Shown: positions 1-38,080 of the stretch, one piece after another
Layout of the letters: each line of letters starts with the position of its first letter
Numbering within the stretch: position 1 is the stretch's first letter
From: a virus
Reading direction: 5' to 3' (one strand)
Virus record (IMG/VR): IMGVR_UViG_3300046517_000805
Location: 1 to 38,080 of that record
DNA length: 38,080 nucleotides
Program-made: the position numbers and the translations under genes
The notes under the pieces: generated by a model
What the model saw: the letters and a program-made list of their open reading frames with translations, nothing else
What the model was told of the DNA's origin: nothing
Databases searched by the model: none

Positions 1-428
1 CAGCCCAGAATCTCCCCCCGCGCCAAAATGTTCGCGATGTGAGTTTGACCCTCAAACGCAGTCATGCTTGAGTAGGTCAAGTATCGAAAAGTGCCTGTGA
101 CCTGCGCAAACTCGCGTTCGAACGGTCGAAAACCTCCTCGAAATTAACCTACGGTACCGTAAGTTACTGAAAAGTAACAAAAACCTTGCCTCCAGGTATT
201 GACAGCGTGGGCTCGGCGGGAGCACATCCTTACACTGTAAAGTACCGGGCGCGGCGGCTGCTAAAGTCGTTAGCGAGGCTAACTACCGGCCGGTACCTCG
301 TCACCTGAGCGCCAATTGCCGGGCATTAGTGCTTGCAGCAGCTAGCAGCCACCGGCTCCCGTGCTTGTAGGGTTCCTACAACGGGTGCGTGCTATCGTAG
401 CTGTAAGAATCAAGGGAAGGTGTCAACA
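1..428. other. Non-coding leader full of short inverted repeats
   Basis: No credible gene is seen here. The stretch holds at least eight perfect or near-perfect short dyads with unrelated sequences: GTTTGA/TCAAAC (43-57), CTTGA/TCAAG (67-81), an 8-bp palindrome (116-123), a 22-bp imperfect palindrome around GGTACC (145-166), GTTACT-GAAA-AGTAAC (163-178), GTTAGC-GAG-GCTAAC (269-283), TACCGGCCGGTA (284-295), TTGTAGG-GTT-CCTACAA (365-381) and GCTA-TCG-TAGC (391-401). It also holds one copy (297-304) of the over-represented octamer CTCGTCAC. It may be a control region or a structured leader for the gene at 429; that role is inferred. Confidence 0.6.
145..166. promoter_or_regulatory. 22-bp imperfect palindrome, possible operator
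   Basis: Centred on GGTACC with a perfect 12-bp core (TACGGTACCGTA) and one mismatched pair further out. It abuts a GAAA-tetraloop hairpin at 163-178, so the two dyads share bases and cannot both form fully. Size and symmetry suit a dimeric DNA-binding protein site, but no repressor gene is seen nearby. Confidence 0.35.
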
Positions 429-944
429 GTGACAGCAGTAATCAGGCGCTCGCGCTTGCTGTTTTTCGGGCTTGCCCTGGTACTCGGAGCCCTGGGACTG
501 GCAGTTCCGGGGGCGCACGCAGCCCCCGCCACGCTGATTCCGGGAGTTTCGAACTACCACGTGGCCGCCCCCAGCGGAAACCACTGTCTCAATCCAGCGT
601 CACAGCGCCTGGGGGCCGGCGTTTCGCTCGGGCCGTGCGGCCGGTACTACTGGGTGCTGGTTCGCGTCAGGAACGGGTGCGATCAGCTCCGGAACCCGGG
701 CGGCAAGCTGGCGCTGATCCAGACGCGCAGTGCCAAGGGCGCGCTCGGCAGTCCCCGGGATCTCCATGACTCGTGCTTCTTCATCGCGGACAACTTCGTG
801 GACAGGGCAGATTTCCTGGACGAGCTGCACTTCGCGAACAAGTACCTCGCCTGGTACGTCTCCGGCCGGGGCGGCTCCGTGTCGTTCGTCCCGAGGTCGC
901 TGGACAACGTCGGTCACCACACGCAGTGGAACTCTTACTTCTAG
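429..944 (+). CDS. Secreted hypothetical protein
   Basis: 171 residues from GTG at 429, chosen because GGGAAGG (414-420) lies 8 nt upstream and the protein then opens with a clear signal peptide: basic VTAVIRRSR, a hydrophobic stretch, and a likely AHA signal-peptidase I site near residue 34. An ATG at 333 in the same frame would bury the signal peptide. The mature part (about 137 residues) has four Cys that could form disulfides and Trp/Gly-rich repeats (NHCLNP, GPCGRYYW, YLAWYVSG) loosely like beta-trefoil lectin repeats; I do not assign that fold. It is probably exported during infection. No family recognised. Confidence 0.7.
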   Translation: MTAVIRRSRLLFFGLALVLGALGLAVPGAHAAPATLIPGVSNYHVAAPSGNHCLNPASQRLGAGVSLGPCGRYYWVLVRVRNGCDQLRNPGGKLALIQTRSAKGALGSPRDLHDSCFFIADNFVDRADFLDELHFANKYLAWYVSGRGGSVSFVPRSLDNVGHHTQWNSYF

Positions 945-993
945 GGCCGGGGAATGCCCGGTGAGCCCGGCGCGTTCCAGGCAGTACAACTGA

Positions 994-1485
994 ATGCCCG
1001 CCCCGGCCGTCCGATACCTACTAGGAACAGTGCTTCCCATGTGGTTGAGGGGACTACGGCCGGGAGCGGGAGCGGGGTACTATGAGAAGATGATCCTCAA
1101 TAGTGACCACGCGCTTGACTGGGCTGTCATCGGCTGGCTGACTGTGCCGAACACCCGAGTGCTGTGGACTACCAGTAGCCGCGTTACAGCCCGGATCGCC
1201 TGGGATCGCATCAGGTACATCTTGCTTGACGGAAGCGTCGTGCTCCTCCTTCCGGTAGATAGGTTCATCGCCCTGAACGGCGGTGAGGAGATCCGGTTCC
1301 AGAATGGAAGCCGGGTACTGTTCCGCACTCGCGGGTCGCAGGCCGGCCGGGGCATAACGGCGGACAAGCTGATACTGGATGAGGCGCTGGAGCTGACGGA
1401 TCTTCAGCTCGGAGCGCTACTGCCTGCCGCTTCTGCCAGCGGGGCGGAACTCGTGTACTCACAGACGGAGGTTCCAGGTGACTAG
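994..1485 (+). CDS. Terminase large subunit ATPase-domain fragment (stand-alone)
   Basis: 163 residues. Residues about 95-150 read like the middle of a phage large-terminase ATPase: IRFQNGSRVLFRTRG, then AGRG, then the Walker B strand LILDEA, then LGALLPAASA as in the full terminase at 12892 (its LVFDEA and LPTLSARANP). A TGA at 991-993 directly precedes the first ATG, so there is no room for a normal N-terminus; the Walker A position (PGAGAGYYE) lacks the catalytic Lys, and there is no nuclease domain. It ends in an 8-nt overlap with the next gene, which suggests translational coupling. It could be a decayed duplicate of terL or a repurposed domain. No good Shine-Dalgarno is seen, so the start is uncertain (ATG 1039 is an alternative). 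Confidence 0.55.
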   Translation: MPAPAVRYLLGTVLPMWLRGLRPGAGAGYYEKMILNSDHALDWAVIGWLTVPNTRVLWTTSSRVTARIAWDRIRYILLDGSVVLLLPVDRFIALNGGEEIRFQNGSRVLFRTRGSQAGRGITADKLILDEALELTDLQLGALLPAASASGAELVYSQTEVPGD

Positions 1486-2074
1486 GTTTCTAGCGTTCGC
1501 GCTCTTGCTGGCAGCTTCTGTAATCGGCGCGGTAGCACCAGGGCATCAGCGTTACGGGAGCTCGGGCTGGGCCGGCTACTCCGGGTATGCGAGCACGCGG
1601 GCCTCCTCTGACTTCATCGTCCCGAACCTGACGGGAGCTCACGGGGACGCGGTTGCGTTCTGGGCCGGCTTCGGCCAGGGGAATCCCGGCATTCAGCAGG
1701 CAGGGGTCACGGGCGCGGTTGGCTCGGGGTACACCGCGTGGTGGGAGATGTGGCCGCTGCCCGCGCATCAGTTCAGCCCGCCGTCGCCTCCGCACTCCGG
1801 GGACACGATGCAGTTCGTCGTCACTCGCAGCGGCAGCCTCTATACCCTGACGGTAACTGACGTGACGAGGCACTGGTCGGTGAGCGCGAGGCAGTCCAGC
1901 AGTAACCGGGAGCTGTCCGGCGAGGCCGTGGCCGAGGCGTTCGGGCCTTTGCTTCCCAGCTTCGGGCCGGCTAGGTTCCTGTACTCGAATCAGGCTCTGA
2001 CCAGGGCTTACACGATTCCGGGGACGACGTTGCGGAAGACGGGCAGCAGGAATTTCTACGTCAGCAAGCCGTAG
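1478..2074 (+). CDS. Secreted G1-family (eqolisin-like) peptidase
   Basis: 198 residues from GTG 1478, overlapping the previous gene by 8 nt. Residues 1-20 are a signal peptide (TRFLAFALLLAASVIGAVA). The rest matches the G1 glutamic peptidase pattern: SSGWAGY near 28-34, FIVPNL (46-51), FWAGFG (61-66), IQQAGV (72-77) aligning with the ILQTGV loop that holds the catalytic Gln (here Q74), YTAWWEMWP (85-93) aligning with YDAWYEWYP, SGDTMQFVV, and LSGEAVAE (146-153) holding the likely catalytic Glu (E149). G1 peptidases are acid endopeptidases of fungi and some bacteria and archaea. In a phage it could act on cell-envelope or extracellular protein, or be a lysis or virion accessory. The family ass ignment rests on motif reading. 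Confidence 0.7.
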   Translation: MTRFLAFALLLAASVIGAVAPGHQRYGSSGWAGYSGYASTRASSDFIVPNLTGAHGDAVAFWAGFGQGNPGIQQAGVTGAVGSGYTAWWEMWPLPAHQFSPPSPPHSGDTMQFVVTRSGSLYTLTVTDVTRHWSVSARQSSSNRELSGEAVAEAFGPLLPSFGPARFLYSNQALTRAYTIPGTTLRKTGSRNFYVSKP

Positions 2075-2077
2075 CGT

Positions 2078-2106
2078 TTGACACAGTGCGGAACCTGTGG
2101 TTAGGT
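2078..2106 (+). promoter_or_regulatory. Possible promoter ahead of the tRNA array
   Basis: TTGACA (2078-2083), a 17-bp spacer, then TTAGGT (2101-2106). The -35 is perfect; the -10 is weak because its second base is T. It lies immediately upstream of the small gene at 2113 and of the tRNA array and could drive both. Confidence 0.4.
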
Positions 2107-2112
2107 GGAGTC

Positions 2113-2220
2113 ATGAGCAGCACGGAGTCAGGCAGCAGGATGCGGAGCGGCTACAGCGTCGTCCCGGCCATCTTTGACGCCTGGACCCAGGCTCACCTAA
2201 ATGGGAAGCGTCCCGGATAG
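2113..2220 (+). CDS. Small hypothetical peptide (35 residues)
   Basis: ATG 2113 with GGTGGAG just upstream (2104-2110) and TAG at 2218-2220. The peptide begins MSSTESGSRM and ends LNGKRPG; hydrophilic, no membrane segment. Its ribosome site and its position between a promoter-like sequence and a terminator-like hairpin support a real small gene, but there is no family match. Confidence 0.5.
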   Translation: MSSTESGSRMRSGYSVVPAIFDAWTQAHLNGKRPG

Positions 2221-2241
2221 GGCTCAAGTCAAGCTAGACTT

Positions 2242-2269
2242 AGGCCCCAGGGAATATCCCGAGGGGCCT
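2242..2269 (+). terminator. Strong hairpin before the tRNA array
   Basis: AGGCCCC (2242-2248) pairs with GGGGCCT (2263-2269), and inside it GGGA/TCCC pairs around ATA. The T-run after it is weak (TCGTTGTT), so it is either a terminator for the genes before it or an RNA-processing hairpin at the head of the array. Confidence 0.6.
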
Positions 2270-2290
2270 TCGTTGTTAGGACAACTGCAT

Positions 2291-2369
2291 ACGGGCTGAG
2301 CCTAATCCCGGTTGGACCGGGGGTGGATTCCAAACCCACTGGCAATGCGTTCGATTCGTACGACCCGTG
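2291..2369 (+). tRNA. tRNA-Trp (CCA)
   Basis: Acceptor ACGGGCT/GACCCGT (one mismatch), anticodon stem GTGGA/CCCAC (one mismatch), anticodon CCA at 2330-2332, T-loop TTCGATT. The D region is about 6 nt longer than usual. It reads UGG. The structure is imperfect, so activity is uncertain. Confidence 0.6.
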
Positions 2370-2428
2370 CTGGTTCCCATGCTGCAATACCGGGCGGGAC
2401 GGGACCGTTACTTGAAAACTCAACAGTG

Positions 2429-2493
2429 GTGAGCATTTAGCTCAGGGGTCTCGGAAGGGCGCAAGCCTGTTCGACCGGATTGACCTGAGCACA
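2429..2493 (+). pseudogene. tRNA-like remnant
   Basis: Possible acceptor GTGAGCA/TGAGCAC with tandem G-A mismatches, a D-arm-like TTTAGCTC with GCTC/GGGC pairing, and TTCGACC, but no 5+7+5 anticodon arm and no paired T-stem. Probably a decayed tRNA gene. Confidence 0.3.
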
Positions 2494-2494
2494 T

Positions 2495-2566
2495 GGGGTA
2501 TACAGCTGAGGTAGCGGACGCGCCTTGCAAGCGTTGTCGCAGAGAGTTCGATTCTCTCATACTCCA
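2495..2566 (+). tRNA. tRNA-Ala (TGC)
   Basis: Acceptor GGGGTAT/ATACTCC, anticodon loop CTTGCAA with TGC at 2526-2528, T-arm GAGAG-TTCGATT-CTCTC. Its only G-U acceptor pair is G3-U70, the classic alanine identity element. It is the only Ala tRNA in the array. Confidence 0.85.
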
Positions 2567-2580
2567 CGAGGGGGAAGATT

Positions 2581-2605
2581 GCCGGTTCGATTCCGGCCGC
2601 TTGGG
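2581..2605 (+). pseudogene. Orphan T-arm (3' end of a lost tRNA)
   Basis: A perfect T-arm GCCGG-TTCGATT-CCGGC followed by a possible acceptor strand CGCTTGG. Only 14 nt separate it from tRNA-Ala, so no 5' half exists. It looks like the remains of a deletion. Confidence 0.5.
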
Positions 2606-2610
2606 TAAAA

Positions 2611-2649
2611 CCTCGCGTTAGTGTAAATTGGCAGCACAACCCCGGCCAT
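2611..2649 (+). pseudogene. Orphan 5' half of a tRNA upstream of tRNA-Pro (CGG)
   Basis: TTAGTGT...GCAGCAC forms a D-arm (GTGT/GCAC) like that of tRNA-Gln at 3692, but it runs straight into the next tRNA with no anticodon or T arm. A similar half precedes tRNA-Pro (GGG), so half plus Pro tRNA may have been duplicated as a unit. Confidence 0.4.
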
Positions 2650-2721
2650 CAGGTTCGAGGAAGACGGTAATCTGCCTCATTCGGATTGAGGAGAGACTGG
2701 GTTCGACTCCCAGGGGCCTGA
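2650..2721 (+). tRNA. tRNA-Pro (CGG)
   Basis: Acceptor CAGGTTC/GGGCCTG with wobbles, anticodon stem CCTCA/TGAGG, loop TTCGGAT (CGG at 2682-2684), T-arm CTGGG-TTCGACT-CCCAG. It shares an identical stretch around the D region with tRNA-Pro (GGG), which implies recent duplication. Confidence 0.9.
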
Positions 2722-2756
2722 CGACACGGAAAAGCGGTTAGAATCCGCAACTTCAG

Positions 2757-2822
2757 GTACCTGGAGCCTAATGTAGGCAACGTGTAAGCGGGAATGCGCG
2801 GGTTCGACTCCCGCCTGGTAGG
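2757..2822 (+). pseudogene. tRNA remnant without a proper anticodon arm
   Basis: Perfect T-arm GCGGG-TTCGACT-CCCGC (2798-2814), a D-arm-like hairpin GCCT/AGGC, and a partial acceptor (TACC pairs with GGTA). Only 19 nt lie between the D- and T-arms, too short for an anticodon arm and variable loop. An AGA-loop hairpin GCGG-TTAGAAT-CCGC lies upstream at about 2734-2748. Confidence 0.45.
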
Positions 2823-2839
2823 CAATAACGGTTCATGAG

Positions 2840-2882
2840 CCGGTCTACTGGTTAGTGTATGTCAGGGAACACGCTCGCGTAT
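2840..2882 (+). pseudogene. Orphan 5' half of a tRNA upstream of tRNA-Pro (GGG)
   Basis: TTAGTGT (2852-2858) and ACAC (2869-2872) form a D-arm-like hairpin that runs into the next tRNA. It parallels the half at 2611-2649. Confidence 0.35.
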
Positions 2883-2954
2883 CAGCTTCGAGGAAGACGG
2901 TAATCTGCCTGATCGGGATTCAGGAGAAACCGGGTTCAACTCCCGGGGAGCTGA
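2883..2954 (+). tRNA. tRNA-Pro (GGG), C33 variant
   Basis: Acceptor CAGCTTC/GGAGCTG, stem CCTGA/TCAGG, loop TCGGGAT with GGG at 2915-2917, T-loop TTCAACT. Position 33 is C instead of the near-universal U. Confidence 0.85.
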
Positions 2955-3009
2955 CGCGGAGCCGGTGTGAGGTACACGAGAGTGTCCGGTCGAGAGGAAC
3001 TTCACGTAA

Positions 3010-3081
3010 CGGAGTATCGCGTAAGGGTGAGCGCACCTGCTTTGGGAGCAGGCAGACCAGGTCCGAGTCCTGGTTCTCCGA
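3010..3081 (+). tRNA. tRNA-Pro (TGG)
   Basis: Acceptor CGGAGTA/TTCTCCG (one mismatch), stem CCTGC/GCAGG, loop TTTGGGA with TGG at 3043-3045, T-arm CCAGG-TCCGAGT-CCTGG. The T-loop starts TCC instead of TTC. With the CGG and GGG tRNAs it covers all proline codons. Confidence 0.9.
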
Positions 3082-3085
3082 CGAA

Positions 3086-3139
3086 AGCGGTTCCCCTTGG
3101 GGGGACGTAAGGCGGGAGACACCAAAGGTTGGTGCCGCT
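3086..3139 (+). ncRNA. Possible three-way-junction RNA between tRNAs
   Basis: AGCGG (3086-3090) pairs with CCGCT (3135-3139) and encloses two perfect hairpins, TTCCCC-TTG-GGGGGA (3091-3105) and CACCAA-AGG-TTGGTG (3120-3134). It has no T-loop or anticodon loop, so it is not a normal tRNA. Function unknown. Confidence 0.4.
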
Positions 3140-3160
3140 GAGAAGAGATCTCCCATTCTT

Positions 3161-3232
3161 GTGCTCTTGGTGTAAGTGGGAACACGCCTGCTTGAAAAAC
3201 AGGGATTGGCAGTTCGATTCTGCCGGAGCGCA
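3161..3232 (+). tRNA. tRNA-Phe (GAA)
   Basis: Acceptor GTGCTCT/GGAGCGC, D stem GTGT/ACAC, loop TTGAAAA with GAA at 3194-3196, T-arm GGCAG-TTCGATT-CTGCC. Confidence 0.9.
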
Positions 3233-3245
3233 CAAGGAGTCCCTG

Positions 3246-3270
3246 CCGGAGAGCGCTCTCCGGTTTTTCT
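3246..3270 (+). terminator. Rho-independent terminator inside the tRNA array
   Basis: Perfect 18-bp palindrome CCGGAGAGC-GCTCTCCGG followed by TTTTTCT. It sits between tRNA-Phe and tRNA-Gly, so tRNAs downstream may need their own promoter or read-through. Confidence 0.75.
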
Positions 3271-3300
3271 AAGGGATGAAGCCGTTGCAAGCGCGGCCCA

Positions 3301-3372
3301 GGGGTAGTCATTCAAAGGCTAGGATCTCAGGCTTCCACCCTGATGATGCGGGTTCGATTCCCGTCTGCCCTT
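3301..3372 (+). tRNA. tRNA-Gly (TCC)
   Basis: Acceptor GGGGTAG/CTGCCCT, stem TCAGG/CCTGA, loop CTTCCAC with TCC at 3334-3336, T-arm GCGGG-TTCGATT-CCCGT. The discriminator base is T. Confidence 0.9.
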
Positions 3373-3376
3373 CTCT

Positions 3377-3444
3377 GCCGGACGTACAGGGTACGGCGAT
3401 CCTTCGTACGGATCGCTTGCTCGGTTCGAATCCGAGGTTCGGCT
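3377..3444 (+). tRNA. tRNA-Thr (CGT), short D-arm
   Basis: Acceptor GCCGGAC/GTTCGGC, stem GATCC/GGATC (extendable to 7 bp), CGT at 3405-3407, T-arm CTCGG-TTCGAAT-CCGAG. The D-arm is reduced to GTAC-AGG-GTAC with no separate positions 8-9; the gene is 68 nt. Confidence 0.85.
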
Positions 3445-3448
3445 CTGC

Positions 3449-3521
3449 GCGTCGTTAGTTCAACGGTTAGAATAGCGGGCTCTTACCCCGCGAGATCTGG
3501 GTTCGAACCCCAGGCGACGTA
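3449..3521 (+). tRNA. tRNA-Lys (CTT)
   Basis: Acceptor GCGTCGT/GCGACGT, D stem GTTC/GAAT, perfect stem GCGGG/CCCGC, CTT at 3482-3484, T-arm CTGGG-TTCGAAC-CCCAG. Confidence 0.95.
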
Positions 3522-3522
3522 C

Positions 3523-3593
3523 TGGGTAGTGGTGTACGGATTGCACGGCGGCCTGATAAACCGCAGGAGAAGGTTCGATTCCTTCCGTCCCAG
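3523..3593 (+). tRNA. tRNA-Ile (GAT), copy 1
   Basis: It starts 1 nt after the end of tRNA-Lys. Loop CTGATAA with GAT at 3555-3557, D stem GTGT/GCAC, T-arm GAAGG-TTCGATT-CCTTC. The acceptor TGGGTAG/CGTCCCA has two mismatches, so it may be weakened. Confidence 0.8.
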
Positions 3594-3599
3594 CTTTTT

Positions 3600-3674
3600 G
3601 CGCGAGTGGACAACAGGTAACTCGGCTCCGCTCAAAACGGAGAAATCTTGAGGGTTCGAATCCCTCCTCGCGTA
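3600..3674 (+). tRNA. tRNA-Leu (CAA), short variable loop
   Basis: Acceptor GCGCGAG/CTCGCGT, stem CTCCG/CGGAG, CAA at 3633-3635, T-arm GAGGG-TTCGAAT-CCCTC. The variable region is only about 7 nt, whereas leucine tRNAs normally have a long arm. Confidence 0.9.
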
Positions 3675-3676
3675 CT

Positions 3677-3688
3677 GCCCGAAAGGGC
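3677..3688 (+). other. GAAA-tetraloop hairpin between tRNAs
   Basis: GCCC-GAAA-GGGC. Similar GNRA-loop hairpins occur at 163-178 and 5867-5878 and may guide RNA processing. Confidence 0.5.
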
Positions 3689-3691
3689 TAA

Positions 3692-3763
3692 TTCCTGTTA
3701 GTGTAACTGGCAGCATCTGAAGCTCTGAACTTCAGGGTCCTGGTTCGAATCCAGGACGGGGAT
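3692..3763 (+). tRNA. tRNA-Gln (CTG)
   Basis: Acceptor TTCCTGT/ACGGGGA, D stem GTGT/GCAT, perfect stem TGAAG/CTTCA, CTG at 3725-3727, T-arm CCTGG-TTCGAAT-CCAGG. Confidence 0.92.
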
Positions 3764-3863
3764 CGCAGGGAGCACTGATCATGCTTCAGGCAAGTTGGCG
3801 ACGATTCGCGGTCGTTGCTATGGGCTAGCACTCGTAGTGCCCGGACAATAGGAGTAGCCGCGC
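3764..3863 (+). other. Structured spacer in the tRNA array
   Basis: No tRNA recognised. It holds a 7-bp stem with a 7-nt loop (GCGACGA/TCGTTGC, 3798-3818) and GCACT-CGT-AGTGC (3828-3840). It may be a decayed tRNA or an unknown RNA. Confidence 0.4.
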
Positions 3864-3925
3864 GGGGGTTAGCCCGTGAGGCGCTCTGACGATACGTAGG
3901 GGAAGTTCAATTCTTCCAGCCCCTT
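3864..3925 (+). tRNA. Degenerate tRNA, possibly tRNA-Val (GAC)
   Basis: Good acceptor GGGGGTT/AGCCCCT and T-arm GGAAG-TTCAATT-CTTCC, but the D-arm is minimal (CC-CGTGA-GG) and the best anticodon stem GCGCT/TACGT has two mismatches around CTGACGA. About 62 nt in all. The amino-acid call depends on that weak arm. Confidence 0.45.
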
Positions 3926-3928
3926 CTT

Positions 3929-4009
3929 ACCCAAGTGGTGAAATGGCAGACGCACTACGTTGAGGACGTAACGCTTTCGGGCATACGGGTTCGAGTCCCG
4001 TCTTGGGTA
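3929..4009 (+). tRNA. tRNA-Leu (GAG)
   Basis: Acceptor ACCCAAG/CTTGGGT, loop TTGAGGA with GAG at 3962-3964, long variable arm, T-arm ACGGG-TTCGAGT-CCCGT: a normal class II tRNA. Confidence 0.92.
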
Positions 4010-4095
4010 CGCGGAGAACTGGGTGAGGTAGGCGAGCCGGACAGGGGGGCCGGACGTCTCAGGAGCTGGGGAAACCCTGATAACCCTCACATCAT
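4010..4095 (+). ncRNA. Structured spacer with acceptor-like closing stem
   Basis: GTGAGG (4023-4028) pairs with CCTCAC (4085-4090), enclosing CCGG/CCGG (4037-4053) and CAGG/CCTG (4060-4079) hairpins. No T-loop. It resembles the junction at 3086-3139 in layout, not in sequence. Function unknown. Confidence 0.35.
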
Positions 4096-4163
4096 GCCGC
4101 AGCACACGGCTGTGACTCCTCCCTTGTAGCGAGGACGATCCGGTTCGACTCCGGGGTGTGGCT
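4096..4163 (+). tRNA. tRNA-Thr (TGT)
   Basis: Acceptor GCCGCAG/GTGTGGC (one mismatch), D hairpin CAC/GTG, loop CTTGTAG with TGT at 4125-4127 (closing pair mismatched), T-arm TCCGG-TTCGACT-CCGGG. Confidence 0.8.
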
Positions 4164-4167
4164 CTTT

Positions 4168-4238
4168 GCCTGACGTGCTCGGTGCACGCCTTTCCTTGGT
4201 ATGGAAGGGTAGGCTCAGTTCGAATCTGAGGTTAGGCT
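4168..4238 (+). tRNA. tRNA-Thr (GGT), short D-arm
   Basis: Acceptor GCCTGAC/GTTAGGC, D-arm GTGC-TCGGT-GCAC directly after the acceptor, loop TTGGTAT with GGT at 4198-4200, T-arm CTCAG-TTCGAAT-CTGAG. Its compact D-arm resembles tRNA-Thr (CGT). Confidence 0.88.
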
Positions 4239-4364
4239 CTACGGATGAAGCGAGCGCGCGAAGGACAAAGTCCTGAGAAAGCGACGTGAACGGGGACGCC
4301 CGTACGGATTAGCTAGCCGTTTCTGTTAACTCCCCGTAGACGGACACCGTCCCGAGGGGAGCCT
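4239..4364 (+). ncRNA. Structured spacer in the tRNA array
   Basis: GGAC-AAA-GTCC (4263-4273), a 7-bp stem ACGGGGA/TCCCCGT (4290-4337) enclosing ACGG/CCGT, and GACGG-ACA-CCGTC (4339-4351). The 7-bp stem is acceptor-like but encloses only 34 nt. No tRNA recognised. Confidence 0.35.
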
Positions 4365-4437
4365 GTGGTAATGGTCCAAAGGTTGAGGATCTCTCCTTGC
4401 CATGGAGAGGGTCCGGGTTCGATTCCCGGTTACCGCA
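4365..4437 (+). tRNA. tRNA-Gly (GCC)
   Basis: Acceptor GTGGTAA/TTACCGC, D stem GTCC/GGAT, perfect stem TCTCC/GGAGA, GCC at 4399-4401, T-arm CCGGG-TTCGATT-CCCGG. Confidence 0.95.
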
Positions 4438-4441
4438 CTAT

Positions 4442-4526
4442 GCGCGAGTGGTGTAATCAGGTAGATGCGCACGGCTCAGACCCGTGTGACCGAAAGGTCG
4501 TGAGAGTTCGAATCTCTCCTTGCGCA
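4442..4526 (+). tRNA. tRNA-Leu (CAG)
   Basis: Acceptor GCGCGAG/CTTGCGC, stem CACGG/CCGTG, CAG at 4477-4479, long variable arm GACC-GAAA-GGTC, T-arm GAGAG-TTCGAAT-CTCTC. Confidence 0.95.
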
Positions 4527-4530
4527 CTTC

Positions 4531-4614
4531 GGAAGGTAAACCTAACAGGCGTTAGGGGCCGGTTGCTAGCCGGATCGGGGGTAACACCCTGGGTTTCGAG
4601 TACTCTTCCTTCCT
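4531..4614 (+). tRNA. tRNA-Ser (GCT)
   Basis: Acceptor GGAAGGT/TCCTTCC (last pair mismatched), CCGG-TTGCTAG-CCGG with GCT at 4565-4567, long variable arm, T-loop TTCGAGT. First of three adjacent Ser tRNAs with related acceptors. Confidence 0.85.
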
Positions 4615-4618
4615 CCGT

Positions 4619-4702
4619 GGAAAGTGAACCTGGCAGGGACTGGGAGCCGGCTGGAAACCGGTGTGGCGCGCAAGCGCTGGGATTCGAGTTCTCCGCTTTC
4701 CG
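4619..4702 (+). tRNA. tRNA-Ser (GGA)
   Basis: Acceptor GGAAAGT/GCTTTCC, discriminator G, CCGG-CTGGAAA-CCGG with GGA at 4653-4655, long variable arm, T-arm TGGGA-TTCGAGT-TCTCC. Confidence 0.92.
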
Positions 4703-4707
4703 CTCCT

Positions 4708-4790
4708 GGAAGATCAGTCAAGCTGGGCTTGAGACCGCCTCGAAAGCGGATCGTGGGTAAGACCATGGCGTTCGATTCGTCGTTCTTCCT
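4708..4790 (+). tRNA. tRNA-Ser (CGA)
   Basis: Acceptor GGAAGAT/TTCTTCC, CCGC-CTCGAAA-GCGG with CGA at 4741-4743, long variable arm, T-arm TGGCG-TTCGATT-CGTCG. Confidence 0.9.
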
Positions 4791-4795
4791 CTCAT

Positions 4796-4869
4796 GGCGT
4801 TCGGTTCATCTGGTGGATGTTGCCACTCTGATAAGGTGGTCGCGCTGGGTTCGATTCCCAGGTACGCTA
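4796..4869 (+). tRNA. tRNA-Ile (GAT), copy 2
   Basis: Acceptor GGCGTTC/GTACGCT (one mismatch), stem CCACT/GGTGG, loop CTGATAA with GAT at 4830-4832, T-arm CTGGG-TTCGATT-CCCAG. Better paired than copy 1 and unlike it outside the anticodon loop and T-loop, so not a simple duplicate. Confidence 0.88.
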
Positions 4870-4870
4870 C

Positions 4871-4944
4871 TGGGTCTTAGCTAAATGGTGAAAGCACTCG
4901 TCTTATAAGCGAGCGATGTACGGGTTCAAGTCCCGTAGACCCTA
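4871..4944 (+). tRNA. tRNA-Ile (TAT)
   Basis: Acceptor TGGGTCT/AGACCCT (first pair T-T), stem CTCGT/GCGAG, loop CTTATAA with TAT at 4904-4906, T-arm ACGGG-TTCAAGT-CCCGT. It reads AUA, a rare codon in high-GC hosts that normally use a lysidine-modified CAU tRNA for it. Confidence 0.88.
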
Positions 4945-4945
4945 C

Positions 4946-5016
4946 TGGGATATAGGCTAACAGTAAACCGCTGGTCTCATAAGCCAGTCATCCGGGGGCG
5001 GCACCCGGTATCCCGA
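4946..5016 (+). tRNA. tRNA-Met (CAT), unusual T-loop
   Basis: Acceptor TGGGATA/TATCCCG, stem CTGGT/GCCAG, loop CTCATAA with CAT at 4978-4980. The T-stem CCGGG/CCCGG encloses GGCGGCA instead of the usual TTCGANN. It lacks initiator features, so it is elongator Met or an AUA-reading Ile tRNA if modified. Confidence 0.75.
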
Positions 5017-5020
5017 CTAG

Positions 5021-5091
5021 GCCCTGCAAGCATTAAGGTGATGCAGCCGGCTTTTACCCGGCGGAACGGCGGTCGGTACGTCGGTGGGGCA
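5021..5091 (+). tRNA. tRNA-Lys (TTT), unusual T-loop
   Basis: Acceptor GCCCTGC/GTGGGGC, D-arm GCAT/ATGC, perfect stem GCCGG/CCGGC, TTT at 5053-5055. The T-arm CGGCG/CGTCG has loop GTCGGTA. It adjoins tRNA-Met, which also has an odd T-loop. Confidence 0.8.
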
Positions 5092-5092
5092 C

Positions 5093-5161
5093 GCAGCGTG
5101 GATGGGATGCCAGAAGGGTGTTCTAAGCCCGCAACTCAGGGTTCGATTCCCTGACGCTGTA
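5093..5161 (+). tRNA. tRNA-Arg (TCT), CCA encoded
   Basis: Acceptor GCAGCGT/ACGCTGT, loop GTTCTAA with TCT at 5122-5124, T-arm CAGGG-TTCGATT-CCCTG. CCA follows the discriminator (5162-5164), which is rare in this array. Base 32 is G. Confidence 0.85.
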
Positions 5162-5165
5162 CCAT

Positions 5166-5238
5166 GCTCTGTTGGAGGTAGTGGTAAACCCATCAGGCCC
5201 TCAACCTGGAGTCATCGGTTCGAATCCGATACGGAGCA
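5166..5238 (+). tRNA. tRNA-Glu (CTC), C33 variant
   Basis: Acceptor GCTCTGT/ACGGAGC, stem TCAGG/CCTGG, loop CCCTCAA with CTC at 5200-5202, T-arm ATCGG-TTCGAAT-CCGAT. Position 33 is C, as in tRNA-Pro (GGG). Confidence 0.88.
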
Positions 5239-5327
5239 CGAGGGGAGTTAAGCCGGTGAGCACGACAGCGGCCTCCCACGTCTGAATTATCCGGTGCACC
5301 GGGTACTTGAGGCGTACTGTCGGCCCA
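5239..5327 (+). ncRNA. Structured spacer, cloverleaf-like
   Basis: CGACAG (5263-5268) pairs with CTGTCG (5317-5322) and encloses CCGG-TGCA-CCGG (5291-5302) and GTAC-TTGAGGC-GTAC (5303-5317), the latter with a 7-nt loop next to the 3' strand as in a T-arm. No anticodon arm. It may be a tRNA-derived RNA. Confidence 0.35.
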
Positions 5328-5399
5328 CGTCCTATCGTCTATTGGTTAGGATCTCGGGTTTTCACCCCGGGGGACAGGGTTCGATCCCCTGTAGGACGA
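5328..5399 (+). tRNA. tRNA-Glu (TTC)
   Basis: Acceptor CGTCCTA/TAGGACG, D stem GTCT/GGAT, stem TCGGG/CCCGG, TTC at 5361-5363, T-arm CAGGG-TTCGATC-CCCTG. Confidence 0.92.
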
Positions 5400-5400
5400 C

Positions 5401-5473
5401 TGCGGAGTGACTGGAGAGGTTCCAGCCCGGGCTCATAACCCGGAAAACGTCGGTTCGAATCCGACCTCCGCCA
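5401..5473 (+). tRNA. Initiator tRNA-fMet (CAT)
   Basis: CAT at 5434-5436 in loop CTCATAA. It has both bacterial initiator hallmarks: an unpaired first position (T1 against C72; the other six acceptor pairs GCGGAG/CTCCGC are perfect) and three G-C pairs at the base of the anticodon stem (GGG/CCC, from CCGGG/CCCGG). T-arm GTCGG-TTCGAAT-CCGAC. Confidence 0.9.
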
Positions 5474-5492
5474 CTGCCTCTTACGAGGTTAT

Positions 5493-5565
5493 TGGCCAGT
5501 AGCTTAATTGGTAGAGCTGGGGACTGTTAATCCTCAAGGTGCTGGTTCGAGTCCAGCCCGGTCAG
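5493..5565 (+). tRNA. tRNA-Asn (GTT)
   Basis: Acceptor TGGCCAG/CCGGTCA (one mismatch), D stem GCTT/GAGC, stem GGGGA/TCCTC, GTT at 5526-5528, T-arm GCTGG-TTCGAGT-CCAGC. Confidence 0.93.
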
Positions 5566-5602
5566 CACGTCCAATCCGTAAAGACGTTAAATTTCGGACT
5601 AT

Positions 5603-5676
5603 GGGATCATAGCACAAAGGTTTAATGCACCACCCTGTCAAGGTGGAAGGTACGGGTTCGAATCCCGTTGGTCTCG
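5603..5676 (+). tRNA. tRNA-Asp (GTC)
   Basis: Acceptor GGGATCA/TGGTCTC, perfect stem CCACC/GGTGG, GTC at 5637-5639, T-arm ACGGG-TTCGAAT-CCCGT. Confidence 0.94.
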
Positions 5677-5677
5677 C

Positions 5678-5751
5678 GCAGTAGTGCCAGAATGGAATAA
5701 TGGGACAGTCTACGAAGCTGTTTTCTGGGGGTTCGAGTCCCTCCTACTGTA
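5678..5751 (+). tRNA. tRNA-Arg (ACG)
   Basis: Acceptor GCAGTAG/CTACTGT, stem ACAGT/GCTGT, ACG at 5712-5714, T-arm GGGGG-TTCGAGT-CCCTC. A34 would need conversion to inosine by host TadA to read CGU/CGC/CGA. It starts 1 nt after tRNA-Asp. Confidence 0.92.
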
Positions 5752-5754
5752 CTG

Positions 5755-5788
5755 TCCCTTCCAGGTTAAAAGGGAGATAAACACCTGG
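5755..5788 (+). other. Two interleaved stems: pseudoknot or switch
   Basis: TCCCTT (5755-5760) can pair with AAGGGA (5770-5775), and CCAGGT (5761-5766) with ACCTGG (5783-5788). The order of the strands is that of an H-type pseudoknot, but no base separates the first two strands, so mutually exclusive hairpins are also possible. Confidence 0.35.
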
Positions 5789-5793
5789 GTCAT

Positions 5794-5864
5794 GCCCGGT
5801 TAGTTCAAGGGGAGAGCGGCTGTCTTACAAGCAGCGAACGAAGGTTCGAGTCCTTCACTGGGTA
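5794..5864 (+). tRNA. tRNA-Val (TAC)
   Basis: Acceptor GCCCGGT/ACTGGGT, D stem GTTC/GAGC, stem GCTGT/GCAGC, TAC at 5826-5828, T-arm GAAGG-TTCGAGT-CCTTC. This is the trustworthy Val tRNA of the array. Confidence 0.94.
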
Positions 5865-5866
5865 CT

Positions 5867-5878
5867 GCGCGAAAGCGC
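5867..5878 (+). other. GAAA-tetraloop hairpin between tRNAs
   Basis: GCGC-GAAA-GCGC between tRNA-Val and tRNA-His; same design as 3677-3688. Confidence 0.5.
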
Positions 5879-5882
5879 TCAT

Positions 5883-5958
5883 GGTGGTTGAGACTGAAGT
5901 GGTCAAGGTGCTGGTCTGTGAAGCCAGTTATGAGCGGGTTCAAGTCCCGTCAGTCACC
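5883..5958 (+). tRNA. tRNA-His (GTG)
   Basis: Acceptor GTGGTTG/CAGTCAC with an extra G before position 1 that faces C73, as in histidine tRNAs. Loop CTGTGAA with GTG at 5918-5920, T-arm GCGGG-TTCAAGT-CCCGT. Confidence 0.92.
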
Positions 5959-5962
5959 CCAT

Positions 5963-6041
5963 GCCGTAAGTCCCGATGGACGGGAAGCTGGCTGTAAACC
6001 AGTGGCCTCTGGCGACGGTGGTTCGATTCCATCTTGCGGTA
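5963..6041 (+). tRNA. tRNA-Tyr (GTA)
   Basis: Acceptor GCCGTAA/TTGCGGT, D-arm CCC-GATGGAC-GGG, CTGG-CTGTAAA-CCAG with GTA at 5994-5996, long variable arm, T-arm GGTGG-TTCGATT-CCATC. Confidence 0.92.
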
Positions 6042-6045
6042 CTTT

Positions 6046-6114
6046 ATCCCTGGTAGCGGACCTGCTGCCTTCCCTCCGAAGGAGGGCTATCCGGTTCGAC
6101 TCCGGGCAGGGGTA
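6046..6114 (+). tRNA. tRNA-Arg (CCG)
   Basis: Acceptor ATCCCTG/CAGGGGT, D-arm AGC/GCT, stem CTTCC/GGAGG around CTCCGAA with CCG at 6076-6078, T-arm TCCGG-TTCGACT-CCGGG. A competing CCCTCC-GAA-GGAGGG hairpin overlaps the anticodon arm. Confidence 0.8.
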
Positions 6115-6236
6115 CGAGGTAAGGGCAAGCCTTCCTTAAAGGAACCTACGGGCACAGGGCACGGCAAATGCGTCTAGTCACGCCTGTGTACGTTCCATCG
6201 GTCAGACGAGTCCGGAGGAGCTTTAAGGAACACCAT
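6115..6236 (+). other. Spacer with long imperfect hairpin
   Basis: GGAAC (6141-6145) with GTTCC (6192-6196) and CACAGG (6153-6158) with CCTGTG (6183-6188) form one long interrupted stem. No tRNA or gene recognised. Confidence 0.4.
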
Positions 6237-6309
6237 GTCGCGTTACTCTCAGGTGAGGGGGCTTGGCTGCAACCCAAGTTGACGTCCGGTTCGATTCCGG
6301 AACGCGACT
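6237..6309 (+). tRNA. tRNA-Cys (GCA)
   Basis: Perfect acceptor GTCGCGT/ACGCGAC, stem CTTGG/CCAAG, GCA at 6269-6271, T-arm TCCGG-TTCGATT-CCGGA. The discriminator is U, the expected cysteine identity base. Confidence 0.95.
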
Positions 6310-6313
6310 CTTC

Positions 6314-6384
6314 GCCCTCGCCGGCGGATTACGGCTCCGGGTTTCCTAAACCTGGCATGCCCGGTTCGACTCCGGGCGAGGGTA
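6314..6384 (+). tRNA. tRNA-Arg (CCT)
   Basis: Acceptor GCCCTCG/CGAGGGT, stem CGGGT/ACCTG, loop TTCCTAA with CCT at 6345-6347, T-arm CCCGG-TTCGACT-CCGGG. Last tRNA of the array. Confidence 0.9.
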
Positions 6385-6405
6385 CTTGAACTACAGCTCA
6401 CCACT

Positions 6406-6418
6406 GATGAGTTTCATC
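6406..6418. terminator. Small hairpin between convergent units
   Basis: GATGA-GTT-TCATC lies between the end of the tRNA array (6384) and the end of the minus-strand glycosyltransferase (6430). Weak, with no T-run; possible two-way terminator. Confidence 0.3.
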
Positions 6419-6429
6419 GTGCACTGCGG

Positions 6430-7242
6430 TTATCCTTCACGAGCTTCTGCCTCGCCTGCCGGCGGTTCCCCGTCCTGGTACTCGTTCACCAGCCTGCGCA
6501 TGAGCCGGGGATCTCCGAAGGCCGCGTAGTACCGGCCGGCGAGCAAGTTGCTTTCCCGGGAATCCAGCTGACCCGGCCACAGCTTCAGCTTGCTAGCGGT
6601 CCTGATAACCGGGTGCCACAGGTGCAGGATCTGGTTGGGCGTCGTCTTGTGCTTGCACCATAGCGTGTCCAGCGCTCGCATGAACGCCACGTCCTCGTGG
6701 CCCCATCCGGTGAACCGGGGGTCAGTGCCGCCGACGAGGTCGAACGCCTCAGCGGGCATCACCTGCGCGAGAGCGCCCCACCAGTGGCCGTGAGAGGCAG
6801 CCTCAGGCTCATTGTCAGTGTCCCGGGGGTCAGGCGGCGAGGGGAACTTCAGCGGGTGTGACGGGGCTGAGGCGAGCACGTGACTGGTAGCCAGGTCGGT
6901 CAGCCGGTAGAAGTGCCGGTAGGGGATGAACCAGAGTCGCCGGCCTCGCCTGCGCTCGCGCCGGATCTCAGTAGCGCAGTGCAGCAGTACCTTAGCGTCA
7001 AGGTAGCAATCGGCGTCGATCAGGGCGATGACGTCGCCCTTAGCGCGGGACCGGGCATCGTTGAACGCGGAGGTCTTGCTGAAGGGCTGGCCGTCATTGT
7101 GGCCGCGCACGATCTGCGCTCCCGGTAGCTGAGCTTTCCAGTACCTGACGAGCCATTCGTACACGGGCGTGCGCGTGCCGTCGTCATCCCTGAACGGGAT
7201 CAAGATCGATATGCCCTTGCCGAGCCGGCGTCGCCTTACCAC
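6430..7242 (-). CDS. Glycosyltransferase, GT-A fold (galactosyltransferase-like C-terminus)
   Basis: 270 residues. ISILIPFRDD near the N-terminus, FSKTSAFNDA, and the metal-binding DAD triad at 76-78 (GDVIALIDADC) mark a GT-A nucleotide-sugar transferase. FTGWGHEDVAF (about 177-187) is the acceptor-side motif of beta-1,4-galactosyltransferase/GalNAc-transferase C-terminal domains. No signal peptide or membrane segment, so cytoplasmic. GTG start at 7242 overlaps the upstream gene by 7 nt, so the two are cotranscribed and translationally coupled. With the pyruvyltransferase next door it probably modifies a phage or host glycan. Donor sugar unknown. Confidence 0.85.
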   Translation of the reverse strand: MVRRRRLGKGISILIPFRDDDGTRTPVYEWLVRYWKAQLPGAQIVRGHNDGQPFSKTSAFNDARSRAKGDVIALIDADCYLDAKVLLHCATEIRRERRRGRRLWFIPYRHFYRLTDLATSHVLASAPSHPLKFPSPPDPRDTDNEPEAASHGHWWGALAQVMPAEAFDLVGGTDPRFTGWGHEDVAFMRALDTLWCKHKTTPNQILHLWHPVIRTASKLKLWPGQLDSRESNLLAGRYYAAFGDPRLMRRLVNEYQDGEPPAGEAEAREG

Positions 7243-7964
7243 GGTACTGCCTTTCCGAACGCCCTGAACGTGTCCCAGAGCTCGTGCTTGCGGTCCTCCA
7301 CGCGGAACCGGGAGGCTTCCGTTGTCTTGCCCGGCTCGAATGGCGCGCCTATGGACGCGCTATAGTCCCTGAACTTGAACAGGCCGCCCTCGTAACTGCT
7401 AGCGAGCGGGTTGACTTCGAAGCGCCGGGGAATGCCGAAGGCGTCAGCTACTATCATTCCGTGCAAGGAGCTCGTCACTATCTTCTTGCAGCGGCCGATC
7501 GCGCGCACTACGTCCAGGGGATTACCTGCGGGGTTAATGACAGTAGTAGTCCACTTGTCGTTGTACCACGCAGGGTTAAGCGCGAGGGTCTTGTCCGTGT
7601 GATGAGGCACGATGCCGAGGCCGGTGTCCCGGTGGTGCACGTAAACCAGCTCGTCGGCCAGCAGGCCGGGATCACCGAGCGCGAAGTCGCCGGGCACTGC
7701 CTTGGCCGACAGGGGTCCTCGTATCGCGTGAATCTTCGCGGTGCCGGTGTGCAGGTGCAGGTAGCCGCCCTCGTAGAGACGGCCGGCCCCGATGACGTGA
7801 CCGTCCCACAAGGGCGGAACATGCTCAAGGATGGACCCCGTCACTATGACGTCAGCCCGCGAGATCGTGTCCCAGTCAGCTGTTACGCCGGAGAAGCGCC
7901 TGAGGATATGAGGGGCCAGCGCGTCCCCGAAATTGGGCTTACCGCGCCACCAGTAGCACTTCAT
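7236..7964 (-). CDS. Polysaccharide pyruvyl transferase family protein
   Basis: 242 residues. NFGDAL at 11-16, RGPLSAK (82-88), LGDPGLLA (96-103) and VTSSLHGMIVADAFGIP (163-179) match the polysaccharide pyruvyl transferase family, which adds pyruvate ketals from phosphoenolpyruvate to sugars; some members transfer other groups. The ATG at 7964 has no Shine-Dalgarno but sits exactly 6 nt after TATGCT on the minus strand, so the transcript may be leaderless. It diverges from the tmRNA-like RNA at 8006. Confidence 0.85.
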   Translation of the reverse strand: MKCYWWRGKPNFGDALAPHILRRFSGVTADWDTISRADVIVTGSILEHVPPLWDGHVIGAGRLYEGGYLHLHTGTAKIHAIRGPLSAKAVPGDFALGDPGLLADELVYVHHRDTGLGIVPHHTDKTLALNPAWYNDKWTTTVINPAGNPLDVVRAIGRCKKIVTSSLHGMIVADAFGIPRRFEVNPLASSYEGGLFKFRDYSASIGAPFEPGKTTEASRFRVEDRKHELWDTFRAFGKAVPW

Positions 7965-7975
7965 GCTTCAAGCAT
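7963..7975. promoter_or_regulatory. 13-bp perfect dyad over divergent promoters
   Basis: ATGCTT-C-AAGCAT. It covers the minus-strand -10 box TATGCT (+ strand 7971-7976) and start codon of the pyruvyltransferase gene, and lies about where the -35 of the plus-strand promoter for the RNA at 8006 would be. A protein bound here could block both directions. Confidence 0.4.
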
Positions 7976-7990
7976 AGCGCCTTGGAGTGG

Positions 7991-7996
7991 TATCAT
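7991..7996 (+). promoter_or_regulatory. -10 box for the tmRNA-like RNA
   Basis: TATCAT, followed 8 nt later by G8005/G8006, the predicted RNA 5' end. The -35 (TTCAAG, 7967-7972) is poor. Between the box and the RNA lies one copy of the octamer GTGACGAG (7998-8005). Confidence 0.5.
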
Positions 7997-8005
7997 GGTG
8001 ACGAG

Positions 8006-8086
8006 GGGCTAGGAAGGTCTCGACGGGGTGTAAAGCCGCATGCGGACAATCCCTGGACCTGAGTTCAATTCTCAGCTAGTCCACCA
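8006..8086 (+). ncRNA. tmRNA-like RNA: tRNA-like domain without a tag domain
   Basis: 81 nt. Acceptor GGGCTAG (8006-8012) pairs with CTAGTCC (8076-8082); the only G-U pair is G3-U70, the alanine identity element used by tmRNA. Then GAA and GGTCTCGACGGGG (8016-8028), which matches the conserved tmRNA D-loop signature GG-UUUCGAC, with the same 3-nt gap after the acceptor as in mycobacterial tmRNA. GGAC (8055-8058) precedes T-arm CTGAG-TTCAATT-CTCAG as in tmRNA 3' ends, and the 3' A-CCA is encoded. There is no anticodon arm. The usual 250-300 nt mRNA-like domain and pseudoknots are replaced by about 25 nt: GGGG (8025-8028) can pair with TCCC (8050-8053) around CCGC-AT-GCGG. Full tmRNAs need SmpB, which is not encoded here. 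A badly degraded tRNA-Ala is the alternative. Confidence 0.65.
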
Positions 8087-8087
8087 G

Positions 8088-8345
8088 TTACAGCCAGCAA
8101 CCGTCTCGCTTGCGCATCATGGGTGAGTTGATGCTGACCGGCGGGATGTGCTTAGCCCCGGGTACGGTCATCGGAAGCAGCAGCCGGTCTCTCAGCGGCA
8201 CGTGACCCCTGATGATCCGGTGGCTGCCGGTGATGTTCCCGTAGCCGTCTCGCTCGATCTCGAACCACGGGTCACCGTATACCGCGTAGTTAGTGAGGGA
8301 CTCGGGGCCGGGGAGCTCGTCTTCGAAGCGCTCGTAACCGTCCAT
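8088..8345 (-). CDS. Hypothetical protein
   Basis: 85 residues, no family recognised. Acidic N-terminus (MDGYERFEDEL), then aromatic and glycine-rich segments, ending in DGCWL. The ATG follows the stop of the upstream gene by 1 nt, so it is the last gene of the minus operon. Its 3' end abuts the tmRNA-like RNA 3' end convergently. Confidence 0.65.
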   Translation of the reverse strand: MDGYERFEDELPGPESLTNYAVYGDPWFEIERDGYGNITGSHRIIRGHVPLRDRLLLPMTVPGAKHIPPVSINSPMMRKRDGCWL

Positions 8346-8346
8346 G

Positions 8347-8787
8347 TTAAAGCCAGTGCCTCAGCGGGGATAGCGTGTACGCGTATGAAAAGATAGCGTC
8401 TTCATGCCAGGAGCACAGGAACTGCGCCAGGGGCCATACGGGCAGCCTGAGGGCCTGGTGACAGGCAACCTCACTGATGGTCCCCGGAGATTCTCGCCAG
8501 TCAGGGCCGACTACCAGGCCGCTGCTCTGACGGGCTATCCAAGACCAGTCGAAGCCGAGCGCGTACCGGGGATGGAAGCCGGCAGTACGCATTTCCTCAC
8601 GGCTGCCTTCCGGGCAGTTCAGCGGCTCGAAGCCCATCTCGCGGTCGTGCTCAGCCGGGTTGAACACGCTCGTCACGCCGGGGATTTTCCTGAGGATCTC
8701 AGCGTTCTTGTCGAACCACGGCGCGTTGAAGAACGGCACGCCGGACATCCTGTTGCCCAGGTACAGGTTGCCGAATTCGGTTACCAT
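8347..8787 (-). CDS. DUF4406-like (nucleoside deoxyribosyltransferase-fold) protein
   Basis: 146 residues. It opens with YLGNRMSGVPFFNAPWFDK, then VFNPAEHDRE, and later RQSSGLVVGPDWRESPGT and EVACHQALRLPVW. This is the DUF4406 pattern, related to nucleoside 2-deoxyribosyltransferases (start strand with G-M-S/T-G, D/N-P-A-E, then GW-x-S-G-x-x-x-E). It may act on nucleotides in a salvage or modification step, though the exact reaction is unknown. AGGAG lies ahead of ATG 8787, and there is a 7-nt overlap with the upstream gene. Confidence 0.75.
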   Translation of the reverse strand: MVTEFGNLYLGNRMSGVPFFNAPWFDKNAEILRKIPGVTSVFNPAEHDREMGFEPLNCPEGSREEMRTAGFHPRYALGFDWSWIARQSSGLVVGPDWRESPGTISEVACHQALRLPVWPLAQFLCSWHEDAIFSYAYTLSPLRHWL

Positions 8788-9005
8788 ACGTGCTCTCCTG
8801 TCAGCTTCCTGACGACGTTGCGCTCGTCACCGCGAGCCTTGGCGACGCGGGCTATGACTGCCTTGCAGGCGTCTCTCAGGTTAGTGTTCCTGAATGCCCA
8901 GCGTACGTGCTCTAGCGCAGCCTCGAACTCCTGGGTGTCAGGCCGGTACTTCATCAGGAATTCCTCGGCCTGGCGCAGCTTCTCGCGCTCGTCGTTAAGG
9001 CCCAT
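8781..9005 (-). CDS. Hypothetical helical protein
   Basis: 74 residues from ATG 9005, chosen because AAGGAGG lies 7 nt upstream on the minus strand; an upstream GTG/ATG in frame would overlap the previous gene much further. Mostly helical and charged (NDEREKLRQAEEF, ACKAVIARVAKARGDER). No family recognised. Confidence 0.7.
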   Translation of the reverse strand: MGLNDEREKLRQAEEFLMKYRPDTQEFEAALEHVRWAFRNTNLRDACKAVIARVAKARGDERNVVRKLTGEHVW

Positions 9006-9519
9006 TAGTCGCCTCCTTAGCCGGTACGTACCTTTGCCAGCTGCCGTCAAGGTTCTCGGTCCACCACAGGCCGGCGGCGTCACGTATCATTTCCCGGTTT
9101 GCAGCGTCCCGGTATGAAGTTCCCTTGGGCTTATAAGGCAGCGTCCTGTCGATCTCAGGTTCTGCTGCCTTGCGGATGTTACGCCGGGTGTTCTCCACGG
9201 CGATGAGGTTGAACAGCACTGCCGCCGCGTGGTCCTCGCCGTCCTGGGTGCCGATGATAGTGTGCCACACGTGATCCAGGAGCGAGCCGTAAAGGTGCCC
9301 TAGCTCCTTTTCGGTGCACGCCTTCTCCCAGTTACGGGAGCCGTACTTCTCCGCTCCACGGGCGTACAGGTGGCCGAGCCGGACGAGCATCTGCTCTTCG
9401 AAGGGAAAGCCCTCAGGGATCAGGAGCTCCATGTGCGGCTTTCCCGCGCGAGCATCTCGCCGCATGCCGCTCTCGTACTCGGCCTTAGCGCCGGAGTCCC
9501 TCGTCACGAACTCGCTCAT
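8995..9519 (-). CDS. dATP/dGTP diphosphohydrolase-like (DUF5664) protein
   Basis: 174 residues. GKPHMELLIPEGF, ARGAEKYGSRNWEKA, LYGSLLDHVWHTI, DGEDHAAAVLFNL and ENTRR follow the order seen in the phage family annotated as dATP/dGTP diphosphohydrolase, N-terminal (AEKYG-x-x-NW, LL-x-H, D-x-x-H-x-A-A). Such enzymes strip pyrophosphate from dNTPs, shaping the pool for phage DNA synthesis or base substitution. The C-terminal 45 residues are a Trp-rich tail (LWWTENLDGSW) like a repeat in phage small proteins. ATG 9519 overlaps the upstream stop by 4 nt. Confidence 0.7.
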   Translation of the reverse strand: MSEFVTRDSGAKAEYESGMRRDARAGKPHMELLIPEGFPFEEQMLVRLGHLYARGAEKYGSRNWEKACTEKELGHLYGSLLDHVWHTIIGTQDGEDHAAAVLFNLIAVENTRRNIRKAAEPEIDRTLPYKPKGTSYRDAANREMIRDAAGLWWTENLDGSWQRYVPAKEATNGP

Positions 9520-9992
9520 GCCCCGAATACCTTGCCCTCATGGAAGCCTGACCTGATCGTCAGCGGCCCGTACATGCGGCATAGCCTGTCGAACGAGAAG
9601 CTGAAGTCGGGGTTGTCCCGTTGAAGTTCTATGTGCCATCCGTGCAGGCCGTAGTTCCACCGGTCACCGTCGCGGTCGGTTAGCCAGTCGCCCGGGGAGA
9701 ACCTAGGCACGAGAGGCTTCTCCTCGGGCTTCTCCTGACTTGCGAGAGCTTCTCGCGTCATCTCCTGTCCCTTGAGCGTCGCCGTGATCGTGGTCAGGCG
9801 GTTTGCGTACCACTCGGCCTTGTGGCGGTCACTGACCTCGTGACCCTTCTTGCCGGCCCGCGCCGTGTACTTGATCAGGTTGCCCCAGCAGAAGCCCTTG
9901 GCCAGGTTCAGGTCCCAGGCTTCCAGCACCTTGATGACCTCGTAGAGCTCGTCTCCGCCGTAGTAAGCCGGGTGGTCTATGTCCTCAGCCAT
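9516..9992 (-). CDS. DUF3310 protein
   Basis: 158 residues. The N-terminal half has the DUF3310 signature: DHPAYYGG, ELYEVIKVLEAWDL, KGFCWGNLIKYTARAGKKG and HKAEWYANRL. Known members occur in many phages, sometimes fused to nucleotide kinases, without a settled function. The C-terminal half (FSPGDWLTDRDGDRW onward) is separate and aspartate/Trp-rich. A Shine-Dalgarno-like GGAAAGGAAG precedes ATG 9992, which overlaps the upstream gene by 16 nt. Confidence 0.8.
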   Translation of the reverse strand: MAEDIDHPAYYGGDELYEVIKVLEAWDLNLAKGFCWGNLIKYTARAGKKGHEVSDRHKAEWYANRLTTITATLKGQEMTREALASQEKPEEKPLVPRFSPGDWLTDRDGDRWNYGLHGWHIELQRDNPDFSFSFDRLCRMYGPLTIRSGFHEGKVFGA

Positions 9993-10183
9993 TCTGCTTC
10001 CTTTCCTGAAGGCTGCCAGTGAACGCCGTCGCTAGTGTGCCCGGTCTCGAAAACGCCGTTGGTGACCAGGATGTCCAGCTCTTCGCGTGCGATGAACCGG
10101 CGCTGAGCCGCCTGATAGAGCCGGTAGACCTCTTCTGTGATGTGAAACTGCCACCGGGGCGTGTAGCGCAGGCCGTCGTCCAT
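9977..10183 (-). CDS. Hypothetical protein, first gene of minus operon
   Basis: 68 residues from ATG 10183. No Shine-Dalgarno, but TATCGT ends exactly 6 nt before the ATG on the minus strand, so a leaderless mRNA is likely. The upstream in-frame ATG at 10201 would lie before that box. Sequence: RYTPRWQFHITEEVYR, then a helical part and a C-terminal SGKEAEWLRT. No family recognised. Confidence 0.65.
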   Translation of the reverse strand: MDDGLRYTPRWQFHITEEVYRLYQAAQRRFIAREELDILVTNGVFETGHTSDGVHWQPSGKEAEWLRT

Positions 10184-10236
10184 GCCGGTACGATAGCACA
10201 CACGTTAGACTTGGCAGTACGCAGACAGGAGCGCCC
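10184..10236. promoter_or_regulatory. Divergent promoter region
   Basis: Separates the minus operon (10183 leftward) from the plus operon (10237 rightward). Minus -10: TATCGT (+ strand 10190-10195). Plus -10 candidate: TAGACT (10206-10211), a typical actinobacterial box. Neither has an obvious -35. Confidence 0.5.
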
Positions 10237-10431
10237 GTGACGGAACCGTGGTACACGCTTGAGGTGCAGCCAGCAGCCCCTCCTCCCCCGAGGATACTCC
10301 GGCTCCGCAGGAATAGGGACGGCTACCCCGAGGTTGTGATGACGGAGGACAAGGCGTTCGAGGTGTACCTGGTCCTGAAGGCGCATTTTGAAGGAGGTGA
10401 CGAGCTTGCCACGCAAGCTGGAGCAGGCTGA
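10237..10431 (+). CDS. Hypothetical protein
   Basis: 64 residues from GTG 10237 with AGGAG 5 nt upstream. A proline patch (PAAPPPPR) is followed by LRLRRNRDGYPEV and a helical end; no family recognised. First gene of the plus operon; overlaps the next gene. Confidence 0.65.
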   Translation: MTEPWYTLEVQPAAPPPPRILRLRRNRDGYPEVVMTEDKAFEVYLVLKAHFEGGDELATQAGAG

Positions 10432-10729
10432 CGCGGACATGATCCGCTTGCTGCACGGCACTACGTCAGCCACGGTCAGGAGCCTGGCCGCTGAGTACAA
10501 GGTTCACGCGGACACGATCAGGAACGTAGTCAGCTTCAGGTCGTTCATCGGCCAGAAGCCACGCAAGGACCGGAAGTACGACCTGGTCCAGGTGCGGGAG
10601 ATGAAGCGGCTGAAGCGCGAGGAAGGTCACGGCGCGAGGAAGATCACGCGGCTGATGGGCCTGCCGGACAACGACCGGGGAAATGTCGAGCAGATCCTCA
10701 ACGGGGAGACGTACAAGGACGTAAGATAG
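10406..10729 (+). CDS. Helix-turn-helix DNA-binding protein
   Basis: 107 residues from TTG 10406, chosen because AAGGAGGTGA (10391-10400) is an ideal ribosome site for it; the octamer GTGACGAG (10397-10404) overlaps that site. LLHGTTSATVRSLAAEYKVH, followed by TIRNVVSFRSF, reads as a helix-turn-helix, and a second motif GARKITRLMGLPDNDRGNVEQIL resembles another. Basic overall. Likely a sequence-specific regulator or a small-terminase-like DNA-binding protein given the large terminase 2.5 kb downstream; the sequence does not decide between them. Confidence 0.65.
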   Translation: MPRKLEQADADMIRLLHGTTSATVRSLAAEYKVHADTIRNVVSFRSFIGQKPRKDRKYDLVQVREMKRLKREEGHGARKITRLMGLPDNDRGNVEQILNGETYKDVR

Positions 10730-10733
10730 TCGT

Positions 10734-11153
10734 GTGGGCTGGACTACGGCGGGCAAGGAAGGCAAGTGCCCTAGGTGCCGTTCGCCGATAGCGGCCGGGA
10801 GCCAGATCTTCAAGAGCGCTACCTGGGTGTGCGAGGCATGCGGCAAGGACATTGAAGAGAACGGCGTGCCCGCCGGCGAGGTTGAGCAGGGCGTCCTGAA
10901 TGACCTGGGCAAGCTTCCTGACGAGGCATCGACGTCTTCGATCGCCAAGGCGTCGCTGAAGATCGCCCGCGTGCTGGACAGTAACGAGATCTCGCCTCGT
11001 GACATGGCCCCGCTGATCAAGGAACTCCGGCAGAACCGGGCCGCCCTCCTGAGCCTGTACCCGCCAGAGGAAGACGACGACCCGACTGAGACCGCGCGCA
11101 AGAACCGCGAGGAGTTCGTCGGCAGTACCTGGGAAGAGCCGTGGTCCGGGTAG
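10734..11153 (+). CDS. Zinc-ribbon protein
   Basis: 139 residues. The N-terminus has two CxxC pairs (C12/C15 CPRC and C33/C36 CEAC) that form a zinc ribbon; the rest is acidic and helical (KASLKIARVLDS, DMAPLIKELRQNRAALLSLY). GTG 10734 has no Shine-Dalgarno but lies exactly 6 nt after TAAGAT (10722-10727), a likely leaderless start. Possibly a nucleic-acid-binding accessory factor. Confidence 0.7.
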   Translation: MGWTTAGKEGKCPRCRSPIAAGSQIFKSATWVCEACGKDIEENGVPAGEVEQGVLNDLGKLPDEASTSSIAKASLKIARVLDSNEISPRDMAPLIKELRQNRAALLSLYPPEEDDDPTETARKNREEFVGSTWEEPWSG

Positions 11154-11164
11154 ACTCGCGGGTT

Positions 11165-11428
11165 ATGGGAAAGAAGTCAGCGTTCACGTACAGCCCGGCC
11201 ATGATCGACCGCATGACGAGGGTAACCCCTCCGTGCGTAAGGCACCCGGGCACCGAGCCCAGGGTCAGCACGGAGCTGGCGTTCAGGCTAGCGGCCGGGT
11301 CGCCGAACCCGAAGCGCGCCGAGAACCTGGTCATGCGCCTCATCCGGGATGATGAGCTGTACCTGCACAACGTGGCTATCAGCCTGTTCGGTGCCGCCGC
11401 GCGCCTCGGCGGGCGCATCAGCGGCTAG
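11165..11428 (+). CDS. Hypothetical protein
   Basis: 87 residues from ATG 11165; TAGACT (11151-11156) ends 8 nt upstream and there is no Shine-Dalgarno. Basic and helical (RAENLVMRLIRDDELY, AISLFGAAARLGGR). No family recognised. An earlier GTG in the same frame would overlap the previous gene and precede the -10-like box. Confidence 0.6.
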   Translation: MGKKSAFTYSPAMIDRMTRVTPPCVRHPGTEPRVSTELAFRLAAGSPNPKRAENLVMRLIRDDELYLHNVAISLFGAAARLGGRISG

Positions 11429-11480
11429 GGAATAACCCGGCGACAGTGCTGGTTGCCTGTGGTGACGACAGGAGACGCTG

Positions 11481-12203
11481 ATGACAAGATCTAGGTACGG
11501 GCTTGACATATCTTTCCCGCTCAGGGATGCCGAAAAGCTTGCCCAGATGCTGCTGGGAGAAGCTGAGCTTCCCGTTCCCCTCGCAGGACCCGCGCCCTCA
11601 GGTACCGACAACGACAACTGCGTGCCGATCTATGATTACGCCGTGTTCGAGAAAGCACTGAAGGCCCCGTTCGGGGTGCCGCCGATGATTCTGGGAGATC
11701 ACGACAACATGTATGAGATGCCGCCGAGGATTTTTGAGAACCCCCGGTATGCTCGTGCTTCGTACGATCGGCATCCGATCACCAAGACTGCCTTTCCGGA
11801 GCCTGCCTGGCAAGAGCATCCTGTGGACATCCCGATCGTGAGCCAGGACGCGCTGATCTACCACCAGGTGACCGGCCGGAGCATCAGGGATTACGGCATC
11901 TGGTCTTATGCCTCCTGGCGCATGGAGTACATGGCGACGGGAATGTCATGGCCACTGGAGAACATGCTCAGGGAGGTTACGCCGGAAACCTGGAGCAACC
12001 TGCTGGACGGTGATCCTGTTAAGGCAAAGCCGACTAAGGTGCGCTACTGGTACGACCACGATGGCAGGCCGCACCCTAAGCCAGACCGTCCGGATGTCAT
12101 TACGAGGACTGTCGTAGCTATCGATAAGCTGGATACAGGCATCAAGATATGCATCGGCATATGGGCATGCGTCATCTTGCTACTTCTGGTGGCGCTACTG
12201 TGA
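11481..12203 (+). CDS. Tail-anchored membrane protein, unknown
   Basis: 240 residues from ATG 11481 with AGGAG upstream. The body is soluble, rich in aromatic residues and Pro, with repeated Y/D/P motifs (IYDYAVFEK, YEMPPRIFENPRYARASYDRHP). The last 20 residues are one hydrophobic helix (ICIGIWACVILLLLVALL), so the protein is probably anchored with its bulk in the cytoplasm. No family recognised. Confidence 0.65.
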   Translation: MTRSRYGLDISFPLRDAEKLAQMLLGEAELPVPLAGPAPSGTDNDNCVPIYDYAVFEKALKAPFGVPPMILGDHDNMYEMPPRIFENPRYARASYDRHPITKTAFPEPAWQEHPVDIPIVSQDALIYHQVTGRSIRDYGIWSYASWRMEYMATGMSWPLENMLREVTPETWSNLLDGDPVKAKPTKVRYWYDHDGRPHPKPDRPDVITRTVVAIDKLDTGIKICIGIWACVILLLLVALL

Positions 12204-12436
12204 AGGCGGCGACTAAGGGCTGGATCGGCATAACCGCCGTGGTCATAGCAGCGGACACCCTGGACGAGCACACCATGAGCGAGGCTTTCAGGGAGATATC
12301 TCGTCACCGCTACGGCCGGTTCGCGATCGTGCCTGCCTGGGCACTCCTCACGCTTCACCTGTTCGGAGTTCTGCCGCCTCGCTACGACCCCCTGCATCAG
12401 CTCGGCCGGGTCCTGCGGTGGCGCTATGCCAAGTAA
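12200..12436 (+). CDS. Small membrane protein
   Basis: 78 residues from GTG 12200, chosen for the 4-nt GTGA overlap with the previous stop. Hydrophobic segments WIGITAVVIAADTL and FAIVPAWALLTLHLFGVLP flank a charged loop (DEHTMSEAFREISRHRYG). It resembles small membrane proteins common in actinophages; role unknown. Confidence 0.65.
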   Translation: MKAATKGWIGITAVVIAADTLDEHTMSEAFREISRHRYGRFAIVPAWALLTLHLFGVLPPRYDPLHQLGRVLRWRYAK

Positions 12437-12623
12437 GGATCTCGTGCCCGTCCTGGTCACGCCCGCTGACCGTGACGTCATCATGACCTGGGCACGTCAG
12501 GCCGGCAAGCGCTCCATGTCGGAGATCGTGAGCGAGCTGGTTGAACTGAAGCGGGACAGCGTTAAGCGCAGGATTTACGCGCGGAACCTCCGGCAGGCCC
12601 GTTCTAGGCTGCACCTTGACTGA
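12426..12623 (+). CDS. Ribbon-helix-helix-like small DNA-binding protein
   Basis: 65 residues. VPVLVTPADRDVIMTWARQAGK, then SMSEIVSELVELKRDS fits a ribbon-helix-helix dimer (short beta strand then two helices), followed by a basic tail RRIYARNLRQARSR. Could be a transcription regulator. Overlaps the upstream stop. Confidence 0.5.
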   Translation: MPSKDLVPVLVTPADRDVIMTWARQAGKRSMSEIVSELVELKRDSVKRRIYARNLRQARSRLHLD

Positions 12624-12873
12624 CGATACTGATAATCTTAACCAGGGTGGTTACAGAGCCGATTTCGCGGAGCTGCCGTCCGGTGAGTGGTACTGGCACT
12701 TGTACTTCAGGGGTGAAAAGGTAAACGGCGGCTTGAGCCCGGATAAGACCTGGGCGCAGTCTGACGCTCAGTGCGCGTTTAACGCAGTTAGACGTGAGGA
12801 ATGGCGTAAAGGGCACGTGTGGGACGTGGAAACGCAAAGCTGGATTACCCGTAGTCAGCTGGGGCTTGCCTGA
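12616..12873 (+). CDS. Hypothetical protein
   Basis: 85 residues from TTG 12616; no Shine-Dalgarno, TAGGCT (12605-12610) ends 5 nt upstream. Short Trp/Gly-rich beta domain (GEWYWHLYFRGEKVNGG) and a helical middle (AQCAFNAVRREEWRKGH). Codon use is less GC-rich than its neighbours. Start uncertain. Confidence 0.55.
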   Translation: MTDDTDNLNQGGYRADFAELPSGEWYWHLYFRGEKVNGGLSPDKTWAQSDAQCAFNAVRREEWRKGHVWDVETQSWITRSQLGLA

Positions 12874-12879
12874 CAACGT

Positions 12880-12885
12880 TATAAT
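12880..12885 (+). promoter_or_regulatory. -10 box of the terminase gene (leaderless)
   Basis: TATAAT, the consensus -10, exactly 6 nt before GTG 12892, which would itself be the transcription start. No -35 match at 17-18 bp. Confidence 0.6.
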
Positions 12886-12891
12886 GGGAGC

Positions 12892-14568
12892 GTGACCTCG
12901 CTCCTTGCAGAGCCTGACGAGGATCTAGCCGGTGAGCAGATGCCGCGCTTCTGGACCGCACCGCCTCGTCACCGCGATATCATTGAGACCTGTGCTGTCT
13001 GCCAGAGGCCGCGCTATCCGGATAAAGGCTGCGGTGACCAGACCTCTGCGGATATCCTTGCCTGGGCTAAGGGCATCGGCTATGACCTGGACCCCTGGCA
13101 GATCTGGACGCTTACCGAGGGCCTGGGCACTAAGCCGAACGGCAAGTGGGCCGCTAAGCAGAATACGGTCATAGTCAGCCGTCAGAACGGCAAGGGCACG
13201 ATCCTTGAAGTACGGGAGCTAGCCGGCCTGTACGTACTGCGCGAGCCGCTGATAATTCACACCGCGCACCTCCTGGTCACCGCGCAGGAGCATTTCCTCC
13301 GGCTTATCGAGACGATCGACAACAACCCGTCGCTCAGCCGTCAGCTGAAGGGCAGGCCGCGCCTGGCTAACGGCCAGGAATCCATCACCCTGAAGGCCAA
13401 GCCCACGCTGATCATGGGTGCCGGCGGTAAGCGCATCCGCCGTAATGGCGTCGTGCGGCTGAAGTTCCTGGCGCGTGCGGGCAAGGGCTCGGCTCGCGGC
13501 CTGTCCTGCGACTGCCTGGTGTTCGATGAGGCCATGATCCTGCCGACTGAGCTTGTCGGCGCTGCGCTGCCCACGCTGTCTGCCAGGGCTAACCCTCAGG
13601 TGTGGTTCACCGGATCGGCGGGCATGGAGGACTCTTTCCAGCTGGCTAAGTCCCGGTCACGGATCGTGCGCGACAGTAAAGACCTCTTCGGCGCTGAGTG
13701 GTCAGCGCAGTTGCACAAGGAGACTTGCCCGCGTGATGAGCGCCGGGGCCGCCGGTCCAACGATTACGTGGTGGACTGCGTAGCGCACTATGACCGTGAT
13801 GACCCGCGAACCTGGGCTATCGCCAACCCGGCTCTCGGCGGGCGGCTGACGGTTGAGTGGATTCGCGAGGCCGAGCTCGGCGAGATGGATGCTGACGAGT
13901 TTGACCGCGAGCGGTGCGGAGACGGCCAGTGGCCGACCGAGGAAGCTCAGTGGAAGGTAATCGCGGAAGACCTGTGGGAAACGCTGGCAGTGCCCCTGAA
14001 GAGCCGCACGAGGCCGTTTGCGTTCGGCGTTGACGTCTCTGAGGACAGCAGCTCGGCAACCATCTCGGCGGCGTGGGCCATGGGCGCGGGCACTACCCGG
14101 AAGATCGTGATCGAGGTACCGCGCGGGTGCGAGCGCCCGGGGACGGGCTGGGTGCTGACGAGGCTCATCCAGCTGGACCAGAAGTGGAATCCCATCGCGA
14201 TCGTGGTTCCGCGCTCCGGTCCTGCGGCCGGCCTGGGCGACGACATTGAGAAGCAGTGGCCGGACAGCCCCAAGTGGGGGACCAAGGTAGTCCGCGCTAC
14301 CGTAACTGACGAGGCAGCCGCGTTCGCCTGGTTCGTGCAGCAGTGCAAGGACCGCAGGAAGCCGCTCGTGCATCCCGTTCAGGAGAAGGCAGCGGCACTG
14401 TACCGGGCTGTGGGCACGGCTGAGACGCGCCTGGTGGGCGACGGCGGCAAGACCTGGAGCAGGCGGGACAGCGAGTCGGACATCACGCCGGCGACGTCGG
14501 CCAACCTGGCTGCCTGGGGGCTGAACAAGAAGCTGCGTGAAACCAACCCGATGGACGGTATAGCCTAG
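12892..14568 (+). CDS. terL: Terminase large subunit
   Basis: 558 residues, normal length. ATPase domain with Walker A RQNGKGT (97-103), coupling motif and Walker B LVFDEA (209-214), then TLSARANPQVWFTGSAG. C-terminal RNase H-like nuclease domain begins near FAFGVDVSED (376-385; D381 likely metal ligand). It drives ATP-dependent packaging into the prohead and cuts the concatemer. N-terminal CxxC...C (34-47, CAVCQRP and GCGD) could bind zinc. Leaderless start after TATAAT. A partial relative lies at 994. No obvious small terminase is adjacent. Confidence 0.95.
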   Translation: MTSLLAEPDEDLAGEQMPRFWTAPPRHRDIIETCAVCQRPRYPDKGCGDQTSADILAWAKGIGYDLDPWQIWTLTEGLGTKPNGKWAAKQNTVIVSRQNGKGTILEVRELAGLYVLREPLIIHTAHLLVTAQEHFLRLIETIDNNPSLSRQLKGRPRLANGQESITLKAKPTLIMGAGGKRIRRNGVVRLKFLARAGKGSARGLSCDCLVFDEAMILPTELVGAALPTLSARANPQVWFTGSAGMEDSFQLAKSRSRIVRDSKDLFGAEWSAQLHKETCPRDERRGRRSNDYVVDCVAHYDRDDPRTWAIANPALGGRLTVEWIREAELGEMDADEFDRERCGDGQWPTEEAQWKVIAEDLWETLAVPLKSRTRPFAFGVDVSEDSSSATISAAWAMGAGTTRKIVIEVPRGCERPGTGWVLTRLIQLDQKWNPIAIVVPRSGPAAGLGDDIEKQWPDSPKWGTKVVRATVTDEAAAFAWFVQQCKDRRKPLVHPVQEKAAALYRAVGTAETRLVGDGGKTWSRRDSESDITPATSANLAAWGLNKKLRETNPMDGIA

Positions 14569-14572
14569 GGGG

Positions 14573-14950
14573 ATGACCGTTCCCGTAGACCCCGCGTACG
14601 TAGAAGAGCTCGTTCAGGGCATCGACATGCAGAAGCTGACCCTGGCGGTAGAGACCGTGGCCAGCTCGATCAAGCTCAGCAGTAACCAAGGGGCAACGCC
14701 GCAGCAGTGGCTCCAGAATCAGGCTGACTGCGTGGCAGAGGAAGCCGGGGAGTTCCTCGGGGAGTGGCGGCGGCTCCAGGGCTTCGCAAGGCGCGCGGGT
14801 GACCGGGGCAAGATGCTGGAAGAGCTGTCGGACGTGGTCATCTCCGCCCTGGTCATGTTCTGGAACCTGGGTGAGAACCCTGAGGACCACATCCGGGCCA
14901 AGTTCCTGAAGATCATCAGCCGGGGCTACGTGAACAAGGACGCTGAGTAA
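14573..14950 (+). CDS. MazG-like nucleoside triphosphate pyrophosphohydrolase
   Basis: 125 residues. EEAGE (56-60) and EELSD (83-87) give the MazG metal-binding E-E-x-x-E...E-x-x-D pattern on an all-helical fold. It would hydrolyse (d)NTPs to monophosphates; in phages MazG is linked to dNTP pool control or lowering of (p)ppGpp. ATG 14573 is 6 nt after TAGCCT (14561-14566), which lies in the end of terL. Confidence 0.85.
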   Translation: MTVPVDPAYVEELVQGIDMQKLTLAVETVASSIKLSSNQGATPQQWLQNQADCVAEEAGEFLGEWRRLQGFARRAGDRGKMLEELSDVVISALVMFWNLGENPEDHIRAKFLKIISRGYVNKDAE

Positions 14951-14999
14951 CCTGCATGCAGATCTTACACGGGGCTTCTTCGAGCGCACTAAGGAGCTG

Positions 15000-15167
15000 A
15001 TGGCTTACGAGCGCAAGATTGACTCAGCCCGGTACAAGTGCTTTGCTATAGTCAAGACTGAGAAGCTCATGGGGTATGACGAGTCAGCCGAGTCATACAG
15101 GGAGCTGGCAGACGAGCTTCTCGCTACTTACCACTGGCTTAACGAGAACTTGCCTTACACTGAATAG
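15000..15167 (+). CDS. Small hypothetical protein (55 residues)
   Basis: ATG 15000 with AAGGAG directly ahead (14991-14996), TAG at 15165-15167. Sequence MAYERKIDSARYK...ELADELLATYHWLNENLPYTE, helical and charged. Overlooked easily because of its size, but the ribosome site and fit between genes support it. The same frame stays open for about 16 codons upstream without a usual start codon. Confidence 0.65.
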   Translation: MAYERKIDSARYKCFAIVKTEKLMGYDESAESYRELADELLATYHWLNENLPYTE

Positions 15168-15168
15168 C

Positions 15169-15420
15169 ATGAGTGAGCTCACAGTACCGTCTGCCCAGGC
15201 TATTTCCGATCAGGCGTCGCAGGTCCGGTTCCTGCCGTTCATCGGCCGCGTTATCACCACTGTCCTGCTCGGGATCGTATCCGGGCTAGCGTACGTCACA
15301 GGATCAGCGTGGTTCAGCATCGTGTTCCTCTGGCTGTACGCCGGGGCCGCATGGCGCTACGGATTCAGCAAGGGTGCCCGTGTCAAGGAAAAGGAGCCTT
15401 CCCTTCCGGGCGTAGCATAA
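15169..15420 (+). CDS. Small membrane protein
   Basis: 83 residues from ATG 15169, one base after the previous stop. Hydrophobic helices at about 30-47 (VITTVLLGIVSGLAYVTG) and 50-66 (WFSIVFLWLYAGAAWRYG) and a basic tail. TACACT ends 7 nt before the ATG. Two-helix layout is compatible with a holin-like or scaffold membrane protein, not proven. Confidence 0.65.
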   Translation: MSELTVPSAQAISDQASQVRFLPFIGRVITTVLLGIVSGLAYVTGSAWFSIVFLWLYAGAAWRYGFSKGARVKEKEPSLPGVA

Positions 15421-15459
15421 CCTTTCGTTATCTCGTAACGTAGGGTATAAGACTGACCT

Positions 15460-15561
15460 GTGGCCTACGGGAGCCAGGCTGGTTCAGGGAGCGGGGAAGC
15501 GAAGTACGTGACTCTTGGCCCGACATTAGCCAGCCGGGAGTTTTTACCGTGGGGTTTCTAG
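15460..15561 (+). CDS. Possible small peptide overlapping the portal start
   Basis: GTG 15460 to TAG 15561, 33 residues (VAYGSQAGSGSGEAKY...EFLPWGF). TATAAG (15446-15451) ends 8 nt upstream. It may be a genuine short gene or just the portal leader. Confidence 0.3.
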   Translation: MAYGSQAGSGSGEAKYVTLGPTLASREFLPWGF

Positions 15562-17123
15562 AGAACGTACGCGCAGCACGCTCTGAAAAGCGCACCATGG
15601 CCGGGGTGCCCTGGCAGCCCTGGCTTGATCCCTACATGAAATGGGACATTGGCGGTCCCACGCACCCGTCCCGGTCCAAGTACGGCGTTGACGAGGCCCT
15701 TGGCCTTCCCGCCCTGTACGCCGGCTCCAAGATCCTGTCAGACAATGCGGCTTCCCTGCCCCTGCGCGTGTACAGCCAGGCCAAGAAGGCAGGCTCCCGC
15801 CTGGTGCCTTACACAGGCCCGCACTTGTTCGAAGAGCCCTCCGTACTCGGAACGCCCTTTGACTGGGTATTCACCTGCATGTCCAGCCTCATCCTTCAGG
15901 GAAACGCCTGGGGCCTTATCACCGGCCGCGACGGCTACGGGTTCCCAACGGGAATCGAGTGGATTCCGGCGGAGTACGTGTACGTGGAGGAAGATCCCGA
16001 CCAGCCGTTCAACCCTCTGCGCACTAAGGTATTCGCCTACGGGCGGCAGATGACCTGGCGCGGTCCCATGCGCGAGCTGTTCCACGTGAAGGCGTATGCG
16101 CTCGCAGGACGGCTTGACGGGGTTTCCCTGCTCAGGAGCCATGCCCTGGTCATCCTCGCCGGCCAGGAAGCCCAGCGGTACGGCACTGACTGGTACAAGG
16201 CCGGAGGCTTCCCGCCAGGCACGTTCCAGAACTCCGAGTCCTCAGTTAAGCCTGAGCAGGCGGAGATGATCCGCGCCCAGCTGGTCAAGACCCTGCGCCG
16301 TCGCGAGCCCCTGGTGTACGGCCGGGACTGGGACTACACCCCGGTAACCGTCCCGCCGTCAGAGGCGCAGTTCATCGACGCCATGCAGATGACGGCCACG
16401 CAGATAGCCGCGCTCCTGGACCTTCCGGCTGCCCGTCTCGGCGGTACCGCCGGCGGAAGCCTGACCTACAACACGACAGAGCAGAACCAGCTTCAGATCA
16501 TTGAGGCACTCCGCCCGTGGCTCAGCCGGCTGGAGCAGGCATTCTCGCGCCTTCTCCCGGAAAAGCGCGTGGTCAGGTTCAATACCGACGCACTGCTGAA
16601 GACGGACCTGAAGACCCGCACGGAGATTTACGTTCAGCAGCGCAATATCGGCCTGCGGTCCATTGACGAGCTACGGGAACTGGAAGACCTCGCCCCGCTG
16701 CCTGGCGGTGAGGGTAACGAGACAATGCCGCTCGGGCTCATGATCTCCATGGCCCAGCGCGCCGGGGCCTTCCCGAAGAACATGCTCGACCAGGTGGTGT
16801 TCATGTTCGACCTGGCTGGCGACAAGCTAGAGGAACTGGCTAAGGAAGGGCTTACCGCGCCTACCAAGGTCAACCAGACTGACCCGAATACAGGCGCGCG
16901 GACAGGCCCTGCTCATGATCCCGGTGACTTCTACGCCAACATGCTGAATGCGTACGCTCGCGCGATGGATAACCAGGGGCTTACTGAGCAGGCTGCGCTA
17001 CTCCGGGACTGGGTGACGAGGCATTTCACGGCACCTCAGGCGATAGCCCCGCGACCGGCAATCGGCGAGGCAATGGCCGATGAGGTTATCGGCCAGCGGC
17101 GAGATGACGAGGAACCCGGTTAA
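15549..17123 (+). CDS. Portal protein (HK97-type)
   Basis: 524 residues from GTG 15549 (GGGAG 10 nt upstream). YGVDEALGLPALYAGSKILSD, SLPLRVY, then GNAWGLITGRDGYG, HVKAYALAGRLDGVSLLRS, ETEYNTTEQ-like (LTYNTTEQNQLQI) and a long C-terminal helix-rich part match the HK97 gp3 portal family. Twelve copies form the ring at the head vertex through which DNA is packaged. Followed directly by the protease, as usual. Confidence 0.92.
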   Translation: MGFLENVRAARSEKRTMAGVPWQPWLDPYMKWDIGGPTHPSRSKYGVDEALGLPALYAGSKILSDNAASLPLRVYSQAKKAGSRLVPYTGPHLFEEPSVLGTPFDWVFTCMSSLILQGNAWGLITGRDGYGFPTGIEWIPAEYVYVEEDPDQPFNPLRTKVFAYGRQMTWRGPMRELFHVKAYALAGRLDGVSLLRSHALVILAGQEAQRYGTDWYKAGGFPPGTFQNSESSVKPEQAEMIRAQLVKTLRRREPLVYGRDWDYTPVTVPPSEAQFIDAMQMTATQIAALLDLPAARLGGTAGGSLTYNTTEQNQLQIIEALRPWLSRLEQAFSRLLPEKRVVRFNTDALLKTDLKTRTEIYVQQRNIGLRSIDELRELEDLAPLPGGEGNETMPLGLMISMAQRAGAFPKNMLDQVVFMFDLAGDKLEELAKEGLTAPTKVNQTDPNTGARTGPAHDPGDFYANMLNAYARAMDNQGLTEQAALLRDWVTRHFTAPQAIAPRPAIGEAMADEVIGQRRDDEEPG

Positions 17124-17217
17124 GCAGTCGTTGTTAACTGAACTTAGCGCTCGTACCCTTGTGAACAGAGAGTGGTCTCGTCACGCCCTCGTGACGGGGA
17201 GCCTTTTGGAGGGCACG

Positions 17218-18573
17218 GTGGAGTTCAGGAATTCTACGGGGCTTATTGAGCGGCGCATTAACCCCGCGTCAGCTGAGTTCCGCCCTGAGCTGCGAATGGC
17301 CGGCGACATCGCGCATATCGTAGGCTACGGTGCCGTGTTCGGGAAGCTGTCCCGTAAGCTGGGCGGATTCGTTGAGCGCGTTGACAACCGGGCTTTCGGC
17401 ACTTCCCAGGGCGCAGGCTGGCCAGGCGTCATCTGCCGGTACAACCACAGTGATGACTGGCTGCTCGGAACTATCCAGGGCGGCACGCTTGACCTGCGCG
17501 TTGACAATCAGGGGCTGTACTACGACGCCATCACTCCCGAGACCCGGGCCGGCCAGGACGTCATCCTCCTTTGCCGTCGCGGTGACATCGTCAGTTCCAG
17601 TTTCGCCTTCCGCGTACCAGACGGCGGGGACGACTGGGGCCTTACCCCGTACGGTTACCCGCTCCGCACGCTGCTTGAGGCTGACCTGGTAGACGTAGCG
17701 CCCGTCAACACGCCCGCCTACCCTGACGCAACCGCAGCAGCCCGGTCAATCGACGGCGCGGTGGAGTCCCTGGCTCGCTACGCGGACGCTGACCCCGCTG
17801 AAGTACGGAGCCTCCTGGACGAGAACCAGGCCATGAAGTTCTTCAAGCGGACAGGCCGGCCGACCGCTGCGCAGCCTGTCTCCCAGGATACGCCGGAAGC
17901 TCCGGAGAGCGAGGAAGTGCTGATGACTGCCGAAGAGCTGCGCGCTGCCTGGTATGAGGCTGAGGTACGCGCTAAGTACGACGAGGCCGCGCTCAAGAAG
18001 ATGTCCAAGACCGGCGGCACGATGCCCAACGCCAAGGGCGAGCCTTCGTATCCGATCGGAGACCAGGAAGACCTGCACAACGCCATTCACGCCATCGGGC
18101 GCGGTAAGGCGGATCACGACAAGATCAAGGCGCACATCAAGGACCGTGCCAAGGCGCTCGGCCTTACCTCCCAGCTTCCGCAGTCCTGGCACGCTGAGGA
18201 CAACTCCCTCGCAAGCACGGGCGTTCAGGCGGGTGACGTCACGGCTCCTGCTGACGACAAGGACGACAACGTAGAGCTGAACGCCGCTCCGCCTGCTGAC
18301 GAGAAGTTCGAGGAGTTCTGCATCCGGCTGGCGGGCATTCTCCAGGACGATGACAGCGAGGCTCGCGGCAAGCTGCCCCCGGCCCTTCAGGCTGCCATTG
18401 ACAAGAAGGCCGGCAAGAAGCCTGATTCCGAGGACGATGATTCCGAGGACGATGACGCTAAGGACAAGCCTGCAAAGGCGGACAAGCCTGCAAAGGCGGA
18501 CAAGCGCTCTGACGAGGACCAGGAGCGGTGGGAGCGGCTGATGAGGCTGCGCTTTGACCCGCTAGACGACTAA
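17218..18573 (+). CDS. Prohead protease (HK97 family S78) with lysine-rich extension
   Basis: 451 residues from GTG 17218, chosen for GGAGGG 4 nt upstream; the frame is open back to 17080 but that part uses atypical codons (TTA, AGA). GYGAVFGKLSRKLGGF (37-51), YNHSDDWLLG (75-84, catalytic His77), IVSSSFAFR (catalytic Ser near 127-129) and DVAPVNTPAYP match the S78 serine protease that trims capsid proteins. The second half is an added region: AEELRAAWYEAE, then the phage helical motif HNAIHAIGRGKAD...KAHIKDRAKALG, an acidic stretch, and two 18-nt tandem repeats giving DKPAKA twice (about 18470-18505). Confidence 0.9.
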   Translation: MEFRNSTGLIERRINPASAEFRPELRMAGDIAHIVGYGAVFGKLSRKLGGFVERVDNRAFGTSQGAGWPGVICRYNHSDDWLLGTIQGGTLDLRVDNQGLYYDAITPETRAGQDVILLCRRGDIVSSSFAFRVPDGGDDWGLTPYGYPLRTLLEADLVDVAPVNTPAYPDATAAARSIDGAVESLARYADADPAEVRSLLDENQAMKFFKRTGRPTAAQPVSQDTPEAPESEEVLMTAEELRAAWYEAEVRAKYDEAALKKMSKTGGTMPNAKGEPSYPIGDQEDLHNAIHAIGRGKADHDKIKAHIKDRAKALGLTSQLPQSWHAEDNSLASTGVQAGDVTAPADDKDDNVELNAAPPADEKFEEFCIRLAGILQDDDSEARGKLPPALQAAIDKKAGKKPDSEDDDSEDDDAKDKPAKADKPAKADKRSDEDQERWERLMRLRFDPLDD

Positions 18574-18585
18574 CCTTCCGGGGAA

Positions 18586-18633
18586 AAGATAAAACCCTTT
18601 GGTTCAAGCTATTGAACTGAGGGGCTTTATCTT
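18586..18633. terminator. Long hairpin between protease and capsid genes
   Basis: AAGATAAA (18586-18593) pairs with TTTATCTT (18626-18633); inside, CCC/GGG and GTTCAA-GCTA-TTGAAC extend it. Either a terminator or an RNA-processing site that separates the highly expressed capsid transcript. Confidence 0.65.
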
Positions 18634-18641
18634 ATTATCGT
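18612..18641 (+). promoter_or_regulatory. Candidate capsid promoter
   Basis: TTGAAC (18612-18617), 18-bp spacer, TATCGT (18636-18641). The -35 lies in the 3' half of the hairpin. The -10 equals that of the minus-strand gene at 10183. Confidence 0.45.
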
Positions 18642-18730
18642 AGAAATTGAAGCTGTGGCCGCTGGCGTCATATGACGAGCGCGGAGCCGGTGAGTGAACT
18701 CCCGACTTTCTCTTTTAGGAGAGCAGCATA

Positions 18731-20053
18731 ATGTCCGAGGACATGGGACTTGCAACCAGGCTCCGCGATGACCGGCAGAAGCTGTGGCACGAGGCTAAGG
18801 GCCTCCTGAACAGCGAGAACCGCTCTGCGGAGGACACCCAGCGCATCGACGCCATCATGGAAGAGCTCGATACCGTTGACACCCGGATGAAGACCGTGGT
18901 GGAAGCCGAGAAGCGCTCCCGTCAGGCTGACGAGGCGTACAACGAGATGTCCGGCAAGGCCGCTGAGCGCGCCGTGGCGTCCCGCGACCCCGAGTTCGAT
19001 GAGCAGCTCCGCAAGTTCATCGAAGGTGACCCGTACGTCAAGCGCGTGGACATTGAGCGGCGTTCCGCCGGCGTGATCGACGGCGAGTACTTCCGTGCGC
19101 AGGCATACCGGATGCGCGCCCAGGCAGCCGTGCCTGACGAAGTTCTCCTCCGTACCCTCGGTACCGGCGGCTCCGCCTCCAACACCCAGGGCTCGTCCGT
19201 CGTGCCCGTGGACTTCTACAACCGCCTCATCGCGTACCTGATCGAGGTATCCGGAATCCTCCAGACCGGCCCCACCGTCTGGAAGACCACCGGCGGTGAG
19301 CAGATCAACGTCCCCGTGGCAACTGCCCACGTGACCGCCGCAACGGCTGCCCAGGCCGGCGTCCTGCCGACCTCCGAGCCGTCGCTGAGCCAGAAGCAGC
19401 TGAACGCTCAGAAGTTCGGGCACCTCGTGTACCTGAGCCGCGAGCTCATCGATGACAAGGCAGTTGACCTCCTGGGTTACCTCGCAATGTCGGCTGGCCG
19501 CGCCATCGGCAACGCCTTCGGCTCCGCGCTGGTACTCGGCGGCAACGGAATCACGGGCGGCTTGATCCCGTCCATCTCCGCAGGCACCACGGGTGCCCCG
19601 TCTGCATCGGCGCTCGCAGCCGGCCAGATTGCTGGCGGTGCGGTCTACAACGACCTCATCGACATGGAGTACTCCATCATCTCGGCTTACCGGCAGTCCA
19701 AGAGCTGCTATTGGTTGGCCGCCGATAAGACTATCGGCGGGTTCAGGAAGCTCGTGGACAAGAACGGGCGCGCCCTCTGGGAGCCGTCCACGGTCCTGGG
19801 TGCCCCTGACCTCCTGCTCGGAAAGCCGCTGATCTGCGACCCCTACGTACCGGCGGTGGCCCCGTCCGCTAAGTCGCTGGTGTTCGGCGACTTCAGCCAG
19901 ATGGCCGTTCGCCTGGTCGGCGGCCTGAGGTTCGAGCGGTCGGACGACTTCAAGTTCGACTCCGACGTGATCAGCTTCCGGGCTGTGATCCGTGGAGACG
20001 GAAACGTCCTGGACGCGACCGGCCTGAAGTACTTCGTGGGCAACGCGGCCTAA
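18731..20053 (+). CDS. Major capsid protein (HK97 fold)
   Basis: 440 residues from ATG 18731, AGGAG ahead. Residues about 1-110 are a helical delta-type scaffold (RLRDDRQKLWHEAKGLL, MEELDTVDTRMKTVV) expected to be removed by the protease. After it come GSSVVPVDFYNRLIAYL, TGGEQINVPVA, KFGHLVYLSRELIDDKAVD, GLIPSI and KSLVFGDFSQMAVRLVGGLRFERSDDFKFDSD, the standard order of the HK97 capsid family. Preceded by its own promoter candidate and closed by a perfect terminator, so it is probably transcribed strongly and separately. Confidence 0.95.
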   Translation: MSEDMGLATRLRDDRQKLWHEAKGLLNSENRSAEDTQRIDAIMEELDTVDTRMKTVVEAEKRSRQADEAYNEMSGKAAERAVASRDPEFDEQLRKFIEGDPYVKRVDIERRSAGVIDGEYFRAQAYRMRAQAAVPDEVLLRTLGTGGSASNTQGSSVVPVDFYNRLIAYLIEVSGILQTGPTVWKTTGGEQINVPVATAHVTAATAAQAGVLPTSEPSLSQKQLNAQKFGHLVYLSRELIDDKAVDLLGYLAMSAGRAIGNAFGSALVLGGNGITGGLIPSISAGTTGAPSASALAAGQIAGGAVYNDLIDMEYSIISAYRQSKSCYWLAADKTIGGFRKLVDKNGRALWEPSTVLGAPDLLLGKPLICDPYVPAVAPSAKSLVFGDFSQMAVRLVGGLRFERSDDFKFDSDVISFRAVIRGDGNVLDATGLKYFVGNAA

Positions 20054-20064
20054 GCTAAAAGGAG

Positions 20065-20100
20065 AGCCCGCTGGTAGACTAACTACCAGCGGGCTTTCTT
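20065..20100 (+). terminator. Rho-independent terminator after the capsid gene
   Basis: Perfect 13-bp stem AGCCCGCTGGTAG/CTACCAGCGGGCT with loop ACTAA, then TTCTT. Confidence 0.9.
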
Positions 20101-20119
20101 CAAGTTACAGGAGCAGTAA

Positions 20120-20530
20120 ATGGCTGAAGTTCAGATGCTGTGCTCTATCCAGGGCGGCCGGGGTGACGGCCGGGAATGGCCGCCGTTCATGGGCATCATC
20201 GACGTTCCTGACGGTGAGGCTGAAGACCTCGTCAGCGGAGCCCTGGCCCAGTGGCCGGAAGACCCGGATACAGGCGACAGCGAGCCGGAGGACGTGCCGG
20301 AGGACGAGGACGCCGAAGCTGACTTCGAAGACTCCGACGAGGACGCCGAAGCTGAGCCTGACGAGGATTTCGACAATGACGAGGAACCGCTTCCTGACGT
20401 AAAGCGAAAGCCTTACGTGAACGAGTCGCGCAATAAGTGGATCACGTACGCAGTATCCAGGGGAATGCCGCCCGAGGAGGCCCACGTGTCCACTAAGAAT
20501 GCCCTCGTCAAGAAGTACAAGGATCTATAG
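20120..20530 (+). CDS. Acidic hypothetical protein with C-terminal helical domain
   Basis: 136 residues from ATG 20120 (AGGAG 6 nt upstream). Three parts: a short beta-like N-terminus (AEVQMLCSIQGGRG...PPFMGIIDVPDG), a strongly acidic linker (about 54-95, many D/E), and a basic C-terminus RNKWITYAVSRGMPPEEAH, then TKNALVKKYKDL, which resembles SAP/Rho-N-like domains found in phage proteins next to capsid genes. Likely a head accessory or connector-assembly protein; not certain. Confidence 0.65.
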   Translation: MAEVQMLCSIQGGRGDGREWPPFMGIIDVPDGEAEDLVSGALAQWPEDPDTGDSEPEDVPEDEDAEADFEDSDEDAEAEPDEDFDNDEEPLPDVKRKPYVNESRNKWITYAVSRGMPPEEAHVSTKNALVKKYKDL

Positions 20531-20533
20531 TTT

Positions 20534-20548
20534 CCGGTAAGCTACCGG
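20534..20548 (+). other. Intergenic hairpin
   Basis: CCGGTA-AGC-TACCGG, followed by TACACT (20551-20556). Could end or regulate the transcript before the gene at 20593. Confidence 0.35.
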
Positions 20549-20592
20549 CTTACACTGGGAATTGAGTACCTGGCTACCAGAGGAAGGCAATC

Positions 20593-21057
20593 ATGGCTGA
20601 CCAGAACCAGACGAGCGGTGCGGGCAAGGGCCGTGGCCGGGCAGGCGACCAGACCGCTCAGCCGGGACAGGCCGAGGGACTGCTTCCGTTCGGCATCCAG
20701 AACCCGCTCACCACGGGCATGCCCGGAACGACTCCCACGTCTCCTGGCGCGGACGACCCTACGACCGTTCCCGGCCAGGTGCCGGATGAGGTCTTCGGAA
20801 CTCAGCTCGTCAATGACACCGGCATGGACGGCTCCACGGGCGCTAGCTCGCCTGTATCGTCCGGCGCGTCCTACACCGATCCGTTCGGGTTCCTGGCTGG
20901 CGGCGGCGCAGGTGACGAGACCGGCGGTTCCACGGACACGGAGTCCCAGGGCAACAAGTACGGCGAGAATACCATGATCGGCATCGCGGGCACCGGCCAG
21001 CCGAAGACCACGAACATTGAGGGCGGAAGCTTCCTCATTGGCGGGAAGAAGGTGTAA
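20593..21057 (+). CDS. Glycine/threonine-rich low-complexity protein
   Basis: 154 residues from ATG 20593 (GAGGAAGG upstream). Rich in G, T, S, P, D and almost free of predicted helices; probably disordered. The end GIAGTGQPKTTNIEGGSFLIGGKKV looks more ordered. Lies in a run of small proteins after the capsid gene, so a head decoration or assembly role is plausible. No family recognised. Confidence 0.6.
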   Translation: MADQNQTSGAGKGRGRAGDQTAQPGQAEGLLPFGIQNPLTTGMPGTTPTSPGADDPTTVPGQVPDEVFGTQLVNDTGMDGSTGASSPVSSGASYTDPFGFLAGGGAGDETGGSTDTESQGNKYGENTMIGIAGTGQPKTTNIEGGSFLIGGKKV

Positions 21058-21060
21058 GTC

Positions 21061-21216
21061 GTGGTGCAGGACATCTCAGGGCAGCTTCCCGCGAAGCCAT
21101 TCGGACGGGACCTGGGCTACCAGGGCGCATTGCCGTTCTTCCCTGAGCCTGAGCCGACCACGATGGAAGAACTACTCACGGGAGAGGAGGGCAAGAGCGA
21201 TGAAGGACCTGAGTAG
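21061..21216 (+). CDS. Small hypothetical protein (51 residues)
   Basis: GTG 21061, 3 nt after the previous stop, to TAG 21214-21216. VVQDISGQLPAKPFGRDLGY...PEPEPTTMEELL and an acidic end. Overlaps the next gene by 17 nt. No family recognised. Confidence 0.6.
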   Translation: MVQDISGQLPAKPFGRDLGYQGALPFFPEPEPTTMEELLTGEEGKSDEGPE

Positions 21217-21469
21217 CCTAGCGCCGGATTTCGGCGTGGTGCTTACCGCCGGGGAATCCCAGGCGGCTGGCAACACCGTTTCCACGCTCGCCAAGGAAGT
21301 CTCCATGTGCGCCCCGGGCTCTGATCCTGTTGACCCGATGCCCCAGATTGGCGCTAAGGAGGACTCGCCGGCTCTCACGGCCAGCGGGACCATCACGCAC
21401 GACAGCGTACTGACCCAGGGGAACGACTCGCTCCCGTCCGGCAACACGTGGAAGAAGGCAGGTGATTAA
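21200..21469 (+). CDS. Hypothetical protein
   Basis: 89 residues from ATG 21200 with GAGGAGG upstream. Starts KDLSSLAPDFGVVLTAGESQ and ends LTQGNDSLPSGNTWKKAGD. Extended, Ser/Thr/Asp-rich, like its neighbours. No family recognised. Confidence 0.6.
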   Translation: MKDLSSLAPDFGVVLTAGESQAAGNTVSTLAKEVSMCAPGSDPVDPMPQIGAKEDSPALTASGTITHDSVLTQGNDSLPSGNTWKKAGD

Positions 21470-21470
21470 C

Positions 21471-21665
21471 ATGGCTGAGCAGATGCAGGGCACGATTCGC
21501 CCCAGTGTTGAGGGTAACTCCTCCGACAACGGCTACGACGCCACCAGCGACGCTCCTGTCGCCGGGTACGTCAAGGTTGACTCCGGCAAGGTCGGTCCCA
21601 CCCTGACCGGCGGAGACGACTGGGCAGCGGCAGCAGCGGGTGACTCGCACTACTCCCAGGTCTAA
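21471..21665 (+). CDS. Hypothetical protein
   Basis: 64 residues from ATG 21471, one base after the previous stop (TAA 21467-21469); in-frame GTG 21462 is the alternative. MAEQMQGTIRPSVEG, then SDAPVAGYVKVDSGKVGPTL. Low complexity. Last gene before the terminator. Confidence 0.6.
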   Translation: MAEQMQGTIRPSVEGNSSDNGYDATSDAPVAGYVKVDSGKVGPTLTGGDDWAAAAAGDSHYSQV

Positions 21666-21674
21666 CCGACGACG

Positions 21675-21707
21675 AAGCCCCGTTAACAGTCGCTGTTAAC
21701 GGGGCTT
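21675..21707. terminator. Two-way terminator between convergent operons
   Basis: Perfect 15-bp stem AAGCCCCGTTAACAG/CTGTTAACGGGGCTT with loop TCG. It separates the plus head module from the minus membrane operon that ends at 21720. Confidence 0.9.
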
Positions 21708-21719
21708 CTCGCTGTCCGG

Positions 21720-21968
21720 CTAGTGCCGTTCGTACAAGTGCCACACCAGGCCAAGATTTCGCTGGGTAGTTCCCCGGTAAACGTAGTTATCCGGTATTAC
21801 CTGCCCGGTGCCGAATACCTGGAAGTGCCTGGAGTCGAACCAGGAATTCGTTTCCGTCCAGAACTCCACTGTGTTCAGGTTCTTGACAGCCACAGCTAGC
21901 ACGACCCCGCAAGTAATCTCGTGGTCCTGATCGTCCACGGGCACTTCGTAACGGTACACGCTCTTCAC
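21720..21968 (-). CDS. DUF7352-like small protein
   Basis: 82 residues from GTG 21968. KSVYRYEVPVDDQDHEI, then VVLAVAVKN, FWTETN, HFQVFGTGQVIPDNYVYRGT and LVWHLYERH fit a small beta-rich family common in phages and actinobacteria (Y-R-Y-x-V-P-V-D-D; V-F-G-T-G-x-x-I/L-P). Function unknown. Last gene of the minus operon. Confidence 0.7.
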   Translation of the reverse strand: MKSVYRYEVPVDDQDHEITCGVVLAVAVKNLNTVEFWTETNSWFDSRHFQVFGTGQVIPDNYVYRGTTQRNLGLVWHLYERH

Positions 21969-21978
21969 GTACAGCCCT

Positions 21979-22908
21979 TTACTTGCCGGCGGACGGGATG
22001 ACGACGCCGCTGCTGGACCCCGGCCAGCAGGAGAAGCCCGGCTGGTTCTGGATCTGGCCGTCAGCTAGCCCGTTGAAGCACTGCTGAGCGAGCACGAGCG
22101 GGTTCTTGGAGATGCTCTTCTGGATGATGGCGTTGGCGTCGGCCTGCTGCTGAGCCGTCTTCACGGCTTCCTTGGCCTTGTCGGTCTGCGCCGTCTGGGC
22201 GAGCACGGAGTTGATCCGGTCGGTGACCGTCTGGTCGTACTGAAGCGGCTCAACGACGAGCGTGTCCACCGTGACGTACTGCCCGATCCGCGCGCTGAGC
22301 GCGTCCTGTACCCGCTGGGACAACTGGGCGGTGGACGGGTTGTCCGGCGAGCCGGCCTTGGCTCCGGTGGACAGCGGCAGGATCGGGTCGTAGCCGTCGT
22401 AGACGCTGTTCATGGCGACGTTCAGCGAGGGCTTGACCAGGGCGGTCTCAACCTGTGAGGTGTTGCCCTTGTACTGGCGGAACAGCGTGTCCACAGCCCC
22501 CTTCTGCACCTGCCAGCGGAACTTGACCTCCGCCTGAGCGGTCTGCTGGCCGGCCACCCTGACAGTCAGGGTGTAGTCGGTCGGCTGGACGCTCTCGTCC
22601 ATGAGCGCCATGTTCTCCCACGGGGCGATCCAGTGCGCACCGGGGCTGACGTAGCCGAGCACCTTGCCGAACGACGTGGTGACGCCGATGTCGTAGGTGC
22701 CGACAGAGTTGAACGAGCTGGCGAGTACGAGGCTGCCGCCGAGGATTCCGAGGATTGCCGCCACGATGAACGCCCCGACCGCGCCGCCCGTTGCGCCGTT
22801 ACTGTCGGGGGAATCGCTCTTGGCCACGACTGTGCAGACGCCGCCGATGAAGAGCGCGATGAAGAAGAACGCGCCCACTACGAGCGCGCAGATGAACAAA
22901 CCAGGCAT
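21979..22908 (-). CDS. SPFH/Band 7 membrane protein
   Basis: 309 residues from ATG 22908 (GGGAAGG upstream). Two hydrophobic helices (about 4-28 and 45-66), then the SPFH domain: GTYDIGVTTSFGKVLGYVSPGAHWIAPWE, VQPTDYTLTVRVAG, KFRWQVQKGAVDTLFRQYKG, followed by a coiled coil (TDKAKEAVKTAQQQADANAIIQKSIS). SPFH proteins assemble large rings in membranes and regulate proteases or local membrane structure. In a phage it may organise the infected-cell membrane or oppose host defence; that is inferred. Confidence 0.85.
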   Translation of the reverse strand: MPGLFICALVVGAFFFIALFIGGVCTVVAKSDSPDSNGATGGAVGAFIVAAILGILGGSLVLASSFNSVGTYDIGVTTSFGKVLGYVSPGAHWIAPWENMALMDESVQPTDYTLTVRVAGQQTAQAEVKFRWQVQKGAVDTLFRQYKGNTSQVETALVKPSLNVAMNSVYDGYDPILPLSTGAKAGSPDNPSTAQLSQRVQDALSARIGQYVTVDTLVVEPLQYDQTVTDRINSVLAQTAQTDKAKEAVKTAQQQADANAIIQKSISKNPLVLAQQCFNGLADGQIQNQPGFSCWPGSSSGVVIPSAGK

Positions 22909-22947
22909 GTGCCTGCCTTCCCTGAGTTGGTGACGAGGACTGTAACG

Positions 22948-23265
22948 TCAGTCCTGGAACACATATTCCGTCGCGTGTGGGTTATCTATGAGCTCCCCCT
23001 TGTACCGGGCGAACTCCCGCAGCTCGTGGTACTCCGCCTCCTTGAGGATGGTCTTCCACCAGGACAGGAAGGTTGCCTCGTCACTACGGGCAAGGTCTGG
23101 GATCAGGCGTCGTATGGCGAACTGCACGGGCTTCAGCGTGCGTGAGTCCAGTACCTCGGCAGTAATGAAGAGTGAGGTCTCTTCTTCTGGCAAGATAACA
23201 GTGCTAAGAGCGAAATGCCATCCCGGCTTGTAGCTGAGGTTCTTGACGACTTCACTCAGGTTCAC
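22948..23265 (-). CDS. Hypothetical protein
   Basis: 105 residues from GTG 23265. This start gives AAGGAG 6 nt upstream and the 4-nt GTGA overlap; ATG 23271 would touch the Shine-Dalgarno. Alternating beta/helix (WHFALSTVILPEEETSLFITAEV, FLSWWKTILKEAEYHELREF). No family recognised. Confidence 0.65.
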   Translation of the reverse strand: MNLSEVVKNLSYKPGWHFALSTVILPEEETSLFITAEVLDSRTLKPVQFAIRRLIPDLARSDEATFLSWWKTILKEAEYHELREFARYKGELIDNPHATEYVFQD

Positions 23266-23852
23266 GACCATCTCCTTAGCTCGCCTTGCTCCGGTCGTTT
23301 CATCAGGTAGCCGATGTCCCGCGAGTTGACGGGCTTGAGGTCCCAGGCGTCCAGGCCCACGTGGACAGAGTGGTTGCTGGTAGCGCGCTCAGGTGAGTGC
23401 AGGTGCCCGTGCAGCAGCCAGGCTCCCTCGTCACGCAGGCGGAACTGGGTGTCCCGGTCAACCTCAGTGTGATCGCCGGAGTACGGGAAGTGGGACAGCA
23501 GGACGGTCTCGCCTTCGATCCGGGTCTTGGCGAACGCCTGGACAGACTCGAACACGGTCATCCACTTGCGCTGGTGCTTTCGCGCGTCCTTGTGCGCGGG
23601 CCATACCGCGTCGTGGTTGCCGGTGACGAGGTGCTTGTGCCCGTTCAGCTGCCGGACAGCTTCCAGGAAATCATCGCCGTGACCGCCTACAGTCACGTCG
23701 CCGAGGTGCCACACGATGTCCTGGGGCTGCACGACGCTGTTCCAGGATTCGATGATCACGCGGTCATGCATGTCAGTATCAGGAAAGCCCCGGAGCTCAG
23801 CCACCTTCTTGTGGAAGAAATGCGTGTCCGAGGTAAACCAGACGTTGCTCAC
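23262..23852 (-). CDS. Calcineurin-like metallophosphoesterase
   Basis: 196 residues. Full set of metal ligands: D9-x-H11 (SDTHFFH), GD51-52, GNHD (78-81), SHFP (120-123) and GHLH (149-152). Phage members cleave phosphodi- or monoesters, sometimes cyclic nucleotides or nucleotide 5'-phosphates; some could remove defence signals. GTG start overlaps the previous gene by 4 nt. Substrate unknown. Confidence 0.9.
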   Translation of the reverse strand: MSNVWFTSDTHFFHKKVAELRGFPDTDMHDRVIIESWNSVVQPQDIVWHLGDVTVGGHGDDFLEAVRQLNGHKHLVTGNHDAVWPAHKDARKHQRKWMTVFESVQAFAKTRIEGETVLLSHFPYSGDHTEVDRDTQFRLRDEGAWLLHGHLHSPERATSNHSVHVGLDAWDLKPVNSRDIGYLMKRPEQGELRRWS

Positions 23853-24058
23853 TCGCGAAACCCTCCTTCGTTCCAGGGCTTCAGGCCCATCTCGTCTTCA
23901 TCCCGGGCTATCTGCCCGTAGAATTCCGCGTCGCTTACTCCTCGCGAGTTAGATTTCACGTCCTGGACTGCCTGCCGGGTTTCACTAACTGCTACTAGGA
24001 TGCCGATCAAGGTCAGCGTGCCCAGGATTGTCATTGCGACTACGAACCCGATGTCCAC
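23849..24058 (-). CDS. Small single-pass membrane protein
   Basis: 69 residues from GTG 24058 (AAGGGA 5 nt upstream). N-terminal helix IGFVVAMTILGTLTLIGILVAV, then a soluble charged tail (SETRQAVQDVKS, FYGQIARDEDEMG). A longer version of this frame upstream is antisense shadow of the next gene. Could be a holin/anti-holin or partner of the adjacent membrane proteins. Confidence 0.6.
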   Translation of the reverse strand: MDIGFVVAMTILGTLTLIGILVAVSETRQAVQDVKSNSRGVSDAEFYGQIARDEDEMGLKPWNEGGFRE

Positions 24059-24069
24059 GAATTTCCCTT

Positions 24070-24969
24070 CTAGTGCGCGTGGCCGGCAGGGCCGATGGGG
24101 GACAGGAGGTACGTGCCGTAAGCCGCGAGCAACAGCAGGAACGGGGCTGCCGTGACGAGGACTACGCCCATGTACTTGCCGTGGCTTTTGCACTCGTGCC
24201 CGCTGGCGATCAGGTAGTCGTGCCGGCGCTGGTAGTTCGGCGGGAACCACCCGGGAACCTTGCGCCCTTCGCCGATTCGGTCTTCCAGCGAGAAGAGCTG
24301 GATAGTGGAGAAGGTCGGCGCGAGTACCCTCTTGGCGGCGACACCGGATACGATGCCGATCACGGTCACGAGGAGTGCCCCGGAGCCGATCCAGCTGCCG
24401 ATGAACGCGTTGCCCGTGGTGATGCCCCACTTGTTCAGGGCGTCTCCCGCGCCGACTGCCGTGAACAGCGCGATCAGGCCCGTGGCCACGGCGATTGCCG
24501 TCAGGAACGCGGCGGGCACGGACAGGAGCATCTGCCACGGCTTCAGGCGCGGGTGCCTCTTGAGGCCGACCGTCACGCTCCCGACCAGGAGGCCGACCAC
24601 GAACCCGATGATGACGTGCCGAACGTCGTGGCTGATCGTGATCCACAGCTTCGGCCGGGCCGGGCTGGTGATGCCGAACATCTGATTGCCGAAGAGGGCC
24701 TGAAGGTGGTTGGGCAGCCGGTCCCACCAGTCACCCGGCTTGACGCTCCCGACGATCGTAATGTCCTGGCCGCCCTTGGCCTGGGTCTTGTAGCTGATCT
24801 GCGTGAACAGGTAGTAGACGGCAGAGCCGATCGGGACGGCGAGCTGGGCCAGGACGAAGCCCCACGCGGCCATGATGGCAAGCTGCGCCTTGCTGAGCTT
24901 GTACTTCTTGAGCAGCAGGACGTCAGGGCTGAGGATCTTCGGCTTGCGGATGGCTGATAGCACGGTCAT
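24070..24969 (-). CDS. Multi-pass membrane protein, unknown
   Basis: 299 residues with about five helices: near 31-55, 118-137, 147-175, 190-212 and 270-292. A soluble loop of about 60 residues after the first helix (KTQAKGGQDITIVGSVKPGDWWDRL) and another before the last (LEDRIGEGRKVPGWFPPNYQRRHDYL). ATG 24969 overlaps the upstream gene by 4 nt. Not recognised; possibly a partner of the SPFH protein. Confidence 0.65.
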   Translation of the reverse strand: MTVLSAIRKPKILSPDVLLLKKYKLSKAQLAIMAAWGFVLAQLAVPIGSAVYYLFTQISYKTQAKGGQDITIVGSVKPGDWWDRLPNHLQALFGNQMFGITSPARPKLWITISHDVRHVIIGFVVGLLVGSVTVGLKRHPRLKPWQMLLSVPAAFLTAIAVATGLIALFTAVGAGDALNKWGITTGNAFIGSWIGSGALLVTVIGIVSGVAAKRVLAPTFSTIQLFSLEDRIGEGRKVPGWFPPNYQRRHDYLIASGHECKSHGKYMGVVLVTAAPFLLLLAAYGTYLLSPIGPAGHAH

Positions 24970-25301
24970 GACGTGTGACCTTTCCGGTAGGCGAGCCGGG
25001 CGTCCGGGTTCTTGTGCATGAACTGCTCCGCAGTGTCGAGTACCGCTGACTCAAAGGAGTTAACCCGGGCCATCAGGACGCTAGTACGCTGGAGGGCCGC
25101 GTACGTGAAGCTTCCGGCCTCCCAGATATCACCGGGTTCAGGCTTGAGGACCGGGGTAACGGCGGACAGGGGCACCGTCCAGAGCACAGTGGAACCTGCT
25201 TCTCGCACATCCACGATGGGGTACGGGGAATGGTCACTGTACACGTACGCCAACTCTGCCTCCATGTCCAGCTGGACGCGTACCTTGTCTCCTGTCCTCA
25301 T
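24966..25301 (-). CDS. Hypothetical protein
   Basis: 111 residues from ATG 25301 with AAGGAG 6 nt upstream; it also overlaps the previous stop by 4 nt. Starts RTGDKVRVQLDMEAELAY, an SH3/OB-like beta segment, then a helical half (AALQRTSVLMARVNSFES). No family recognised. Confidence 0.65.
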   Translation of the reverse strand: MRTGDKVRVQLDMEAELAYVYSDHSPYPIVDVREAGSTVLWTVPLSAVTPVLKPEPGDIWEAGSFTYAALQRTSVLMARVNSFESAVLDTAEQFMHKNPDARLAYRKGHTS

Positions 25302-25591
25302 GACTTCTCCTTGCTCTCCTTGATCGTGACTTCCTCGAAGCCCCCGAGCCGCTGCATGATCCGGACGTAGTTGCACAGGTGCCCGAACGTGTCGTAGAAC
25401 CAGCGGCACATGGCTTCCCCGGTCTCCGGGTGCTGGCCGTAGCTTAGCGTCTCATGACAGGGGATTCCCTGGCTGCCCTGCTGGGTAGCCTCGTTCACCA
25501 GGCCCTTGACGCGCCCTGGCCGCAGGCCCATCACGTTACCAGGCCGGCCGATGCACGTGGCGCACTGCTCTGACAGTACTCTTGGCTTCAT
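25298..25591 (-). CDS. Cys-rich hypothetical protein
   Basis: 97 residues from ATG 25591. CATCIGRPGN, IPCHETL, MCRWF and HLCNY place four to five Cys and two His in a pattern suited to zinc or iron-sulfur binding. The phage-typical CATCIGRPG resembles N-termini of small actinophage proteins of unknown role. First gene of the minus operon, divergent from the sugar cassette. Confidence 0.6.
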   Translation of the reverse strand: MKPRVLSEQCATCIGRPGNVMGLRPGRVKGLVNEATQQGSQGIPCHETLSYGQHPETGEAMCRWFYDTFGHLCNYVRIMQRLGGFEEVTIKESKEKS

Positions 25592-25634
25592 GGCCACTGT
25601 AACCCCGGTGATCAGGCAGGTATTCCTCGTCAGG

Positions 25635-25640
25635 TAGACT
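25635..25640 (+). promoter_or_regulatory. -10 box of the sugar cassette (leaderless)
   Basis: TAGACT exactly 6 nt before GTG 25647. Same geometry as the terminase gene. Confidence 0.55.
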
Positions 25641-25646
25641 TTCCGC

Positions 25647-26672
25647 GTGAAGATCTTCAGCACGCACGACGGCGCAGGATGCGGGTATTACCGGGTCGTG
25701 GTGCCCCTCACGGAGCTCAGCAAGCACGGGCACAGCGTAACCTTGCTGGACCAGAAGGAGCGCGTGCCCAGGGCTGATGACTACCTTGAGGGCGGCTGGG
25801 ACCTCGTGGTGGGCCAGCGGCTGTCCAACTACGACGGCATGATGCTGTGGCGCAAGACGCGGCTGCGGGGCAGCAAGATCGTCTACGAGCTGGACGACGA
25901 CATCTGGAACGTGACGCAGGAGAACTTCATGGCGTACACCGTTTACCAGGACGCCGCCCTGCGCGAGGCCGTCAAGGGCTACATGGAGATCTCGGACCTC
26001 GTCACCACGACGACGCCCTACCTTGCCGAGGTATTCAGCGAGTGGAACCCTGACGTGGAAGTGCTGCCGAACTGCATTCCCGGCTGGGTGCTGGACCTGC
26101 CCCGGATGAACGAGGGTGAGCCGCCAGGGGGCAGGCGGCCGAGGATCGGCTGGGTCGGCGGCGCGTCGCACGGCAGGGACATTCACGCAGCCTCGCCGGC
26201 CGTGCGCAGGTTCATGAAGCGGAACCCGGGCTGGGACCTGTACCTTGGCGGATCGGATTACCGGTCGGCGTTCAAGGTGCCGTTCAACCGGACGATCTAC
26301 GCGCCGTGGAAGCAGGTCAACCACGATCCTGCCGGCTTCTACTCCTCATACGATTTTGAGATCGGCATCTGCCCGCTGCTGGCCACGAGGTTCGCCCGGT
26401 CCAAGTCTGCGGTCAAGGCCCTGGAGATGACAGCCCGGGGAATCCCGGTGGTTGCCACTGACATTGAAGCGTACCAGGGATTCATAACTCACGGTGTTAA
26501 CGGGTTCCTCGCCAAGACTGACCATGAGTGGCTGCGGTACCTGAACGAGCTGGCTAACGACGGGAGCCTGAGGTACCGGATGGCTCAGGACGCCCGGAGG
26601 ATGGCGGGCGCGTACACCATTGAGAACCGGTGGGAAGACTGGGCACGCGCGTACGGTAAGCTGCTGGCATGA
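25647..26672 (+). CDS. Glycosyltransferase, GT4-type (GT-B)
   Basis: 341 residues. N-terminal Rossmann half starts MKIFSTHDGAGCGYYRVVVPL; KIVYELDDDIWN and VEVLPNCIPGW are shared with GT4 enzymes. The C-terminal half has RIGWVGGASHGRDI, then KSAVKALEMTARGIPVVAT, then GVNGFLA, the nucleotide-sugar binding region. Retaining transfer of a sugar in the cytoplasm. First gene of a nine-gene run with 4-nt overlaps; the start follows TAGACT by 6 nt with no Shine-Dalgarno. Confidence 0.9.
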   Translation: MKIFSTHDGAGCGYYRVVVPLTELSKHGHSVTLLDQKERVPRADDYLEGGWDLVVGQRLSNYDGMMLWRKTRLRGSKIVYELDDDIWNVTQENFMAYTVYQDAALREAVKGYMEISDLVTTTTPYLAEVFSEWNPDVEVLPNCIPGWVLDLPRMNEGEPPGGRRPRIGWVGGASHGRDIHAASPAVRRFMKRNPGWDLYLGGSDYRSAFKVPFNRTIYAPWKQVNHDPAGFYSSYDFEIGICPLLATRFARSKSAVKALEMTARGIPVVATDIEAYQGFITHGVNGFLAKTDHEWLRYLNELANDGSLRYRMAQDARRMAGAYTIENRWEDWARAYGKLLA

Positions 26673-27355
26673 CCAAGCCCCGGATTTCGGTGTTCCTGCT
26701 GTCGCACAACAAGGACGGCTACGTTCAGGAAGCCATTGACTCGGTTCTCAGCCAGGACTTTACGGACTTCGAGCTGTGGATTATCGAGAATTCCACTGAC
26801 AGGACTACCCGCAAGTCCCTGGACGCAGACGCTCGCGTGCGTGATCACCGGGTTATCTACCAGCGTGAGCGTGTTCCTGACGAGGTACGCCTGGGCAAGT
26901 ACGTGCCGGCCTGGCTGATCAACAAGTACTACCCTCGCGCAAATGGCGACATCATCCTCTACCTCAGTGACGACGACCTGTTCACGCAAGGGCTGTTCGC
27001 TAAGGTAGTGCGCGCGTTCGATGACAACCCGGGCTGGCAGGCGCTGTACTTCACGCTGACCCGGGTGAACGTCGCGTGCCCGGGATCTCCGGGAAGCCTC
27101 TGGATGACGATCCCGGCTATCGAGCCTCGCGGTGACGGCCAGGTTGACTGCCTGATAGACGGCGGCCAGGTGGCGCACAGGAAGAGCGTGCTGGACGCCA
27201 TCGGCGAGCCCTACTTCGAAGACTGCATGGACGGCGCTGAGCACTGCGACGGCAAGTTCCTTCAGAAGGTAGCCTCACAGTTCACGTTCCGTCCGCTGCG
27301 CTTCCACGGCGTAATTCACCGGCACACACCCTTCTCAGTCTGGAGCAAGTCGTGA
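26669..27355 (+). CDS. Glycosyltransferase family 2
   Basis: 228 residues. ISVFLLSHNKDGYVQEAIDSVLSQDFTDFELWIIEN is the GT2 opening; DIILYLSDDDLF gives the metal-binding DxD. ATG 26669 overlaps the previous stop by 4 nt. Cytoplasmic; sugar and acceptor unknown. Confidence 0.9.
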   Translation: MTKPRISVFLLSHNKDGYVQEAIDSVLSQDFTDFELWIIENSTDRTTRKSLDADARVRDHRVIYQRERVPDEVRLGKYVPAWLINKYYPRANGDIILYLSDDDLFTQGLFAKVVRAFDDNPGWQALYFTLTRVNVACPGSPGSLWMTIPAIEPRGDGQVDCLIDGGQVAHRKSVLDAIGEPYFEDCMDGAEHCDGKFLQKVASQFTFRPLRFHGVIHRHTPFSVWSKS

Positions 27356-27804
27356 TCAGGGCTGTGAACGTATCGCTGCGTAAAGTACGCCTTACAGACT
27401 TCTACTGCATAGCCGGCTGGCGTAACGCTAACGCTGAGTTCTTCCCTGAGCAGCGAAAGTTCACGGAGCTCAATCAGTACGCCTGGTTCACGGACGTGTA
27501 CGCGCACGATCCTGCCGACCATTACTACATGGTGCTGGAGACTACTGACGGTGATTATCCCGTAGGCACCATCGCATTCAATAGCAAGACTTACGAGATT
27601 GGCCGGGTGCTGCTTGGCGATAAGCAGTTTGAGAGAAGGGGCATTATGTCCGAGGCCCTGGCCCAGCTCATTGAGGCTTTCCCGGTCGGCCGGTACTGGC
27701 TGCGGGTCAAGGAGGGCAATGACGCTGCCGTCAGGTTCTACGAGAAGAACGGGTTCTACGGCGTTAAGACAGTAGACGGCATGCTTAGGATGGAGAGCGC
27801 GTGA
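27352..27804 (+). CDS. GNAT-type N-acetyltransferase
   Basis: 150 residues. RKVRLTDFYCIAGWRN, then YPVGTIAFNSKTYEIGRVLLG, QFERRGIMSEALAQLIE (acetyl-CoA loop R-x-x-G) and AAVRFYEKNGFYGV are the GNAT order. In this cassette it may acetylate an amino sugar made by the aminotransferase at 29858. Start GTG 27352, 4-nt overlap. Confidence 0.85.
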   Translation: MIRAVNVSLRKVRLTDFYCIAGWRNANAEFFPEQRKFTELNQYAWFTDVYAHDPADHYYMVLETTDGDYPVGTIAFNSKTYEIGRVLLGDKQFERRGIMSEALAQLIEAFPVGRYWLRVKEGNDAAVRFYEKNGFYGVKTVDGMLRMESA

Positions 27805-28643
27805 AAGTCCTGGTAACTGGCAGTAACGGGTTCATCGGCAAGGCCCTGAAGAAGGAACTGGCATTCCGGGGGCACGTTACTGCCGCTTACGATGTGTCCG
27901 CCGGATACGACGTAACTAATCGCGGGCAGCTGAACAACGTGATTCTCGGCTTCGGGGCAGACGCCATCATCAACCTGGCCGGGATGCTCGGCACGCCTGA
28001 GCTGTTCGGTAACGAGTACCGGGCAGCGCAGGTTAACATCCTCGGGGCCTTGAACGTGTACGACCTCGCCGCCAGGTTCCGCATTCCCGTCGTGCAGATC
28101 GGCACAGGGCACAAGGGCCAGCCTAACCCGTACGCCATCACCAAGGGCTGTGCTGAAGACCTCGGCCTCGCCCGTGCGCAGTGGAGCGCTGAGAAGATCT
28201 CGGTAGTGCGCGCGTACCACGTGTACGGGCCGGGGCAGGCGGTAGGCCCTCCGCACGGCACCGCGAGCGTTCACAAGTTCTTCCCGACCTTCGCCGTGCG
28301 GGCGCTGACTGACATGCCCCTGGAACTGTGCGGCGGCGGTGACCAGATTATCGACCCGATCTACGTGGACGACGTCGCCAAGATCCTGGTGGACGCCATC
28401 GCAGGCCCGTACGGGGAGGTTACCGAGGCAGGGAACGGATGGCCTGTCAGCGTGGAAGAGGTGGCGGCGGACATCCTGTTCCGGGTACCGGAATCCCGGT
28501 CGCATACTACCGGAGTGGCCGCACGAGACGGTGAGCCGGCTAACGCTGAAGTGGTGGGAAGCGTAATGCGCGCTAACCAGTGGCCGTACAAGGTGCAGGA
28601 GACCGTGGAATGGTACAGGCAGTGGCTCCTCTCGTCACGGTAG
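27801..28643 (+). CDS. NAD-dependent sugar epimerase/dehydratase (extended SDR)
   Basis: 280 residues. GSNGFIG (7-13) binds NAD; YAITK (111-115) holds the catalytic Tyr/Lys; VRAYHVYGPGQ and PIYVDDVAKILVDAI are typical of nucleotide-sugar epimerases. It changes a nucleotide sugar for the cassette. GTG 27801 overlaps the previous stop by 4 nt. Confidence 0.88.
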   Translation: MKVLVTGSNGFIGKALKKELAFRGHVTAAYDVSAGYDVTNRGQLNNVILGFGADAIINLAGMLGTPELFGNEYRAAQVNILGALNVYDLAARFRIPVVQIGTGHKGQPNPYAITKGCAEDLGLARAQWSAEKISVVRAYHVYGPGQAVGPPHGTASVHKFFPTFAVRALTDMPLELCGGGDQIIDPIYVDDVAKILVDAIAGPYGEVTEAGNGWPVSVEEVAADILFRVPESRSHTTGVAARDGEPANAEVVGSVMRANQWPYKVQETVEWYRQWLLSSR

Positions 28644-29269
28644 TCACGCCCACATGGGACCGGGACGCGTTCCTGCTCAGGGCGATCATGTCCGTAGCGC
28701 TCCAGGCGTACCGGCCGATTGAGCACGTGGTAGTGTCTGACGGGCCTAACCCTGCCCTGGAAGAGCTCCTGTACCCTATCACGGGAAGGCACGATGACGG
28801 GTACGAGCTGACTGTCGCCTTCCTGCCAGAGCACCGGCCGGCCCGCTGGGGTCACTTCGCGCGACTGCACGGCACGGAGATAGCCAAGGGCACGCACATC
28901 GCGTACCTGGATGATGATGACGAGCTCACGTCCAGTCACGTGGAACTGCTGATGTCACGGCTGGAGTCAGTTCCGCAAGCGCAGTTCGCCTACTCGTGCA
29001 TCCTGATTCACGAGCCGGGCGGTGACCTTGCGTCAGGAGCCGAGCCGCCTAGCCACGGCCAGGTGTCAACGTCGTCTATACTCCACCGCAAGGAGCTGCT
29101 GTCAGTGGCGACGTGGCGGGACGAGGGACAGGAAACGGTGGACTGGGACCTGGTAGAGCGCTGGATGGCAGCGGGCGTGCCGTGGGCGTTCCTGCCGGTC
29201 ATAACATCTGTCGCTCACCGGGACGCGCCGAACGTCAGCAGTAACCGACCGCGTAACCTGAGGAGTTAA
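28610..29269 (+). CDS. Glycosyltransferase family 2
   Basis: 219 residues from ATG 28610 (GGAG upstream), overlapping the epimerase end. VTVVTPTWDRDAFLLRAI, IEHVVVSDG and HIAYLDDDDEL define GT2. Third glycosyltransferase of the cassette and distinct from the one at 26669. Confidence 0.88.
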   Translation: MVQAVAPLVTVVTPTWDRDAFLLRAIMSVALQAYRPIEHVVVSDGPNPALEELLYPITGRHDDGYELTVAFLPEHRPARWGHFARLHGTEIAKGTHIAYLDDDDELTSSHVELLMSRLESVPQAQFAYSCILIHEPGGDLASGAEPPSHGQVSTSSILHRKELLSVATWRDEGQETVDWDLVERWMAAGVPWAFLPVITSVAHRDAPNVSSNRPRNLRS

Positions 29270-29270
29270 A

Positions 29271-29861
29271 GTGCACCTGCCATGGCGAGACATGCTTCCT
29301 CCCGGGGCTAAGCCCGGCCAGCCGGCTATCAGCACGTCCCTCACGGAAAACGAGGCGCTAGAGCTAGCACGCCTGGCCACAGGCAAGATCGTGCTGGAAA
29401 TCGGCTCAGCTTACGGGTTCTCGGCAGTGACCATGTCCCTGGGAGGCGCGCTGGGAGTTACTGCCGTAGACCCGCATGACTGGTGCGTGCCGCCTACCCT
29501 GAGCAAGATGAAAGAGAACCTGGCAGCGTACGGGATTCCCGAGTTTACCTTCGGTGTTCCTCAGGCGGCAGGCGTTGTCGCAATCCTGGAGCGCACGTTC
29601 TTTGACGTAGCCGCTGAAATACCTGAGAGTGGCATCGTGGATTTCGTGTTCATCGACGGCGATCACAGCTTCGGTACCGTGCATCACGACTTCCGGTCAG
29701 CACTCAGGCTTTTGGCTCCCGGCGGCGTCATCGCCTGCCACGACTACCTTGAGGACTCGTGCCCAGGCGTACGGCAGGCACTTGACGAGCTCATCCCGGA
29801 AGGGCCGTCGCGAATAGTGGACACCCTGGCCATTTACGAGAACCTGAAGGAGGCAGCGTGA
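29271..29861 (+). CDS. SAM-dependent methyltransferase (Methyltransf_24 type)
   Basis: 196 residues from GTG 29271 (GAGG 8 nt upstream). KIVLEIGSAYGFSAVTM is motif I; FVFIDGDHSFGTVHHDF and LLAPGGVIACHDYLE are the D-G-D-H and D-Y motifs of sugar and small-molecule O-methyltransferases. Probably methylates the sugar product. Confidence 0.85.
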   Translation: MHLPWRDMLPPGAKPGQPAISTSLTENEALELARLATGKIVLEIGSAYGFSAVTMSLGGALGVTAVDPHDWCVPPTLSKMKENLAAYGIPEFTFGVPQAAGVVAILERTFFDVAAEIPESGIVDFVFIDGDHSFGTVHHDFRSALRLLAPGGVIACHDYLEDSCPGVRQALDELIPEGPSRIVDTLAIYENLKEAA

Positions 29862-31003
29862 TCCCGCTTTTCCGTCCCGCTTGCAGTGACGAGGAAATAG
29901 CTGCGGTAACGCGCGTCATGCGCTCAGGCTGGTGGGCGCAGGGAGCGGAGACCGCCGCGTTCGAGGACGAGTTCGCCCGGTACGTCGGCCAGCCTTTCAT
30001 GTTCGCCGGCATGCAGGCGGCAGCCGTTAACAGCGGCACGATGGCCCTGGAGCTCGCAGCCCGCGCCCTTATGCCCAACGGCGGCGTCGCCGTCGTGCCG
30101 GCGCTCACGTTCGTGTCAACTGCCCTCGCGATGAAGCACGCGGGACTGCGAGTTATCTTCGCTGACATTGACGACCAGACCCTGTGCATTGACTGGGACG
30201 ACGTGCGCCGGAAGATAGGCGATAACATCGGCTGGACTTTCGGCAAGGGATACGAGAACGACATACTGACAGTACCCGTGTGGTACAGCGGAACGGTGAC
30301 CCGGGTACCTTCTGATTTCCCGTACCAGGTTAAGGTACTGGAAGACTGCGCGCACGCTGCCGGCTCGATAGGCGCGGGAACCACGGGCAACGCCGCAGCG
30401 TGGTCATTCCAGGCCGTCAAGAACCTCGCCTGTGGTGACGGGGGAATGGTTACCTCAAGGGACAGCGCCGTGATCGAGAAGGTGAAGAGCCTTCGCTGGT
30501 GCGGGATCGACAAGTCCACGTTCGACCGGGATAACACGCGGGGTTACTCCTGGGACTACAGCATTACCGATGACGGCGAGAAGGGGCACACGAATGACAT
30601 CGCCGCTGCCATCGGACGGGTTCAGCTCAGGCACCTGGAAGAGCGCAACGACCTGCGGGCTAGCATCGTAGACACCTACAACTACGCCTTCGAAGCCGTG
30701 GACTGGATCAGGCGGCCCCACATCTCAGTTACGTCAAGCTGCCACCTGTACGCTGTACGGGTACCTGCTCACGACCGTGACCGGCTGATCGATCATCTTC
30801 GCGCTAACGGCGTGTCGGCCGGCGTGCACTACAAGCCGCTGTACAAGTACGGGCAGGTCTTCGGCATTCACCCGGTACTTCCCAAGACGGAACTGGCCTG
30901 GCGTCAGCTAGTGACGCTGCCCTGCTTCCCTGACCTCAGCGAGGACGACTTGCAGCATGTGATAACGTCTGTACTGTCGTTCGAGCCGGGGAGGACTTCG
31001 TGA
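29858..31003 (+). CDS. DegT/DnrJ/EryC1/StrS aminotransferase
   Basis: 381 residues. PLP-dependent sugar aminotransferase: SGTMALELA (59-67), EDCAHAAGS (162-170, D163 contacts PLP) and WSFQAVKNL with Schiff-base Lys188, then GDGGMV. It converts a keto nucleotide sugar, such as the product of the 4,6-dehydratase next to it, to an amino sugar. GTG 29858, 4-nt overlap. Confidence 0.93.
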   Translation: MIPLFRPACSDEEIAAVTRVMRSGWWAQGAETAAFEDEFARYVGQPFMFAGMQAAAVNSGTMALELAARALMPNGGVAVVPALTFVSTALAMKHAGLRVIFADIDDQTLCIDWDDVRRKIGDNIGWTFGKGYENDILTVPVWYSGTVTRVPSDFPYQVKVLEDCAHAAGSIGAGTTGNAAAWSFQAVKNLACGDGGMVTSRDSAVIEKVKSLRWCGIDKSTFDRDNTRGYSWDYSITDDGEKGHTNDIAAAIGRVQLRHLEERNDLRASIVDTYNYAFEAVDWIRRPHISVTSSCHLYAVRVPAHDRDRLIDHLRANGVSAGVHYKPLYKYGQVFGIHPVLPKTELAWRQLVTLPCFPDLSEDDLQHVITSVLSFEPGRTS

Positions 31004-32061
31004 CGAGGGTGCTGATTACCGGGGCCGGCGGCTTTGCCGGGAGCCATTACCTGGAGCACGTACTGAAGACCACGGACTGGAACGTGGTCGCGACGGACTC
31101 GTTCCGGCACAGGGGCAAGACGGACAGGATCAGCGAGGTACTGACGAGCTCCCCGTTCCATACTTACTCCACTCGTCAGTACCTGCCTTTCGGGTCTGAC
31201 TGGGGGGCGCGCACTGAGATCCTGACCCATGACCTGACCGTGCCGTTCAGCAACCAGGCTATCGAGCGCATAGGCGAGATCGACTACATGGCCTGCTACG
31301 CCTCTGAGAGCCACGTGGACAGGTCTATCTCCGATCCTGTCTCCTTCTCCCGGAACAACGTGGACGTCGCCCTCACGACGCTGGAGCTGGCGCGCACGCT
31401 GAAGCCCAAGGCACTCGTATGGGTCAGCACGGACGAGGTCTACGGTCCTGTGGGCAGGTACGACTACATGGGAAAGGCGGAATGGTCTGCCATCTTGCCG
31501 TCTAACCCGTACAGCGCGAGCAAGGCGGCACAGGAAGCCTTCGTGATCTCGTACTGGCGAACGTTCGGGGTTCCCGCTGTCATAGTAAACGCCATGAACA
31601 TGATAGGCGAGCGCCAGGATACGGAGAAGGTAGTGCCGATGGTAATCGGCAAGGTAATGCGCGGTGAGGAAGTTACCATTCACGGAATGCCGGGTAATAT
31701 CGGCACGCGTCATTACCTGCATGCCCGTAACCTGGCGGACGGCATTAACTTCATTCTTGACGAGCTTCCGCCCAGGAAATTCGGAGAGTTCGTTCACCGG
31801 CCTGACCGGTACAACATCGCCTCGCCTGAGCGCACAGACAACCTGACGCTCGCAAATATGATAGCGGAGGACGTCGGCAAGCCGCTCCGGTACCGGCTGG
31901 AAGACTTCCACACTACCCGGCCAGGGCATGACCCACATTACGGGCTGGATTCTTCTAAGCTTCGCAGACTAGGCTGGAATATGCCCGTGCCATTCCGGGA
32001 GTCACTGCGCAAGACCGTGGAATGGACGCTCCGCAACCCTGAATGGCTAATCCCCGACTAG
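31000..32061 (+). CDS. NDP-sugar 4,6-dehydratase-like (RmlB-type) protein
   Basis: 353 residues. GAGGFAG (8-14), ASESHVDRSISDP (101-113), STDEVYG (143-149) with the RmlB catalytic D-E pair, and Y171xxxK175. Expected to make NDP-4-keto-6-deoxy-hexose, the feedstock for the aminotransferase. Its GTG start is part of one copy of the octamer GTGACGAG (31000-31007). Confidence 0.9.
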   Translation: MTRVLITGAGGFAGSHYLEHVLKTTDWNVVATDSFRHRGKTDRISEVLTSSPFHTYSTRQYLPFGSDWGARTEILTHDLTVPFSNQAIERIGEIDYMACYASESHVDRSISDPVSFSRNNVDVALTTLELARTLKPKALVWVSTDEVYGPVGRYDYMGKAEWSAILPSNPYSASKAAQEAFVISYWRTFGVPAVIVNAMNMIGERQDTEKVVPMVIGKVMRGEEVTIHGMPGNIGTRHYLHARNLADGINFILDELPPRKFGEFVHRPDRYNIASPERTDNLTLANMIAEDVGKPLRYRLEDFHTTRPGHDPHYGLDSSKLRRLGWNMPVPFRESLRKTVEWTLRNPEWLIPD

Positions 32062-32068
32062 GAGAGTA

Positions 32069-32626
32069 ATGATCCCCGACGACAGCCCTTTCAAGTTCGG
32101 CAAGCTAGACGCTCTTCAGGACGCCCTTAACTGGGTGCAGAAGACAGAGTACGACTGGCTGCTTACCGGCGACCAGAAGGACGTCTACACCCCGTGGATG
32201 CCATTCCAGCCAGCCGACTTCATCGCTATCATCAGCGAGTGCGTCGCGCAGGTAGACGGTCCCCTGTTCCTGGACGTGGGCAGTGGCCCGGGTACCAAGA
32301 TGAGGCTAGCGCAGATGCTCTTCGGGCTTACCGTGCACGGTATTGAGCGCAACCCGCAAATGGCGCACGCTGCCGTTTCAGAGTGCATAGGCGACTGCTT
32401 CATTGGTGACGCCCTGGAATTCAGTCATTACGGTGATTACGACCTGATCTGGCTGTACCGGCCAATCAAGACTCCCGAGTTCCAGCGCGTGCTTGAGCAG
32501 AAGATATACGCGGAAGCTCGTAGGGGGGCTATCGTGGCCGGCGGTGCCCTTGAGCATTATCCGGAAGGCTGGATCACGGTACTAGATGACTGGGACCTCA
32601 GGCGAGGAGCGTGGAAGAAGCCATGA
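32069..32626 (+). CDS. SAM-dependent methyltransferase-like protein
   Basis: 185 residues from ATG 32069 (GGAG upstream). LFLDVGSGPGTKMRLAQMLF is motif I and GIERNPQMAHAA the acidic motif II; DLIWLYRPIKTP follows. The N-terminal 60 residues are helical (LDALQDALNWVQK). Last gene of the cassette; substrate unknown. Confidence 0.8.
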   Translation: MIPDDSPFKFGKLDALQDALNWVQKTEYDWLLTGDQKDVYTPWMPFQPADFIAIISECVAQVDGPLFLDVGSGPGTKMRLAQMLFGLTVHGIERNPQMAHAAVSECIGDCFIGDALEFSHYGDYDLIWLYRPIKTPEFQRVLEQKIYAEARRGAIVAGGALEHYPEGWITVLDDWDLRRGAWKKP

Positions 32627-32832
32627 CCGCAGACGACGCGGCTAAGGCCGTAACCCGGGCGCTTATGAGCTTCGGGTTCGATGACTACGGCCTGGACGAT
32701 GTAGAACAGTCAAAGGACGAGGAATGGCTGCCCGACCTGGTGATAGACATAGTGTTCGAGCTGGAGCAGGCGGGATTGCTAAACGGCGGATCTCCTTCCG
32801 TGAGTGGTTCCTCCGGATTGCCGACGACATAG
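32623..32832 (+). CDS. Hypothetical protein
   Basis: 69 residues from ATG 32623, 4-nt overlap. Acidic helical part (DDAAKAVTRALMSFGFDDY, WLPDLVIDIVFELEQAG), then a Ser/Gly tail. The 3' half overlaps the dCMP deaminase in another frame. Confidence 0.55.
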   Translation: MTADDAAKAVTRALMSFGFDDYGLDDVEQSKDEEWLPDLVIDIVFELEQAGLLNGGSPSVSGSSGLPTT

Positions 32833-33335
32833 CCCTGCGAGGAGACTGCACACGGCGTCAGGTGGGCGCGCTTCTCGTGGACCCCGTCACTAACGACATC
32901 ATCCAGACGGGTTACAATGGCGCTCCGAGTGGTCAGCCAGGCTGTCTTTCAGACAGCGCTTGCCCGCGAGGACGCCATTACAAGGTATTTGAAAACTACG
33001 GAATGTACGAGGAGACAGGTTATTACTGCGCTTGCGCTAAGCCCTGGCCTTGTCCCGACGCCGTAGCTCCTTCGTCCTCCTATGACACAGGTCCGGGCTC
33101 GTGCATAGCGATCCACGCCGAGGCTAACTGCCTTCTCAGGGCGGGAACCCGGTCACGGGGAGCCTGGATGTACGTATCGTGCGAGCCGTGCGACGGGTGC
33201 CGTAAGCTGATGGCAGGCGCAGGGGTTACTCAGGCGCACTGGTATGGCGGAAGCCTGGATTTCGTCACTAAGGGGGAAGGCAGTGCGCTACGTCAGCTTC
33301 TACAGCGGCTGCGGCGGCCTGGACCTGGGCACTGA
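32775..33335 (+). CDS. dCMP deaminase
   Basis: Zinc-dependent deaminase turning dCMP into dUMP. RISFREWFLRIADDIALRG and RRQVGALLV open the fold, HAE (SCIAIHAEANCLLRA) and CEPCDGC provide the zinc site and proton shuttle, with an extra Cys-rich insert (CLSDSAC, YCACAKPWPC). The family usually starts just before KRRISF, which fits a rare ATT start at 32775 preceded by GGAGCAGGCGGG; the first ATG in frame is 32724 (203 residues) and would overlap the previous gene by 109 nt. It overlaps the methyltransferase by 53 nt. Confidence 0.85.
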   Translation: MAKRRISFREWFLRIADDIALRGDCTRRQVGALLVDPVTNDIIQTGYNGAPSGQPGCLSDSACPRGRHYKVFENYGMYEETGYYCACAKPWPCPDAVAPSSSYDTGPGSCIAIHAEANCLLRAGTRSRGAWMYVSCEPCDGCRKLMAGAGVTQAHWYGGSLDFVTKGEGSALRQLLQRLRRPGPGH

Positions 33336-34332
33336 GCTCGCTGGCTTCGACCCTGTCCTGAAGGTTGAGCTGGATAACTGGTCAGTGGAGACGCTCAGGG
33401 CAGTTCGCCGGAAGGCGGGGGGCGGTCCTCCGGTCTTGCAAGAGGACATGGACATCCTCGTCACCACGGGCAGCCTGAAGGACTTTCGCGACTCGAACAT
33501 AGACCTGGTGGTCGGCGGCCCGCCCTGCCAGGGGTTCAGCGTCGCCGGCCGGATGGACCCCGAAGACCTGCGGTCCCGGCAGGTATTCACGTTCCTGGAC
33601 GCCGTGCGCCAGGTAAGGCCGCGCGCCTTCATCATGGAGAACGTCGCCGCGCTGACGGGGAAGCGCTGGTCCCTAGTGCTCGACAGGCTCCGGGCACGCG
33701 CAGAGCGCTCGGGCTACAACGTGAGCGTGCACGTGCTGGACGCTGCCGAGTTCGGCGTTCCCCAGCGCCGGAGCCGGATGTTCATGACAGGGCTGCTTGA
33801 CGGGGAACTGCCCGCGATACCGCCCGGAGCCTTCATGACGGGCGACGGCATTTCAGCCGGGCGGGCGCTGCGCGCTGTTAAGTGGCCTGTAGAGGATGAC
33901 CTCGTCACCCCGGCTAAGATCATCCCGTGCAAGAGCCCTGTCCTTCGCAAGAGCCCTTACGCAGGCATGCTGTTCAATGGCGGGGGACGAGTCATAAACC
34001 TTAACGAGCCTGCCCAGACTCTTCCCGCGACAATGGGCGGTAACCGTACTCCGATCATAGACCTGGGCCAGCTGAAGCGCGGGGCGGTGCCGTGGATAGA
34101 GGGCTATCACAAGCGGCTGTACGTTTTGCACGGAGAGCCGCTGAAGAACCTGCCGGGACATTCGCTAATGCGGCGCATTTCCGTCAGGGAGGCTCTGGTA
34201 CTCCAGGGATTCGACGTGAACTACCCGGTTCAGGGACCAGCTTGCGCACGCTACCGGCAGGTAGGCAACGCTGTTCCGCCGGCTCTTTCCGAGGCTGTGT
34301 CAAGGGCAGTGCGCAGGGAACTTGAGCGCTAG
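33283..34332 (+). CDS. DNA (cytosine-5) methyltransferase
   Basis: 349 residues from GTG 33283 (GGGGGAAGG upstream). All key motifs: I FYSGCGGLDLG (6-16), IV GPPCQGFS with catalytic C82, VI MENV (118-121), VIII QRRSR (161-165), X RYRQVGNAVPP near the end; the target region lies between. No restriction endonuclease is adjacent, so it is an orphan enzyme that could shield phage DNA from host restriction. Target site not readable from sequence. Confidence 0.95.
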   Translation: MRYVSFYSGCGGLDLGTELAGFDPVLKVELDNWSVETLRAVRRKAGGGPPVLQEDMDILVTTGSLKDFRDSNIDLVVGGPPCQGFSVAGRMDPEDLRSRQVFTFLDAVRQVRPRAFIMENVAALTGKRWSLVLDRLRARAERSGYNVSVHVLDAAEFGVPQRRSRMFMTGLLDGELPAIPPGAFMTGDGISAGRALRAVKWPVEDDLVTPAKIIPCKSPVLRKSPYAGMLFNGGGRVINLNEPAQTLPATMGGNRTPIIDLGQLKRGAVPWIEGYHKRLYVLHGEPLKNLPGHSLMRRISVREALVLQGFDVNYPVQGPACARYRQVGNAVPPALSEAVSRAVRRELER

Positions 34333-34367
34333 CCTGAAAGTACGGAATCCGAGGGAAGGAGAGCGCC

Positions 34368-34577
34368 ATGGTAGTAGGGCCGGAACGTGAGCACGCAGTA
34401 CTAGACCCTAGCGAGGTGCTCTCCTGGGACGAGATACTGGAAGCTAACACTTACAAGGAACTTCGCATCATGGTGTCCGATGCGCTTGCGTACATTCACC
34501 GTCCTCAGAATGGTTACGTCCTTGACGGGTTCCAGCGGCACATGCGGAGGGCGTGGCGAGTTACGGCGGGGGCGTGA
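34368..34577 (+). CDS. Hypothetical protein
   Basis: 69 residues from ATG 34368 (GGAAGGAGA upstream). VLDPSEVLSWDEILEANTYKELRIMVSDALAYI, then a basic end (FQRHMRRAWRV). No family recognised. Its last 17 nt overlap the HNH gene on the other strand. Confidence 0.6.
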   Translation: MVVGPEREHAVLDPSEVLSWDEILEANTYKELRIMVSDALAYIHRPQNGYVLDGFQRHMRRAWRVTAGA

Positions 34578-34872
34578 ACGACTTCCGGTGCGTCCATATC
34601 CTGTGGCAATTAGCGCAGAGAACCCGGCATTTGGCTATTTCTGCCCATACACGCTCCAGCGAGGCGTTCCTTAGCAGGTAAGATACCTTGTCAATTTTCC
34701 CTTTCGGGTCTATGTGGTCGAAGTCCAGGGCTACCGGGTCTTCCGCGTAACCGCAGTTCTCGCATCCTTTAGCCGTCTTGTAAGCGTTTACTGCCAGGTA
34801 CCGGGCTGTGCTCATGCCGCGCTTGCGCTGCGCACGAGGCTTCACGTTAGGCCGGCAACCATGGTCTGGCAC
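34561..34872 (-). CDS. HNH endonuclease (antisense)
   Basis: 103 residues from GTG 34872. CENCGYAEDP, ALDFDHIDPKGK and KCRVLCANCHRIWT form a zinc-bound HNH nuclease (first His in DFDH, two CxxC pairs). It is the only minus-strand gene between 25647 and the window end, tucked between two plus genes, which fits a selfish free-standing homing endonuclease or a packaging-associated HNH. TACGAT ends 8 nt before the start. In-frame ATG at 34815 is an alternative. Confidence 0.85.
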   Translation of the reverse strand: MPDHGCRPNVKPRAQRKRGMSTARYLAVNAYKTAKGCENCGYAEDPVALDFDHIDPKGKIDKVSYLLRNASLERVWAEIAKCRVLCANCHRIWTHRKSFTPPP

Positions 34873-34908
34873 ACGATGTCATCGTATCATGGGCACAGGA
34901 GGTGACCT

Positions 34909-35907
34909 GTGTCTAACACGCCTGTGTACTTTGACCTGCCGAGCACGGTTGTCACGGTCCCTGGTACCTTCACTAACGCCAACGGCGTGACAGTAGACCC
35001 GGCGGCAGTGTCCATTGTCGTGACGAGCCCGGCGGGCACAGCCACCACGTACAGCTACGCCGCGCTGAACACAGGGCCGAATCAGGTTGTCAAGGACTCC
35101 ACGGGAAAGTACCACATCGACCTTACGCCCTTCAATCCCGGGCCTGCTGAGGCAGGCTTGTGGAACTGGAACTTCATCGGCGCTGGCGGGTCGGTGCAGA
35201 ATGGCTGCCAGATCTTCCCCGGTTCATTCCGGGTGTTCCCGCTTAACTCCGGCGCTGCCGTTAACTTCGCGTACTGCTCTGTCGGTGAGGTCAAGTCGGC
35301 TCTTGCCGTGTCCCCTGACGACACTAAGGACGATTTCGAAATCCAGCGAGCGGTACTGTCCGCGACGAGCATGCTCACCAATGAGTGCGGTCAGCACTTC
35401 TACCGGGTTACCGAGGCTCGCACGTTCACGTACGACTCCATTACCGCCTTGTTCACTGACCCGTTCGTGCCCGGCTCCATTACCTCATTCAAGCTCGACT
35501 ATGACGGTGACGGGGTATACGAGGTGACCTGGGCGGAGAACGTCAATTACCAGGCAATGCGCTTCGCCGATCACTACAACGCCGGGTACCTGGGCGAGAA
35601 GCGACCGCACAACTACGTCCAGGCCCTGCTCAACTCCAGCGTCGGCGGCGGTCAGTTCCTGCCGTTCATCTGGCCGTGGACCCAGCGCAACCGGGTGCAG
35701 ATCACGGCAACCTGGGGCTGGCAGTCCGTCCCGCAGAACATCGCTAATGCCGCGCTCATCCTGGCCGTGGACTTGTTCAAGGCGAAGGACACGCCCTGGG
35801 GCGTCGCCGGGTTTGGCGAGCTTGGCCTCGTGCGCGTACAGTCGAACCCGCAGATCATGGACCTCATCACTGACTACCAGAACCCGCGCAACGTGGTGGG
35901 CATCTAA
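34909..35907 (+). CDS. Head-tail connector (gp6-like) with N-terminal Ig-like domain
   Basis: 332 residues from GTG 34909 with AGGAGGTGA 4 nt upstream. Residues 1-105 are a beta-sandwich-like domain (STVVTVPGTFTNANG, VSIVVTSPAGT, HIDLTPFNPGPAEAGLWNWNF) of the kind found in phage surface or adaptor proteins. Residues about 115-332 match the head-tail connector family: YCSVGEVKSALAV, IQRAVLSATSMLTNECG, then WGWQSVPQNIANAALILAVDLFKAKD. It would cap the portal. Confidence 0.8.
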   Translation: MSNTPVYFDLPSTVVTVPGTFTNANGVTVDPAAVSIVVTSPAGTATTYSYAALNTGPNQVVKDSTGKYHIDLTPFNPGPAEAGLWNWNFIGAGGSVQNGCQIFPGSFRVFPLNSGAAVNFAYCSVGEVKSALAVSPDDTKDDFEIQRAVLSATSMLTNECGQHFYRVTEARTFTYDSITALFTDPFVPGSITSFKLDYDGDGVYEVTWAENVNYQAMRFADHYNAGYLGEKRPHNYVQALLNSSVGGGQFLPFIWPWTQRNRVQITATWGWQSVPQNIANAALILAVDLFKAKDTPWGVAGFGELGLVRVQSNPQIMDLITDYQNPRNVVGI

Positions 35908-35923
35908 GAGAGGCAGGTCCCCC

Positions 35924-36121
35924 GTGCGACTGACGTTCGGCATAGGCAGCCGCTTGTGGGTATGGGAGACCGCGCTGACTAAGGCGATGATCAAGCGCCC
36001 TGACGGTGACGAGGTAACCGTATCGGAAGAGCTTGAGCACGTGAGGCTGTCCTCGGACGCCGCCGGCCTGGGAGGCTTCGCAGGATTCGGGTTCAGGTCT
36101 GATGGCAGCGAAGGCGAATAA
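35924..36121 (+). CDS. Small hypothetical protein
   Basis: 65 residues from GTG 35924. RLTFGIGSRLWVWETALTKAM, then an acidic and Gly-rich part (SSDAAGLGGFAGFGF). Overlaps the next gene by 20 nt. No family recognised; position suggests a neck component. Confidence 0.55.
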   Translation: MRLTFGIGSRLWVWETALTKAMIKRPDGDEVTVSEELEHVRLSSDAAGLGGFAGFGFRSDGSEGE

Positions 36122-37340
36122 AACCTCTGCGGTTAAGAAGGCCCCGGCTTCCAAGGCGAAGGCCAAGGGCGCTAAGGCCGCCGTGAAGAAGAGGTCAGGG
36201 CCGCGCCTTACGCCCGCGCAGTGGAAGGCGTACCGGGCGGCAGCCCAGAAGGTCACGCGCCAGCAGCAGTCCGAGGCGCTGCGCTTGCGCAGGCTGAAGT
36301 CCGCTGCCCGCGTCACGCAGAAGCAGGCCGCCGCCCTCTACCAGCGCAGGCGGGCTAAGGTAGCCCAGCAGGCCGTGCGGCGCACGTTCGCTCAGGTGGC
36401 GGGCGGTCACCAGGTAGCCGCTAACCGGGCGAGGGCAGCCCGTAACGTCTTCCGCGCTACCCAGCTGGCCACCCAGGCGCAGTTCATTCACCAGGGAATC
36501 TCGATCCACGCGCACCAGGTGCGCATGCAGACCATCACCCGCAGGCAGGCTGCCAGCGCGCAGGCACGCTTCGCCGTGGCCGCTCGCCGGCGAGCGCAGG
36601 CTAACCTGAAGCCCAAGAGCGCGAAGAAGATCCTGAAGAAGGCAGCGGCATCCCCCAGGCAGGCGGTTAAGAAGCCCGTGGCCCGGGGGTACAGCGCGCA
36701 GGCTAAGTCGGCCGGGCTCCGGGCGGCAGCAGCCCTGGGACCGGTTAACAGCCCCCGCAGGGCCGTGAAGAGGCCGAAGGCCAAGAGGGCAACCCGTCAG
36801 GTGCAAACCAGGAAGACGCAGGCTTCAGTGGCTAGGAACAAGGCAAAGTCAGCAGTGTCAGCAGCGCAGTCCTCCAAGGCCAAGGCCCATACGTCAAGCA
36901 CGGGTCACGCGGCACCGAAGAAGGCGGCAGCCCCGTCCCTCGTCACGGCGAGCATAGTAACCGGCTGGGTTACAGCAGGCAACGACGAGGGACGCCCGAA
37001 CTGCGTTGCCGTGGCGCTGGCCAACCACCTGCTCGCCTGGCACGACTACCGGCTCAGTTACGAGGCTATCGAATCGCTTAACTGGCTGGGTCACGAATGG
37101 GGCCTTACCATCCCCGAGGCGCTAGAGCACAGTAAGCACGGCGCTACCTGGCCGTGGAGGGTGAATGAGTACTGCCGTATTGACAAGGCCGTGCCCGGGT
37201 CTCTCGTCAGGCTGGACACGGTGACAGGGTCGCACGCCGCAGTCCTGATGCCCGGTAACCGGATGGTAAGCTGGGGCAAGCTCGTGCCGGTGCCGGATAC
37301 CGTAGACGAGTACTGGTACGCCTCCTGGAAAAAGGACTGA
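36102..37340 (+). CDS. Histone-H1-like basic domain fused to papain/NlpC-like cysteine-peptidase domain
   Basis: 412 residues. Residues 1-275 are Lys/Ala/Arg-rich repeats (KKAPASKAKAKGAKAAVKK, RRAVKRPKAKRATR) like bacterial histone H1-type and nucleoid proteins. Residues about 285-412 look like a compact cysteine-peptidase fold: PNCVAVALANHLL with candidate nucleophile C301, GSLVRLDTVTGSHAAVLM with candidate His378, and a closing VSWGKLVP strand. A DNA-binding tail joined to a peptidase-like domain between connector and tail genes suggests a virion or ejected protein. Peptidase activity is inferred, not shown. Confidence 0.7.
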   Translation: MAAKANKTSAVKKAPASKAKAKGAKAAVKKRSGPRLTPAQWKAYRAAAQKVTRQQQSEALRLRRLKSAARVTQKQAAALYQRRRAKVAQQAVRRTFAQVAGGHQVAANRARAARNVFRATQLATQAQFIHQGISIHAHQVRMQTITRRQAASAQARFAVAARRRAQANLKPKSAKKILKKAAASPRQAVKKPVARGYSAQAKSAGLRAAAALGPVNSPRRAVKRPKAKRATRQVQTRKTQASVARNKAKSAVSAAQSSKAKAHTSSTGHAAPKKAAAPSLVTASIVTGWVTAGNDEGRPNCVAVALANHLLAWHDYRLSYEAIESLNWLGHEWGLTIPEALEHSKHGATWPWRVNEYCRIDKAVPGSLVRLDTVTGSHAAVLMPGNRMVSWGKLVPVPDTVDEYWYASWKKD

Positions 37341-37341
37341 G

Positions 37342-37803
37342 ATGTCAACGCTGAAGCAGGTACGACAGGCCCTGACCGACATCATCAGCGTCAGGTGCGG
37401 TATCGACACGCGCCCGTACATGCCGGATACCGTCACCCCGCCCATGGTCTCGTTCGTCCCTGGAAGCCCGCCTGTATCTTTCGGCGGCACGCTTAACGAG
37501 GCGGCGGAGATCATAGGCGATCCTAACGCTCCCTCGTCTCCCACGGGCTACAGGCTTCAGGCGCTGGTCATCGTCAGCCGGGCGATCACTGAGGACGCGC
37601 AGATGCTCGTGGAAGAGCTCGTTGACTCAGGGTCGGAGCGCGCCGGCGTACTGCTGTCCATTCCTGACGCCATCATGTCCGATGACACCCTGGGCCACGT
37701 GGTGGAGTGGTGCGTGCCGACTGAGGTAAGCCAGATCGGGCAGCTACAGATCGCCGGCCAGGATTACTTCCACGCGCGAATCCTGCTGTCGATTAGCGCG
37801 TGA
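37342..37803 (+). CDS. Tail terminator/completion-type protein
   Basis: 153 residues from ATG 37342, one base after the previous stop. Beta/alpha plan starting STLKQVRQALTDIIS, then PPMVSFVPGSPPVSF, GYRLQALVIVSRA, and ending DYFHARILLSISA, like tail-terminator proteins in the same genomic slot. Family match is moderate. Confidence 0.6.
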   Translation: MSTLKQVRQALTDIISVRCGIDTRPYMPDTVTPPMVSFVPGSPPVSFGGTLNEAAEIIGDPNAPSSPTGYRLQALVIVSRAITEDAQMLVEELVDSGSERAGVLLSIPDAIMSDDTLGHVVEWCVPTEVSQIGQLQIAGQDYFHARILLSISA

Positions 37804-38080
37804 CCCGGGACCTGCTGGACGCCGCGAGAATCCTGGCTGATTACGACGCGTGGCTGCGCCGGGAAGCGGCGTACGCGCTCCCTGACGGTGCTCGCTCCCG
37901 TGATCACGCTGACCTGGTTCAAGAGGGCCGCATAGCCATGTGGCGGTCGCTGAAGTCCTTTGACCCTGACAAGGGCGCGCTCGCATCCTGGATAACCCGG
38001 GCTGCCCGCGTGCGCATGCGTGACCTGGCGCACGGCCACGGCCAGCCGCTAGGCCACGAGCCGAACCGGGGCAGCGTAGA
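37800..38080 (+). CDS. Sigma-70 region-2-like protein, cut by window end
   Basis: GTG 37800 overlaps the previous stop by 4 nt; the frame is open to the last base (93 codons seen). DLVQEGRIAMWRSLKSFD, then DKGALASWITRAARVRMRDLA matches region 2 of sigma-70 factors, which binds RNA polymerase core and the -10 element. In a head-tail gene cluster it may switch on late promoters, or may be a degenerate sigma-like DNA-binding protein. The part that would show region 4 lies outside the window. Confidence 0.75.
   Translation, partial: MTRDLLDAARILADYDAWLRREAAYALPDGARSRDHADLVQEGRIAMWRSLKSFDPDKGALASWITRAARVRMRDLAHGHGQPLGHEPNRGSV

Follow-up and report, generated by a model that had tools for sequence, protein, structure and literature searches.

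A phage protein family with a basic N-terminal arm and a predicted papain-fold domain, encoded at the head-tail joint

The gene at 36102-37340 of the window (the whole stretch of DNA analysed, 38,080 nucleotides of an IMG/VR virus contig) encodes a protein with a strongly basic N-terminal arm and a C-terminal domain for which a papain fold is predicted. The gene, this architecture, the predicted fold, the conservation of a Cys, a His and a Ser/Thr residue, and the constant position behind a head-tail adaptor gene were all obtained by computation, which is the basis of all evidence on the protein. Such proteins constitute a new family that seems to be missing from Pfam, NCBIfam, PHROGs and the collection of sequenced phages; about 30 distinct phage contigs, the longest of 164 kb, carry it in their structural module. 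The source of these phages is presumably soil, as read from the contig names. The protein is interpreted, tentatively and as a possibility that falls a little short of probable, as a DNA-tethered peptidase that would be packaged, ejected with the genome and cut a protein that this DNA encounters on entry. The features referred to below are as follows.

17080-18573, plus strand: separate head maturation protease gene (PHROG match, phrog_80)
34909-35907, plus strand: head-tail adaptor gene (PHROG match, phrog_442)
35924-36121, plus strand: small gene of 65 aa with a GTG start, whose last 20 bases are also the first 20 of the long gene; its relatives are acidic
36102-37340, plus strand: long gene (CDS, 412 aa), basic arm and C-terminal predicted papain-fold domain (ORF translation; family in 34 loci)
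36102-36956, plus strand: basic N-terminal arm, residues 1-285, with 68 K+R and 1 D+E
36210-36242, plus strand: motif T37..Q40...Y44.AA (residues 37-47), where the predicted helix begins (aligned members)
36213-36518, plus strand: residues 38-139, modeled as a single long basic helix (pLDDT about 80-87 at residues 41-90 and lower beyond)
36957-37337, plus strand: predicted papain-fold domain, residues 286-412, 127 residues (AlphaFold model and structural matches)
37002-37004, plus strand: C301, the predicted nucleophile, which opens the core helix and is invariant (model and alignment)
37233-37235, plus strand: H378, located on a strand and predicted to be the catalytic base (model)
37269-37277, plus strand: S390-W391-G392, with S390 (Ser/Thr) the candidate third residue, 12 residues after H378 (alignment)
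37342-37803, plus strand: tail terminator gene (PHROG match, phrog_17840)

The open reading frame was confirmed on the plus strand as given in the preliminary description; it starts with ATG, translates to 412 aa and carries C301 and H378 at the positions named there. Third-position GC is 0.82 and 0.78 in its two halves and is likewise high in the capsid and portal genes. Near-identical copies differ mostly at synonymous positions, and divergent relatives keep the architecture, the position and key residues. On these three grounds it is regarded as a real gene.

An initial scan returned near-copies together with a single relative of 39% identity, and profile scans yielded seven divergent members. 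A scan with the neighboring head-tail adaptor gave 40 loci, in 33 of which, as well as in the window, the domain was found with a domain HMM; E-values for the related loci are relative to the candidate stretches only. The same architecture is present at these 33 further loci (34 with the window), with the domain always C-terminal. Some of the loci lie on identical or nearly identical contigs; an alignment was made of 30 distinct sequences, of which 28 entered the stored alignment, and identity among the aligned domains goes down to about 20%. The largest family contig has 163,509 bases, and none of the members comes from a cultured phage. Among the adaptor loci without the domain, four (L051, L062, L064 and L066) reach the contig end near the slot, L060 has other genes there, and L072 and L074 have distant adaptors; in L072 a terminator-like ORF lies next to the adaptor, and in L074 the slot is poorly defined.

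Searches of Pfam and NCBIfam with 28 members gave no convincing match, and the first family members had none in PHROGs. A DUF6950 match in two members (E 0.0048) is treated as a lead only, and the other weak Pfam and NCBIfam matches look like chance. Sequenced-phage records, searched with seven family queries, gave nothing beyond chance level, in agreement with the earlier remark that an arm joined to a peptidase-like domain is not a familiar phage configuration. Two candidates were discarded: a match in Gordonia phage Lilbeanie is antisense to gene 19, and an Erwinia match, also antisense, covers 36%. PDB sequence matches to BLIP-II and RCC1 were rejected as well, as they arise from one short H...SWG-like stretch. 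No family member was found in bacterial and archaeal genomes with a strict peptide pattern, a requirement by which distant members could be missed.

The arm is net-basic in 34 of 34 members, each with the same C-terminal domain, and its length, with start codons guessed, ranges between about 30 and about 290 residues. The weakest arms are those of L073 (10 K+R and 3 D+E in 76 aa) and L061 (6 and 1 in 30 aa, from a guessed start). Residues 1-285 of the window protein contain 26% Ala. Of the "K/A/R repeats" first described, the K/A/R-rich composition stands; tandem units are not visible, and a long helix is predicted at residues 38-139. In the full-length AlphaFold model residues 1-32 are disordered, the helix is confident to about residue 90, and residues 186-285 are mostly of low confidence. 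The T..Q...Y.AA pattern was seen, with small variations, in all eight members first aligned and in most of the wider family. Neither a coiled coil nor an amphipathic face was detected in the helix, where periodicity did not exceed that of shuffled sequences; basic residues therefore lie all round it, an arrangement that would suit nucleic acid. The comparison of the arm with histone H1 was not sustained, as no H1 domain or homology was found and a large part of the arm is predicted to be helical; membership in the linker histones was rejected, with no Pfam histone family matched up to E 1. Judged by composition, the arm is probably DNA-binding, but its charge could also serve for contacts with RNA, with the cell wall or with further proteins of the virion.

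The domain was modeled with AlphaFold from eight sequences (pLDDT 86.5, pTM 0.84). The peptidase-like character ascribed to it earlier is borne out by the predicted papain fold and by conservation of the Cys and His across the family. In the model the Cys opens a helix and the His lies on one of six strands; the pair is thus placed as in papain folds, judged by secondary structure of the model, and at that level the refuting case named earlier, a fold whose Cys and His are not in contact, did not arise. Comparison with the folds proposed at the outset gave C39 and papain C1 matches with the structural aligner and weak NlpC/P60 matches with Foldseek. The best structural-aligner matches are C39 peptidases (8vp5, PCAT1, Z 12.0 over 118 residues at 2.5 A; 3k8u, ComA, Z 11.7); these and the papain-family C1 peptidase 2as8 (Z 11.2 over 124 residues) cover nearly the whole domain. 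In a profile comparison with eight C39 domains, Cys was aligned to Cys with a score that was not significant.

Across the 30 aligned domains the Cys is invariant (30/30), the His is present in 29 and shifted by one residue in the other, and S/T-W-G is found in all 30, with Thr once; one Glu and two Trp near the domain end are almost invariant. The spacing of 12 residues from His to Ser/Thr is kept in most members and equals that from H432 to E444 of RipA, two residues given in PDB entry titles, which makes S390 a candidate third residue. If S-W-G is aligned to the NSWG of papain instead, a hydrophobic residue would fill the third position, leaving a Cys-His dyad, the minimal papain-like site, used by papain-like enzymes (PMC10318531); Ser/Thr as the partner residue occurs in DUF1839 (PMC10318531). 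Neither the usual Asn/Asp partner nor the Gln oxyanion residue occurs as such in this domain family. Within the limits of prediction, the papain fold and the conserved active site are well supported, and the domain would act as a peptidase.

The protein would be a late product of the structural module of large soil phages. The basic arm would hold it on phage DNA, and the papain-fold domain would cut a protein adjoining that DNA, with C301 as nucleophile, H378 as base and S390 probably orienting H378. It would enter the head along with the genome and leave with it at ejection, and its target would be a protein encountered by the incoming DNA. Peptidase activity, DNA binding, packaging, ejection and target are inferred. 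Against this reading stand the weak Foldseek E-values, the C39 profile comparison that fell short of significance, the departure from the usual partner and oxyanion residues, the other uses to which a basic charge could be put, and the weak arms of a few short members. That the protein is ejected and acts on a host-side protein is possible and somewhat more doubtful. In its broadest form the proposal is on the unlikely side: every virion in a clade of large soil phages would contain a papain-fold protease tethered to the DNA, which would arrive with the genome and cut, at the incoming DNA, a host protein of the nucleoid, of defense or associated with RNA polymerase.

The gene order is head-tail adaptor, small acidic gene, papain-domain gene and tail terminator, which upholds the location in a head-tail cluster given in the preliminary description. 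The distance from the adaptor to the papain-domain ORF is -70 to 2,099 bases in every locus compared, and the terminator follows where tested, with the exception of L021, where the adjoining ORF has no terminator match. Domain and adaptor similarity are correlated (Spearman 0.52, 0 of 2000 permutations); domain divergence tracks adaptor divergence, as expected for a long-resident gene. Three phages in the sequenced set have a related adaptor followed directly by a terminator or tail completion gene, so the small gene and the papain-domain gene have the appearance of an insertion at the joint. The small gene, which has a DPHxT motif in most relatives, was detected at 19 of the 34 loci; its product could be a partner, an inhibitor or a joint protein.

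Several other genes were noted by eye or by profile. A minus-strand ORF at 34561-34872 has a CxxC...DHID...CxxCH pattern and appears HNH-endonuclease-like. Between the capsid genes and the adaptor, the plus-strand region 25647-34332 holds glycosyltransferases, epimerases, a DegT aminotransferase, methyltransferases, GNAT, dCMP deaminase and C5 DNA methylase genes, perhaps for sugar synthesis or for virion or DNA modification. A Peptidase_A4 match (1478-2074, plus strand; PF01828, E 1.8e-12), of the glutamic peptidase family, is unexpected in a phage, and a Band_7/SPFH protein (PF01145, E 2.7e-15) is encoded at 21979-22908 on the minus strand. In L021, the plus-strand ORF at 757-1314 resembles a permuted LRAT/YiiX papain-like protein by eye and has a weak PF00877 match.

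The constant slot between adaptor and terminator genes would also suit a DNA-tethered peptidase that works in the virion, during assembly or once mature, and trims itself or proteins of the head, the neck or the packaged contents, and the DNA-sliding adenovirus proteinase offers a precedent (PMC4740752). This is nevertheless unlikely. The separate head maturation protease gene makes a role in capsid maturation less likely, and the joint itself can do without the papain-domain gene, as in the three sequenced phages with related adaptors. The profile for head maturation proteases gave no match to the papain-domain protein.

The weak Foldseek matches (best E 0.025 in PDB) include MepS, RipA and RipD. 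NlpC/P60-type hydrolases thus rank among the best of that search, and the structural aligner also found the pseudomurein endoisopeptidase PeiR (Z 10.8); NlpC/P60 proteins are not among its best 50 matches, which carries no weight either way. With the RipA-like spacing, these likenesses would fit a peptidoglycan endopeptidase carried by the virion, with an arm that binds anionic polymers of the cell wall or keeps the enzyme in the particle. We consider this quite unlikely. Genuine NlpC/P60 matches lie elsewhere in six of nine large relatives, which makes cell-wall cutting by the papain-domain protein less likely, and two of these lie in very long frames (2,060 and 2,823 aa), which are probably tape-measure-like. 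Moreover, the gene is at the head-tail joint, away from the tail-tip genes, and the window has no PF00877 match (one of 28 members has one, at E 0.23). Searches run beside that for NlpC/P60 gave no amidase_2 or M23 match.

A papain-fold module without catalytic function, serving as a structural or DNA-compacting neck protein, would be consistent with a third residue that is Ser/Thr rather than Asn/Asp/His and has a parallel in RipD (4jxb), a known non-catalytic NlpC/P60 protein, but is improbable given an invariant Cys and a His kept in 30 sequences down to about 20% identity. About equally improbable is a late cytoplasmic enzyme, never packaged, that during infection attaches to DNA or RNA of the host or phage and cleaves a host protein at that site: no secretion signal is seen by eye and packaging is itself conjectural, yet the gene always lies among the structural genes and is inherited together with the adaptor.

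Should the DNA-tethered protein be packaged and active, a papain-type protease would be added to the enzymes that phages may bring in with their DNA. Precedents for this exist as proposed logic. The adenovirus proteinase slides along DNA inside nascent particles (PMC4740752); the likeness is that of a viral cysteine protease working along packaged DNA, whereas adenovirus is a eukaryotic virus and its DNA sled is a separate 11-residue peptide. Peptidase domains have been proposed in phage proteins injected with DNA (PMC5512222), and the polyvalent proteins of phages and plasmids share the proposed logic of a DNA-injected enzyme (PMC5512222); their listed peptidase superfamilies are zincin-like MPTase, assemblin-like, DD and LonC, with papain-like not among them (PMC5512222). 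With NlpC/P60 peptidases most phage members share the spacing of 12 from His to third residue, which is normally His/Asn/Gln/Glu in the former and a candidate Ser/Thr in the latter, and the NlpC/P60 copies in the same phage group have a different genomic place from the papain-domain gene. The C39 peptidase domains of ComA and PCAT1 are similar over 113-118 residues (Z 11-12), with a Cys that opens the first core helix. However, PF03412 has no profile match in the window or among the 28 members, and the ORF ends after the domain, without an ABC transporter fusion. The C39 alignment has invariant Q, C, H and D, whereas the phage family has N/D before the Cys and V/I/A-S-W-G where C39 has Asp after the His strand. 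Papain-family C1 peptidases (Der p 1, ervatamin, cathepsins) have more than 200 residues, compared with about 130 in the phage domain, the position of their catalytic Asn is hydrophobic in the phage domain if S-W-G is aligned, and PF00112 has no profile match in the window protein or the 28 members. They are nevertheless similar over 124-126 residues (Z about 11), and the S-W-G that follows the His hairpin of the phage domain resembles the NSWG of papain.
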